A stretch of DNA of 64,000 nucleotides from assembly GCA_964017065.1 (NCBI GenBank), contig OZ024789.1:7010191-7074190 (forward strand), read 5' to 3'. Of the stretch, positions 1 to 64,000 are shown in pieces. Numbering within the stretch: position 1 is the stretch's first letter; each line of letters starts with the position of its first letter. The translations under genes and the position numbers were made by a program. The notes below the pieces were generated by a model that saw only the letters and a program-made list of their open reading frames with translations, was not told the origin of the DNA and did no database searches. The stretch is from Haliclona indistincta (lineage: Eukaryota > Porifera > Demospongiae > Haplosclerida > Chalinidae).

Positions 1-558
1 CTTAAAATAGGTAGCAATACTTCTCTGAGCCATACTTGTTGGAAAGGGAAGAGAGACACGTTTGCTGATTCAGCTGCAGACGGTGTGGCTGGTGCGGTGT
101 GCTTTTACTAACAGTGGTTTAATAATAATTATATTCATAATGGCTGGGTGTGTTAATTAACTTTGAATATCATTATCTGGGCAAATTCAAGGTGATGCTA
201 CAGCACCTGTGCACCATTTGTTGCTACGCCACTGAAACAGTACACTGTTGTTTGCGAAGATCTTGCATAACAGAAGCGAAAGCGGAAGTGTGACACTGGT
301 CAATCAAATTCACTTTTCGTCACGTGTACAGCTTCAGTTAGTACATAGTCACGCCTACGTGCGTTTGATTGGTGACTAACTGAAGCTGTACATGTGACGA
401 AAAGTGAATTTGATTGGCCAGTGTCACACTTCCGCTTTCGCTTCCGTTATGCAAGATCTTCGCAAACAACTGTAACCAACAAGGCAACAACTGTACGAGT
501 CAGTGGCGTCACAAGGTTACTGTTATTAGTCGTGTCGTCATTTTTAAGGCGGAGTCCA
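1..558. other. Intergenic, no gene seen
   Basis: No convincing coding region is seen on either strand. The stretch is occupied by a palindromic foldback element (listed separately) and unclassified sequence that ends just before a piggyBac-like MITE. It reads as transposon-rich intergenic DNA. Confidence 0.6.
244..473. repeat. Foldback (palindromic) MITE-like element
   Basis: Two arms of about 95 bp are near-perfect inverted copies around a central region of about 35 bp. The left arm starts ctgttgtttgcgaagatctt and the right arm ends with its complement. The centre carries acatagtcacgcctacgtgc. There is no coding capacity. The structure is that of a non-autonomous foldback transposon; the family is not identified and no certain target duplication was found. 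Confidence 0.75.
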
Positions 559-1156
559 TTAACCCTTTAATTACTAAATTATCCAGCTGAAATTTTAACC
601 TCGTAAATGCTGACCACTTCTCTAGTGAATATCTCGTGTGTCTTTTGTGCTACTGGTCTCAAATTTGCGTCCTTTTACCCCAGTGAGTAGCCGCAATTGC
701 CCACACTCAAGTCGGTCGATATGCCCTCCCACTTCGAAAGTGAAGCCGATAAAGTGCAACGACCTCATCAAATTTTGCTCAAAGTTGGTACTTTGGGGCT
801 GGCTACTGAAAAGTACACACAAATAGCAGTGGTTTTGGTGAGTGCAAAATGTAGCCCAGATCATAGAGAATGCACAAAAATGTGTTTGCGAGCACCCCGA
901 AGCCATAAAATGTCCAAATGTTCTTGGCAGCCATTTTGTTTTTCCTAAAATGTTGTGAAATTTGCACTGAAGCCATAGAAATGCCGTCGCCATAACGTTT
1001 AGCGCAGGGGGCGCGTCGAAAACCGGTCGATTTTTTGCGGTTATTTGTATTCTTCAATTTGGCTTAATTTTGAGATATTTTAACACTTTTTGATAAAGTT
1101 ATGGTGCCTCAAGTATGTATGTCGCCAAAAGGCGACAATAGGGGTTAAAGGGTTAA
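559..1156. mobile_element. piggyBac-like MITE, copy 1
   Basis: This is a 598-bp unit beginning TTAACCCTTTAA and ending TTAAAGGGTTAA. That is a TTAA target site followed by CCCTTTAA termini, the pattern known for piggyBac-superfamily elements. A near-identical copy of 599 bp lies at 23744-24342, which fixes both ends. The short open frames inside are shared by both copies but resemble no protein I recognise and are probably chance. Non-autonomous. Confidence 0.8.
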
Positions 1157-2613
1157 AACGTCACAAAACAGCAAGATGGCCGTCAAAAAGCAGCTATTTT
1201 GTGAGACCGAGCTTCGTTTGTCACGATGCTAAGACGGAGACGCGCCAAGTGAGTTCGTCGTAAATGCACTATGTTTAGCCTTTGTAATAAGCAAGTCTAG
1301 GTTCTTAACTAGCACAGACTCTGGAGATCCTGATCCTAACGTTGGGGCATATTGAAAACGCTGTTATACGCTCCCTTTTCCCAAAGTATAGCTGCCCGCG
1401 ACTTCTCGTGCCACTCAGAGATGTGCATCCGGGGTGAGTGCTTGGCTGCAGCTTTAGCAGCTCTTAACTACCAGCCAATCTGGAGATCCTGATCCTAATG
1501 TTGTCTGCTGAGTGGGTGTCTTTACTGCCATCTTGTATCACGTGACAGTCATGTGACAAGAAGCCATATGGTGCATTCAACTCCCAAAGAATAGAACTTC
1601 ATCATGGTATGTGCATGAGATCAATGAGATTTGAGAAAATTAGCTAAATATCTAAAAATGTGTTTTCAAGCGTCTTCGTGTGGAACACTATAATTAATAT
1701 TCATAAGGCGGCGCCGTTGCTATGGGCTAGATTTTCATAATATAAAGCAGCTACAAACACATCGCTAGCTGCCCAGCAGTACCACTGGAACTACTGCTTG
1801 CATACCAAGTTTCAGCGCGATAGCTTACCTTGACAGACCGCCAGAGGCACGACAAAAACCACGCCTACTTGTCGATAAGACTTTTCAGCAGAGCGTCCCA
1901 GGTTGCTGAAACCACGTTTCTGTGGCCATCTCGACACGAGGAATCCAGTAACGGATAGCTTTTGGCAGTACAGTAGCGACTAACAGTACTTACGTAACTT
2001 ATCTCGGCTGTTGAGTACGCAATTCGAAAAGGCAGTGGCTATTTTTACGGTACCGTAAAAAACATGACTGCAGAGAGAATCGAACCCCGAATGTCTGCAT
2101 TACAAGCCACCATACCTAACCCGGAAACTGCTGACCGGTCAGTGCTACAAACAAGCCTTTATAGTAATTCTGTACACGCGCGCACGTATAATAAGAATGC
2201 CGTAAGAATAGCAGGCGAATTATTTTTACGGTACCGTAAGAATAGTCACTACGATTCGAAAAACCTCTCCGTTAAAGTGTTGACCACGTGTAGGTGACGA
2301 TCTTGGCGCTGTATAAGCGTACTCCAATGCTTCATGCTCGAGTTTTATACTGTTTTGTGCTTTCCCAGCACGTACACGAAGTACAGCATACTACAAAGCG
2401 CGAAATGATATTCACAACCGTGTGACGATATTCACAACCGCATAATGATATTCACAAATACTGACCGTCTGATGAATATTAATTAGTACCGAGCACCCTT
2501 AATATGTGTACCGGTTAGTCATCTGGGATCCCGCCCCTTTCGCAACGAGGAAAGGGTCTGGTACATTTTTGTAAAAACCGTACAATAAAGTTGTGCAGCG
2601 GAAGCGCAATGTA
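1157..2613. other. Intergenic, no gene seen
   Basis: No gene is supported. The sequence holds a 20-base direct repeat (tctggagatcctgatcctaa) at about 1320 and 1478, short palindromes around GGTACC, and three copies of gatattcacaa at about 2407-2457. The 77-residue open frame at 2064-2297 has no recognisable features. Confidence 0.5.
2042..2061. repeat. Perfect 20-bp palindrome
   Basis: tttttacggtaccgtaaaaa is its own complement. A shorter version recurs at about 2223-2241, and related half-sites (ccgtaagaatag) lie between. It could be transposon termini or a protein-binding site; nothing decides between these. Confidence 0.6.
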
Positions 2614-2966
2614 TTACATAATCATCAACCGCAACGCTCTCTGTACGTTCTCACTAGGCTCTCCATCAACGCGTTCAAAAGAGATACAACAATTATAATA
2701 CTCTTTTAGCTTCCCTCGTAGCTTGTCGAACGTAGAGCCGTGAAGCAGAGCGTCTTCCCAAATCCCGTAGGAAGCGATCCGAAGACATCCTGCCCACCAA
2801 CAAAGGCTAACACTGCCTCTTCTTGTTCGGGTTGTAAACGGTCGTACCCAAGCTCTTTGGCTGTCTGTCTGGCGGTCGATAGTATTGCCTCCCTGTCCCA
2901 CCTTGGCTTGCTCATTCTTCTGTCTGCGGCCGTACGCCCAAGTGAAACAGGTACTGGTAAAACCAT
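2614..2966 (-). pseudogene. RecQ-like helicase N-terminal fragment, frameshifted
   Basis: The minus strand encodes the start of an SF2 helicase of RecQ type. A Q-motif-like stretch (LQPEQEEAVLAF) is followed by a Walker A motif (GSLPTGFGKTLCF) at about residue 65. RecQ helicases unwind DNA 3-prime to 5-prime with ATP. After the Walker A region the expected continuation (STFDKLRGK) lies in another frame, so there is a one-base shift at about 2735, and no later helicase motifs follow. The fragment could be a 5-prime exon of a broken host gene or helicase cargo from a transposon. It begins directly against a 43-bp palindrome and a foldback element at 2962-3773, so it may have been split by insertion. 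Confidence 0.6.
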
Positions 2967-3004
2967 AGATGATACAGTACACAGTGTACTGTATCATCTA
3001 TGGT
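2962..3004. repeat. 43-bp perfect palindrome
   Basis: Two 21-base arms starting accatagatgatacagtacac are perfect inverted copies around a single central A. The palindrome overlaps the left end of the foldback element and lies at the start of the helicase fragment. It probably marks a junction made by end-to-end joining or hairpin opening during transposition. Confidence 0.85.
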
Positions 3005-3773
3005 AAAACCAGGAACGGGAAACGAGGAAACGGGAAATGGGAAATAAGAAATGAGAAATTGGAAATGAGAAACCAGGCATCAGTAACCGGCCATAATTAA
3101 TACATTGTAGCTGTCTCAAATTACAGCTGAGTGCTGACGAGACTGCATGCATCATCATGTGGTGCACGGTCACTAGTACTGTTCACGTAGTTAGTACTGA
3201 CTGTAGTCTATCTAACTCAATATCATCATTATCTATGGTCTCATGATCTGTGCTGTAAACACGCTGGTCTAGCCAGCGCGAGCAGCGTGGACGGCGGTGA
3301 CTGTGCAGTCTACGATATGATCTGTTTTGCAGAGTGGTGGATCAGCGGTACGTTCATGCATATACAGAACACATCAATCATTGTAGACTTATGAATGATT
3401 TGACCCTAGCTATCATCTACATTTTTTCCTTACTGCACAGTACATACACTCACCGTCGTCCGCGCTGGCTAGACCAGCGTGTTTACAGTCTCAAATCATG
3501 ACGTCGCTGCGCTAGACTGCAGTCACGGTACTAACTACTACCGGACGTGAACAGTACTGAAGTCTAGCGACCGAGCACCACATGATGATGATGCATGCAG
3601 TCTCGTCAGCACCCAGCTGTACTTTTAGAGACAGCTACAATGTATTTTGGTTACTGGTTACTGATTCCCTATTTCCCATTTCCTATTTCCCATTTCCTAT
3701 TTCCCATTTCTTATTTCCCATTTCTTATTTCCCATTTCCCGTTTCCTCGTTTCCCGTTCCTGGTTTTACCATA
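2999..3773. mobile_element. Foldback element with GGGAAAT-rich arms
   Basis: The ends are tatggtaaaacc and ggttttaccata. Both arms run inward as inverted copies for roughly 300 bp: a GGGAAA/TTTCCC microsatellite, then ctgcatgcatcatcatgtgg against its complement, then a second inverted pair around gtaaacacgctggtctagcc at about 3256 and 3489. There is no coding capacity. It is a non-autonomous foldback transposon of unknown family. Confidence 0.75.
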
Positions 3774-4232
3774 TGGACTTGTCATCCGCCTCCTCCCACA
3801 GGCCGGAAATACCTCCTCGCACAGGCCGAAAATAGTCAGACCTTGTCATCCACCCACCTCCCCAGCTCCTCGCACAGGCCGGAAATCTCAATTACAGGCC
3901 GGAAGCTTCTTTAAAGCTCCACCAAATTAGGTAGCACTATCTGGAGAAGATAGCTGATGCTCCTTGCTCCTGATGCTGGCGCTGCTGTTTAGCCGTCTTC
4001 ACGTGAAAGTTAGTACTGTACGTACATGTACCTAGTCTCGATTACCCTGCACCGTCTGCTATTCCCCACTGATCAACACACACCAACAGTGTGCGAAATA
4101 TATTTTATACATACTAATGTCAAACGCCCTTGCTAATGTGTATTGTATGTTGTGTGTATGCCTCGGAGTATGTTGTGTGTATGCCTCGGGTGTACGTTGT
4201 GTGTATGCCTCGGTGTATGTTGTGTGTGTACG
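3774..4232. repeat. Short direct repeats and a 26-bp minisatellite, no gene
   Basis: 3796-3905 contains several copies of cacaggccggaaa-type repeats. 4146-4232 is a small minisatellite of about 26 bp (tatgttgtgtgtatgcctcg) with about four units. No gene is seen. This stretch separates the foldback element from the AT-rich satellite. Confidence 0.65.
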
Positions 4233-5309
4233 TGCCTGCATAGATATATAATTTTTTTATTTAATTATTTTTTAACATTATTTTATTATTATTATATTTT
4301 TTATGTATGTGGTTCCTTGTGTATTATTGAAAAAAATATAATAGTAATAATTTTAATAATAGTAAAAAAAATTAAATAAAAAAATTATATAAAAATCATT
4401 GTTCCCAGGCATCATTCGAACAATGTTTTTTATTTAATATTTTTATTTAATGTTTTTTACAATTATTTTATTACTATTATATTTTTTATGTATGTGGTTC
4501 CTTGTGTATTATTAAAAAAAACATATAATAATAATAAAATAATAGTAAAAAAAATAAAAAATAAAAATAAAATAAAAAACATTGTTACCAGGTGTAATGC
4601 GAACAATGTTTTTTAATTAATTTTTTTAACCATTGTTTCATTATTATTATATATTGTTTCCAATAGTACGCAAGGAACCACATACATAAAAAATAGAATA
4701 ATAATAAAATAATGGTAAAAAAAATTATATAAAAAAATTAAATAAAAAACATTGTTCCCAGGCGTCATGGGAACATCGTTTTTAATTTTATTTTTTAATT
4801 TTATTTTTTTTACCATTATTTTATTATAATTATATATTTTTTCAATAATACATTAAGAACCACATGCATAAAAAATATAATAGTAAAATAAGGGTAAAAA
4901 ATATTAAATAAAAAACATTGTTCCCAGGCGTCATGGGAACAATTTTTTTTATTTGATTGTTTTATTTAATTTTTTTAACCATTATTTTTTAATTACAATA
5001 TTTTTTATGTATGTGGTTCCTAATGTATTATTGAAAAAATATTTAATAATAATAAAATATTGGTAAAAAAATTAAATTAAAAAATTAAATTAAAAACAAT
5101 GTTTTCATAACGCCTGGGAACAATGTTTTTTATTTAATTTTTATATTTAATTTTTTTTACGATTTTTTTATTATTATTATATATTGATTTCAATACTACG
5201 CAAGGAACCACATACATAAAAAATAGAATGATAATAAATAATGGTAAAAAAATTAGATAAAAAAACTAAATAAAAAACATTGTTCCCAGGCGTCATGGGA
5301 ACATCGTTT
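4233..5309. repeat. AT-rich palindromic satellite, block 1 (diverged type)
   Basis: Tandem units of about 170 bp. Each has a GC-containing hairpin (gttcccaggcgtcatgggaa type) and a long AT stem (accattattttattattat against its complement) with a loop of about 27 bases (atgtatgtggttccttgtgt type). Loops occur in both orientations in this block. These units differ from the later blocks (AGGCGTC instead of the later TGACGC core), so this may be the older edge of the array. Confidence 0.9.
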
Positions 5310-5919
5310 TTAACCCTTTTAGGCCCATAGCGGATTTAGCCGTCATAATTGACTCCACCTATAGTAGACGTCATAAATTAATAGTGGGAAAAGTGCTCTA
5401 GAAAGGTCAAATAAAGTTTAATTGCAAAAGCTAACTTTACCTGAAAAAATCACCTGTTTTTCGCCGCGCCCTCCCCACTAAGATATATAGAACGGGGGGA
5501 TTTTTAAGGGGGGTGTCCCCCATTTAACCCGGGGTTCGAAGGGGCAGAGCCCCTCGCCGCTTTCGGCATTTTTGGGGCTTCAGGATGCCCGGAAATGCAT
5601 GCTTGGGCATAGAATATGGTCTAAACTATGCTGTTTGCTCACCTGGACACCACCAGGTTTTTGTATCAGTCACCAGGGCTAAACGAAGACCAAAATTGGC
5701 TGAAAAATGACGAGGTCGCAGCACTGAAGCGGCTTCAGTTCCGAATTGGGAGTGGCCAACTCAGAGTTTAGTACATGGTCGTAAACTTTGACATGCCAGG
5801 AAAAAACAGTGCTAGTTTGGAACAGTTAGCGTACTGCATGTTGTAGAAATCGCAAGACAAACTGTCAGTTTAGAGCAAGCCGAATTTTCGTCAAAATAAT
5901 TCAGTCACTAAAGAGTTAA
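5310..5919. mobile_element. piggyBac-like MITE, second family
   Basis: A 610-bp insertion starts TTAACCCTTTTAGGCCC and ends CTAAAGAGTTAA. The TTAA at each end belongs to the satellite unit (tttTTAA / TTAAtttaa), so the empty site is restored by removing the element and one TTAA. This is the piggyBac-superfamily signature. The interior is unlike the copies at 559 and 23744 except at the termini, and has no coding capacity. Confidence 0.8.
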
Positions 5920-8900
5920 TTTAATTATTTTATTTTTTTACCATTATTTTATTAATATTATATATTTTTTCAATAATACATTAGGAACCACATGCATAAA
6001 AAATATAATAGTAATAAAAAAAATTAAATAAAAAACAATGTTCCCATGACGCATGGGAACAATGCTTTTTTATTTAATTTTTTTTTACCATTATTTTATT
6101 ATTATTATATTTTTTATGTATTTGGTAGCTTGTGTACTATTGAAAAAAATATATAATAATAAAAAGATAATGGTAAAAAAAATTAAAATTAAAAAATTAA
6201 ATTAAAAACAATGTTCCCATGACGCATGGGAACAATGGTATTTTATTTAATTATTTTTACCATTATTTTATTATTATTATATTTTTTATGTATTTGGTAG
6301 CTTGTGTACTATTGAAAAAAATATATAATAATAATAAAATAACGGTAAAAAAAATAAAAATAAAAAAATTTAAGTTAAAAACAACGTTTCAATGACGCAT
6401 GGAAACAATGGTATTTTATTTAATTTTTTTTACCATTATTTGATTATTATTATATTTTTTATGTATGTGGTTGCTTGTGTACTATTGAAAAAAATATATA
6501 ATAATAATAAAATAATTGTAAAAAAAATTGAACAATGTTCCCATGAAGCATGGGAACAATGGTATTTTATTTAATTTTTTTTACCATTATTTTATTATTA
6601 TTATATTTTTTATGTATGTGGTTGCTTGTGTACTATTGAAAAAAATATATAATAATAATAAAATAATGGTAAAAAAAATTAAAATAAAAAAAATTAAGTT
6701 AAAATCAATGTTCCCATGACGCATGGGAACAATGGTTTTTTATTTAATTTATTTTACCATTATTTTATTATTATTATATTTTTTATGTATTTGGTAGCTT
6801 GTGTACTATTGAAAAAAATATATAATAATAATAAGATAATGGTAAAAAAAATTAAAATAAATAAATTAAATTAAAAACAATGTTCCCATGACGCATGGGA
6901 ACAATGGTTTTTTATTTAATTTTTTTTACCATTATTTTATTGTTATTATATTTTTTATGTATGTGTTTGCTTGTGTACTAATGAAAAAAATATATAATAA
7001 TAATAAAATAATGGTAAAAAAAATTAAAAAAAAAAAAAAAAATTAAAAACAATGTTCCCATGACGCATGGGAACAATGGTTTTTTATTTAATTTCTTTAC
7101 CAATATTTTATTATTATTATATATTTTTATGTATTTGGTAGCTTGTGTTCCATTGAAAAAAATATATATTATAATAATAAGATAATGGTAAAAAAAATTA
7201 AAATAAAAAAATTAAATTAAAAACAATGTTCCCATGACGCATGGGAGCAATGGTTTTTTATTTAATTTTTTTTACCATTATTTATTATTATTATATTTTT
7301 TATGTATGTGGTTGCTTGTGTACTATTGAAAAAAATATATAATAATAATAAAATAATTGTAAAAAAAATTAAAATAAAATATTTAAATTAAAAACAATGT
7401 TCCCATGACGCATGGGAACAATGGTATTTTATTTTATTTTTTTAACATTATTTTATTATTATAATTTTTTTATGTATGTGGTTGCTTGTGTACTATTGAA
7501 AAAAATGTATAATAATAATAAAATAATGGTAAAAAAAATTAAAAAAAAAAAAATTAAATTAAAAACAATGTTCCCACAACGCATGGGAACAATGGTTTTT
7601 TATTTAATTTTTTATACCATTATTTTATTATTATTATATTTTTTATGTATTTGGTAGCTTGTGTACTATTGAAAAAATTTATAATAATAATAAAATAATG
7701 GTAAAAAAAATAAAATTAAAAATATTAAATTAAAAACAATGTTCCCATGACGCATGTGAACAATGGTATTTTATTTAATTTTTTTTACCATTATTTTATT
7801 ATTATTATATTATTTATGTATGTGGTTGCTTGTGTACTATTGAAAAAAATATATAATAATAATAAGATAATGGTAAAAAAAATTAAAATAAAAAATTTAA
7901 ATTAAAAAAATTGTTCCCATGACGCATGGGAACAATGGTTTTTTATTTAATTTTTTTTACCATTATTTTATTATTATAATTTTTTTTATGTATGTGGTTG
8001 CTTGTGTACTATTGAAAAAAATATATAATAATAATAAAATAATTGTAAAAAAAATTAAAATAAAAAATTAAAATAAAAAACAATGTTTCCATGACGCATG
8101 GGAACAATGGTTTTTTATTTAATTTTTTTTACCATTATTTTATTATTATTATATTTTTCATGTATGTGGTTGCTTGTGTACTATTGAAAAAAATATATAA
8201 TAATAATAAAATAATTGTAAAAAAAATTAAATAAAAAACCATTGTTCCCATGCGTCATGGGAACATTGTTTTTAATTTAATTTTTTTATTTTAATTTTTT
8301 TTACCATTATCTTATTATTATTATATATTTTTTTCAATAGTACACAAGCTACCAAATACTTAAAAAATATAATAACAATAAAATAATGGTAAAAAAAATT
8401 AAATAAAAACCATTGTTCCCATGCGTCATGGGAACATTGTTTTTAATTTAATTTTTTTTAAATTTTTTTTACCATTATTTTATTATTATTATATATTTTT
8501 TTCAATAGTACACAAGCTACCACATACATAAAAAATATAATAATAATAAAATAATGGTAAAATAAATTAAATAAAATACCATTGTTCCCATGCGTCATGG
8601 GAACATTGTTTTTAATTTCATTTTTTTTATTTTAATTTTTTTTACCATTATTTTATTATTATAATATATTTTTTTCAATAGTACACAAGCAACCACATAC
8701 ATAAAAAATATAATAATAATGAAATAATGGTAAAAAAAATTAAAATAAAAAAATTAAATTAAAAACAATGTTCCCATGACGCATGGGAACAATGGTTTTT
8801 TATTTCATTTTTTTACCATTATTTTATTATTATTATATTTTTTATGTATGTGGTTGCTTGTGTACTATTGAAAAAAATATATAATAATAATATTGTGTGT

Positions 8901-8980
8901 ATAAAAAATTAAAATAAAAAATTTAAATTAAAAACAATGTTGGGAACAATGGTACTTTATTTATTTTTTTTACCATTATT
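5920..8980. repeat. AT-rich palindromic satellite, block 2
   Basis: About 18 units of about 170 bp carry the gttcccatgacgcatgggaa hairpin. Most loops read atgtatgtggttgcttgtgt, but about 8225-8720 has them inverted (cacaagcaaccacatacata) inside the same stems. Open frames across the units are by-products of the repeat and are not genes. Confidence 0.92.
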
Positions 8981-9405
8981 TTAATGATGGGCTCACCTTA
9001 CTCGTCCTTGTCTGCCGGTGAGTATCATTCACCCCGAAACCACCATTAGATGGAAAGGGTGGATTGGTAATAGCACGTGGGCCACTCCCCTGGCATAAGC
9101 TTACACACAACACAAATATCATGCGGGCCGGGACCACAGCATGCAACTTAAAGGATACCATGCACATGGCATCCGTTGCCTGCTCTTACAAGGACACATC
9201 TTCTCGTGTCACATGCCTGCTCATACAAGGGCACGATGGTGTCACATGCCTGCTCCTACAAGGACACGATGGTGTCCCATGCCTACCACAATCTAGGTCC
9301 CGGCCTGTAGGACACAGAGATGATAACCTGACTACCTATGGGAGTGTATAAGTCACACAGACTTCCTCCAATAGCGCTCCGCGCTATACACTCCCAACCA
9401 AAAAC
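8981..9405 (-). repeat. 3-prime terminal module of Ngaro-like element 1
   Basis: Non-coding sequence between the recombinase gene and the satellite. It contains the motif ggattggtaatagcacgtgg followed by gccactccc, which recurs in the terminal modules at 20777, 21500, 22785 and 39505 and, on the other strand, at about 49390. It also has three short direct repeats (ctcctacaaggacacgatgg type) at 9180-9280. Confidence 0.7.
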
Positions 9406-9541
9406 CCTCTAGTGATGCTCCTGTCACCGTATCATGTACTCATTCATATTCACATCGTAGTAAACAACAATCAAATGACTTTAATAAACTACATAACAGA
9501 AGACGCAGGCTCAAACACAACAGACAACAAACAAAACTGAA

Positions 9542-10519
9542 CTACGAGTCAAGTTCACGTTCCTCACTGGGTGGCTGATTGAGTAGCGTGCGGGAAACTG
9601 CGAGAAGAGAGGATCTTGGCGTCCGAATGTATCTCAAATAAGCTGACGACCTCCATCGTCCCAGCGTTTGGATCAAAGAGTCAGGGAGTCCGACCTGTGC
9701 TGCCGCCGTGGCTGCACCAATCCTGAAGCTATGCCCCGAATAACGAGCTATGTCCACCCCCAAGCTCTCCAGAGCTGACCTCACTGCCGCGATGAGCCGC
9801 GCTCTTGTCAAAGGTGAACAGTCCACATGTATGAATAGGGGGCCAGCCACGGGTGGCCTGATTGCCAGAAAAGACAGCATTGCAGCCACTGGGCAAATTG
9901 GTGATCCCGTCCTTCCAACATACAACACGTGACCTATACCATACGGGTCCGTCTTGCTGCCCCGAAGAGTAATTGCCAAGAATGAAGGATTTTCTCGACT
10001 GTCGACCCGAACGTCAGCTGGCGTCAACACTGAGTGACTGTTACTCTCCCCTGCAATAAACTCCCCAGCTCGCAGGAAGGCAAAGAAGCCCAATGTGCAC
10101 GCCGCCCAGAGCATGACTGCTTCATAATGCGATGAGTGTGAGGACCATGCCCGCAGAAGGTGTTGCAGTATCTCCACTGTGATTGGCAGCCTGCTGGTGC
10201 GTCCAGATCTCGGTTGAGTGCGAGCCACGCCACGAACAACATAATGCAATCTGTCAAATGTTTCTAAGTGTGGGTTACCATTACCGTATGCAATCTGAGA
10301 GAAGCGAATAGCACTGAGATAAAGTCGAATGGAAGAGAGAGATAACTGAGCTTGATGCAGGTGAGCTACAAAACGACAAACCACCGTCTCAGTCAGTGGG
10401 AACGCGGAGAGTCCTGTCTCGGTGCAGAATGACTTATACCTTCTAACGCCAGACCGATAGGCTGATGCTGTTGATGGTGCAACCCCCGACTCAAGCAGTG
10501 TTTGAACCGTTGCATCCAT
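9542..10519 (-). CDS. Tyrosine recombinase (integrase) of Ngaro-like element 1
   Basis: This recombinase would integrate the circular cDNA of the element without target duplication. The frame is open for about 325 residues. The SAM-like N-terminal domain (YRSGVRRYKSFC) is followed by the catalytic domain: first Arg in FLRAGEF at about residue 150, the HSFR motif carrying His and the second Arg, GRW, and the Tyr nucleophile in SAYLRYIRT near the C-terminus. All catalytic positions are present. I chose the first ATG at 10519; the frame is open further to at least 10534. It overlaps the end of the RT frame by about 130 bases in another frame, a normal arrangement for this class. It looks intact. 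Confidence 0.88.
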   Translation of the reverse strand: MDATVQTLLESGVAPSTASAYRSGVRRYKSFCTETGLSAFPLTETVVCRFVAHLHQAQLSLSSIRLYLSAIRFSQIAYGNGNPHLETFDRLHYVVRGVARTQPRSGRTSRLPITVEILQHLLRAWSSHSSHYEAVMLWAACTLGFFAFLRAGEFIAGESNSHSVLTPADVRVDSRENPSFLAITLRGSKTDPYGIGHVLYVGRTGSPICPVAAMLSFLAIRPPVAGPLFIHVDCSPLTRARLIAAVRSALESLGVDIARYSGHSFRIGAATAAAQVGLPDSLIQTLGRWRSSAYLRYIRTPRSSLLAVSRTLLNQPPSEERELDS

Positions 10520-12209
10520 TGTGGACAGTTCCAATCCGGCGTTTGGACCAGGATTACGTCTAGCAGCTCTAGAGAGACCTCTGTTTCCAATACCTGTGGG
10601 AAGAGAGAATGAAAAGATGACAAATTGCCTCTTGAGAGCGCATCTGCGGCTGAATTATCAGTGCCCGGGATATGCTCAGCAGTGATATGAAAGTTATAAT
10701 AGACTGATATAAAGTACAGACATCTAAGCAGGTGACAAGGAATGGATTATCTGCATTGAGCTTCTGCACTACCTTGACCACCGCCATATTGTCTACGTGG
10801 AACAACACCCGACAGCCTCGCCATTGAGAGCCCCACAATGCAGAAGCAAGAACCAGTGGTACCAGCTCCTTTACTGATATGTCAATCGTGGACCAACTAC
10901 CTGGCCACTTCGTATTGAACCAACTGCCCTCAAGGAAGAATGCTCCACAACCAAAAGAGCCCGAAGCATCTGAAAACACTTCCACCAAGTCAGCTGCATC
11001 CAATGGTATCAGTGCTATCCCATTCCAGTCACGGAGGAACAGATCCCACCACCTCAAGTCTGCCTGCATCGACATGTTCAGTCTCACGTAATGGAATGGT
11101 TTGGGGGCTGATGGTAATAGACTAAACAAAGGCCGCAAAAATAATCTTCCCGGACGAATTACCGTAGCAGCGTGTGAGAGATGACCCAAAAGCGACTCCA
11201 TCTCCCTCCGAGTGAAGGAGGTCCTGGCAATTGACCTTTGAACCAGGCGCCGGACACGTAACAGCTTTTCCTCAGGCAAGCTCAAAGTGAAAGATTCAGT
11301 ATCAATGAGAATACCCAAGAACGTCACCCTGGTTGAGGGGCCTTCAGTTTTGTGGCTAGACACTGGAACTCCAAGCTCTGCAAATGCCGCCTCGGCTCTA
11401 GACCGTGCCATAGATGCTTCGGAGGAGCCTGGTGACCCCACAAAGAGGAAATCATCCAAGTAGTGCAGCAAAAACCGGATCCCTCTCTTAAAAAGAATCC
11501 ATGCCAACGCGTCAGCAACAGCAGAAAACACCTTTGGAGCTGAACGAATACCAAACGGCAGAGCCTTATCCACGAAAGTCATGCCCTGCCATTCAATAGC
11601 TAGAAGGTGCTGGTCATCCGGGTGAACAGGGATCATGCGGTAGGCATCACGGAGGTCCAATTTCACTAGTTGTGTACCCCGTCCGAGTTGCTTAAGAAGT
11701 CTGACTGCATCCTCAAGTGACGCATACTTTATCGAACAGAGCTCCTCGGAGATCCCATCGTTCACACTCGCAGAAGACGGAGAGGAAAGGTCCACAATCA
11801 TGCGCCACTCAGACCCTGAGTGGCCTTTAGGAACGAGACCGATGGGACTCGTATGAACTCGTTCGGCAACCTCTCTAGACAGGGGACCAACGATCCGGCC
11901 AGCTTCCAATTCAGATGCTAACTTAGATGTGACTGTGCTAGTATCGGCCAGTGAGGATGGATGATTGCGTCCTCATGTCCGCAAACTCCGCCCCATCCTG
12001 CAGTAGCCGATGCGGAAGCCCTCACGCAAGCCCCGAATTATATACTCACAGAACAACTGATCCGGATGTAAGCGTAATTCCCACGCCAGGACGGTTAGGC
12101 AGATTGGCGTGCAGTGGCGTAGCCAAGATGGCGGGTGACCTATAGGCTTCATTGAGTCCAAGGCAAGAAGGTCTGATGTGTAACGGTAACAACCCTCCCT
12201 TATCCCCAT
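10393..12209 (-). pseudogene. Reverse transcriptase / RNase H of Ngaro-like element 1, two lesions
   Basis: DIRS/Ngaro-type RT copies element RNA to DNA. The N-terminal part (WELRLHPDQLF, GFRIGY) lies at about 12090-11990. The palm follows (LVKLDLRDAYRMIPVH, then LPFGIRSAP, then HYLDDFLFVG with the YLDD catalytic box). RNase H residues are FSDASG, the Glu in VKELVPL, FHVDN and DNSAADALSRG. Two lesions are visible: an in-frame TGA at 11975-11973 between the N-terminal segment and the palm, and a one-base shift at about 10727, after which the RNase H end and the linker (PQVLETEVSLELL) continue in the next frame to 10393. The TGA could instead be removed by splicing or recoding; I treat it as a mutation. 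The upstream limit is uncertain. Confidence 0.8.
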
Positions 12210-12674
12210 CAGAGCTAGAGTCCAATTCTCCGGTGTGAGGATATCTAGAGAATGGAGGCAAAACTTCCGTCAGCAAGGTTACATAACACTAACTGACTCA
12301 AACCCATCACTGCCCGACTATCGCAAGCCCCAGTATAGCTTTCTAACACATACAGTCCCGGTGCACGAAAACAGTCATCAACGAACAAAGACTTTGAGTG
12401 CGAGTTACGCTTACACTGCGTGCAGAAGAGGATTATAATACATCCTCTACACCATCGAAGCCCCAGCCCCACTATGCCCACACTGCATTTAATACGATAA
12501 TGTCAAACATCAATACATGGCGACACAATTTCCACACCATAGATATTTACACCAAGCATACAAATCGCGCAGAGATAATGAGGTGCGCACAGATTAAATA
12601 ACACAGTGAATGAATAAATGGGGAGTTCTAAGCTGCTCCTGCTGCTGTCAATCGAACCACTGCATGCTAACAGT
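12210..12674 (-). other. Spacer between Gag and RT of element 1
   Basis: Short open frames only, none with recognisable domains. It is probably an untranslated linker or intron between the Gag and Pol genes of the retrotransposon. Confidence 0.5.
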
Positions 12675-14465
12675 TTATTGATTCCTACTGGAATTCCCAG
12701 ACGTCGAGGGTGCATTAGGGGCTGTCCGCGAGTTGCGTTTCCACGGTGAGTCTGCTGGCGTGTCCGGACAATCCTTAGCTCTGTGCGGCAATCTGCAGGT
12801 CACACAAACGTGTCGGAATGTGCACGTCCCAGGGTAGGCACAATTCCCACGGTTCCACGAGGAGCAAATACGTGCAAGCTGCCTTTGAGGACGTGAGCGA
12901 ACGTCCTGTGGTCGATTAGAAGCATCCTGGTTGGTTGGTCCCATCAGCGGCTGCTGCATGTAGGTCAAAGCACATTGAGCAGAAGAATGGTCCACACCCC
13001 TGCACAGGGAGCAAAAGACTCCACCACCACCACGCTGTCCCAAGATAGTGGACGCCTGCAGGTCTGGCAAGAGCGAGTTCCAGTGCAGGTTTGGATCAAT
13101 AGCGGCTAGCCTCCTGAAATTGCGGTCATACTCCTGCCACCCACCACCACCATGACGAAGCGATTCTCGAACCACCAGTCTCATGTACGCCAGCATGTCC
13201 CTGACAAACGGCTCCGTGGAGCGGAGTGCAATATACGCCGCGAAACAGTAGACCCATGAAGACAATGATGGCACTTCACGCATCCGAGCCCGTAGGGCTC
13301 CAGGGGTAGCCATAGTTTGCAGAGAGCCATGGATCGATTCCAGTTGATCATGAAGTGCTACATTATCACATAAAAGCTCTCGCATCTCGACAAACTCTCC
13401 AGCCGTGATCCTTCTGACCAGGCGAGCTGGAATTGGCTGCGACGACGAAGATAAAATCACTCCTAAAAAACCTCCAGTAGCGTTCTGCCCAGCACTGGTC
13501 GCATTTTGGTTGACGAGAACAGGGATCGAGGGGCGAGGTGACTGAGACGACGACTGTACGACAGATGTCACACCTCCTCCTGCTTGGGATGAAGAGGGTC
13601 CGCCCACCAAGCTGACTGTCGCCACTGAAGTCAACATGCACGGAGATGGCATCCCGCCCAATGGTGTGCTCACACCTACATGAAGTAAAACAGAGGGCGT
13701 GCATGGATATGACGGTAAATGACGAAGGTAATGGCTTAGTCACAGTAGAATGCAGGCTCACAAAGCAAGCAACAAATACTGGCCGAACTCCCCCTTGAGA
13801 CCATGATGCAAGCAGTGCTCCGTTTGTCGTCGAAGACGCCACTAAACAAACACGACGCTAGCATGCTAATGGATTGCAGGAAGTGTTACCAATGCAATAA
13901 CAAACTCACAGAACCTCTAACACATAATGCACTTGACAGATGGCACCCAAATGAAACCATACGATAAAACCACACCCACCAGGCAGCAACATTCAAGCAC
14001 CCAGTACATACACAAATGCAATGCCCTGAGAGCTTGCGCACAACAAATAAACAACCTTAAGGTAGCAGTATGTAACATGGTCTAACCTGAGGTTAGCTGA
14101 GAGCCAGAATCGCCGGTAATGGCTGGTTGGTCCGCGGACGAGTTATCTTCTTCGACTGTCTGCTGTACCGCTACAAACAACTCGAATGCAGCATGGACTT
14201 CGTCGCGGATCATCTCTCTCAAGTCCTCATTGCCAGTGACTTGTTCCAGCGACGTACTAGCTCCTGCGCGTCCAGAGTCTCTACCACGACCGCCTGCACC
14301 ACGGCCACCAGCTCCACTACGGCCTCCTCTCCCACCACGACCCCTCGGGGGAGGTAAAGTCACTGCAGCTCCCGCCCGAGAGCGCGTGCTGGGTCGGCCT
14401 CCTGGGTTAGCCGCCGCGACGGTAGATGTCAAGATTCTACCCGCTCCGCGTCTCCGACGGGGCAT
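12675..14465 (-). CDS. Gag-like protein of Ngaro-like element 1 (two exons)
   Basis: Two minus-strand exons, 14465-14087 and 13675-12675, join in frame across a GT..AG intron of 411 bp, giving about 460 residues. The start at 14465 (MPRRRRGAGR) opens an Arg/Gly-rich, disordered, probably RNA-binding N-terminus, then an acidic helical stretch (NEDLREMIRDEVHAAF). The second exon contains the conserved core (WVYCFAAYIALRS ... MLAYMRLVVRESL ... WQEYDRNFRR) and two C-terminal zinc knuckles: a CCCH finger with spacing C-x7-C-x5-C-x3-H and a C-x2-C-x3-H-x4-C. This architecture is known for Gag of DIRS/Ngaro elements. The frame is intact, and it lies first in the element ahead of RT. A start further upstream at about 14594 is possible but lies near the element border. 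Confidence 0.8.
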
Positions 14466-16110
14466 CACAGACAAAACAGAGAGGAAACTGAGAGTGCTGA
14501 GACGAAAGTGAAGGCACCTAAAGCTTGCCACAGCTGCTGGAGCATGAGCTGGATCTGGAAGTGCGCATGCGCTCAGGGGAGTGGCCACGTTCAACCCATC
14601 ATTAACCGATTTTAATGCTCCGCCTTGAAAATAACATTTATTATTATTATATTTTTTATGGATGTGGTTGCTTGTGTACTATTGAAAAAAATATATAATA
14701 ATAATAAGATAATGGCAAAAAAAATTAAAATAAAAAATTTAAATTAAAAAAAATGTTCCCATGACGCATGGGAACAATGGTTTTTTATTTAATTTTTTTA
14801 CCATTATTTTATTATTATTATATTTTTTTATGTATTTGGTAGCTTGTGTACTATTGAAAAAAATATATAATAAGATAATGGTAAAAAAATTAAATAATAA
14901 AATTAAATTAAAATCAATGTTCCCATGAAGCATGGGAACAATGGTTTTTTATTTGATTTTTTTTACCATTATTTTATTATTATTATATTTTTTATGTATG
15001 TGGTTGCTTGTGTACTATTGAAAAAAATATATTATAATAATAAAATAATTGTAAAAAAAATTAAAATAAAAAATTTAAATTAAAAACAATGTTTTCATGA
15101 CGCATGGGAACAATGGTATTTTATTTAATTTTTTTACCATTATTTTATTATTATTATATTTTTTATGTATGTGGTTGCTTGTGTACTATTGAAAAAAATA
15201 TATAATAATAATATAATAATGGTAAAAAAAATTAAAATAAAAAAATTAAATTAAAAACAATGTTCCCATGACGCATGGGAACAATGGTTTTTTATTTAAT
15301 TTTTTTTACCATTATTTTATTATTATTATATTTTTTATGTATGTGGTTGCTTGTGTACTATTGAAAAAAATATATAATAATAATAAAATAATGGTAAAAA
15401 AAATTAAAATAAAAAAAATTAAGTTAGAAACAATGTTCCAATGACGCATGGAAACAACGGTATTTATTTAATTTTTTTCAACATTATTTTATTATTATTA
15501 TATTTTGTATGTATTTGGTAGCTTGTGTACTATTGAAAAAAATATATAATAATAATAAGATAATGGTAAAAAAATTAAAATTAAAAAATTAAATTAAAAA
15601 CAATGTTCCCATGACGTATGGGAACAATGGTATTTTATTTAATTTTTTTTACCATTATTTGATTATTATTATATTTTTTATGTATGTGGTTGCTTGTGTA
15701 CTATTGAAAAAAATATATAATAATAATAAAATAATTGTAAAAAAAATTAAACAATGTTCCCATGAAGCATGGGAACAATGGTATTTTATTTAATTTTTTT
15801 TACCATTATTTTATTATTATTATATTTTTTATGTATGTGGTTTCTTGTGTACTATTGAAAAAAATATATAATAATAATAAAATAATGGTAAAAAAAATTG
15901 AAATAAATAAATTAAATTAAAAACAATGTTCCCATGACGCATGGGAACAATGGTATTTTATTTTATTTTTTTTACCATTATTTTATTATTATTATATTTT
16001 TTATGTATGTTGTTGCTTGTGTACTATTGAAAAAAATATATAATAATAATAAAATAATTGTAAAAAATTAAAATAAAAAATTTAAATTAAAAACAATGTT
16101 TCCATGACGC

Positions 16111-18840
16111 ATGGGAACAATGGGATTTTATTTAATTTTCTTTTACCCTTATTTTATTATTATTATATTTTTTATGTATGTGGTTGCTTGTGTACTATTG
16201 AAAAAAATGTATAATAATAATAAAATAATGGTAAAAAAAATTAAAATAAAAAAAATTAAATTAAAAACAATGTTCCCACGACGCATGGGAACAATGGTTT
16301 TTTATTTGATTTTATTTACCATTATTTTATTATTATTATATTTTTTATGTATGTGGTAGCTTGTGTACTATTGAAAAAAATATATAATAATAATAAAATA
16401 ATGGTAAAAAAAATTAAAATAAATAAATTAAATTAAAAACAATGTTCCTGTGACGCATGGGAACAATGGTTTTTTATTTAATTTTTTTTTCCATGATTTT
16501 ATTATTATTATATTTTTTATGTATGTGGTTGCTTGTGTACTATTGAAAAAAATATATAATAATAATAAAATAATGGTAAAAAATTTAAAATGAAAAAAAT
16601 TAAGTTAAAAACAATGTTCCAATGACGCATGGAAACAACGGTATTTTATTTAATTTTTTTTACCATTATTTTATTATTATTATATTTTTTATGTATTTGG
16701 TAGCTTGTGTACTATTGAAAAAAATATATAATAATAATAAGATAATATTAAAAAAAATTAAAATTAAAAAATTAAATTATAAACAATGTTCCCATGACGT
16801 ATGGGAACAAAGGTATTTTATTTAATTTTTTTTACCATTATTTGATTATTATTATATTTTTTATGTATGTGGTTGCTTGTGTACTATTGAAAAAAATATA
16901 TAATAATAATAAAATAATTGTAAAAAAAATTAAACAATGTTCCCATGAAGCATGGGAACAATGGTATTTTATTTAATTTTTTTTACCATTATTTTATTAT
17001 TATTATATTTTTTATGTATGTGGTTTCTTGTGTACTATTGAAAAAAATATATAATAATAATAAAATAATGGTAAAAAAAATTTAAACAAAAAAAATTAAG
17101 TTAAAAACAATGTTCCCATGACGCATGGGAACAACGGTTTTTTATTTAATTTTTTTTACCATTATTTTATTATTATTTTTTTTTTTATGTATTTGGTAGC
17201 TTGTGTACTATCGAAAAAAATATATAATAATAATAAGATAATGGTAAAAAAAATTGAAATAAATAAATGAAATTAAAAACAATGTTCCCATGACGCATGG
17301 GAACAATGGTATTTTATTTAATTTTTTTTACCATTATTTTATTATTATTATATTTTTTTTGTATGTGGTTTCTTGTGTACTATTGAAAAAAATATATAAT
17401 AATAATAAAATAATTGTAAAAAATTAAAATAAAAAATTTAAATTAAAAACAATGTTTCCATGACGCATGGGAACAATGGTATTTTATTTAATTTTTTTTA
17501 CCCTTATTTTATTATTATTATATTTTTTATGTATGTGGTTGCTTGTGTACTATTGAAAAAAATGTATAATAATAATAAAATAATGGTAAAAAAAATTAAA
17601 ATAAAAAAAATTAAATTAAAAACAATGTTCCCACGACGCATGGGAACAATTGTTTTTTATTTAATTTTATTTACCATTATTTTATTATTATTATATTTTT
17701 TATGTATGTGGTTGCTTGTGTACTATTGAAAAAAATATATAATAATAATAAAATAATGGTAAAAAAAATTAAAATAAATAAATTAAATTAAAAACAATGT
17801 TCCTGTGACGCATGGGAACAATGGTTTTTTATTTAATTTTTTTTTCCATGATTTTATTATTATTATATTTTTTATGTATGTGGTGGCTTGTGTACTATTG
17901 AAAAAAATATATAATAATAATAAAATAATGGTAAAAAAAAATTAAAATGAAAAAAATTAAGTTAAAAACAATGTTCCAATGACGCATGGAAACAACGGTA
18001 TTTTATTTAATTTTTTTTACCATTATTTTATTATTATTATATTTTTTATGTATTTGGTAGCTTGTGTACTATTGAAAAAAATATATAATAATAATAAGAT
18101 AATATTAAAAAAAATTAAAATTAAAAAATTAAATTATAAACAATGTTCCCATGACGTATGGGAACAAAGGTATTTTATTTAATTTTTTTTACCATTATTT
18201 GATTATTATTATATTTTTTATGTATGTGGTTGCTTGTGTACTATTGAAAAAAATATATAATAATAATAAAATAATTGTAAAAAAAATTAAACAATGTTCC
18301 CATGAAGCATGGGAACAATGGTATTTTATTTAATTTTTTTTACCATTATTTTATTATTATTATATTTTTTATGTATGTGGTTTCTTGTGTACTATTGAAA
18401 AAAATATATAATAATAATAAAATAATGGTAAAATAAATTTAAACAAAAAAAATTAAGTTAAAAACAATGTTCCCATGACGCATGGGAACAACGGTTTTTT
18501 ATTTAATTTTTTTTACCATTATTTTATTATTATTATATTTTTTATGTATTTGGTAGCTTGTGTACTATCGAAAAAAATATATAATAATAATAAGATAATG
18601 GTAAAAAAAATTGAAATAAATAAATGAAATTAAAAACAATGTTCCCATGACGCATGGGAACAATGGTACTTTATTTAATTTTTTTTACCATTATTTTATT
18701 ATTATTATATTTTTTATGTATGTGGTTTCTTGTGTACTATTGAAAAAAATATATAATAATAATAAAATAATTGTAAAAAATTAAAATAAAAAATTTAAAT
18801 TAAAAACAATGTTTCCATGACGCATGGGAACAATGGTATT
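16111..18840. repeat. Higher-order repeat of about 1.36 kb in the satellite
   Basis: The diagnostic run of variant units at 16622-16976 reappears at 17979-18333, an offset of 1357 bp or eight units, with almost no change. This includes the shared variants aatgacgcatggaaacaacg and acgtatgggaacaaagg. Parts recur again at about 19500. This is a recent multi-unit duplication by unequal exchange. Confidence 0.8.
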
Positions 18841-20468
18841 TTATTTAATTTTTTTTACCCTTATTTTATTATTATTATATTTTTTATGTATGTGGTTGCT
18901 TGTGTACTATTGAAAAAAATGTATAATAATAATAAAATAATGGTAAAAAAAATTAAAATAAATAAATTAAATTAAAAACAATGTTCCCATGACGCATGGG
19001 AACAATGGTATTTTATTTTATTTTTTTTACCATTATTTTATTATTATTATATTTTTTATGTATGTTGTTGCTTGTGTACTATTGAAAAAAATATATAATA
19101 ATAATAAAATAATTGTAAAAAATTAAAATAAAAAATTTAAATTAAAATCAATGATTCCATGACGCATGGGAACAATGGTATTTTATTTAATTTTTTTTAC
19201 CCTTATTTTATTATTATTATATTTTTTATGTATGTGGTTGCTTGTGTACTATTGAAAAAAATGTATAATAATAATAAAATAATAGTAAAAAAAATTAAAA
19301 TAAAAAAAATTAAATTAAAAACAATGTTCCCACGACGCATGGGAACAATGGTTTTTTATTTAATTTTATTTACCATTATTTTATTATTATTATATATTTT
19401 TTGTATTTGGTTGCTTGTGTGCTATTGAAAAAAATTCATAATAATAATAAAATAATGGTAAAAAAAATTAAAATAAAAAAAATTAAGTTAAAAACAATGT
19501 TCCAATGACGCATGGAAACAACGGTATTTTATTTAATTTTTTTTACCATTATTTGATTATTATTATATTTTTTATGTATGTGGTTGCTTGTGTACTATTG
19601 AAAAAAATATATAATAATAGTAAAATAATTGTAAAAGAAATTAAACAATGTTCCCATGAAGCATGGGAACAATGGTATTTTATTTAATTTTTTTTACCAT
19701 TATTTTATTATTATTATATTTTTTATGTATGTGGTTTCTTGTGTACTATTGAAAAAAATATATAATAATAATAAAATAATGGTAAAAAAAATTTAAACTA
19801 AAAAAATTAAGTTAAAAACAATGTTCCCATGACGCATGGGAACAACGGTTTTTTATTTAATTTTTTTTACCATTATTTATTATTATTATATTTTTTATGT
19901 ATTTGGTAGCTTGTGTACTATCGAAAAAAAATATATAATAATAATAAGATAATGGTAAAAAAAATTGAAATAAATAAATTAAATTAAAAACAATGTTCCC
20001 ATGACGCATGGGAACAATGGTATTTTGTTTTATTTTTTTTACCATTATTTTATTATTATTATGTTTTTTATGTATGTTGTTGCTTGTGTACTATTGAAAA
20101 AAATATATAATAATAATAAAATAATTGTAAAAAAATTAAAATAAAAAATTTAAATTAAAAACAATGTTTCCATGACGCATGGGAACAAGGGTATTTTATT
20201 TAATTTTTTTACCATTATTTTATTATTATTGTATTTTTTATGTATGTGGTTGCTTGTGTACTATTGAAAAAAATATATAATAATAATAAAATAATGGTAA
20301 AAAAAATTAAAATAAATAAATTAAATTAAAAACAATGTTCCTATGACGCATGGGAACAATGGTTTTTTATTAAATTTTTTTTCCATGATTTTATTATTAT
20401 TATATTTTTTATGTATGTGGTTGCTTGTGTACTATTGAAAAAAATATATAATAATAAAAAAATAATGG

Positions 20469-20668
20469 NNNNNNNNNNNNNNNNNNNNNNNNNNNNNNNN
20501 NNNNNNNNNNNNNNNNNNNNNNNNNNNNNNNNNNNNNNNNNNNNNNNNNNNNNNNNNNNNNNNNNNNNNNNNNNNNNNNNNNNNNNNNNNNNNNNNNNNN
20601 NNNNNNNNNNNNNNNNNNNNNNNNNNNNNNNNNNNNNNNNNNNNNNNNNNNNNNNNNNNNNNNNNNNN
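20469..20668. other. Assembly gap (200 N)
   Basis: Exactly 200 unknown bases inside the satellite, probably a gap of unknown true size in the tandem array. Confidence 0.99.
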
Positions 20669-20776
20669 ATTTACCATTATTTTATTATTATTATATTATT
20701 TATGTATGTGGTTGCTTGTGTACTATTGAAAAAAATATATAATAATAATTAAAATAATTAAAATAAAAAAAATGAA

Positions 20777-21222
20777 ATTTAATAATCGTTGTGGGACCCT
20801 GGTCCACTACATTGTCCTCCGTAACCACCTTAGTGGAGGGAGGAAGGGTTGGTAATACCGCAAGGGACACTCCCCCAAGTGCAATCTATGACAGACGCAC
20901 AAAAGGTGGGTCTGTCTCCCTCCAACTGTAGGCGGGGCCCATAAGCCACTCTCCCACCACACTAGTGGGGGCCCATAAACCACTCTCCCACCACACTAGT
21001 GGGGGCCCATAAACCACACCCCACCACACTAGTGGGGGCCCATAAGCCACACCCCACCACACTAGTGGGGGCCCAGCAAGTGTTCGCCACCATGCTTATC
21101 AGGATGGCGGCACTTTACTGCATTAAGCTGCTAGAGGCGCACTACCCATCCTGCGCCAAGCCTAAATCCTCAACATCAGCCTAAAGGGGGAGTGTATGCC
21201 GACCCACGGCACCGATGCCCAA
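20777..21222 (-). repeat. B2 direct repeat (3-prime terminus) of element 2
   Basis: The 446-bp unit begins tttaataatcgttgtggg on the plus strand and ends accgatgcccaa. It contains gggttggtaataccgcaagg and four short repeats of ccaccacactagtgggggcc. It is nearly identical to B1 at 21500-21945. The palindromic ccaccacactagtggg units could form hairpins. Confidence 0.88.
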
Positions 21223-21380
21223 ACGGAGCTCACACTCAGAGAGTGGAGGAGTGACAAACAAACACCGAACAACGAATAAAGACATACAAAAGAGAAACAC
21301 ATACTAAGGACACAAAAAAAAAATAATAATAATAATAAAAAAAATAAAATAAGTATGGAAAATGGAGAGGGAGGGCGGGT
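21223..21380 (-). other. Sequence between B2 and A2, no gene
   Basis: A 158-bp non-coding stretch containing a run of (aat)n/(aaat)n and gaggagtgacaaacaaacac. It is probably part of the A2 segment that has diverged from, or been lost in, A1. Confidence 0.5.
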
Positions 21381-21501
21381 GGGACAAGCAATAGCGTGAA
21401 GATGGCAGCTGTGCACAACATGTGTCCCGAGACTCTGCCCTCTGAGGGAGTGTCCACTAGTTATTAACTCCGTTTATATACGAAGTACTATAAACGAGCA
21501 T
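21381..21501 (-). repeat. A2 direct repeat of element 2
   Basis: 121 bp from gggacaagcaatagcgtgaa to ctataaacgagcat, colinear with A1 at 40445-40565 with one visible difference (actctgccc against actccgccc). In Ngaro elements A2 supplies the template that allows full-length cDNA to be completed. Confidence 0.88.
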
Positions 21502-21945
21502 TTAATAATCGTTGTGGGACCCTGGTCCACTACATTGTCCTCCGTAACCACCTTAGTGGAGGGAGGAAGGGTTGGTAATACCGCAAGGGACACTCCCCCA
21601 AGTGCAATCTATGACAGACCCACAAAAGGTGGGTCTGTCTCCCGCCAACTGTAGGCGGGGCCCATAAGCCACTCTCCCACCACACTAGTGGGGGCCCATA
21701 AACCACTCTCCCACCACACTAGTGGGGGCCCATAAACCACACCCCACCACACTAGTGGGGGCCCATAAGCCACACCCCACCACACTAGTGGGGGCCCAGC
21801 AAGTGTTCGCCACCATGCTTATCAGGATGGCGGCACTTCACTGCATTAAGCTGCTAGAGACGCACTACCCATCCTGCGCCAAGCCTAAATCCTCAACATC
21901 AGCCTAAAGGGGGAGTGTATGCCGACCCACGGCACCGATGCCCAA
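21500..21945 (-). repeat. B1 direct repeat of element 2
   Basis: 446 bp, same length as B2, with few substitutions (for example actgcatt/cactgcat at about 21840 against 21117). It lies just downstream, in the minus sense, of the recombinase gene. Confidence 0.88.
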
Positions 21946-22027
21946 TTACACTCCCCAAATACACATAACTTTATCAAACAATCATATTTTATTTATACTC
22001 ATAATTGAAACATCACTGAATACAAGC

Positions 22028-22640
22028 TCACAAATACATAGATACGAGTATATCAAGGTGAGCGGAGCTAACTGCTTGGGCTGTGTGGTAGGAGTCCGCA
22101 GGATGCTGAGGCCAATGCCTGAGCGGGAGACTGAATGTATCGTTGGAGGCATTGGAGCGCCACCGGACCAGTGTCTGTATGTAGGAGTCTCCAAAGCCCA
22201 TAGACTCTATCGTCGCTGCAGCACCCATACGGAAGCTATGCCTTGAGTAGGCGGCTGTGTCAATACCGTGTGACTCTACCACCTGTGCAATCCGACGCAT
22301 CAATCGTCGCCGTGACAAGGGTGACCCATCTCTATAGAGGAAGAGAGGACCAGGTTGCTGACCAGAGTGCCAGGTACCCCAGAAGGGCGACGACTGGGCA
22401 AATGCTTTGACCAGTCTGCCCTAAGTAAACTGTTACCCCCTCGCCAAAGGTGTCAGTCTCAGAATGACGTAGATGTACGGAAACCATCGCAGGCTGCTCG
22501 TGGGAGTCCACGGCGATGTCACGAGTAAGCAAATCCGGGTTGTATGCCCGCCAGGATGGACACGTGAACTCACCAGCCCGTAGGAAGCCAAAGAAGCCAA
22601 TACAACAAGCCGCTCACACGTACAAGGTTGGTACGCACTG
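22028..22640 (-). pseudogene. Tyrosine recombinase remnant of element 2
   Basis: Minus-strand remnant of the C-terminal half of a Ngaro-type recombinase. FLRAGEFTCPS carries the first Arg at about 22580, and the next segment (AVDSHEQPAMVSVHLRHS) lies at 22530-22340. After a frame change near 22330 comes SRRRLMRRIAQ and then YSRHSFRMGAAAT, with the HxxR box at 22240-22210, and VRWRS. The catalytic Tyr region is degraded. It resembles element 1 in domain order but differs in sequence, so the two belong to different families. Inactive. Confidence 0.78.
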
Positions 22641-23743
22641 CAGTACCGTCTGCTCAGTAAAATACTAGAACTTCAAACACAATCTAGAACAGGAAGTCAA
22701 GATTCTGAACTCATGCACACGCACACAATACGAGAAATGTTTCTGTTGTTACAGTAAGGTAATGCTCAAGGGTTGTATGTATGATAACACCTCGACACCC
22801 CAGCATGCGAGAGGAAGAGGAGGGATTGGTAATAGCTCATGGGTCACTCCCTCAGCAGTTGCTGAACACATGACACGTAATGTAACACATAACGCGAGGA
22901 CCGGGACACCAAACACATATGCACATATATCCAGCACTGCAACCACTACGAGCACCAAAGGAGCCTTGCACATCCAGCATTGCAAGCTGGAAAACCACTA
23001 ATTGCGCCGGCACCATGGTGACCACTCCAAAATATAGCATTATACTTGGATGGACACCCGCGGGAAACCTAGTGAGTTACAAGACGCCACGGGTATCCCA
23101 AACCAGGGTCGAACCGCAGAGACACAGCAAGTGCACCCTGAACTGGTGCAGGTGTCCTTCGCCACCAAGATCACCATGGCGCTAGGGCGGGACGCATACC
23201 CCGCCCTGCCAATGCCAGTGGGGGACACAACCCACCCGACGAGCAGGCCCCGGTCCCCAGCTAGCCGGCAACATAATGACAGGTCAGCACCTTGCAGAAC
23301 CACAGAGCGTCCGCCTGGAGTTACTGCTCAGCCAGTGCCAGTGAGTGATCTTCTAATTTGCTGTCAGTCACGAGTGTCTCACTGGGACGACAGACACATA
23401 ACTAGCCATGGTTTTGTATGGCCAGGAGCCCATCACAGTGATATCATATTCTGCTGCAACCACTAACTGGGCATGGCAACGTCAGGCATATGACAGCACC
23501 ATGTAGGATATATCAGCCTGCAACTGCACTTAATGCGTAAGAAAACTGCCACTACAGACCGAGTTACCACCATAGACTGCGCATGCAACTAGATGACACT
23601 GTGCAATGTACCCATGAATGGCACCTTAACCAGCAAAGTCTTGGTGCACTCTTAGTACATGGACCAGCATACCTTAACCAGCAAATTCTGGCACCTTAAC
23701 CATCACATTCTTGGTGCACTCTTGGTACGTGAACCAGCATACC
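22641..23743. repeat. Second Ngaro-like 3-prime module fragment and direct repeats, no gene
   Basis: From about 22785 the sequence gggattggtaatagctcatg followed by ggtcactccctc matches the terminal-module motif of the Ngaro-like elements. This looks like the 3-prime end of a further family nested inside element 2. No coding region is supported. At 23625-23743 a tandem repeat of about 45 bp (ccttaaccagcaaattctgg type, with ggtgcactcttggtacgtga) leads to the insertion point of the next MITE; a matching repeat is found at 39415-39492. Confidence 0.55.
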
Positions 23744-24342
23744 TTAACCCTTTAATTACTAAATTATCTTGCTGAAATTTTAACCTCGTAAATGCTGACC
23801 ACTTCTCTTGTGAATATCTCGTGTGTCTTTTGTGCTACTGGTCTCAAATTTGCGTCCTTTTACGCCAGTGAGTAGCCGCAATTGCCCACACTCAAGTCAG
23901 TCGATACGCCCCTCCCACTTCGAAAGTGAAGCCGATAAAGTGCAACGACCTCGTCAAATTTTGCTCAAAGTTAGTGCTTTGGGGCTGGATACTGAAAAGT
24001 ACACACAACTAGCAGTGGTTTTGGTGAGTGCAAAATGTAGTCCAGATCATAGAGAATGCACGAAAATGTGTTTCCGAGCACCCTGAAGCCATAAAATGTC
24101 CGAATTTTCTTGGCAGCCATTTTCTTTTTCTTAAAATGTTGTGAAATTTGCACTGAAGCCATAGAAATGCCGAAGCCAATACGTTTAGCGCAGGGGGCGC
24201 GCCGAAAACCAGTCAATTTTTTGCGGTTATTTGTATTCTTCAATTTGGCTCAATTTTGGGATATTTTAGCACTTTTTCATAAAGTTATGGTGTCTGAAGT
24301 ATGTATGTCGCCAAAAGGCGACAATAGGGGTTAAAGGGTTAA
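23744..24342. mobile_element. piggyBac-like MITE, copy 2
   Basis: A 599-bp copy of the element at 559-1156 in the same orientation, with TTAACCCTTTAA and TTAAAGGGTTAA ends. Differences are scattered point changes and small indels. It is non-coding and inserted in element 2. Confidence 0.82.
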
Positions 24343-24443
24343 CCCTCCCACCGCGATTAATGGCACGTATTCATAACTCAGAAACGTATAATTAAAATAT
24401 TCGGCCTGGTGGACAAGGGCGTTATTTAGAATCATTTCCCAAT

Positions 24444-25095
24444 CGTTCTGTGTAGAAATTATTGGAAATTCCGCGTTCTTCTCCTCGCTCTGAGATAGGG
24501 AATTACTTGTCCTACAACCGCCTTACCTTGGGAAATAGATCAGTCCTTTTAGTGGCTTGCTGAGGATGAAACATTTTCCACGTAGACCCAAGGATTCTTG
24601 CGTCTGCAGTGACGACCAATTTCGTCTGAAACCACGCTGGAATCACTGCTACAATTCTGAAACACAAGATTATAGACTACAAAGGTTAGATAACAATGTT
24701 ACTGTAGCTACCAGATGCAAGGAACCAACTCAAGCTGTTCAACAGAAGCAGAAGATCGGTATTCAGGCGTGGCCTGAACTCGACGATCTATCTCGAGCGT
24801 GTTCAGTTTGTGGTGGTTTCTTGCATCTAGTAGCTACAGTAACATTGTTATCTAACCTTTGTAGTCTATAATCTTGTGTTTCAGAATTGTAGCAGTGATT
24901 CCAGCGTGGTTTCAGACGAAATTGGTCGTCACTGCAGACGCAAGAATCCTTGGGTCTACGTGGAAAATGTTTCATCCTCAGCAAGCCACTAAAGGACTGA
25001 TCTATTTCCCAAGGTAAGGCGGTTGTAGGACAAGTAATTCCCTATCTCAGAGCGAGGAGAAGAACGCGGAATTTCCAATAATTTCTACACAGAAC
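24444..25095. mobile_element. Foldback element nested in the left TIR
   Basis: Arms 24444-24721 and about 24820-25095 are near-perfect inverted copies around a spacer of about 98 bp. The right TIR of the host transposon lacks it (aatcgttcgataaggacttg), which shows it is an insertion. Both arms contain the same open frame reading inward (MLRMKHFPRRPKDS), but this is a by-product of symmetry. Non-autonomous. Confidence 0.8.
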
Positions 25096-25435
25096 GATTC
25101 ATATACACTTGTCATCCCGATGCAGTCTCAGGTCATGCACTCTCAGGGCAGTGCCACGCCCATCAGATGCACTCTCAGGTCAGTGCTACGCCCACCAAAC
25201 TTCCTGTCGAACACATGACCAGCGCATGGTTGAAGTCGCCTTCTCGTGATCATCAGTCGGCACTAATAGGCCGGGCTCACTTGAAGTGCACTCCAGCTTG
25301 CTCAACCTATTTCTCTTGACTGCAGTGTCTGTATGCATACTGGATGACGACTACTAGGCCGCCACTGTACTCGTGCACAGGCTAGCTGCCACACAGTCTC
25401 CACCGTTGAGTTGCAAAGTCAGCTAGACCTATCAT

Positions 25436-25680
25436 CTTGATGCACTCTCAGGCTAGTCCATTCTATCAGACCTGTCATCTCTTGATGCACTCTCAAGTTA
25501 GTCCACACTATCATCTCAGGTTAGTCCACACTATCAGCTAGACCTGTCATCTCTTGATGCACTCTCGGGTTAATAGTCCATTCTCTATCAGACCTGTCAT
25601 CTCTTGATGCACTCTCAGGTTAATAGTCCATTCTCTATCAGACCTGTCATCTCTTGATGCACTCTCAGGCCAGTGTTATG
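25436..25680. repeat. 46-bp subterminal tandem repeat, left side
   Basis: About five units of cagacctgtcatctcttgat + gcactctcaggttagtccat type. The same repeat occurs inverted at the right side of the element. These may be transposase-binding subterminal repeats. Confidence 0.75.
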
Positions 25681-26390
25681 CCTACCAAACTTCCTGTCGA
25701 ACACATGACCAGTGCATGGTTCAAGTCGCCTTCTCGTGATCGACAACATTACCAGCACAGTTGACTGGAGCAGCTCATTGCTCCATATAGATCTGGAATG
25801 GCGTAAGGCGATAGATCTAATACTGCATGTGCAGACTCTGTTTAACGTTAATGTGATATAAAATTATCTACACCATGAACTATAGGCCAGTTCTCAGTTG
25901 ATCTAGATCATGTGTGTCTTGATCATTATTCTAGCTTTTCACATGATAGATTATATATCTCTTGTTATCTCTCTGTATATACAAAGACATGTCGTTCTTG
26001 ATACTGTGATGCTGTTAGTACCACACTCACCAAAATAATGTTCCTACGGTACCCATCAGTTGTTGTATATTGCAGTCTGCATCATACGACCATTTTAACA
26101 GTAATAGGAGACAGCTATAATTATAGCTATATTCAGTGGCTATATTCATGTATTATTTTTGTTTTCTTCTTCCTTTGCAGTTGATCAGGAGATAGCTACT
26201 TCCGGCCACCATTATCTATGCCAGCACTATATGAACTGATTAATAATTTATAGTCATGTATGTATGCAGTGCTTGTTGTTCATTTTTGCAATAGAAATGT
26301 ATTGTAGCATCATGTAATAATAATCAATTGTTGTAGTGGAATTTAATTATAAATGCTATGTACTAGCCAACAGCCAATTGCTTCACACGT

Positions 26391-26913
26391 GTGCAACTGC
26401 AGCTCCATTGTACTTCCAGAGAATTAGTCTTGCGCGTGTTCTTCAGTGAGTTTGACTTCTTCAGTCTACACTCAGTTAATCAAGTACTCGTTGAACATCA
26501 TCCTGCTTCCTTGCCTGCCAGCTGCTTGCTTGCATTAGTGTCTATGGCACTGAAAAAGGCCTCCAGGAGTATATGGTAGCTATGCCGAGCTACTTGCTGA
26601 GATACCACCTTCACTGGGCATGCACAGTTGCCCACTCTGCAGTTCTTTAAGCCAACGTTTAAAAGCAGGCTCATCCTGCACCTAGAGTCACATGCACTGG
26701 AAGACCAGAGAGTCCTACAATGGTATGCACATGCATTTCATTACTGCTAGCTGTACTGATCAAAAATGCTATTATTTCTTAGGTAATTTCATACCGAGGT
26801 GCAGTCTGCCATGTAGATATGGCCCACACTACCACTGTCCAGAATGCAGCATTAGTATTTTGAGGAAGCATGCCTTTTTGAAACACCTGCAAAAGCATGC
26901 AGCCTGTGCATGA
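26391..26913 (+). CDS. C2H2 zinc-finger exon(s) of the Ulp1 transposon
   Basis: The clearest exon is 26783-26913, following a tttcttag acceptor. It encodes YHCPECSISILRKHAFLKHL, a C2H2 finger with C-x2-C and H-x4-H, ending at a stop at 26911-26913. An upstream frame at 26391-26579 may be a first exon or noise. A C2H2 finger near the N-terminus is common in transposon proteins that bind element ends. Whether it is joined to the downstream protease exons is not clear. Confidence 0.45.
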
Positions 26914-27049
26914 ATGTACAATTATAGGACTCGCATGTCACAACAGCAAGGCTGTTTCATCACCATGCAACTCTTCTAATGACCAAGGTACATGTGAAAC
27001 TCTACATTAGAACTAAAAGTAATAATTATATCCTTGCTTGCATGTGATA

Positions 27050-27530
27050 GACTGTGGGGCTTCTGCATCATATGACTTGGATTACTCTGACATCACTGAT
27101 CGAGGTATCTAACAATCAATATTAGTAGAGCAAATAATTATGTTTTGCACATATATTATTAGCAATTGATGACTGCAAGGTTCTTCCATTGTCGTACAAC
27201 TCTATTTTTGACAACACTGGCCATGGTATAGTTGTAAAAGTTGTTATAATTATTAATTTTACAGTTTTTTGCAGATGAAACACCTTTAGCAACTACGCAA
27301 CATGACTGCAATGTTCTTTCAGCCTACAATTCTCACTCTGAAACCGCTAACCAATTGCAAGGTATAAAATAGTTCAATACATGTATACCCATCAGCTTTT
27401 ACTCTTCGTAGATGTGAATAGATTTGTAACTGCATGTTCTTCTCAATGTTACTCTGATGCCATTATAAGACCATATTGTAGATGTTGTGTGGTTAACACC
27501 TCTTACAGGGTTGGAGATGCAAAAGGTTTG
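27050..27530 (+). CDS. Short polar exons, function unknown
   Basis: At least four short stretches bounded by ag and gt read as exons: ASASYDLDYSDITD at about 27060, CKVLPLSYNSIFDNTG at about 27180, ATTQHDCNVLSAYNS at about 27290, and RFVTACSSQCYSDAI with a Cys-rich end at about 27420-27520. Introns are about 50-70 bp. I recognise no domain. They lie between the zinc finger and the protease and could be one protein with either. Exon joins are not verified. Confidence 0.35.
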
Positions 27531-27749
27531 TGACATAGGATGCAAGTTCAATCCATGCCAACATTTACACCTGCATGCAGGTACAAAGGCTTACTTTGAG
27601 CTGTAAGAGCAAGCAGTTTATTCTTAGAGAAGTAGAAGCAGTGGTCTCTATCCACAAGACCTTAGTTATTTGATAGCAGGAATGGATCTGACTGGCGAAG
27701 TATATGCAATCATTTTTTGTTAAAATTTACACTGTATAATAAATTGCAG

Positions 27750-28640
27750 ATGATTGATGCAATGCTGAATATTTTCGCCATAGATGCTACCAGAAAGGTT
27801 AAAACCATTCTGTTTTATCATCTGTATTTTTAATACCTCAATCTATAATAGGTTCGTGTGATTGACAATCACTTCATGACTAAAGCACTGATTGATAACT
27901 CTGTGTTTTCATGGATAACTGTAAGTAAACTCAGAATAATAAATGCTGATTACAAAGCTCTATTGATACAGACACTTGATGGCACAGAATTTTTGTTAAT
28001 GGCAGCAAATGTGCATGGCAGGCACTGGTGTTTAGCTGTAAGCTATAATTACATTGCTTGCATGGCTGTATTGTTAGGCTATGTAGTTAAAAACTATTTT
28101 TATAATAATAGGGGATTGATATTTCTCACAAAGAGGTCTTCCAACTGGACCCTTTAGGTGGTCGGAATACTTCATATACTAATGTGTTATTTTTAAGCTG
28201 CACAATTCCACTATAATAATACAATCATGTTCTTATAGCCTGGGACTGATTGTGAACCAAGTTATCCTGAAGAATAAATCAACCAAAAACGTTCCTGAAG
28301 GATGGAAAGTCATAGTAGCTCGTGACACTGTTTGGTGATCATAAAATCAAAAGATCACTTCATTTATTTACATTGCATAACAGGGACTTCCAAGGCAAAC
28401 TTTTGGAAATGACTGTGGTGTTTTCACAATAATGGTAGCCATAATAGTATTGAATGATTAGAGTGTAAACTTATACTTTGCTTTAGTATGGTGTTTGCAA
28501 AATGACTGGAGCAGCATATGACTTCATTTTCTGTGGTAAACTCATGCATGCGCATGCTATTAATTATTTTAAGTAACATTATGAGCTATATAATGCAGAA
28601 GGACATGCGACAAATACGCTGGTGGTTGGGAAAACGTTTT
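27750..28640 (+). CDS. Ulp1-like C48 cysteine protease domain (multi-exon)
   Basis: The domain is a SUMO/ubiquitin-like protease fold. Exon 27750-27797 (MIDAMLNIFAID) is followed by 27852-28037 (VIDNHFMTKAL ... HGRHWCLA with the catalytic His), 28112-28157 (HKEVFQLDPL with the likely Asp), about 28250-28330 (EGWKVIVARD), about 28384-28432 (LPRQTFGNDCGVFTIM with oxyanion Gln and catalytic Cys) and about 28601-28645 (KDMRQIRWWLGKRF). All catalytic positions are present in the order His, Asp, Gln, Cys. The 28157 to 28250 join does not give an obvious frame, so this copy may be decayed or the splice site is not the one I chose. In transposons such proteases probably process element or host proteins. 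Confidence 0.7.
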
Positions 28641-28647
28641 ATACAGT

Positions 28648-29080
28648 ATGCAAGAGTATAGCCTGAACAGCTATTTTCAATCTATTAATGAAATTATTAT
28701 AGATTATCTCCACCTCAAAGCAGTCCTGAAAGCAGCAATGACAGTAGGTAAGTTTCGCCAAAAAATCAATCAATGCATTCATCATGTGACCAGTTGCGAA
28801 GAAACAGAAGAGCAGAGATTAGAAAATAGTGTTGTGTGGCCATCAGTACAACAAGTAGAAAGATGTATCACTAAATATCAGGTTTATGTATATTTAAGAA
28901 AGTGAAACTAGTGTTAATGTATTAATTATTGTTAGGAATATTTTAGGGCAATTGTGGAAGGTACAGTCCAATCTCAAAACAGAACCATACTCCTTGGTTG
29001 CCACTGGAAAAAACTAGAACGGCTGAAAGATTCGGCAATTGGCAATTCAATTAATCACTACTCAGATGATGAGGTATACT
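28648..29080 (+). CDS. C-terminal exons of the Ulp1 transposon, unknown domain
   Basis: The frame 28648-28880 (SINEIIIDYLHLKAVLKAAM ... PSVQQVERCITKYQ) runs to a gt donor after tatcag. The next exon at about 28935-29070 continues EYFRAIVEGTVQSQN and HWKKLERLKDS. It is rich in helix formers. I recognise no family. It probably belongs to the protease gene or a neighbouring gene in the same element. Confidence 0.4.
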
Positions 29081-29599
29081 TCAACTTGTTATGGAAAACC
29101 TATTCCTTTTGCCACATGTACACAGCTGGATAGACTTGTCAAGCAGCTAGTAGATTTGGTGACTAGCTGCAGTGAGTATTGCTGATGAAAAACTGGAGTT
29201 CCGGCTTGCCCACGACGTTTGTTTTGTGAGGTAAAATTAATCTATCCTATTATGTAATGTATTGTTGACATGCATGACAGGCAATGAAACTGGTACTCAT
29301 TGCAATCAAGAAATGTCAAATGAAGACATCATGACAGCATTGTATGGTTAAAAGTAAACAAGCCATTAAGAATAGTAGACAATTATAATTATTTGAAAAT
29401 TTCATAGTACATGTAGTCTAATTTTAATTTAACACCATACACTCAATAAAATGCGATAGATATTTGCAAGAAGAAAGTGGATGTGTTATACTTTCAGTTG
29501 TGAGTAAATCAGACTAAAAACTATGACAGGTATACTACATGTTCACCACATATGCATAAAATAAGGAATGATGTGTCCTCAAAGAGTGGACTACTAGCC

Positions 29600-30030
29600 T
29601 GCATGAGAGAGCATCAAGAGATGACAGGTCTGATAGAGAATGGACTAGCCTGAGAGTGTATCAAGAGATGACGGGTCTGATAGAGACGGACTAGCCTGAG
29701 AGTACATCAAGAGATGATAGGTCTGATAGAATGGACTAGCCTGAGAGTGCATCAAGAGATGACAGGTCTGATAGAATGGACTAACCTGAGAGTGCATCAA
29801 GAGATGACAGGTCTGATAGAATGGACTAGCCTGAGAGTGCATCAAGAGATGACAGGTCTGATAGAATGGACTAACCTGAGAGTGCATCAAGAGATGACAG
29901 GTCTGATAGAATGGACTAGCCCGAGAGTGCATCAAGAGATGACAGGTCTGATAGAATGGACTAACCTGAGAGTGCATCAAGAGATGACAGGTCTGATAGA
30001 ATGGACTAGCCTGAGAGTGCATGCATCAAG
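29600..30030. repeat. 46-bp subterminal tandem repeat, right side
   Basis: About nine units of tgatagaatggactagcctg + agagtgcatcaagagatgac type, the inverse of the left array. Both strands show long open frames because the unit length (45-46 bp) often preserves frame; these are not genes. Confidence 0.85.
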
Positions 30031-30442
30031 ATGATAGGTCTAGCTGACTCAACTGTGGAGACTGTGTGGCAGCTAGCCTGTGCACGAGTACAGTGGCGGC
30101 CTAGTAGTCGTCATCCAGTATGCATACAGACACTGCAGTCAAGAGAAATAGGTTGAGCAAGCTGGAGTGCACTTCAAGTGAGCCCGGCCTAGTGCCGACT
30201 GATCACGAGAAGGCGACTTCAACCATGCGCTGGTCATGTGTTCGACAGGAAGTTTGGTGGGCGTAGCACTGACCTGAGAGTGCATCTGATGGGCGTGGCA
30301 CTGCCCTGAGAGTGCATGACCTGAGACTGCATCGGGATGACAAGTCCTTATCGAACGATTGGGAAATGATTCTAAATAACGCCCTTGTCCACCAGGCCGA
30401 ATATTTTAATTATACGTTTCTGAGTTATGAATACGTGCCATT

Positions 30443-31960
30443 GTAAACGTTGCTCCACCCACGTCACGCGATGGCTGCTTCTGAATATCGAATTGTGACA
30501 GCTATCTCGGTACTGCGCTTCGTCTCTGCTCTGGACGCTTCAGCACGGAAGCTAGAGGTACGACAATGTTTTCTCAACCTGTACTATATCCTGGGCTACT
30601 GTTGTTTGTCCATCGAAGCTTCAGTTGGACCGTCAAAGCTATCTGCTACCATCATACACATACGCGAGCAACTATTCTTCGCTTCTTCCCTACCCCACGC
30701 AGCGTAAGCTGTACCAGGAACCTTCTGTGTTGTTCAAAACTGGACCTTGGCCATTGTAGAAGACTCTGTGAGCGTGATAACGACATCATCGACGGCTTTC
30801 AACTTGTACCGGGCGTGTCTACTCCACCTACCTTACCGCCATTCTTCCCATCATGTTGCTGTAACTTGGAGGGCAGTCTGTGCCACTTCTACTCGCCTCT
30901 GCGCGTTTGCTACAGCTAAGTGAGTGTTGTCTATCATACTACTATACTCCAGAGCTTTGCTAGTAAACTTTTAAGCTTTGAATGAGCCGTCAAAGCTACT
31001 CGCCAGCAAGTGATGGTGGACGAGTGAGATGTCACGATTCTCCTTCGTGTTGCTCTGTGTACACGGCAACTACAGCCTCTTAGGATGTTTAGAACTTGAC
31101 CATGGTCATTGTGGGAGCCTTTTTGTGTGTGTAACTAAGCACAACTGCTGTTGACAGCCTTGTTGGAGCTCATTTTCTGTCTCAACTAGAACAGAAATAA
31201 TTTCGAGGAGAACACAGCTTTGTTGCTGCACACTTTGTATCACTATTTTACACTTCCAACAGCTTAGTAAGTGTTGTATAACATCTGGTTTGCCTTTAGC
31301 TATCTACTAGCAAGCTATTGAGTTATTTGTGACAACCAAGTGAGTAAATTTTTATACTTATTGTGCCAGCTAAGCACACTGCTTTCTCTGTACAGCGTAC
31401 GTGAGCGACGTTTGTATCGTCAGGATGCTCATGCTTGCTATGGACGATTGTAATCTTTAAAAAGGTGAAAATAGAATGTATTCACCTTGTGTGTAGCGTT
31501 CGTGTTGCTAGTGTGGGCTTGGTGCTAGTGTCTCTTACATTATAATCAGTAAAGCATGTATGTCGCTAAATAATGTCGTGATTGTTGTGTGTACTGTAGC
31601 TTGATGGCAGTCATGGCATGTGCATTGTAGCTTGATGGTAGTCATGGCAGTAGTTAGTGTGTCATACACTTCAGTTGTATAGTTACAATGCTCAAGTTAT
31701 CAGTGTTGTTACTAGACTTTTCATCTATTACAGTGCTGAGAAACTACTATGCTATCTGCTGATACCTCGACTTCTTTTAATGCTGTCTGCTCCCGATCAA
31801 AATCCTTGTACAAGCTTTCCATTACTTTTATGATGATTGCGTGATTGATAATAATATTCAAACACACACCACCCTCATCTTCCTGAGTAGCAAACTGTCT
31901 GTGAAAGCATGTACAGCACTCATCTCAACAGCTAAGCTGTGTAGACACTACTACACAACC
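30443..31960. other. No gene recognised
   Basis: About 1.5 kb between two transposons. It has a few short open frames and some weak internal repetition (tggaccttggccattgtaga at about 30743 and a similar ttgaccatggtcattgtggg at about 31094). It could be part of the Plavaka-like element or old element 2 sequence. I see no domain. Confidence 0.45.
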
Positions 31961-32207
31961 AAAACAAGGTCTCCGTATCAAGGACGTAATCTATTATGAT
32001 ACCGCGTTGTAGCATATCCCTTGTATCAGAACTTTCCGGTAATCGAATGTAATAGCCTTGTACTAACAGCATTGTTACCGTAACCATATCAGTACTGTAT
32101 CTGGCTTCGCCCCTGTTTCATACTGTAAAATCAGGTCCGAACCAACATTGTATCTATCCTGTATCACGCATTTAAATTTCATGTATATATTATACTGTAA
32201 AAAAATA

Positions 32208-35200
32208 TTATTGATTCATACAAAAAACATTTAAACAATACAAGCGATTGGTTTCAAAATTATGAACATATTGTAGCTTGTCTAAAGTAACTTCCTCCCG
32301 CTCAACAATGACAGAACCACTGTTCACAAAGTCGCATGACTCGTCACACTCATGTACAAAAGATACTTCTGCTTTAACTGAGGTAGATGGCATCAGCTTG
32401 AAGTTAGTGGTGATCGAATATAAAGGACAGTCTAGATTGTTTACTACACCTGCCATACCCTCCATCTGCTGTACCAAACACACCTTGTCGTTCTTGTACT
32501 TTAAACCAAGTACAAACATTCCATACATCACCTAGTCAAGAGAAAATCTAGAATAGTAATAAAACCTTCTGGATGATGTAACAAACCTCAGTGCCCCCTC
32601 CTAGTTTGATGAAAGAACCATTGTGAGCCATTTGACCAACCTGCGTCATCACTCCACCATACACAAAAACAAGAGCACTCAATGGTACATGTTCTGGTAG
32701 AAACAGCATGGAAGCGGAACACAGACCAGCTATATCAGTTGATACACCTTTTGCCACAACACTCACTTCTCCAAGCACCATTTGTCGAGTATGCTACATA
32801 AGAATATTGCGTAATATTAATTATACTATTTCTCTGTGCATCAATATTACCTTCAATAGACGTAGTGAACCTGGTTGAAATATATCTTTGTCGTGGTGAA
32901 GGGTTCTAAGAGGGATACTGTTTACAAAGTGTTGAACAGTACTTTGTGAGTATAGCTCCTGTAATCCTGCTCCACTACTATAATTATACAAGCACTATTA
33001 TATTGATTATGCTCGAGAACATAAGGTTACCTTTGTTTACCATCCAGAGACCCACCATCGCCAAGAAAACGAAGGTGTTCTAGCACATCGAAACAATTCG
33101 CAATGTCCTTGCTTGGTGATTGGCGATTACCAAACACATTGAATGTACGTAAAATAGAATTGAATGCCTCACATCTACAGTCATAAGATGTGCATCATAA
33201 TAGTTATACATCATGCATCATTTATCTTACCTTTCAGTGTTAAAAGCAGAAGTAGGCCCAAACTCAATCATGTTATCTACTAAATGTAAGAGAAGGTGAA
33301 TCTTCGGCTTTTTAAGCATGTCAGGAAAAGCCACTCTGACTGCTTCAACAAATTCAACACAAACACTATGACAGCTATCTTTGTTCTTGGTAGAAAAGGG
33401 AGTGATGTAGGCAATCTGAAATACCTTTACACAAGTATTATAAACCATTCTTAGCACAAAGTGTATTAACCTTAGAAAGGCAAAACCAAACTTGGAACTG
33501 CTCATCATTGAGATAGTCTTGAACAAGAAAGATTGCCACCTGAAAAAAATCATACATAATAATTATCATTATTATTATTACTACCTGCATCCATGCTTTA
33601 AAATCTCGGCCAACAAATGAGCGATAATTTCTGGTGAGATTCCCCAAGACCTTTTCATCAATTCCTGACAAGGGGAACGCTTGCAAATGAGCGTGAAGTT
33701 TTTTCTTATCTTCAGCAGAAAGAGAAGCCATAAGCATATGGAGAAGATATTTACACGGACCCAAAAGGATCGTGTGAAGAGTCTCAACAGGAGTCGACCT
33801 AATACATGTGCATGATTTGTGCCAACATACTATAATTAACTAACCTGTACAAGTCACATGGAAGTGACAGTAAATAATTGGTGCTTTCTCTTAACCCACA
33901 TTCTTTTCTTGCCTCAATCTTCTTGTTTTCCGAGGTCTTCGCTTTGATATTCTCAATTTGTTTCAGTGAAATTTCTTTTGTTCTAAGCTGAGCGACAGAG
34001 TCCGGTGCAATGTCCTTGTCAGTCTATTGATGTACATAATCAGGAGAACATGAACTGTTATAAGGTACAACTTCGGTGTCATCAGAATAACACTTAATTA
34101 CGCATTTCTGCTGTTACAAAAATATTTTGCATCACATTATGAGTAGCACGTTCTTCTCAGCGCTTTCAATGGCTTATATACGAGGTCTTTCCTTGCTTGA
34201 GCACACACCAACAATATGCGTGTTCATAGCATTCTCTGTCACTAAGCAAAAAGTATCAGTGATCAGCTTGTAGTGTGTGTTTACAAAATGCTACATCTCA
34301 CAAGCACAAAACTTCAAAATAAGGACTGCTTTTGATGGCACTCATTAACCGTTTACAGTTGCATGTTCCTTTCGTTCATAATGCTCCTGATATAACACAT
34401 AATTTTATTATACTTCTATTGAGTTATCCTACCCTACTTTAACAAAGCTCACCAAACAAATCCTACAAAACTTCTTTGCAGTCGAGCCCATGTGATTGAG
34501 TATTTCAGATGCTCGTGGGTTATCGCCAATAAAGATCAAAACAGGAGCAAACACTCTGACCTGCTTTTGAAGGTGAGCATCAAAAGCCTTAATACCACGC
34601 TGCTCAAGAAGGAGAAGGTCACCAACAATTGGGGCACTTATTTGCATGCAATCGGCCCGATTAGAACAGGCAATGAAGTGGATATTAGACAGCTTAGAGT
34701 TTTCATGACGAGGAAGACCAGCCAAAAGAAGGCACCAATAATCGAATTTATTCCACTTTTTACTTCTGTTACCGCTTGTGTCATCAGAGTAGATAATCAA
34801 CGGGCAAACAATAGTTGGCAAATCGCTTCTATCTTCACAAGTTGCTGTAAACCTTGAATAACTCTGCATTAAGAATAGTTGGTTTGCAATACATGCATAC
34901 AAAAAAGTGTATAGTAAGCACCTCATGGCTCATTGTATTCATGGCTCCATTTGGTGAGCATTCCACAATTATAGCTGGTGGTATACTTTCTTGTACAAAA
35001 TTCATCGAAGTGAAGATTTTGTCAGCAAGCACATGTGCAGCAGGGTCACAGTACATGTAGTTAACATGGTTGTTAAACCTATACTTGTTGCGTAAAGCGT
35101 AATACATTAATTTATCACTTACTGAACAAACTGAGGCAACGTAGGAAGGCAGTGCACTAAAGCAAAAGGTTCACTATGTCCGACCTGCATGCACACATAT

Positions 35201-36446
35201 TACAACATGTCAACAAACATCAATATAATAATGACGTAACTATTGTATTCATATGAAACTAACCATTTCAACAAACTTCAATATCTTGCCAATAGTAGTA
35301 CCGTACAAGGTATGTGTGAAGGTGACGAAGTCGTTGACATAAAATAATGTCCCCGAAATGTCCACCATGGATGCTTGAAAGCGGGGGTCATTTTTCCACC
35401 TTTCACCATGATATATCTCTCTATAAAAATTATTATATTGAAGGTAATATTAAAAATCAACGTACTGATAAAATTCAGAGCCGTAAACAGGCAATCTGTG
35501 AAGCATCTTCGCAACACTTGGCATGCCAAGACACATTCTCAGTATGTGTGATGGACGTCGCATATGGAAAGGTATTCCTCCATCGGTATAATGCTGTTAT
35601 CATTGTACATGAAAAAACACGTATATTTGTATTGAAGTACCTTTTGTGGGACTTCAGATTCAGGCAGTGCAAATTTTTTTACATCACTAAATGAAGGAAC
35701 AATGACAGACTGTGTCTGATGCAATAGATACCAGATGAATGTCAGAGTAGACTCGCCCTACAATGCATAAAAGAATGTCATAACTACAAGTCAATCCAAT
35801 GTGTAATAACAGACCACACGATGTGGACTATGCATTAGCATATAGAGGAGAGCAAACAGCTTTGAAGGGAATGGAGTGAAGTCGGAATACTTCTGAACAG
35901 TTTGAAAAACTGCCACAAAGTCTAAAGCAGCAACCATACGCATCAAATTAATTTAATTGCCAAAGTATAATTATCTTACCTATGTGTTCGTCTTCATCGC
36001 CATCATGATTACTTTCTTCGGGTGTGAATAAGTCGAATGCCATGTCTTCGTCACTACTAAATTCATCTCCATCTTTACCCACATTTGTAATGCTCTCTGC
36101 ATGTGTATGTTCCTGTAGCACATTTAAGTATCCTGTCTCAAAATCATTTCTCGAGCATGATGAGCCACTGGCTTCCTGTATTTATAACATTCACAAGAGT
36201 ACAGCAGCCATAGTATGTATGAACCTGTAGCAACAATGAAGTAGATGTTGTCCTTGGAGCACACTTTAACAGCTTCTCGAAGCGTTTGTGGCTCGCTGTC
36301 GTATAGTGACGATCAAGTTTGGACTTGAATTCAAATGAGACATTGCAAATATTGCAGTAGTATTCTAAAGTCAAATAATAGGATGGGAATGTATACATGT
36401 AAGTAAAGATCATCTCACTTGCTAACTGGGCACTATTAGCAGCCAT
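32208..36446 (-). CDS. Plavaka-like (CMC superfamily) transposase, multi-exon
   Basis: Start at 36446 (MAANSAQLA), then a first intron and a C2H2 finger (YYCNICNVSFEFKSKLDRHY). An acidic region follows (DGDEFSSDEDMAFDLFTPEE). The transposase core carries IIYSDDTSGNRSKKWNKFD (first Asp) and LPRHENSKLSNIHF at 34860-34690, then IFIGDNPRASEILNHMGST with the second Asp and a CRIC zinc motif at about 34540-34450. It ends with KPKIHLLLHLVDN and FNTER joined to CEAFNSILRTFN (catalytic Glu) at about 33300-33150. The last exons (32781-32208) form the usual C-terminal domain (GSFIKLGGGTEV, MYGMFVLGLKY) and stop at 32208. Introns are about 45-120 bp. Exon joins were not all verified, but I saw no interrupted catalytic exon. 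The gene starts 140 bp from a divergent gene. Confidence 0.75.
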
Positions 36447-36586
36447 TCTGATCACATAAACGCACCGAGTTATAATATTAGCAGCAATCCACACGTGCAC
36501 ACGTGCATGCAAACATTTGCTCACGTGAGTCCGCTTTTTCTTGCTGGTGCATTGCTGTGAGCGTGAACCTTCTGTGCAGGCTAAAT
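36447..36586. promoter_or_regulatory. Divergent promoter region of the Plavaka-like element
   Basis: Only 140 bp separate the start codons of the minus-strand transposase (36446) and the plus-strand coiled-coil gene (36587), so both must be driven from this stretch. It contains overlapping cacacgtgcacacgtgcatg, with two CACGTG E-box-like sites at about 36491-36510, and another cacgtgag at 36523. The regulatory role is inferred from position. Confidence 0.5.
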
Positions 36587-37851
36587 ATGCTATCTTACAG
36601 GCCTCGAGGATCTGTGCAACGAAGAGGCAAGTTTTATAATACATTAATAATGACAATGTTTATACAGATAATGATAGTTGTTACAACTTTCAAAACAGGG
36701 CAGCATGCTAGTGCTAGTAGAGCGATCCCATATTCTCGACCCAGTACTATGAGCACAGACACTAGTTCGTCTTCACATGAGGAACAGTCGGGGAGTGAGC
36801 TGCCTGAATTTCCAGATGACCAAAGCTTGAGTGTGATGGTACAACACTGTTGCACATCATTGCAGACTCACAGTCGACAGCTACAGAAGATACAAGACCA
36901 CCTTACTAGTCTAACAAAACAAGTATCAAGTATTCTTGACAAGCTAAGTGAACAAGAAAGACAGAATTTCAATCTGAAAGATGCACATCTAGAGGTAAAT
37001 GATTGAAATGATAATGTATACTAAGCTGTAGATAAACTATCATCATAATCCCGATCATAATTATTATTACAGAAACCTCTCAGAACTGCAGTAGCGAAAG
37101 CCTACGTCAGCAGTTTAACAAGATCACTGGATGAGGAAACACTATCTGTCAGTTTCAAATTTAACTGATTCTGTTACAGTATCAGTTCCTTACATATTAG
37201 GAAATTTTGCAGGGAGTGCTCGGAGACAGCTGTCTGGAGAAGTACAAGTGTGATATTGCAGCCAGTAGATGCAAGGAACTCATGACGACCTTTAGAGGGG
37301 AAGAAAGGAGGCGTGTAAGTGTGCTGTTTATTACCAGAGTTCATGCACATACGTAAACACAGTTTACTTTAGTTTATATTGTATTTGTTATCTAGATATA
37401 TGGACGCGCTCCCTGTGCAAATGCTTCAAAAAAGAGGACGATAGATTTGGCAGAGGATTTGATAAAATATTTTCAGGCAACAATTTCTGCCAAGGAGATT
37501 TACTCAAGGCATCTCGCAGTACTAGTATGTAAAATTTAATGTCTGGTTCTGTCTTTAATATTAATTATTATTTCGTTACAGCGTCTCTATGTACAGATGA
37601 ATCCTGATGCTGAGTATGCTAAAAGTTTTTTCACTGGATTTCGAGCATGGCTGACGGCTACATATGGAGGAGAGCCCAGTGAAGACAACTATGTGGAAAT
37701 CATGTCACATGATGAACATCATGACTATTTCCTATTTCCAACGGTACCATCACCAGATGAGCTGAGAGCTCTGGTGATGGTAGATGAGCCGAGAGCTTCC
37801 TCATCATCAAGTAATCTAGCTCTCCCACTTGATGATGAGGAAGAAGACTAA
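36587..37851 (+). CDS. Coiled-coil accessory protein with acidic tail, transposon-borne
   Basis: Exons: 36587-36626 (MLSYRPRGSVQRR), 36699-36994 (Ser-rich, then SVMVQHCCTSLQTHSRQL ... KQVSSILDKLSEQERQ, a heptad-like coiled coil), 37073-about 37150 (KPLRTAVAKAYVSSL), about 37213-37314 (VLGDSCLEKYKCDIAA), about 37400-37530 (IYGRAPCANASKKRT) and 37582-37851, ending in DDEEED and a stop. The first intron has a GC donor (AGAG|GCAAGT), a known minor class. The third donor is uncertain. The family is not recognised. It is transcribed divergently from the transposase, as accessory genes of CMC elements often are, and may bind DNA or bridge transposase. Confidence 0.55.
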
Positions 37852-37899
37852 TGTGCACGATTCAAACAATACAATAATATTATAACTTCCAATGATTAT

Positions 37900-38894
37900 T
37901 ACAGTGTCAGTGTTTTGATATAATACTAAACAATTGAATCAAACAGAGAATTTGAAATAAGTGGAAATGGATAACTATAAAGCACTCTGGTTCATTAATC
38001 TTCTGGAAATGAGATATCCCATATTGTGTCTTCTTCGTCTGTTTCATAACTGTAATGCTTATGTCGACATGTTGCCATTTCATGTTGTTGGCGGTGATTG
38101 TAAACCCCACCTCCATCTTGAGCATACCACTAAGCCCGGTAAGCAAGTCAATTTAGTGGACGAAAACATTGGTCAAACAATACTTACATTTTCACACTCC
38201 CAACAACTTCGACTCCATTTTGGTTTCTTTTTCTTTTTTGCGTACCAATTCTAGAAATTGCATGCAATGATATTCTTTCTTCTGTTCAGTATTCATTTCT
38301 TTACCTTGGATCGCCACACACGAGTACATTTGATCATCCTGTTTCATTTACAATAATTAACACCTGACGTTATGTCGACAGAATGCAATCACCTGTTTTT
38401 TTTGCTTTTTTTGTCCACTTCATTAGTATCCAACTCACTGTACATTAATACAAATACACAATGCATTATTTTTTGGATGTAATGACTTACAATCCATCAT
38501 CCACATCTTCCACGTCAGACTCACTAACATAACTAAACACAAGTTATCATGCATGTAGCTAGATTATTACTTGACATACTTCTTCTCTGTATCTAGGGCA
38601 GTTTTTTTATCATCTTCATCACTATACGAAACATAATAATTATACCGTTATTCTGGCACCTATATAAATGCTGCTTACCTGCTTATAACTATAATTTTTT
38701 CACTGTTACTATGAATTTAATAATTATTGCCAACACTTTTAGCAGTAATCATGCTTACCAATCGCTACTAGCACTTTCTGCAGTCTTAGTCCGAGGTCGC
38801 CTGTAATAAGTAAGGCAATGTGTGTAATAGTACAAGCTTTATGATCAGCTTAACTGACTTACTTCCGTGTAGACAGCCACTGACCTGTCGCCAT
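37900..38894 (-). CDS. Small charged protein from many tiny exons, unknown
   Basis: Start at 38894 (MATGQWLSTRK). Short minus-strand exons with gtaag-type donors follow: RPRTKTAESASSDW, DEDDKKTALDTEKK, YVSESDVEDVDDGL, SELDTNEVDKKSKKN, MIKCTRVWRSK, then a Lys/Glu-rich end (FLELVRKKEKETKMESKL) at about 38265-38200. It may continue to about 37950. The Asp/Glu- then Lys-rich composition suggests a disordered nuclear protein. No domain is recognised; it is probably a third gene of the Plavaka-like element. Exon joins are inferred. Confidence 0.4.
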
Positions 38895-39290
38895 ATTTGT
38901 AGATCTACAATAATGTTTCATGGCAATTTCATCTTTGAAACACCATTGATAGTTTCAAGCCAATCAACAGTGTGATCGTTATCAACAGCCGTACAGGGCT
39001 GTTTGCCTGTATCATGGATGAAATATTATGGACGTACTGATACGCGGATGTACCAGTCAACTACATTATTGTTTCTATACTGAAATCAGGCTAATATCAG
39101 CCATGTGCGGTATCGATACAGAAACATTGCTGGATATTTTTGGTTGTGTAATATTGCAGCAAGAAGCTGTCAGTTATCACAGCTTGGTGGGCGTTTGTTT
39201 ACACAGATTAACGCGTGTTAGAAACCACAGTAAACAAGTTAGAATACTATAGCAACTATGTTTCAACGTTGCCAAGGAGTATTGGCTGCA

Positions 39291-40444
39291 ACAAAGTAAG
39301 TTGGCTGGCGCTAGCGGTAGCTGTTTTGAGGTAACGAAGACGCGCCTATACACATGCGCGTCGCTTATACGGGTGGATTTCATCGCGCATAAATATATGC
39401 CGGTCGCGGCAAAAGGGTTGACCAGCAAATTATTGGTACATTCCTGGTACCCGAACCAGCAACTCCTTGGCACCTTAACCAGCAAATTTCAATCAATGTA
39501 ACATTAGTAGGTTGGTAAATGCACGTGGTCCACTCTCCCACATGCTGAAAAACAACAAATAGCAATTACCCACAAGCGCTCACCAGAGGACAGGAGCCTG
39601 AGAGCTGTGTGGCTCAGCATAGGACAGTATTATGTCCCGCAGGCCCCAGCCCCAAGCCAACAACTGGGTGCGGCTGTGGCATAGCTCTTAACTTGCAGAG
39701 CATGCGCATTCGGAGGAACAAAACAATGCTAGGGGAAGTGTATGGGTAACACACCCCTGCAGAAAAACAGCAGGGTAGCCAGTACAGGTATAGCCGGAGG
39801 TAGCTGTCCGAGACTCCGGGGCAATCTAACGATACAGTAACAGCGTACATGGAATACTGCATGGGACATTCAACCCAACATCTCCCCGAAACTATGCTAT
39901 TCTGGTGAAAGATGCCCCTCCCTGCTGCTTAGCGCTAGCCATTGCATGTAACTGTGTGCATTTTACGCACACTTGAATAATTGTACGTACAATTACATAC
40001 AGTAATTGTACATAATAGTACCAATGTAAATATCATAAAAAAAATAAATTTTTAAACACACCTCAACATGGGATCGAACCAGGATATCAAGGCCCTAAGG
40101 CGAATGCACAGAACACGCACTATTTCAACAACCACATGGCTAATACACTCAAACGCAGAACTTATAACAGATCTAGTCCTTTGATATAAGTAAGTAGACA
40201 CGATGCCAACAGTCAAGGAACAACAACACGGCACTCACCTCGTGGATGAACTGTCCCCGTCCAGCGCCCAACAGCTCCCACGGACATAAACCAGCGACCC
40301 ACCAACTCAATCAACCAGCCACCGAGAACACCACAAGTGAACAAGCGCCGCTGGCAGCCAACCCAGACGGGGCAATACACACGCGCTGGGAGCAAGGCTT
40401 GGCATCCCCGTGAGGTAGGGCATGTAGGGAGGTTAACATGTGGC
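39291..40444. other. 5-prime part of element 2 and a terminal-module fragment, no gene
   Basis: 39415-39492 holds the 45-bp-type repeat accttaaccagcaaatttca. 39505-39890 contains aggttggtaaatgcacgtgg followed by tccactctccc, a further Ngaro terminal-module motif. A perfect 16-bp palindrome aattgtacgtacaatt lies at 39979-39994. No coding region is supported. Confidence 0.5.
40055..40150 (-). ncRNA. Possible tRNA-like / SINE-type Pol III promoter
   Basis: The minus strand has a B-box (ggttcgatccc, complement at 40067-40081) preceded by an A-box-like tagccatgtgg about 55 bases upstream, followed by a T-rich stretch. Acceptor-stem pairing could not be found, so this is not a good tRNA gene. It could be a tRNA-derived SINE fragment or chance. 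Confidence 0.25.
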
Positions 40445-40565
40445 GGGACAAGCAATAGCGTGAAGATGGCAGCTGTGCACAACATGTGTCCCGAGACTCC
40501 GCCCTCTGAGGGAGTGTCCACTAGTTATTAACTCCGTTTATATACGAAGTACTATAAACGAGCAT
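40445..40565 (-). repeat. A1 direct repeat, 5-prime end of element 2
   Basis: 121 bp colinear with A2 (21381-21501), ending ctataaacgagcat directly against the satellite. In the minus sense this is the first sequence of the element and probably holds its promoter. Confidence 0.88.
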
Positions 40566-41978
40566 TAAAAACAATGTTCCCATGACGCATAGGAACAATG
40601 GTTTTTTATTTAATTTTTTTTACCATTATTTTATTATTATTATATTTTTTATGTATGTGGTTGCTTGTGTACTATTGAAAAAAATATATAATAATAATAA
40701 AATAATTGTAAAAAAAAATTAAAATAAAAAATTTAAATTAAAAACAATGTCCCCATGACGCATGGGAAATATGGTATTTTATTTAATTTTTTAACCATTA
40801 TTTTATTATTATTATATTTTTTATGTATGTGGTTGCTTGTGTACTATTGGAAAAAATATATAATAATAATAAAATAATTGTAAAAAAATTAAAATAAAAA
40901 AATTAAATTAAAAACAATGTTCCCATGACGCATGGGAACAATGGTTTTTTATTTAATTTTTTTTACCATTATTTTATTATTATTATATTTTTTATGTATT
41001 TGGTAGCTTGTGTACTATTGAAAAAAATATAATAATAATAATAAGATAACGGTAAAAAAAAATTAAAATAAAAAAATTAAATTAAGTTCCCATGACGCAT
41101 GGGAACAATGGTATTTTATTTAATTTTTTTTACCATTATTTTATTATTAATATATTTTTTATGTATGTGGTTGCTTGTGTACTATTGAAAAAAATATATA
41201 ATAATAATAAAATAATGGTAAAAAAATTAAGATAAAAAAATTAAATTAAAAACAATGTTCCCATGACGCACGGGAACAATGGTATCTTATTTAATTTTTT
41301 TACCATTATTTTATTATTATTATATTTTTTATTGATGTGGTAGCTTGTGTACTATTGAATAAAATATATAATAATAATAAAATAATGATAAAAAAAATTA
41401 AAATAAAAAAAAATTAAATTAAAAACAATGTTCCCATGACGCATGGGAACAATGGCTTTTTATTTAATTTTTTTACCATTATTTTATTATTATTATATTT
41501 TTTTATGTATTTGGTAGCTTGTGTGCTATTGAAAAAAATATATATTAATTATAAAATAATTGTAAAAAAAATTAAAATAAAAAAAATTAAATTAAAATCA
41601 ATGTTCCCATGAAGCATGGGAACAATGGTTTTTTATTTAATTTTTTTTACCATTATTTTATTATTATTATATTTTTTATGTATGTGGTTGCTTGTGTACT
41701 ATTGAAAAAAATATATTATAATAATAAAATAATTGTATAAAAAATTAAAATAAAAAATTTAAATTAAAAACAATGTTCCCATGACGCTTGGGAACAATGG
41801 TTTTTTATTTAATTTTTTTACAATTATTTTATTATTATTATATTTTTTATGTATGTGGTTGCTTGTGTACTATTGAAAAAAATATATAATAATAATAAAA
41901 TAATGGTAAAAAAAATTAAAATAAATAAATTAAATTAAAAACAATGTTCCTATGACGCATGGGAACAATGGTTTTTTA
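40566..41978. repeat. AT-rich palindromic satellite, block 4
   Basis: About eight units of about 170 bp of the later type, all in one orientation, bounded by element 2 on the left and a hAT-type insertion on the right. No gene. Confidence 0.92.
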
Positions 41979-43511
41979 CAGGAGGTCCCAGAAAGAAAAA
42001 TTACCGACCCCAGGCCAAAAAGTGGGTGGGTGGGTTGAGCGATTTTTTACACAAAAAGTCATTTTGTGTAAATTTTAGCCACTACAACTCTGGTGCACAT
42101 TGGAGTATTTTTGCAGGTTCTTGACACCAGAGGAGGTCTATATCATGCGGATATAACTTGCATTTGTTATTATTTACAGTGTGAATTTTACAGTGTGTAT
42201 AATATACGTAAAACGCAGAGGAGGTTGGAAGCATTAATATTCAGTCATGTGACTTGTGGTTTGTAAATTCTCTCCAAATCAAAATGTATGGCGAATCTTA
42301 GTTGTCAATTTTACGCTATTCTCTGGACAGAATTTAACGAATTTAGTATGAATCGAAAGCTCTTGCACAGCAGATTACAAATATGCGATCTACCCGATCC
42401 AACCCAGGGGTTCCTGAGCTGCTATGGGCGAGAAAGTAGTGAAGATTCTCAACAGTAGAAAACACTACAGTTATTGTTCGTGCAAGCAATCAGCTTACTG
42501 ACAAGCCTACAACAGACGTCCTGAAGCAAAATCTTGGCGTTTAAAACGGCGAGCGAAGAGACAGCTCCATTGTTATCAGCAAAACCCAGTATACAGCTGA
42601 CGAGACCTGGTCAGAGCTAGAACCAAGAAAGTTGCTTAAATTTAAGCTGTTTCACAGAAGAAAGATTCCTGAATCCAGCACAAGTGTGCTGTATACTGGA
42701 GTTGTGCTACTTCTTCCTAGATTTCACGACATACAAAGCACAGAAACTGGTGTGCAGTGCACTATACAAATAGCTAGAACCAATATTCTAAGATCATATC
42801 TTTAAGTAAGACCAGTAATCAAGCTCTACGCAATACCATTTTAGAAAGAATCCACGAATGAGTTCTAGTGCTGTATGCTAGCGCCATTGAGCCACGCCTC
42901 ACGATGGAACGTTAGCTATGCTCATTCGAAATCACGTGCGCATAATAACAGCCTACAATCACGTGCGCATACTAATGCTTCCAACCTCCTCTGCGTAAAA
43001 CGCAGGTATTATGCTGAGAAGGGTGTGGACTGGAGGCGTGGCTGGCGTGGCGTGGCTGGTCCTGAGCCAGGCAGTTATTCTAGATCTACTCACCAGCTTC
43101 TGCGGTAGATTCAGCTGCACTCAGCTCTTGAGTGTTGTTCTTCCGTCGAAAGAAGCTATCCAATCGTGGAGTTTTAGCAGCATCGGGTGCTTTTCTGTGA
43201 CGAGCACTGCGCTTGTGCTCTGAAACGTGGTAGTCGCGCTAAATCTTGGCTACATTCACAGCGGTAGTGCAGTCACTTTCTGGTCTCTGCTGCTGAAGCA
43301 GTGTTCTGCATGATCGCGATCGATACTAGGCTGATGCACACGTGCTATCGACCGAGCTACGTGTACGCGATCGTCATTTTTTCATGAATATTAATTAGTT
43401 TCACTTGTGAATATCATTATATGACACGTTATGACGTAGTGGGTTGGTGGGTATTGGGGCTATGTAAAAAACCGGCCTGGGGTCGAAAATTTCCGCCACT
43501 GGAACCCCCTG
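41979..43511. mobile_element. Non-autonomous hAT-type transposon
   Basis: The termini are CAGGAGGTCCCAG (left) and, inverted, CAGGGGGTTCCAG (right), with further inverted similarity (gaccccaggcc). The satellite is duplicated as gttttttA at 41971-41978 and gttttttA at 43512-43519, an 8-bp target duplication. CAGG termini and an 8-bp duplication are typical of the hAT superfamily. No transposase is encoded. It contains a second element at 42216-42993. Confidence 0.85.
42216..42993. mobile_element. Nested hAT-like MITE
   Basis: A 778-bp insertion has perfect terminal inverted repeats starting CAGAGGAGGTTGGAAGCATTA at the left, with its complement at the right. It is flanked by cgtaaaacg (42207-42215 and 42994-43002), an 8- or 9-bp target duplication. 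CAGAGG ends suggest hAT; a 9-bp duplication would suggest Mutator instead. No coding capacity. Confidence 0.8.
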
Positions 43512-43848
43512 GTTTTTTATTTAATTTTTTTTCCATTATTTTATTATTATATTTTTTATGTATGTGGTTGCTTGTGTACTATTGAAAAAAATATATAATA
43601 ATAATAAAATAATGGTAAAAAAATTAAAATTAAAAAATTAAATTAAAAACAATGTTCCCATGACGTATGGGAACAATGGTATTTTATTTAATTTTTTTAC
43701 CATTATTTGATTATTATTATATTTTTTATGTATGTGGTTGCTTGTGTACTATTGAAAAAAATATATAATAATAATAAAATAATTGTAAAAAAAATTAAAC
43801 AATGTTCCCATGAAGCATGGGAACAATGGTATTTTATTTAATTTTTTT
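43512..43848. repeat. AT-rich palindromic satellite, block 5
   Basis: Two units of the satellite between the hAT-type element and Ngaro-like element 3. Confidence 0.9.
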
Positions 43849-44344
43849 ATTGAGCGTTTATAATGCAATTATTAGACGCGGTTAATAAACGAGTGGCCAC
43901 TCCTCATGCCGTTGGTCTCCCCATGCCGGTGGTATTTATAGGCGTGACCAGTTCAGTCTGGCTCGTCCACGTTACTTCCATTTTTAATTCTACGTCCTGG
44001 TCGTAGCTGTGTCTCTACTGGCGAATACAACGAACGGTTTTCCTCTTCTCCTTTTCTCTGCTGCTTGCTGCTCGCGCCTCCTGAGTCCACTGGCGATGGT
44101 GACACGTGGCTCGTGACTCGTCGGAGTTCTTGTGGCTCTACTGCTGTTTGGGACGGCTTCATTCCACGTTCTCCTGGGCACCTCGTACCTTGCCGTCAAT
44201 GCCGTGCTGTGTGGTTTTCGATGCTGCGTGAGCGGGGAGACTTTCTGAGCTGGTATGTACATGTATTTAGTTCTCTTGGCTGAGCTCTTCTCCTGTTCAC
44301 TGGTGTCTGCTTCGCAGCTAGCCTGGATTTTACTGTGTATGTAT

Positions 44345-44612
44345 TATTGGTGCATGTTGTCTCAGGTGTTCTCAGCATGTTGTCTCAGGTGTTCTGAGCA
44401 TGTTGTCTCAGTGTTCTGAGCATGTTGTCTCAGGTGTTCTGAGCATGTTGTCTCACAGTGTTCTGAGCATGTTGTCTCACAGTGTTCTGAGCATGTTGTC
44501 TCACAGTGTTCTGAGCATGTTGTCTCAGGTGTTCTGAGCATGTTGTCTCAGGTGTTCTGAGCATATTGTCTCACAGTGTTCTGAGCATGTTGTCTCACGG
44601 TGTTCTGAGCAT
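44345..44612 (+). repeat. Minisatellite of 22-27 bp in element 3
   Basis: About eleven units of gagcatgttgtctcacagtg + ttct, varying by a short caca/gg insertion. It lies in the 5-prime part of the element. No gene. Confidence 0.85.
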
Positions 44613-47600
44613 GGTTGTGTTTTGGGTGAGCAGTATATTATAGTGATATACTGGTTGGTGTGTCTTCTGTCTCCATGTTGCTTTATTAGTTTGGTTGTAG
44701 ACTGTTGGTCCATCCTGTTGTTTCGGTGTGCAATAGACATGGGGTGCTGCTTCTGGTTTGCTGTCCAGCGCATAGTATACTCAGTTTGCTGGATTGTACT
44801 GAATATGTTCTTTACCTCGATTGTTTTGTTATGCGGCTTGTACTGCATGTATTATGGGTTATTGTAGTGTGGTTGTGGTGTGGATTGTGGTAGGTGTTGC
44901 ACTAGGTGGTTTACTATTGTCTTATTTTTGTCCCGACGTTATGTGCTGTGCAGTATGTGTTGTGCTACAGGTTGATTGTTGCTTGCGCTGGCTGTTGTAT
45001 GTTGCACTATGATTGTTCTTTGTCTGTTTTATTTGTGCAGAGTTGTGCTATACGTGCATGTGTGTCGTTTCTTGTTTATGTGGTATGCATTGCTTACTTT
45101 AGCTGTGCTGTGTCTTGCTCTGTATTTATTTGTCTATACCATAATATGTTGCTTGTGCTGTTCAGTATGTGTTGCGGACCCACGGTATGCTGTTTCTTGT
45201 GAGGCAACATATTTCATGTGTTTGTAGCCCTGTCCTAGGACAGACTGTTTTTTTGGGGGGGGCTTTTTAGCGTTTATCAGACTATGAGACATTTGGGTGC
45301 ATTGTTGTAAGCTACCACTCAGCTGACGTTTCTTGCGGGGAGATGGGATTCCTGCTCGGCTCTGTTGTTCGATGCACGTTATTTGATGCATGGCTTGCAG
45401 CACTAGCCCTTCTCTTCTTCTGGGTTTAGCATATTAGTTGCTATAACTTTGAGTATAGCCTTTGCTTGTGTGACGTCTTTTCTTTGGGTTTGGCTTTCTT
45501 GTCTGTTGTTTTCTTACAGGGGATTTTCTATGCCAAATTTATTGGTGTTGTTGATGTTTTTTCTCATACCTCATGCCTGGCTTCAGCATGTGTTGGGTTT
45601 GTTTGTTTCTCATTATGTTACTCATTGCCTCTTGCTTACTTGATGTCCTTAAGATGACATGAGTATCTTTGAGTCGTCATTCTACTGTCATGTCTATGCT
45701 GGCTAGGACGCCTTTTGTTGGGGGTAGGTATATGTGACATCACTAGCCCCTCTCTTCTTATGGGTTTAGCTTAATAGTTACTATAACTTTGAGTATAGTT
45801 GGCTTGGGTAATATTGCGTAATGTTGCCGCTGTGAGTACGGGGTTCTGCTTATGCTGTTAACAACCTGCCTTTAGTGTGGCATGGAAGCTTCTGTCTTCA
45901 TAATTAGTATAGGATGTGAGTCTAATTTATATGTATGGCTGTTAGTTTCTATGGTTGGTTTTCGACGGTGTGACCCACCCTTCAACATCTTGTGGCTTCT
46001 GTTGCTGACCACTTGTTTTTGTTTTTGAGTGGTGCTCTAGTTGTTGTGAGTCACGTTTTCACTCGGCATTCCTTTTTCATTCGTCGGTCCTATCCGACTT
46101 ATTTTGCAGATAAATTCACTTTTTCCACTTCATGGTTCCCTGATTGCGGGTGTTGTTTGCATATCGGTATGGTTTGGTGGTTTGTGCTGAAATGATTTGT
46201 TATTTGCATGGTTGTATGACTGGGCGGGCATTAATTACATTGCCTTTTTTTTTTTTTTTTTTTTACCTCATGTATATGGCTGTGTAGTGGTTGGGTTGCC
46301 TATACAGTATGTGTTGTTTGCTGTATTATTGTTAGTGGTGAGCATTGTATGCTAGTGGTGAGCATGCTAGTGGTGAGCATTGTATGCTAGTGGTGAGCAT
46401 TGTATGCCAGTGGTGAGCATTGTATGCTAGTGGTGAGCATTGTATGCTAGTGGTGTTTGGCAGTATGCATTCTTTGCTGGTTGCTTGTAGGTGTAGTCTC
46501 CATTGTTTATATAGTACGGTATGTGTTGTTTGCTGACTGTTTCTTACTGCCTGGGTTTAGCGTAATAATTATTGCTGTGACTTTGATATGATTTGCTTAG
46601 GTAATGTTGCGTAATGTGGCCTCTGTGAGTATGGGGTTCAGCCTATGCTGTCACCAACCTGCCTTTAGTGGGGCATGGCATCTTTTGTCTTCATATTGTA
46701 GGATGCGAGTCTAATATCTTTCGTATGTATGTGTGTTAGTTTCTAAGGTTAGTTGTCGGGGGTGTGACCCACCTTTCGACATCCGGCGACATCTGTGGTT
46801 GATCTGATCCCTTCTTGTTGGGGTGGTGCTCTAGTTATTGTAAATTCATTTTCCACTTCATGGTTCCCTGATCATTGGTGTCGATTGCATGTAGGTGGTT
46901 TGTGCTAGAATAATTTGTTGCTTGGCATGGTTCTATGACTGTGTGGACATTAGTTGTAATGGTAGGCATTGTCTGCTAGTGGTGTTGCATTACTTGTCTG
47001 TGCTGTACGCAGTATTTGTACAGTGCAGTAGGTTTGTGGTTGCTGGTTTCTTGTCTATGTTATGTGCTTTACTTGACTGCTTCCTGTTCGCATTGCTTAA
47101 TTGTGCAGTGTGTCAGTGGTATTTGTTCCTTGGTTCCTGTCCATGTGGCATTTAGTTGCTGTTTCTATTAATGTTGTTGGCATTTTGCTTATTAGTATAC
47201 ACCCGGTAGGCATTGTTTACTTCACCTTCTGTTTCATGTTGGTACTTAAGTTTCTTTACTCTCCTCTCCCATTTTGCTATCACGTTGCTGTATGCTTTAC
47301 CTGCCAGTCTATGTTGTTTCCTTTCTACATTGCTAGCACAAGGCTGCCTGCAGAGGTATGTTGTTTCCTCTACATTGCTAGCTTGATGCGGTATGCTTTG
47401 CCTGCTAGCCTATGTTGTTTCCTCTCTACATTGCTAGCACAATGCTGGATAGGCAGCCTGCAGAGGTATGTTGTTCCTCTTTACAATGCTTTGCCTTCGG
47501 TATGCTTTGCCTGCTAGTTTATGTTGTTTCCTCTCTGCGTTGCCAACTCAATGCTGTATGGGTTACCTGCTGGACTATGTTGTTTCCTCTCTATATTGTT

Positions 47601-48600
47601 AACACTGGGCAGTATGTGTTGCTCTATAGTTGTGTGTTCTACGCTTTGTGCTGTAGTTGTGGCTATTTATTGTCTTTGTGTTAGTTGCTTGCGCTGTGCC
47701 TTCATGTGTTGTGCTGTAATTGTTGTTTGTCTCTCGGTTGCATATGCGTTGCCTGCGGTTGATGTACAGTGTTGCTCTATAATATTGTTTTCTGTCTATA
47801 ATATTGTTTTCTGTCTATTCGTTAAGCATTGCTGTGGTGGGGCGGTAGGTGTTGCACTGTACGTCTTTCTCGTCTACATGTATACGTAAGGATTGCTTGC
47901 GTTGTGCGGTATGGGTTGTACTATATAATTATTATTGGTTTCTTGTCTATATGTTATGCTTTGCTTACACTGTGCAGTATGTGTTGCACTGTACTGCATT
48001 CTTGTCTATATGTTGAATTAGGCATTGTTTGCACAGTGAGGTATGTGTTGTACTGCATTTCATTCTTGCCTATAATTTTATGTTAAGCATTGCGTGCGCT
48101 GTGGTAGGTGTTGCACTGGGTGGTTTCCTATTGTGTTGCTATACATGTGTATTGTTTCTTGGCTATGTGGTATGTGCCTGGTTGTGCTGGGTGTTGCACT
48201 ACCTTATTTGTCTGTTATGTGCTGCGCTTGTGCGGTGCAGTATTGTTTGCGCTACATGTTCATTGTTGCTTGCACTGGCTGTATTCAATATTTATTGTTT
48301 GGCTGTTTTACTTGTGCTGAGTTGTGCTACACGTACATGTGTGTTGTTTCTGGTTTATATAGTATGCATTGCTTGCATTAGCTGTGCTGTGTCTTGCTCT
48401 ACATTTATCATTAATTTGTCTATACGATTTATATTGCTTAATTGTGCTGTCCAGTATGTGTTGCGGACTTGCGGTTCGCTGATTCTTGTCTATAGTTGTA
48501 TCAGTATATGCCATTGTTGCGCTGTTACAATAATTTATACTTCATTGTTCTGCATGTTGGAGGCATACATTATTGCTTGCTACAGCCTGTTGGCATGTGG
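44613..48600 (+). other. T/G-rich interior of element 3, no gene recognised
   Basis: Short hydrophobic open frames only, a consequence of the T/G-rich composition (tgttgcactg, cagtatgtgttg repeated many times). A segment with ctttgagtatag and gtatggggttcagcctatgc recurs at about 45430, 45770 and 46575. 46326-46460 has about seven units of gctagtggtgagcattgtat, and 47290-47590 repeats tatgttgtttcctctctaca. It may be an expanded non-coding body or hypermutated coding sequence. Confidence 0.5.
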
Positions 48601-48609
48601 CTGGTTGTG

Positions 48610-48890
48610 TAGCCTTAGTGTTCGTCATCAGGTTTTCACTGAGGCGTCTGGTATTTATGTTTGTGGTGGTTACTTCGCTCCTGGTTGGTTTAGCTTTCAG
48701 TGGCATTCATCATGGGTTGATTCTACTGTTGCTGTTTTTGGGGATGTGCTGGCTGGGTTTGCATGTTCATTCTGATAACTCAACTGTGGGGGCTATGCTC
48801 TCTGAGTGATCAGTGAGACCTGTTTGGGTATTGCGCGATCTTTACTTTCATTCATCCCCTTTTATCGATAGTATCTTGTCCTGGTCTGAG
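48610..48890 (+). pseudogene. RNase H remnant of element 3
   Basis: VFTEASGIYVCGGYFAPGWF (catalytic Asp replaced by Glu) at about 48630-48690 is followed, after a frame change near 48760, by HVHSDNSTVGAMLSE at about 48762-48806. Downstream comes a stop, then PVWVLRDLYFHSS. This matches the RNase H domain order of element 1 (FSDASG ... FHVDN). Frameshifts and a stop make it inactive. Confidence 0.65.
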
Positions 48891-49159
48891 CTAGCTAGCT
48901 CTTAATTGACTTAGTTTGTACTAGCTGTGTCTTCCTCGTTGCTTTGTCTTTGTCTGTACGAGTGATGGCTTATTTGTACTTGATTGTTTGCTGTACTGTT
49001 GTGACTAATGGTGGTTTGATTACTTATTGGTTTCCAGAACATGTTGTTTCTTCTCAGTTTTTTCCTTTTCTCAGAGAGAGTTGAAGGGGTTTCAGGATCA
49101 TGAGCAGGATTGGAGGTGGTTGGTTACCTTCGGTTTTGGGGGAGTGTTTTGGGCATCGG

Positions 49160-49472
49160 TGCCGTGGGTCGGCATACACTACCCCTGTTGTTTTATGTGT
49201 AGTGGCCCCACTTGTGGTGTGGGAGATTAGGTTGTTTGTGGTGTCCTGCCTATAAGGTGGCAATGGGCTCTCATCCTTGTGGTGGAGAGTTGGTGTCCTG
49301 CCTATAAGGTGGCAGTGGGCTCTCCGTGGTGGAGAGAGAGTTGTTGCCCGTGTATATGGGAGACTGGCACTGGGGAGTGTCCCTTGCGGTAACTACAACC
49401 CTACCTCTTCCGTATTACGGTGTCGGAGGTATCGAATATGTGTAACTGTGCATTTAGGCCACGATGATTATT
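49160..49472 (+). repeat. 3-prime terminal module of element 3
   Basis: Inverse counterpart of the B repeats of element 2. It has gcatcggtgccgtgggtcgg, two repeats of gtcctgcctataaggtggca, gggagtgtcccttgcggtaa and ggccacgatgattatt at the border. Only one copy exists here, so no split repeat remains. Confidence 0.7.
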
Positions 49473-50595
49473 AACCATTATTTTATTATTATTAAATTTT
49501 TTATGTATGTGGTTTCTTGTGTACTATTGAAAAAAATATATTATAATAATAAAATAATGGTAAAAAAAATTAAAATAAATGAATTAAATTAAAAACAATG
49601 TTCCCATGACGCATGGGAACAACGGTTTTTTATTTAATTTTTTTTACCATTATTATATTATTATTTTATTTTTTATGTATTTGGTAGCTTGTGTACTATT
49701 GAAAAAAATATATAATAATAATAAGATAATGGTAAAAAAAATTAAAATAAATGAATTAAATTAAAAACAATGTTCCCATGACGCATGGGAACAATGGTAT
49801 TTTATTTAATTTTTTTTACCATTATTTTATTATTATTATATTTTTTATGTATGTGGTAGCTTGTGTACTATTGAAAAAAATATATAATAATAATAAAATA
49901 ATTGTAAAAAAATTAAAATAAAAAATTTAAATTAAAAACAATGTTCCATTCCATTATTTTATTATTATTATATTTTTTATGTATTTGGTAGCTTGTGTAC
50001 AATTGAAAAAAATATATAATAATAATAAGATAACGGGAAAAAAAATTAAAATAAAAAAATTAAATTAAGTTCCCATGACACATGGGAACAATGGTATTTA
50101 ATTTAATTTTTTTAACCATTATTTTATTATTAATATATTTTTTATGTATGTGGTTGCTTGTGTACTATTGATAATAATAATAAAATAATGGTAAATAAAT
50201 TAAAATAAAAAAATTAAAATAAAAAAATTAAATTAAGTTCCCATGACACATGGGAACAATGGTATTTTATTTAATTTTTTTACCATTATTTTATTATTAT
50301 TATATTTTTTATGTATGTGGTAGCTTGTGTACTATTGAAAAATATATATAATAATAATAAAATAATGGTAAAAAAAATTAAAATAAAAAAAAATGAAATT
50401 AAAAACAATGTTCACATGACGCATGGGAACAATGGTATTTTATTTTATTTTTTTTACCATTATTTTATTATTATTATATTTTTTATGTATGTGGTTGCTT
50501 GTGTTCTATTGAAAAAAATATATAATAATAATAAAATAATGGTAAAAAAAATTAAATTAAAAAAAATAAAATTAAAAACAATGTTCCCATGACGC
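49473..50595. repeat. AT-rich palindromic satellite, block 6
   Basis: About six or seven units, some shortened (about 49945 and 50170). It ends within a hairpin core at ccatgacgc, where the RAG1-like element is inserted. Confidence 0.92.
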
Positions 50596-50622
50596 CACAG
50601 CCGTTTTTAGTGGACATTAAGT
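50596..50622 (+). repeat. Left terminal inverted repeat of the RAG1-like element
   Basis: The heptamer CACAGCC (50596-50602) is followed by an 11-base stretch GTTTTTAGTGG and then ACATTAAGT (50614-50622). The same heptamer type and ACATTAAG block occur at the right end with a different spacing. Confidence 0.8.
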
Positions 50623-51059
50623 GTTAAATTAAAACACAAAAATTATTTCCGGTATAACGTTACAAGAAACCACAAGCTATGGCTGCGTTGCCAGGGAGGG
50701 TTGCCAAGTGTAGTCATCCGTAACCTGGTTACTTATCAACTCTATTCATGATTGAATCAATAGATCAACACCATGCGGTCAACAGTAGCTTAAGTGCGCA
50801 TTCATATACACACTAACTGCAGCTGTACAGTGGTTGCGCATGTACCAGCTGTAAAAATTCAAACGACACGCAAGAACAGTTGCTGTACACAACACTCTCT
50901 AGCACCGCCGCTACCTTGCTTGGCTGCTTGTATACTTGTTCTTTCAAACAGGTAAGAGTGTTTCTAACTATTAAGTCTAAAATATAGCAACTACGGTTTT
51001 TTTGAGGCAAGTAATAGAGCTATCAAATCATGACATAAAATGAAGACAGGTTGTTGTGA
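50623..51059 (+). promoter_or_regulatory. 5-prime untranslated region / promoter of the RAG1-like gene
   Basis: No gene is seen between the left end and the start codon. An in-frame TGA stands directly before the ATG at 51060. The promoter role is inferred from position only. Confidence 0.4.
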
Positions 51060-54000
51060 ATGGCTTCTCCGCATGATCTTGAGAGACACTGCAGAATATG
51101 TGGAGGTTTTCTGCACAAGAGAAGGAAAAGAGGGACTGAATATGAGTGCAGTTTACATTCACACTCTCTCACAAAGACCTTTGGGGTTGATGTAACAGCA
51201 GACATACCCTCAGTTCATCCCCTCAAATTCTGTGATCGCTGCTACGCATGTGTGCGCCGACAGGATAGTGCAGATGCACAAGGTCTCCCATACAATCACT
51301 CCACCACAGTATTCATCTGGGAGAAGCACACAGACAAAGAGTGTAAAGTAAGAAGTACATTACAGCAAACCATAAATTAAAAAAAATCACTATAAACAAT
51401 AGGTCTGTAATCATCTGAGTCAGCTAGGAAGTTCAAAGGGCGGAGGAAAAAACAAGAAAGATGGCAAAAATCGGGGCAGACCTAGCAAAAACAACATCTA
51501 TGACGTCACACGTCATGTCCACACTATCATGCCACCAGCCACTACCTCGATTCCTCTTGATACATCTAGTGAGCTTGCCGAGTCACTTGAGTGTTCTCTC
51601 TGCAACAATCCACTGTCTCAGCCAGTAGAACTGTCGTGTGGCTCACTGATATGTTCCGAGTGCTGTTGCTCGTGGATGAGACTGAGCAAGAGACTGGACT
51701 GCCCATGCTGTTACAACCACCAACTCAGCAACGACACAGTTAGATCACCAAATCCTGTGATCCTGTCTCTACTCGACAAGCTACATGATCAGCATGACCC
51801 ACACATCACGGTAGAGACCATTCTCACCACTCCCAGCACTACACCAACAAGCCAGATCGAGAAGCGTGTCGCGACATCACTTGTAAAGCGTCTTCTCAAA
51901 GAAAGTGACAGCAGTGTCATAAAAGTGCCTACGAAAGGAAAGGTACAATCACAGTACTTACAACTAAAATTTTTTACCATGCATACAACAATCTACAGCC
52001 AATCACTCTTGTGGCAGTACCACAAAGCAGTGTAAACACCACCACTGCTACAAAGAAGACCATCCACCGTCGTCTACAACAGGTACAAGAGGTGCGAAAT
52101 ACACTGGGCATAGACATACAGGAAGAGGTCGGCACCCTTACAAAGGAGGAGAAACAAAAGCTGTTGAAAGAGGCATTGCCTTTAGAAATCCCAGCAGACC
52201 ATGCCCTTGCCATGAAGAGCACGCTAGGTATTTCATGGACTAAGCTGCGCACACTGAGGAGGTACATGTACAGCTATGACACAATAAGCATGTACTACAA
52301 TGCTATGTAGGTGGCTAAAGACTTGCAACATTTCACTGGCTAGTGAACAGAGGCAGAGAGCTCTTGCCACTGTTGAGGTTGGAGATAACCTGGCACACGA
52401 AATGGTGCCGTTTGCCTTCTCCAAAGATGGCGGAGGAGTGCAAATCAGAGAGGCGCCATTTGTATTTGTCCCAAACCTCATTCGCAAAATTAGTGATCGA
52501 TTATCAGAACAAAGGTAATTAAAAGTTAACTAACAGCTAGCAAAAATATCAACACTACAGGTCATCAACTGGGTTCACATGGCACAATGGTGCAATTCCA
52601 GCAGATGAAATTTGGTTGAAGCTAGGAGGAGACAAGGGACATGGAAGCTTTAAGCTGACATTGCAAACTATCAACGTCACTTCTCCTAACTCCACTAAAT
52701 GCACCACAATACTTGCAGTCTTCAGAGCTGGAGACTCCAAGTATAATTTGCACACAGCCCTTGATCAGTATAAGGAGCAGATCAGAGAAATAGAGGGAAT
52801 GCAGTGGAGGTATAGTAACACTGTATACATGCTAAAACAATCTCATCACATGTACATGCACAGTTCTTGGAAACTTCGTCTATTTTTTTCGGGCGACTAT
52901 GAGTTTCTGTCTACTATGTATGGTTTATCAGGAGCTTCTGGTATGTTCAAGTTAGAGACATATTCTAATTAATGACAACCACAATTATTAGGTAGGCACT
53001 GCTGTTTGTGGTGCAAGATCTGTAGCTCCGATCTCAAGCTACCATTGGCAGTAAGAGGTCGGAGTGAAAGCAGAACATTGCACAATCTCAAAGAAGACCA
53101 TGAGAAATTCATTAAAGAAGGTTCTGGTGACCTTAAAAAGGCTAAGTTGTACTACAACTGTATTTCAGAACCTTTTTTCGACATTTGCATTGACCAAGTA
53201 AGCAAAAAGCACTACTTACGCATCAAAATCTACATTGTCAAAATTTAGGTAGCGATGCCTGGGCTACACCTCTCACTTGGTATCTTCAATCGTCTCTTCA
53301 CTCTGCTAGAAAATGCATGCCAAGAACTAGACCTAGAGTATGCATCACAAGGCGGCACTGTGACTACAGGTGGAACTTCATTCCAACAGTATGCTAAAAT
53401 GCTCGAAGAACTCTCACACCTAAAAGAGCAAAGTGTGATAAAGCAGCAAGAAAAGATGCTATGTTCCCAACTAATGTCCTACCTGCTAGTTACAGTACCA
53501 TCACCAGAGCAATCACCAACTATTGCCAACGTAAGGCAAGAGTTAGGAAAGATTGAAAAACAAAATTCAGAATTGGTAAAGTTAATTCAGAATTGTAGTA
53601 CATTTACAATAACAATTACATGTAGGAATTGAAAAGAGCTGGCATTGAAAGAGATCTTAAAAAGAAATTTGACAGAACAGATGGTCCATTTTATCGATCA
53701 CTAGACCAGTCTCTAGATGCACTACATGTACAACGACAGGCTTACCATGGAGGTACCTTTGTGGGAAATCATGTGCACAAGCTTGTCCAGGTATGCTAGC
53801 CTTTAGTACTTTACTAATAATACACACCACTCACAACTATTAGGAGAAAAATGCTACAATACTATGCACCAGACTAGTAGAAGTAGCTGAGAATGAGTGC
53901 TCTACAGTTCTATCATCAGCAAGGAAAGTGTCCACAAAGTTTAAAACAGCCTTAGTACTATTTGGAAACTGCCACAACCTCTACAATGGAGGTGTTCTAT

Positions 54001-54395
54001 CAGAGACAGAGATAGATACACTTGGTAAGCACATAACAGTAACTATAATTTACTAATTCAAATGCTTATCACCGATCACAGACACTAACATCAAAACATT
54101 CTTTGAATTCTACCGGGAAAGCTTCCCCAATGCATCCATCTTGCCCAAAATGCACTTTTTAGAGGACCATATGATACCTTGGGTGAGGAAATATGGAATA
54201 GGGTCTGGCTTGATGGGCGAACAAGGGGCCGAGTCTATCCATGCCCACATGAATCGTCACGACCAACAATTCAACGGCATCCCAAACAGCCTTGACAGGC
54301 TCAAGTACATTGTGAGGGAGCACAATCTGGAGTCTTCCCCATCTCTCAACTCTCTAATGCCACCACCTAAAAAATACAAAAAGAAATCAGATTAA
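51060..54395 (+). CDS. RAG1-like DDE transposase, 937 residues, 11 exons, intact
   Basis: Exons 51060-51347, 51403-51942, 51999-52261, 52311-52514, 52561-52809, 52864-52940, 52992-53197, 53249-53575, 53626-53790, 53844-54024 and 54082-54395 all have GT..AG borders and sum to 2814 bases in one frame. Residues 11-100 match the RAG1 N-terminal zinc region (HCRICGGFLHKR, TADIPSVHPLKFCDRCYAC). A RING finger follows at 160-200 (ECSLCNNPLSQPVELSC). The core holds LGGDKGHG (Asp456), FFSGDYEFLST (Asp526), GLSGASGRHCCLWCK with a zinc CxxC, GGTFVGNHVHKL at about 750, and GLMGEQGAESIHAHMN (Glu884, or Glu880), the order of Asp600, Asp708 and Glu962 in RAG1. By family knowledge it cuts and joins element ends in the nucleus. 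A Chapaev/N-RAG-TP-type relative is the main alternative label. Confidence 0.88.
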
Positions 54396-54960
54396 CCACT
54401 GTGTTTATACACTAATCTCGGACTCACGCACACAAATCACATCATCACACATGCTATAGTAACCATCTTCTTCTATACACAGACTGTATTCAGATTATAC
54501 CTATGCACAAGTCGCTTCTAAAATGGTGTATTATAAATACACAACCAATCTGAACTCGAGAAAGCTCTGTATACAGACAATACAAATACACTTCAACAAA
54601 AACATGTCAAATTATTGGCCAAAAAAAATAGTAGACCATTTAGTACATGTTAGCTAACCTGTAAGAGGCATGGCGAATGCGTAGAAGTATGATCCAGCTA
54701 GTCAAGCATGATCTCCTTGAGGTGACACTCTGTCTCTTTTTGAAGGGAGTCTTTACACGCGCGAAAACATAACTCAGCCCTGCTTGGTCCCTTCGAAGTG
54801 AGACTTGAACTGATCTGCAGCTCTAACACTGGTCTAGCACGTTGCTCTGGAGTTTTTGCGGTGTTATGCACGTGAGCGTCACGAGAGCGTAACAACAAAC
54901 TGCGCATTCAAACAGGAAGTCTCGTTGCTAGGTTGTTGCTATGCCACGAAAAATTTTTGG
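54396..54960 (+). other. 3-prime untranslated part of the RAG1-like element
   Basis: About 560 bp between the stop codon and the right terminus. No second gene is seen. A 69-codon minus frame (54698-54907) shows no domain and nothing like the kelch repeats of RAG2. No clear polyadenylation signal beyond AT-rich stretches. Confidence 0.55.
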
Positions 54961-54967
54961 GGGCGTG

Positions 54968-55006
54968 CCTTAATGTCTCAAACGTGATTTGGCAAAAACG
55001 GCCGTG
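54968..55006 (-). repeat. Right terminal inverted repeat of the RAG1-like element
   Basis: Read inward on the minus strand: heptamer CACGGCC (55006-55000), then 23 bases starting GTTTTTGCC, then ACATTAAGG (54976-54968). Compared with the left end the ACATTAAG block is 12 bases further in. Confidence 0.8.
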
Positions 55007-57587
55007 ACGCATGGGAACAATGGTTTTTTATTTAATTTTTTTACCATTATTTTATTATTATTATATTTTTTATGTATGTGGTTGCTTGTGTACTATTGAA
55101 AAAAAAAAATAATAAAATAATTGAAAAAAAATTAAACTAAAAAATTTAAATTAAAAACAATGTTCCCATGACGCATGGGAACAATGGTTTTTTATTTAAT
55201 TTTTCATACCATTATTTTATTATTATTATATTTTTTATGTATTTGGTAGCTTGTGTACTATTGAAAAAAATTTATAATAATAAAATAATGGTAAAAAGAA
55301 TTAAAATAAAAAAATTAAATTAAAAACAATGTTCCCATGACGCATGGGAACAATGGTATTTAATTTAATTTTTTTTGCCATTATTTTATTATTATTATAT
55401 TTTTTATGTATGTGGTTGCTTGTGTACTATTGAAAAAAAGATATAATAATAATAAAAGAATTGTAAAAAAAATTAAAATAAAAAATTTAAATTAAAAAGA
55501 ATGTTCCCATGACGCATGGGAACAATGGTATTTTATTTAATTTTTTATACCATTATTTTATTATTATCATACTTTTTATGTATGTGGTTGCTTGTGTACT
55601 ATTGAATAAAATATATAATAATGATAAAATAATTGTAAAAAAATTAAAATAAAACATATAAATAAAAAACAATGTTCCCATGACGCATGGGAACAATGGT
55701 TTTTTATTTTACCATTATTTTATTATTATTATATTTTTTATGTATTTGGTAGCTTGTGTACTATTGAAAAAAATTTATAATAATAAAATAATGGTAAAAA
55801 GAATTAAAATAAAAAAATTAAATTAAAAACAATGTTCCCATGACGCATGGAAACAATGGTATTTTATTTAATTTTTTTTGCCATTATTTTATTATTATTA
55901 TATTTTTTATGTATGTGGTAGCTTGTGTACTATTCAAAAAAATATATAATAATAATAAAATAATGGTAAAAAAAATGAAAATAAAATAATTAAATTAAAA
56001 ACAATGTTCCCATGACGCATGGGAACAATGGTTTTTTATTTAATTTTTTATACCATTATTTTGTTATTATTATATTTTTTATGTATTTGGTAGCTTGTGT
56101 ACTATTGAAAAAAATATATAATAATGATAAGATAATGGTAAAAAAAATTAAAATAAAAAAATTAAATTAAAAACAATGTTCCCATGACGCATGGGAACAA
56201 TGGTATTTTATTTAGTTTTTTTTACCATTATTTTATTATTATAATTTTTTTATGCATGTGGTTGCTTGAGTACAATTGAAAAAAATATATAATAATAATA
56301 AAATAATTGTAAAAAAATTAAAATATAACATATAAATAAAAAACAATGTTCCCATGACGCATGGGAACAATGGTTTTTTATTTTACCATTATTTTATTAT
56401 TATTATATTTTTTATATATTTGGTTGCTTGTGTACTATTGAATAAAATATATAATAATAATAAGATAATGGTAAAAAAAATTAAAATAAAAAAATTAAAT
56501 TAAAAACAATGTTCCCATGATGCATGGGAACAATGGTTTTTTATTTAATTTTTTTACCATTATTTTAATATTATTATATTTTTTATGTATGTGGTTGCTT
56601 GTGTACTATTGAAAAAAATATGTAATAATAATAAAATAATGGTAAAAAAAATTAAAATAAAAAAAATTAAATTAAAAACAATGTTCCCGTGACGCATGGG
56701 AACAATGGTTTTTTATTTAATTTTTTTAACCATTATTTTATTATTATTATATATTTTTTTGTATGTGGTTGCTTGTGTACTATTGAAAAAAATATATAAT
56801 AATAAAATAATGGTAAAAAAAATTAAAATGAAAAAAATGAAATTAAAAACTATGTTCCCATGACGCATGGGAACAATGGTTTTTTATTTAATTTTTTTTA
56901 CCATTTTTTTATTATTATTATATTTTTTATGTATGTGGTTGCTTGTGTACTATTGAAAAAAAAAATAATAAAATGATTGTAAAAAAAATTAAAATATAAA
57001 ATTTAAATTAAAAACAATGTTCCCATGACGCGTGGGAACAATGGTTTATTTAATTTTTAATACCATTATTTTATTGTTATATTTTTTATGTATTTGGAAG
57101 CTTGTGTACTATTGAAAAAAATTTATAATAATAAAATAATGGTAAAAAAAATTAAAATAAAAAAATTAAATTAAAAACAATGTTCCCATGACGCATGGGA
57201 ACAATGGTATTTTATTTAATTTTTTTAACATTATTTTATTATTATTATATTTTTAATGTATGTGGTTGCTTGTGTACTATTGAAAAAAGGATATAATAAT
57301 AAAACAATTGTAAAAAAATTTAAATTAAAAATTTAAATTAAAAACAATGTTCCCATGACGCATGGGAACAATGGTATTTTATTTAATTTTTTTTACCATT
57401 ATTTTATTATTATTATATATTTTCTGTATGTGGTTGCTTGTGTACTATTGAAAAAAAGATATAATAATAATAAAACAATTGTAAAAAAAATTAATATAAA
57501 AAATTTAAATTAAAAACAAGGTTTCCATGACGTATGGGAACAATGGTATTTTATTTAATTTTTTTTCCATTATTTTATTATCATTTA
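55007..57587. repeat. AT-rich palindromic satellite, block 7
   Basis: About 15 units, with several shortened ones (for example loss of the ttaattttt part at about 55707 and 56382). It ends abruptly at ttattatcattta against a GC-richer minisatellite. No gene. Confidence 0.92.
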
Positions 57588-60500
57588 TTATCGACTTGTA
57601 AGCCCCTTGGTACCCCAAAGGGCTTGCGACTTGTAAGCCCCTTGGTTGCCTAAAGGGCTTGCGGCTTTTACGACTTGAAAGCCCCTTGGTCCCCTAAAGG
57701 GCTTGCGGCTTTTCCGACTTGTAAGCCCCTTGGTCCCCCAAAGGGCTTGCGGCTTGTACGCCCCTTGGTCCCCTAAAGGGCTTGCGGCTTTTGCGACTTG
57801 TGAGCCCATTGGTCCCCCAAAGGGCGTGCGACTTGTAAGCCCTAAAGGCTTGCGACTTTTGCGACTTGTAAGCCCCTTGGTCCTCCAAAGGGCTTGCGAC
57901 TTATTCGACTTGTAAGCCCCTTGGTCCCACAAAAAGTTTGCGACTTGTAAGCCCCTTGGTCCCCTAAAGGGCTAGCGACTTTGCGTCTAGTAAGTCCCTT
58001 TGTTCCCCAAAGGGCTTGCGACCTTTGTGACTTGTATCCCTCAAAGGGCTTGCGACTTTTGCGACTTGTAAGCCCCTTGGTTCCCCAAATGGCTTGCAAC
58101 TTTTGCGATTAGTAAGCCCCTTGGTCCCCCAATGGGCTTGCGACTTGTAAGCCCCTTGGTCCCCTAAAGGGCTCGCGACTGTTGCGACTTGTAAGCCCCT
58201 TGGTGCCCCAAAGGGCTTGCGACTGTTGCGACTTGTAAGCCCCTTGGTCCCCCAAGGGGCTTGCGACTTTTGCGACTTGTAAGCCCCTTGGTCCCCAGAA
58301 AGGCTTGCAACTTGTAAGCCCCTTGGTCCCCTAAAGGGCTTGCGGCTTTTGCGACTTGAAAGCCCCTTGGTACCCCAAAGGGCTTGTGACTTTTGCTACA
58401 TGTAAGCCTCTTGGTCCCCCAAAAGGCTTGCGACATGTAAGCCCCTTGGTCCCCTAAAGGGCTTGCCCCTTGGTCCCCTAAAGGGCTTGCGACTTGTAAG
58501 CCCCTTGGTCCCCTAAAGGTCTTCCGACTTTGCGACTTGTAAGCGCCTTGGTGCCCCAAAGGGCTTGCGACTTTTGCGACTTGTAAGCCCCTTGTTCCCC
58601 TAAAGGGCTTGTGACTTGTAAGCCCCTTTGTCCCCTAAAAGGCTTGCGGCTTTTGCGACTTGTAAGCACCATGGTCCCGCAAATGGCTTGCGTCTTTTGC
58701 GACTTGTAAGCCCCTTGTTCCCCCAAAGGGCTTGCGAATTTTGTGACTTTTAAGCTCCTTGGTCGCCCAAAGAGCTTGCAACTTTTGCGCCTTGTAAGCG
58801 CTTTGATCCACCAAAGGGCTTGCGACTTGTGAGCCCCTTTGTCCCCCAAAGGGCTTCCGACTTTTGCGTCTAGTAAGCCCCTTTGTCCCACAAAGGGCTT
58901 GCGACTTTTGCGACTTGTAAGCCCCTTGGTCTCCTAAAGGGCTTGCGAGTTTAGCGACTAGTTAGCCCCTTCGACCCCCAAAGAGCTTGCGACTTTTGCG
59001 ACTAGTAAGCCCCTTGGTCCCCCAAACGGCGTGCGACTTGTAAGCCCCTTGGTCCCCTAAAGGGCTTGCAAGTTTTGCGACTTGTAAGCTCCTTGGTCCC
59101 CCAAAGGGCTTGCGACTTTTGCGACTTGTAAGCCCCTTGGTCCCCCAAAGGGCTTGCGACTTTTGCGACTTGTAAGCCCCTTGGTCCCCCGAAAAGCTTG
59201 CGACTTGTAAGCACCTTGGTCCCTTAAAGGGCTTGCGACATGTAAGCCCCTTGGTCCCATAAAGGGCTTGCGACTTCTGCGACTTGTAAGCCCCTTGGTC
59301 CCGCAAATGGCTTGCGCATTTTGCGACTTGTAAGCCCCTTGGTTCCCCAAAAAGCTTGCGACTTGTAAGCTCCTTGGTCCCCTAAAGGGCTTTCGACTTT
59401 GCGACTTTTGCGACTTGTAAGTCCCTTGGTTTTCCAAAGGGCTTTCGACTTTGCGACTTTTGCGACTTGTAAGTCCCTTGGTTTTCCAAAGGGTTTGCGA
59501 CTTTTACGACTTGCAAGCCCCTTGCTCCGACAAAAGGCTTTCGACTTTAGCAACTTGTAAGCCTATCGGACCCCCAAAAAGCTTGTGACTTGTAAGCTCC
59601 TTGGTCCCCTAAAGGGCTTGCGACTTTTGCGACTTGTACGCCCCTTGGTCCACCAGTGGGCTTGCGAATTGTGCAATCGCTTTGGTCCTCCAAAGGGCTT
59701 GTGACTTGTGAGCCCCCTGGTTCCCCAAAGATAGTGATACTTGAGCCCCTTGGTCCCCCAAAGGGCTTACGACTTTTGCGACTTGTAAGCCCCTTGTTCC
59801 CCCAAAGGGCTTGCGAATTTAAGACTTTTAAGCTCCTTGGTCGCCCAAAGAGCTTGCAACTTTTGCGACTTGTAAGCGCTTTGATCCACCAAAGGGCTTG
59901 CGACTTGTGAGCCCCTTTGTCCCCCAAAGGGCGTGCGACTGGTAAGCCCCTTGGTCCCCTAAAGGGCGTGCGTCTTGTAAGCCCCTTTGTCCCACAAAGG
60001 GCTTGCGACTTTTGCGACTTGTAAGCCCCTTGGTCTCCTAAAGGGTTTGCGACTTTTGCGACTAATTAGCCCCTTCGACCCCCAAAGAGCTTGCGACTTT
60101 TGCGACTAGTAAGCCCCTTGGTCCCCCAAACGGCGTGCGACTTGTAAGCCCCTTGGTCTCCCAAAGGGCTTGCGACTTTCGGGACTTGTAAGCCCCTTGG
60201 TCCCCTAAAGGGCTGGCAAGTTTTGCGACTTGTAAGCTCCTTGGTCCCCCAAAGGGCTTGCGACTTTTGCGACTTGTAAGCCCCTTGGTCCCCCAAAGGG
60301 CTTGAGACTTGTTAGCCCGTTGGTCCCCCAAAAAGCTTGCGACTTGTAAGCACTTTGGTCCCCTAAAGAGCTTGCGACTTTGCGACTTGTAAGCCCCTTG
60401 GTGCCCCAAAGGGCTTGCGAATTTTGCGACTTGTAAGCCCCTTGGTCCCCCAAAGGGCTTGCGACTTTAGCGACTTGTAAGCCCCTTGGTCCCTTCAAAA

Positions 60501-62650
60501 GCTTGCGACTTGTAAGCACCTTGGTCCTTTAAAGGGCTTGACTTGTAAGCCCCTTGGTCCCCTAAAGGGCTTGCGACATGTAAGCCTCTTGGACCCATAA
60601 AGGGCTTGCGACTTCTGTGACTTGTAAGCCCCTTGGTCCCGCAAATGGCTTGCGCATTTTGCAACTTGTAAGCCCCTTGTTTCCCAAAAAGCTGCGACTA
60701 GTAAGCTCCTTGGTCCCCTAAAGGGCTTTCGACTTTGCGACTTGTAAGTCCCTTGGTCTTCCAAAGGGCTTGCGACTTTTACGACTTGTAAGCCCCTTGC
60801 TCCCACAAAAGGCTTTCGACTTTAGCAACTTGTAAGCTTCTTGGACCCCCAAAAAGCTTGTGACTTGTAAGCTCCTTGGTCCCCTAAAGGGCTTTCGACT
60901 TTGCGGCTTGTAAGCCCTTTGGGACTTTTGCGACTTGTAAGAACCTTGGTTCTCCAAAGAGAGTGCTACTTGTAATCCCCTTGGTGCCCCAAAGGACTTA
61001 CGACTTTTGCGACTTGTAAGCCCCTTGTTCACCCAAAGGGCTTGCGACTTGTAAGCACCTTGGTACCCCAAAGGGCGTGCGACTTGTAAGCCCCTTAGTC
61101 CTTTAAAGGGCTTACGACTTTTGCGACTTGTAAGCCCCTTGTTCCCCCAAAGGGCTTGCGACTTGTGAGCCCCTTGGTCCCCCAAAGGGCGTGCGACTGG
61201 TAAGCCCCTTGGTCCCCTAAAGTGCTTCCGACTTTTGCGTCTTGTAAGCCCCTTTGTCCCACAAAGGGTTTGCGACTTTTGCGACTTGTAAGCCACTTGG
61301 TCCCCCAAAGGGCTTGCGACTTGTAAGCCCCTTGGTCTCCTAAAGGGCTTGCGACTTTTGCGACTAGTTAGCCCCTTCCACCCCCACGACTAGTAAGCCC
61401 CTTGGTCCCCCAAAGGGCGTGCGACTTGTAAGCCCCTTGGTCTCCCAAAGGGCTTGCAAGTTTTGCGACTTGTAAGCCCCTTGGTCTTCCAAAGGGCTTG
61501 CAATTTTTGCGACTTGTAAGACTTAAACGGTTTGCGAATTGTCAGCCTCTTGGTCCCCCAAAGGGCTTACGACTTTTGCGACTTGTAAGCCCCTTGGACC
61601 CCCAAAGGACTTGCGACTTGTAAGCCCCTTGGTCCCCCAAAAAGCTTGCGACTTGTAAGCACCTTGGTCCCCTAAAGGGCTTGCGACTTTGCGACTTGTA
61701 AGCCCCTTGGTGCCCCAAAGGGCTTGCGACTTTTGCGACTTGTAAGCCCCTTGGTCCCCCAAAGGGCTTGCGACTTGTAAGTACCTTGGTCCCTTAAAGG
61801 GCTTGCGACTTTGCGACTTGTAAGCCCCTTGGTCCCCTAAAGGGCTTGCGACATGTAAGCCCCTTGGTCCCATAAAGAATTTACGACTTGTAAGCCCCTT
61901 GGTCCCGCAAATGGCTTGCGCATTTTGCGACTTGTAAGCCCCTTGGTTCCCCAAAAAGCTTGCGACTTGTAAGCTCCTAGGTCCCCCCAAGGGCTTTCGA
62001 CTTTGCGACTTGTAAGCACTTTGGTCCCCCAAAGGCTTTCGACTTTAGCTACTTGTAAGCCTCTTGGACCCCCAAAAAGCTTGTGACTTGTAAGCTCCTT
62101 GGTCCCCTAAAGGGCTTTCGACTTTGCGGCGTTTAAGCCCTTTGGTCCCCGAAAGGGCTTGCGTCTTTTGCGACTTGTAAGACCCTTGGTTCCCCAAAGA
62201 AAGTGCTACTTGTAATCCCCTTGGTCCCCCAAAGGTCTTACGACTTTTGCGACTTGTAAGCCCCTTGTTCCCCCAAAAGGCTTGCGAATTTTGCGACTTG
62301 TAAGCCCCTTGGTTCCCAAAAGAGAGTGCTACTTGTAAGCCCCTTGGTCCCCCAAATGGATTACGACTTTTGCGACTTGTAAGCACCTTGTTCCCCCCAA
62401 AGGGCTTGCGACTTTTGCGACTTGTAAGCACCTTTTTCCACAAAAGGGCTTGCGACTTTGGCGACTTTTGCGACTTGTAAGCCCGTTAGTCCACCAAAAA
62501 GCCTGCGACATGTCAGCTCCTTGGTCCCCAAATGGCTTTAGACTTTGCGATTTGTAAGCCCTTTGGTCCCCCAAAGGGTTTGCGACTTGTGCGACTTGTA
62601 TGCCCCTTGTTCCCCCAAAGGGCTTGCGACTTTTGCGATTTGTGCTTACA
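57588..62650. repeat. Minisatellite with AAGCCCCTTGG hairpin units
   Basis: About 5 kb of variable units of 35-47 bp: cgacttgtaagccccttggt + cccccaaagggcttg, with or without a gacttttg linker. Each unit contains an imperfect hairpin (aagccccttgg / ccaaagggctt). All units share one orientation. Long open frames on the minus strand, up to 196 codons, come from unit lengths that avoid stops and show no gene-like properties. Confidence 0.93.
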
Positions 62651-64000
62651 AATCGCACCCTTGAATGGTGCACCCTTGAATTCCCACCGCGAATTCACTA
62701 AACCCAAAGGGTGCAACATTGGGGTCCCACCGCGAATTCACATAACCCCAAGGGTTCACCATTGGGGTCCCACAGCGAATTCACGAAACCCCAAGGGTGC
62801 ACCATTGGTGTCCCACCGCGAATTCACAAAACTCCAAGGGTGCACCATTGTGGTTCCACCGCGACATCAAAAACCCCAAGGGTGCACCATAGGGGTTCCA
62901 TCGCGAATTCACAAAATCCCAACGGCGCACCATTGGGGTTCCACCCCGAATTCACAAAACCCCAAGAGTGCTCAATTGTGGTCCCACCGCGAATTCGCAA
63001 CCCCCCAAGGTTGCACCTTTGGGGTCCCACCGCTAATTCACAACCCCCAATGGTGCACCATGGTGGTCCCACCGCGATTTCACAAAATTCCACGGGTGCA
63101 CCATTGGGTTCCCACCACGAATTCACAAAACCCCAAGGGTGCCCCATTGGGGTCCAACCGCGAATTCACAAAAGTCCAAGGGTGCACAATTGGGGTACCA
63201 CCGCGAATTCACAAAACCTTAAGGGTGCACCATTGTGGTCCCACCGCGAATTCACTTAACCCCAAGGGTTCACAATTGGGGTCCCACAGCGAATTCACAA
63301 AACTCCAAAGGTGCACCATTTGGGTTCCAGCGCGACATCAAGAAACCCCAAGGGTGCACCATGGAGGTTCTACCGCTAATTCACAAAACACCAAAGGAGC
63401 ACCATTGGGATTCCACCCCGAATTCACAAAACACCAAAGGAGCACCATTGGGGTTTTTGTGAATTCGCGGTGGTACCCCAATGGTGCACCCTTGGGATTT
63501 TGTGAATTCGTGGTAGTACCCCAATGGTGCACACTTATGGTTGTGTGAATTCGCTGTGGGACCCCAATGGTGCACCAGTGAATTCGCAGTGAGACCCCAA
63601 TGGTGCACCCTTGGGGTTTTGTGAATTCGCGGTGGGACCCCAATGGTGCACCCGAGGGGTTTTGTGAATTCGTGGTGGAGCCCCAATGGTGCACCCTTGG
63701 GTACCCTTGGGGTTCTGTGAATTCGCGGTGGGACCCCAATGGTGCACCCTTGGTGTTTTGTGAATTCGCGGTGGTACCCCAATGGTGCACCCTTGGGGTT
63801 TTGTCAACTCGGGGTGGAACCCCAATTGTGCACCATTTGGTTACCCTTGGTCTGTGAATTCGCGGTGGGACCCCAATGGTGCACCCTTTGGGTTTTGTGA
63901 ATTCGCGGTGGGACCCCAATGGTGCACCCTTGGGATTTTGTGAATTCGCGGTGGTACCCCAGAGGTGCACCCCTGGGGTTTTGTGAATTTGCGCTGGGAC
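62651..64000. repeat. 45-bp minisatellite with an orientation switch
   Basis: Units of ccaccgcgaattcacaaaac + cccaagggtgcaccattggggtc run to about 63456. From there to the window end the units are the reverse complement (ggtgggaccccaatggtgca + cccttggggttttgtgaattc). The two halves form a large inverted repeat with arms of at least 540 bp. The array continues beyond the window. Long frames on either strand are by-products. Confidence 0.93.

Follow-up and report, generated by a model that had tools for sequence, protein, structure and literature searches.

The Chapaev superfamily, with Chapa and RING domains, was reportedly described by Kapitonov and Jurka in 2007. Passages of Kapitonov & Koonin 2015 (PMC4411706) also describe Chapaev with Chapa and RING, and PMC4079192 gives as hallmarks a target site duplication (TSD) of 3-4 bp, CAC/GTG termini and DDE, C(2)C, LH and H(4)H motifs. 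Chapaev3 belongs to the same superfamily and has the C(2)C, LH and H(4)H motifs, with 3-bp TWA TSDs according to PMC4079192. DUF1280 corresponds to Chapaev transposases, which fall in the same clade as RAG1 among RNase H-like nucleases according to the relevant part of PMC3985635. In passages of PMC7204232, RAG-like (RAGL) transposons have a RAG2-like gene (RAG2L) and a 5-bp TSD, and a motif Cx2Cx3GHx4C is given for RAG1L C-termini. Transib is described in parts of PMC7204232 and PMC4411706 as having 5-bp TSDs and lacking the N-terminal zinc/RING part. N-RAG-TP of Aplysia is a transposon with a RAG1-type N-terminus, as an excerpt of PMC8355894 describes it, and we infer that it is itself a Chapaev.

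How does the sponge locus compare with these systems? In the window, that is, the whole stretch of 64,000 nucleotides analysed, the element at 50596-55006 is, with a probability of about 95%, a complete, apparently autonomous DNA transposon of the Chapaev superfamily (CMC/CMCT group), with one transposase gene of 11 exons.

Ends and insertion site

The ends and flanks of the element are as follows.

49474..50595, no strand: left flanking arrays of a 172-bp AT-rich satellite, the insertion target
50592..50595, no strand: left TSD ACGC, identical to 55007-55010
50596..50608, plus strand: 5' terminal inverted repeat (TIR) CACAGCCGTTTTT, 12/13 against the other end
54994..55006, minus strand: 3' TIR CACGGCCGTTTTT, 12/13 against the other end
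55007..55010, no strand: right TSD ACGC, identical to the left TSD
55007..57589, no strand: right flanking satellite array

The interval 50596..55006, which an earlier note on this DNA had proposed, coincides exactly with the transposon ends. The termini read CACAGCC.../...GGCCGTG, so the 5'-CAC...GTG-3' hallmark of Chapaev is present, and the form shared by both ends is CAC[A/G]GCCGTTTTT. Over the outermost 13 bp the two ends agree in inverted orientation with one mismatch, while 200,000 random pairs of 13-mers drawn from the element gave no pair at 12/13 or better. Among repeat lengths of 2-8 bp, the 4-bp ACGC alone matches on both sides. The element interrupts the satellite; when its flanks are joined, a 172-bp unit is restored that is 95.95-97.1% identical to the six places in the window that match it best. 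The junction is crossed by 171 of 192 matching pieces. At up to two mismatches the TIRs match nowhere in the window except at these two ends. A tblastn search of the window for a second copy of the element gave a single 14-residue match (E 0.044), taken as chance.

Is it a mobile element at all? A host gene domesticated from a Chapaev element would agree with the intact frame of 937 codons and the single copy in the window. On the other hand, TIRs, TSD and an empty site restored in satellite DNA are what a transposon insertion leaves, and domestication is accordingly a very improbable account of the locus.

Arrays of the satellite, with the palindromic centre TTCCCATGACGCATGGGAA, lie at 4.4-5.3k, 6.0-8.9k, 14.6-20.5k, 40.6-42.0k and 49.5-57.6k. 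Three units at 8254-8594 have the centre in the opposite orientation, and a 200-bp run of N at 20469-20668, an assembly gap or a masked stretch, ends one array.

The transposase gene and its domains

The coding exons, all on the plus strand, are listed below with the domains and motifs that they carry; all are placed by splicing.

51060..51347, plus strand: coding exon 1, start of the Chapa / RAG1_imp_bd zinc region (PF12560, aa 37-118, E 7.9e-11)
51403..51942, plus strand: coding exon 2, end of the Chapa region and RING-like finger (aa 160-199) with seven RING cysteines and no His ligand
51999..52261, plus strand: coding exon 3, linker and start of the DUF1280 core (PF06918, aa 342-509, E 7e-14)
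52311..52514, plus strand: coding exon 4, core
52561..52809, plus strand: coding exon 5, first catalytic Asp D456 (LGGDKGHG)
52864..52940, plus strand: coding exon 6, second catalytic Asp D526 (GDYEFL)
52992..53197, plus strand: coding exon 7, C(2)C motif C545/C548
53249..53575, plus strand: coding exon 8, LH motif L615-H616 and start of a coiled-coil-like stretch
53626..53790, plus strand: coding exon 9
53844..54024, plus strand: coding exon 10
54082..54395, plus strand: coding exon 11, H(4)H motif (H858, H863), catalytic Glu E880 (GEQGAESIH) and stop codon

The gene structure given in the earlier note was borne out. Spliced together, the exons give 937 codons and a stop, with the frame open through all 10 junctions; the 10 introns are all GT-AG and 46-57 bp long, and the four motifs that the note had quoted (LGGDKGHG, GDYEFL, GLSGASG with CxxC, and GEQGAESIH) are present in the spliced protein. 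The junctions were checked in an alignment of 12 rows, the element protein and 11 relatives, with three rows of the sponge Ephydatia muelleri (P0010, P0016 and P0028). These three align at the 10 junctions with no change of length wherever sequence exists; their gaps start or end at junctions 3 (P0010), 7 (P0016 and P0028) and about 8-9 (all three). Near junctions 1, 2 and 5, additional residues appear in part of the remaining rows. Since gaps begin exactly at the element's junctions 3 and 7 in the rows named, the alignment suggests intron positions common to the element and its E. muelleri relatives. Upstream, a candidate non-coding first exon was judged by eye, with a donor near 50952 and an acceptor near 51050.

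The N-terminal PF12560 region is, in our reading of a passage of PMC4411706, the Chapa zinc domain. A plain sequence search of solved structures puts mouse RAG1 first: its residues 153-351 match residues 36-223 of the element protein (E 5e-8), and other RING ligases follow. The finger itself is a weak match to RING in Pfam (E 3.7); its seven RING cysteines are aligned and six of them are invariant over the 12 rows, while the His ligand is replaced by Ser in the element and is also missing from three E. muelleri rows. The Cys pair of the post-RING zinc finger, kept in the other 11 rows, is missing in the element. Because this pair and the RING His are both absent, E3 activity of the RING-like finger is doubtful. 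The Chapa and RING cysteines are identical in 29-38 of 78 relatives and gapped in 37-46, the gaps arising where the annotation lacks the N-terminus, as it does for many relatives. Thus the earlier claim that an N-terminal zinc/RING part and a DDE core stand in one gene holds for the zinc region, a RING-like finger and the core; a canonical RING is doubtful, given the absent His and the Pfam E-value. A nonamer-binding domain before the core was also considered. The linker profile scores 5.8 bits against the mouse RAG1 fragment (~residues 382-490), a similarity that lies inside the match to the PDB profile; taken alone it is equalled by 7 of 2000 shuffles, and the domain is not claimed.

The core falls in DUF1280/Chapaev in the profile search, with 52.4 bits against a cut-off of 25. 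The RAG1 family PF12940 gave no match in the element protein at E<=10, a range in which HMMER filters drop most matches above ~0.1. The residues D456, D526, C545/C548, L615-H616, H858/H863 and E880 are each identical in 61-69 of the 78 relatives; 7-16 have a gap there and 0-3 another residue. The core of two relatives has the RAG1/Transib fold in predicted models, with RAG1 as the best structural match, and long helices stand in these models at the coiled-coil-like region of exon 8. That stretch separates the C(2)C and H(4)H motifs by 310 residues (C548 to H858) in the element. In RAG1 the distance is about 207 residues.

Kinship with RAG1 and other relatives

Is the element, then, a RAGL/ProtoRAG-type transposon of the RAG1L + RAG2L lineage that has lost RAG2? 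Its RAG1-like N-terminus and the structural match of its relatives' core to RAG1 would favour that. Several features speak against it. The core is DUF1280, with PF12940 unlisted, and PF12940 is also absent from the families of 44 relatives scanned at E<=0.01. The TSD is 4 bp, as against 5 bp in the RAGL passages of PMC7204232, and the Cx2Cx3GHx4C motif given there is absent from the element protein and from the other 11 aligned rows. No linked RAG2-like (kelch) gene was seen in the element: there is no RAG2-sized frame, the non-coding parts of 464 and 611 bp have a longest stop-free stretch of 69 aa, and the minus strand stays at <=99 aa. We give the loss of RAG2 from a RAGL transposon hardly any credence. 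Because RAG2L and the 5-bp TSD, both RAGL traits, were looked for and not found, we place the element outside the RAG transposons and in Chapaev, a known relative of theirs; the label RAG1-like transposon of the earlier note is not supported in its strict sense.

The Chapaev assignment agrees with the described members carrying Chapa and RING in the Chapa zinc domain, a RING-like finger after it, the DUF1280-type DDE core, the CAC..GTG ends and a TSD within 3-4 bp. The architecture of zinc region, RING and DDE core is already known in Chapaev and is not new. The element differs from known Chapaev in its eleven exons, very short introns, a core 41-43% identical to the best relatives, the absent RING His and post-RING Cys pair, and its sponge host. 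Its ACGC duplication sets it apart from Chapaev3, and the 4-bp TSD and the N-terminal part from Transib. With RAG1 of jawed vertebrates and RAG1L/ProtoRAG it shares the order zinc region - RING-like finger - DDE core, CAC ends, the C(2)C and H(4)H zinc ligands and, through its relatives, the predicted core fold; it differs in having no RAG2 partner, a 4-bp TSD, a core in another Pfam family and, from RAG1, in the length of the coiled-coil-like stretch. It is a new example of a known distant cousin of RAG1, with its parts in RAG1 order. A search by title, with Repbase and subscription journals outside its scope, found no sponge Chapaev with Chapa, RING and core.

Relatives were collected by a protein search with the core only, which gave 76 proteins. 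E. muelleri accounts for 33 of them (15 by name and 18 by 'Em' gene names so read), and the others that are named come from Hydra, sea urchins, a sea star, a feather star, an acorn worm, a lancelet, two gastropods and the sponge Sycon. One protein, P0003 (eukprot Em0602g1a), has a gene model that joins membrane/extracellular-looking sequence to a Chapaev core piece, possibly a mis-annotation. In a motif scan, six rows of E. muelleri (P0010, P0013, P0016, P0019, P0028 and P0065) have patterns like those of Chapa, RING and core, and precomputed Pfam matches give all three parts in P0012 and P0064 of Ptychodera and in P0040. Among the 44 relatives scanned, 43 match DUF1280, 15 match RAG1_imp_bd and at most 7 match any single RING family. 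A full-length search and an alignment search scored only the candidates with the most words in common, 7993 and 7992 of them, and listed 2 and 4 proteins; a RING/PDZ ligase is among the 4. These searches were probably crowded out by RING-like words, and their short lists are no evidence of rarity. No relative was confirmed among 85 pattern matches in the viral contigs scanned or among 37 in the prokaryote contigs scanned.

For the core tree 79 rows were entered, and 77 remained after P0002 and P0003, with short cores, were dropped. The element falls in a set of 35 rows (itself, the 33 of E. muelleri and P0029) with SH-aLRT 97, and its own position inside this set is weakly supported (83 and 81). 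The E. muelleri rows around the element point to a sponge as its most likely host, with horizontal transfer a possibility. Sycon P0073 falls outside the set, so the tree is not simply following the hosts. The tree has no RAG1 or Transib rows; the placement outside RAG1 therefore rests on Pfam, the TSD and the literature. The element is a complete, apparently intact transposon of a sponge with the RAG1 part order in a single protein outside the RAG lineage. This agrees with the view in the literature that the ancestor from which Chapaev, Transib and RAG1 all descend already combined a zinc region, a RING and a DDE core; the element would descend from that ancestor off the RAG1-RAG2 branch.

Probable mobility and insertion target

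The element would move by cut-and-paste. The transposase would act as a dimer that binds both CAC-ended inverted repeats, cleaves through the RNase H site D456/D526/E880, probably along the nick-hairpin pathway of RAG, and joins the ends to the two target strands with a 4-bp stagger. Probable roles of the N-terminal zinc region and the RING-like finger are dimerization, nuclear import or contacts with DNA; they might perhaps also act in self-regulation through ubiquitin-ligase activity, as in RAG1.

Does this copy still move? Frame and ends apparently are intact, and recent activity is plausible. A variant within the same family is that the copy no longer moves and its frame is intact by chance. 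The one TIR mismatch, the missing RING His and post-RING Cys pair and the single copy in the window are compatible with such immobility, while the 937 codons with no stop, the conserved core residues, an empty site that resembles its best-matching units at 96-97% and the lack of the RING His in E. muelleri rows too point the other way; we regard it as possible, with the odds against it. A Chapaev copy with frame and ends that look intact can be used to ask what a RAG1-type N-terminus does in a transposase.

There is a further question, whether the insertion site was chosen by structure. With DNA parameters, folding of the satellite unit gives a long hairpin of -41.8 kcal/mol against a shuffle mean of -18.7 (z -7.3; 0 of 200 shuffles as good). 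The 4-bp TSD comprises the 3-nt hairpin loop and one stem base, and among the hairpin tips recognisable by a close consensus match the element's is the only one split. Lee et al. are said to have found in 2002 that RAG transposition favours hairpin tips. RAGs recognise hairpins and cruciforms according to a passage of PMC12682277, whereas in an assay in the relevant part of PMC1820826 a plasmid target that forms a cruciform received no insertion, which argues against hairpin-tip targeting. Among the 169 4-mers of the unit 8 are GC-rich, and 3 of these 8 lie at the tip. With a single insertion (n=1) and this share of GC-rich 4-mers, chance or a simple preference for GC accounts for the site equally well, and the idea that the very tip of a hairpin-forming palindrome was selected as target is speculative and rather improbable. 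If it were true, structure-directed targeting would be an ancestral trait common to the Chapaev and RAG lineages.

Other features were also seen in the window. On the minus strand at 33441-36659 there are separate ORFs, one of which (34432-34929) weakly matches Transposase_21 (E 0.011); this is perhaps another CMC-group transposase. At 9545-11972 on the minus strand a tyrosine recombinase ORF (PF02899, E 2.6e-8) overlaps a reverse transcriptase ORF (PF00078, E 8.4e-14), which we read as a DIRS-like retroelement, and a second recombinase fragment lies at 22031-22420 on the same strand. From 57600 to 64000, long imperfect repeats are open in several frames on both strands, with GTKGLTSRKSRKPFGGPRGLQVA-type readings, and are not obviously genes.
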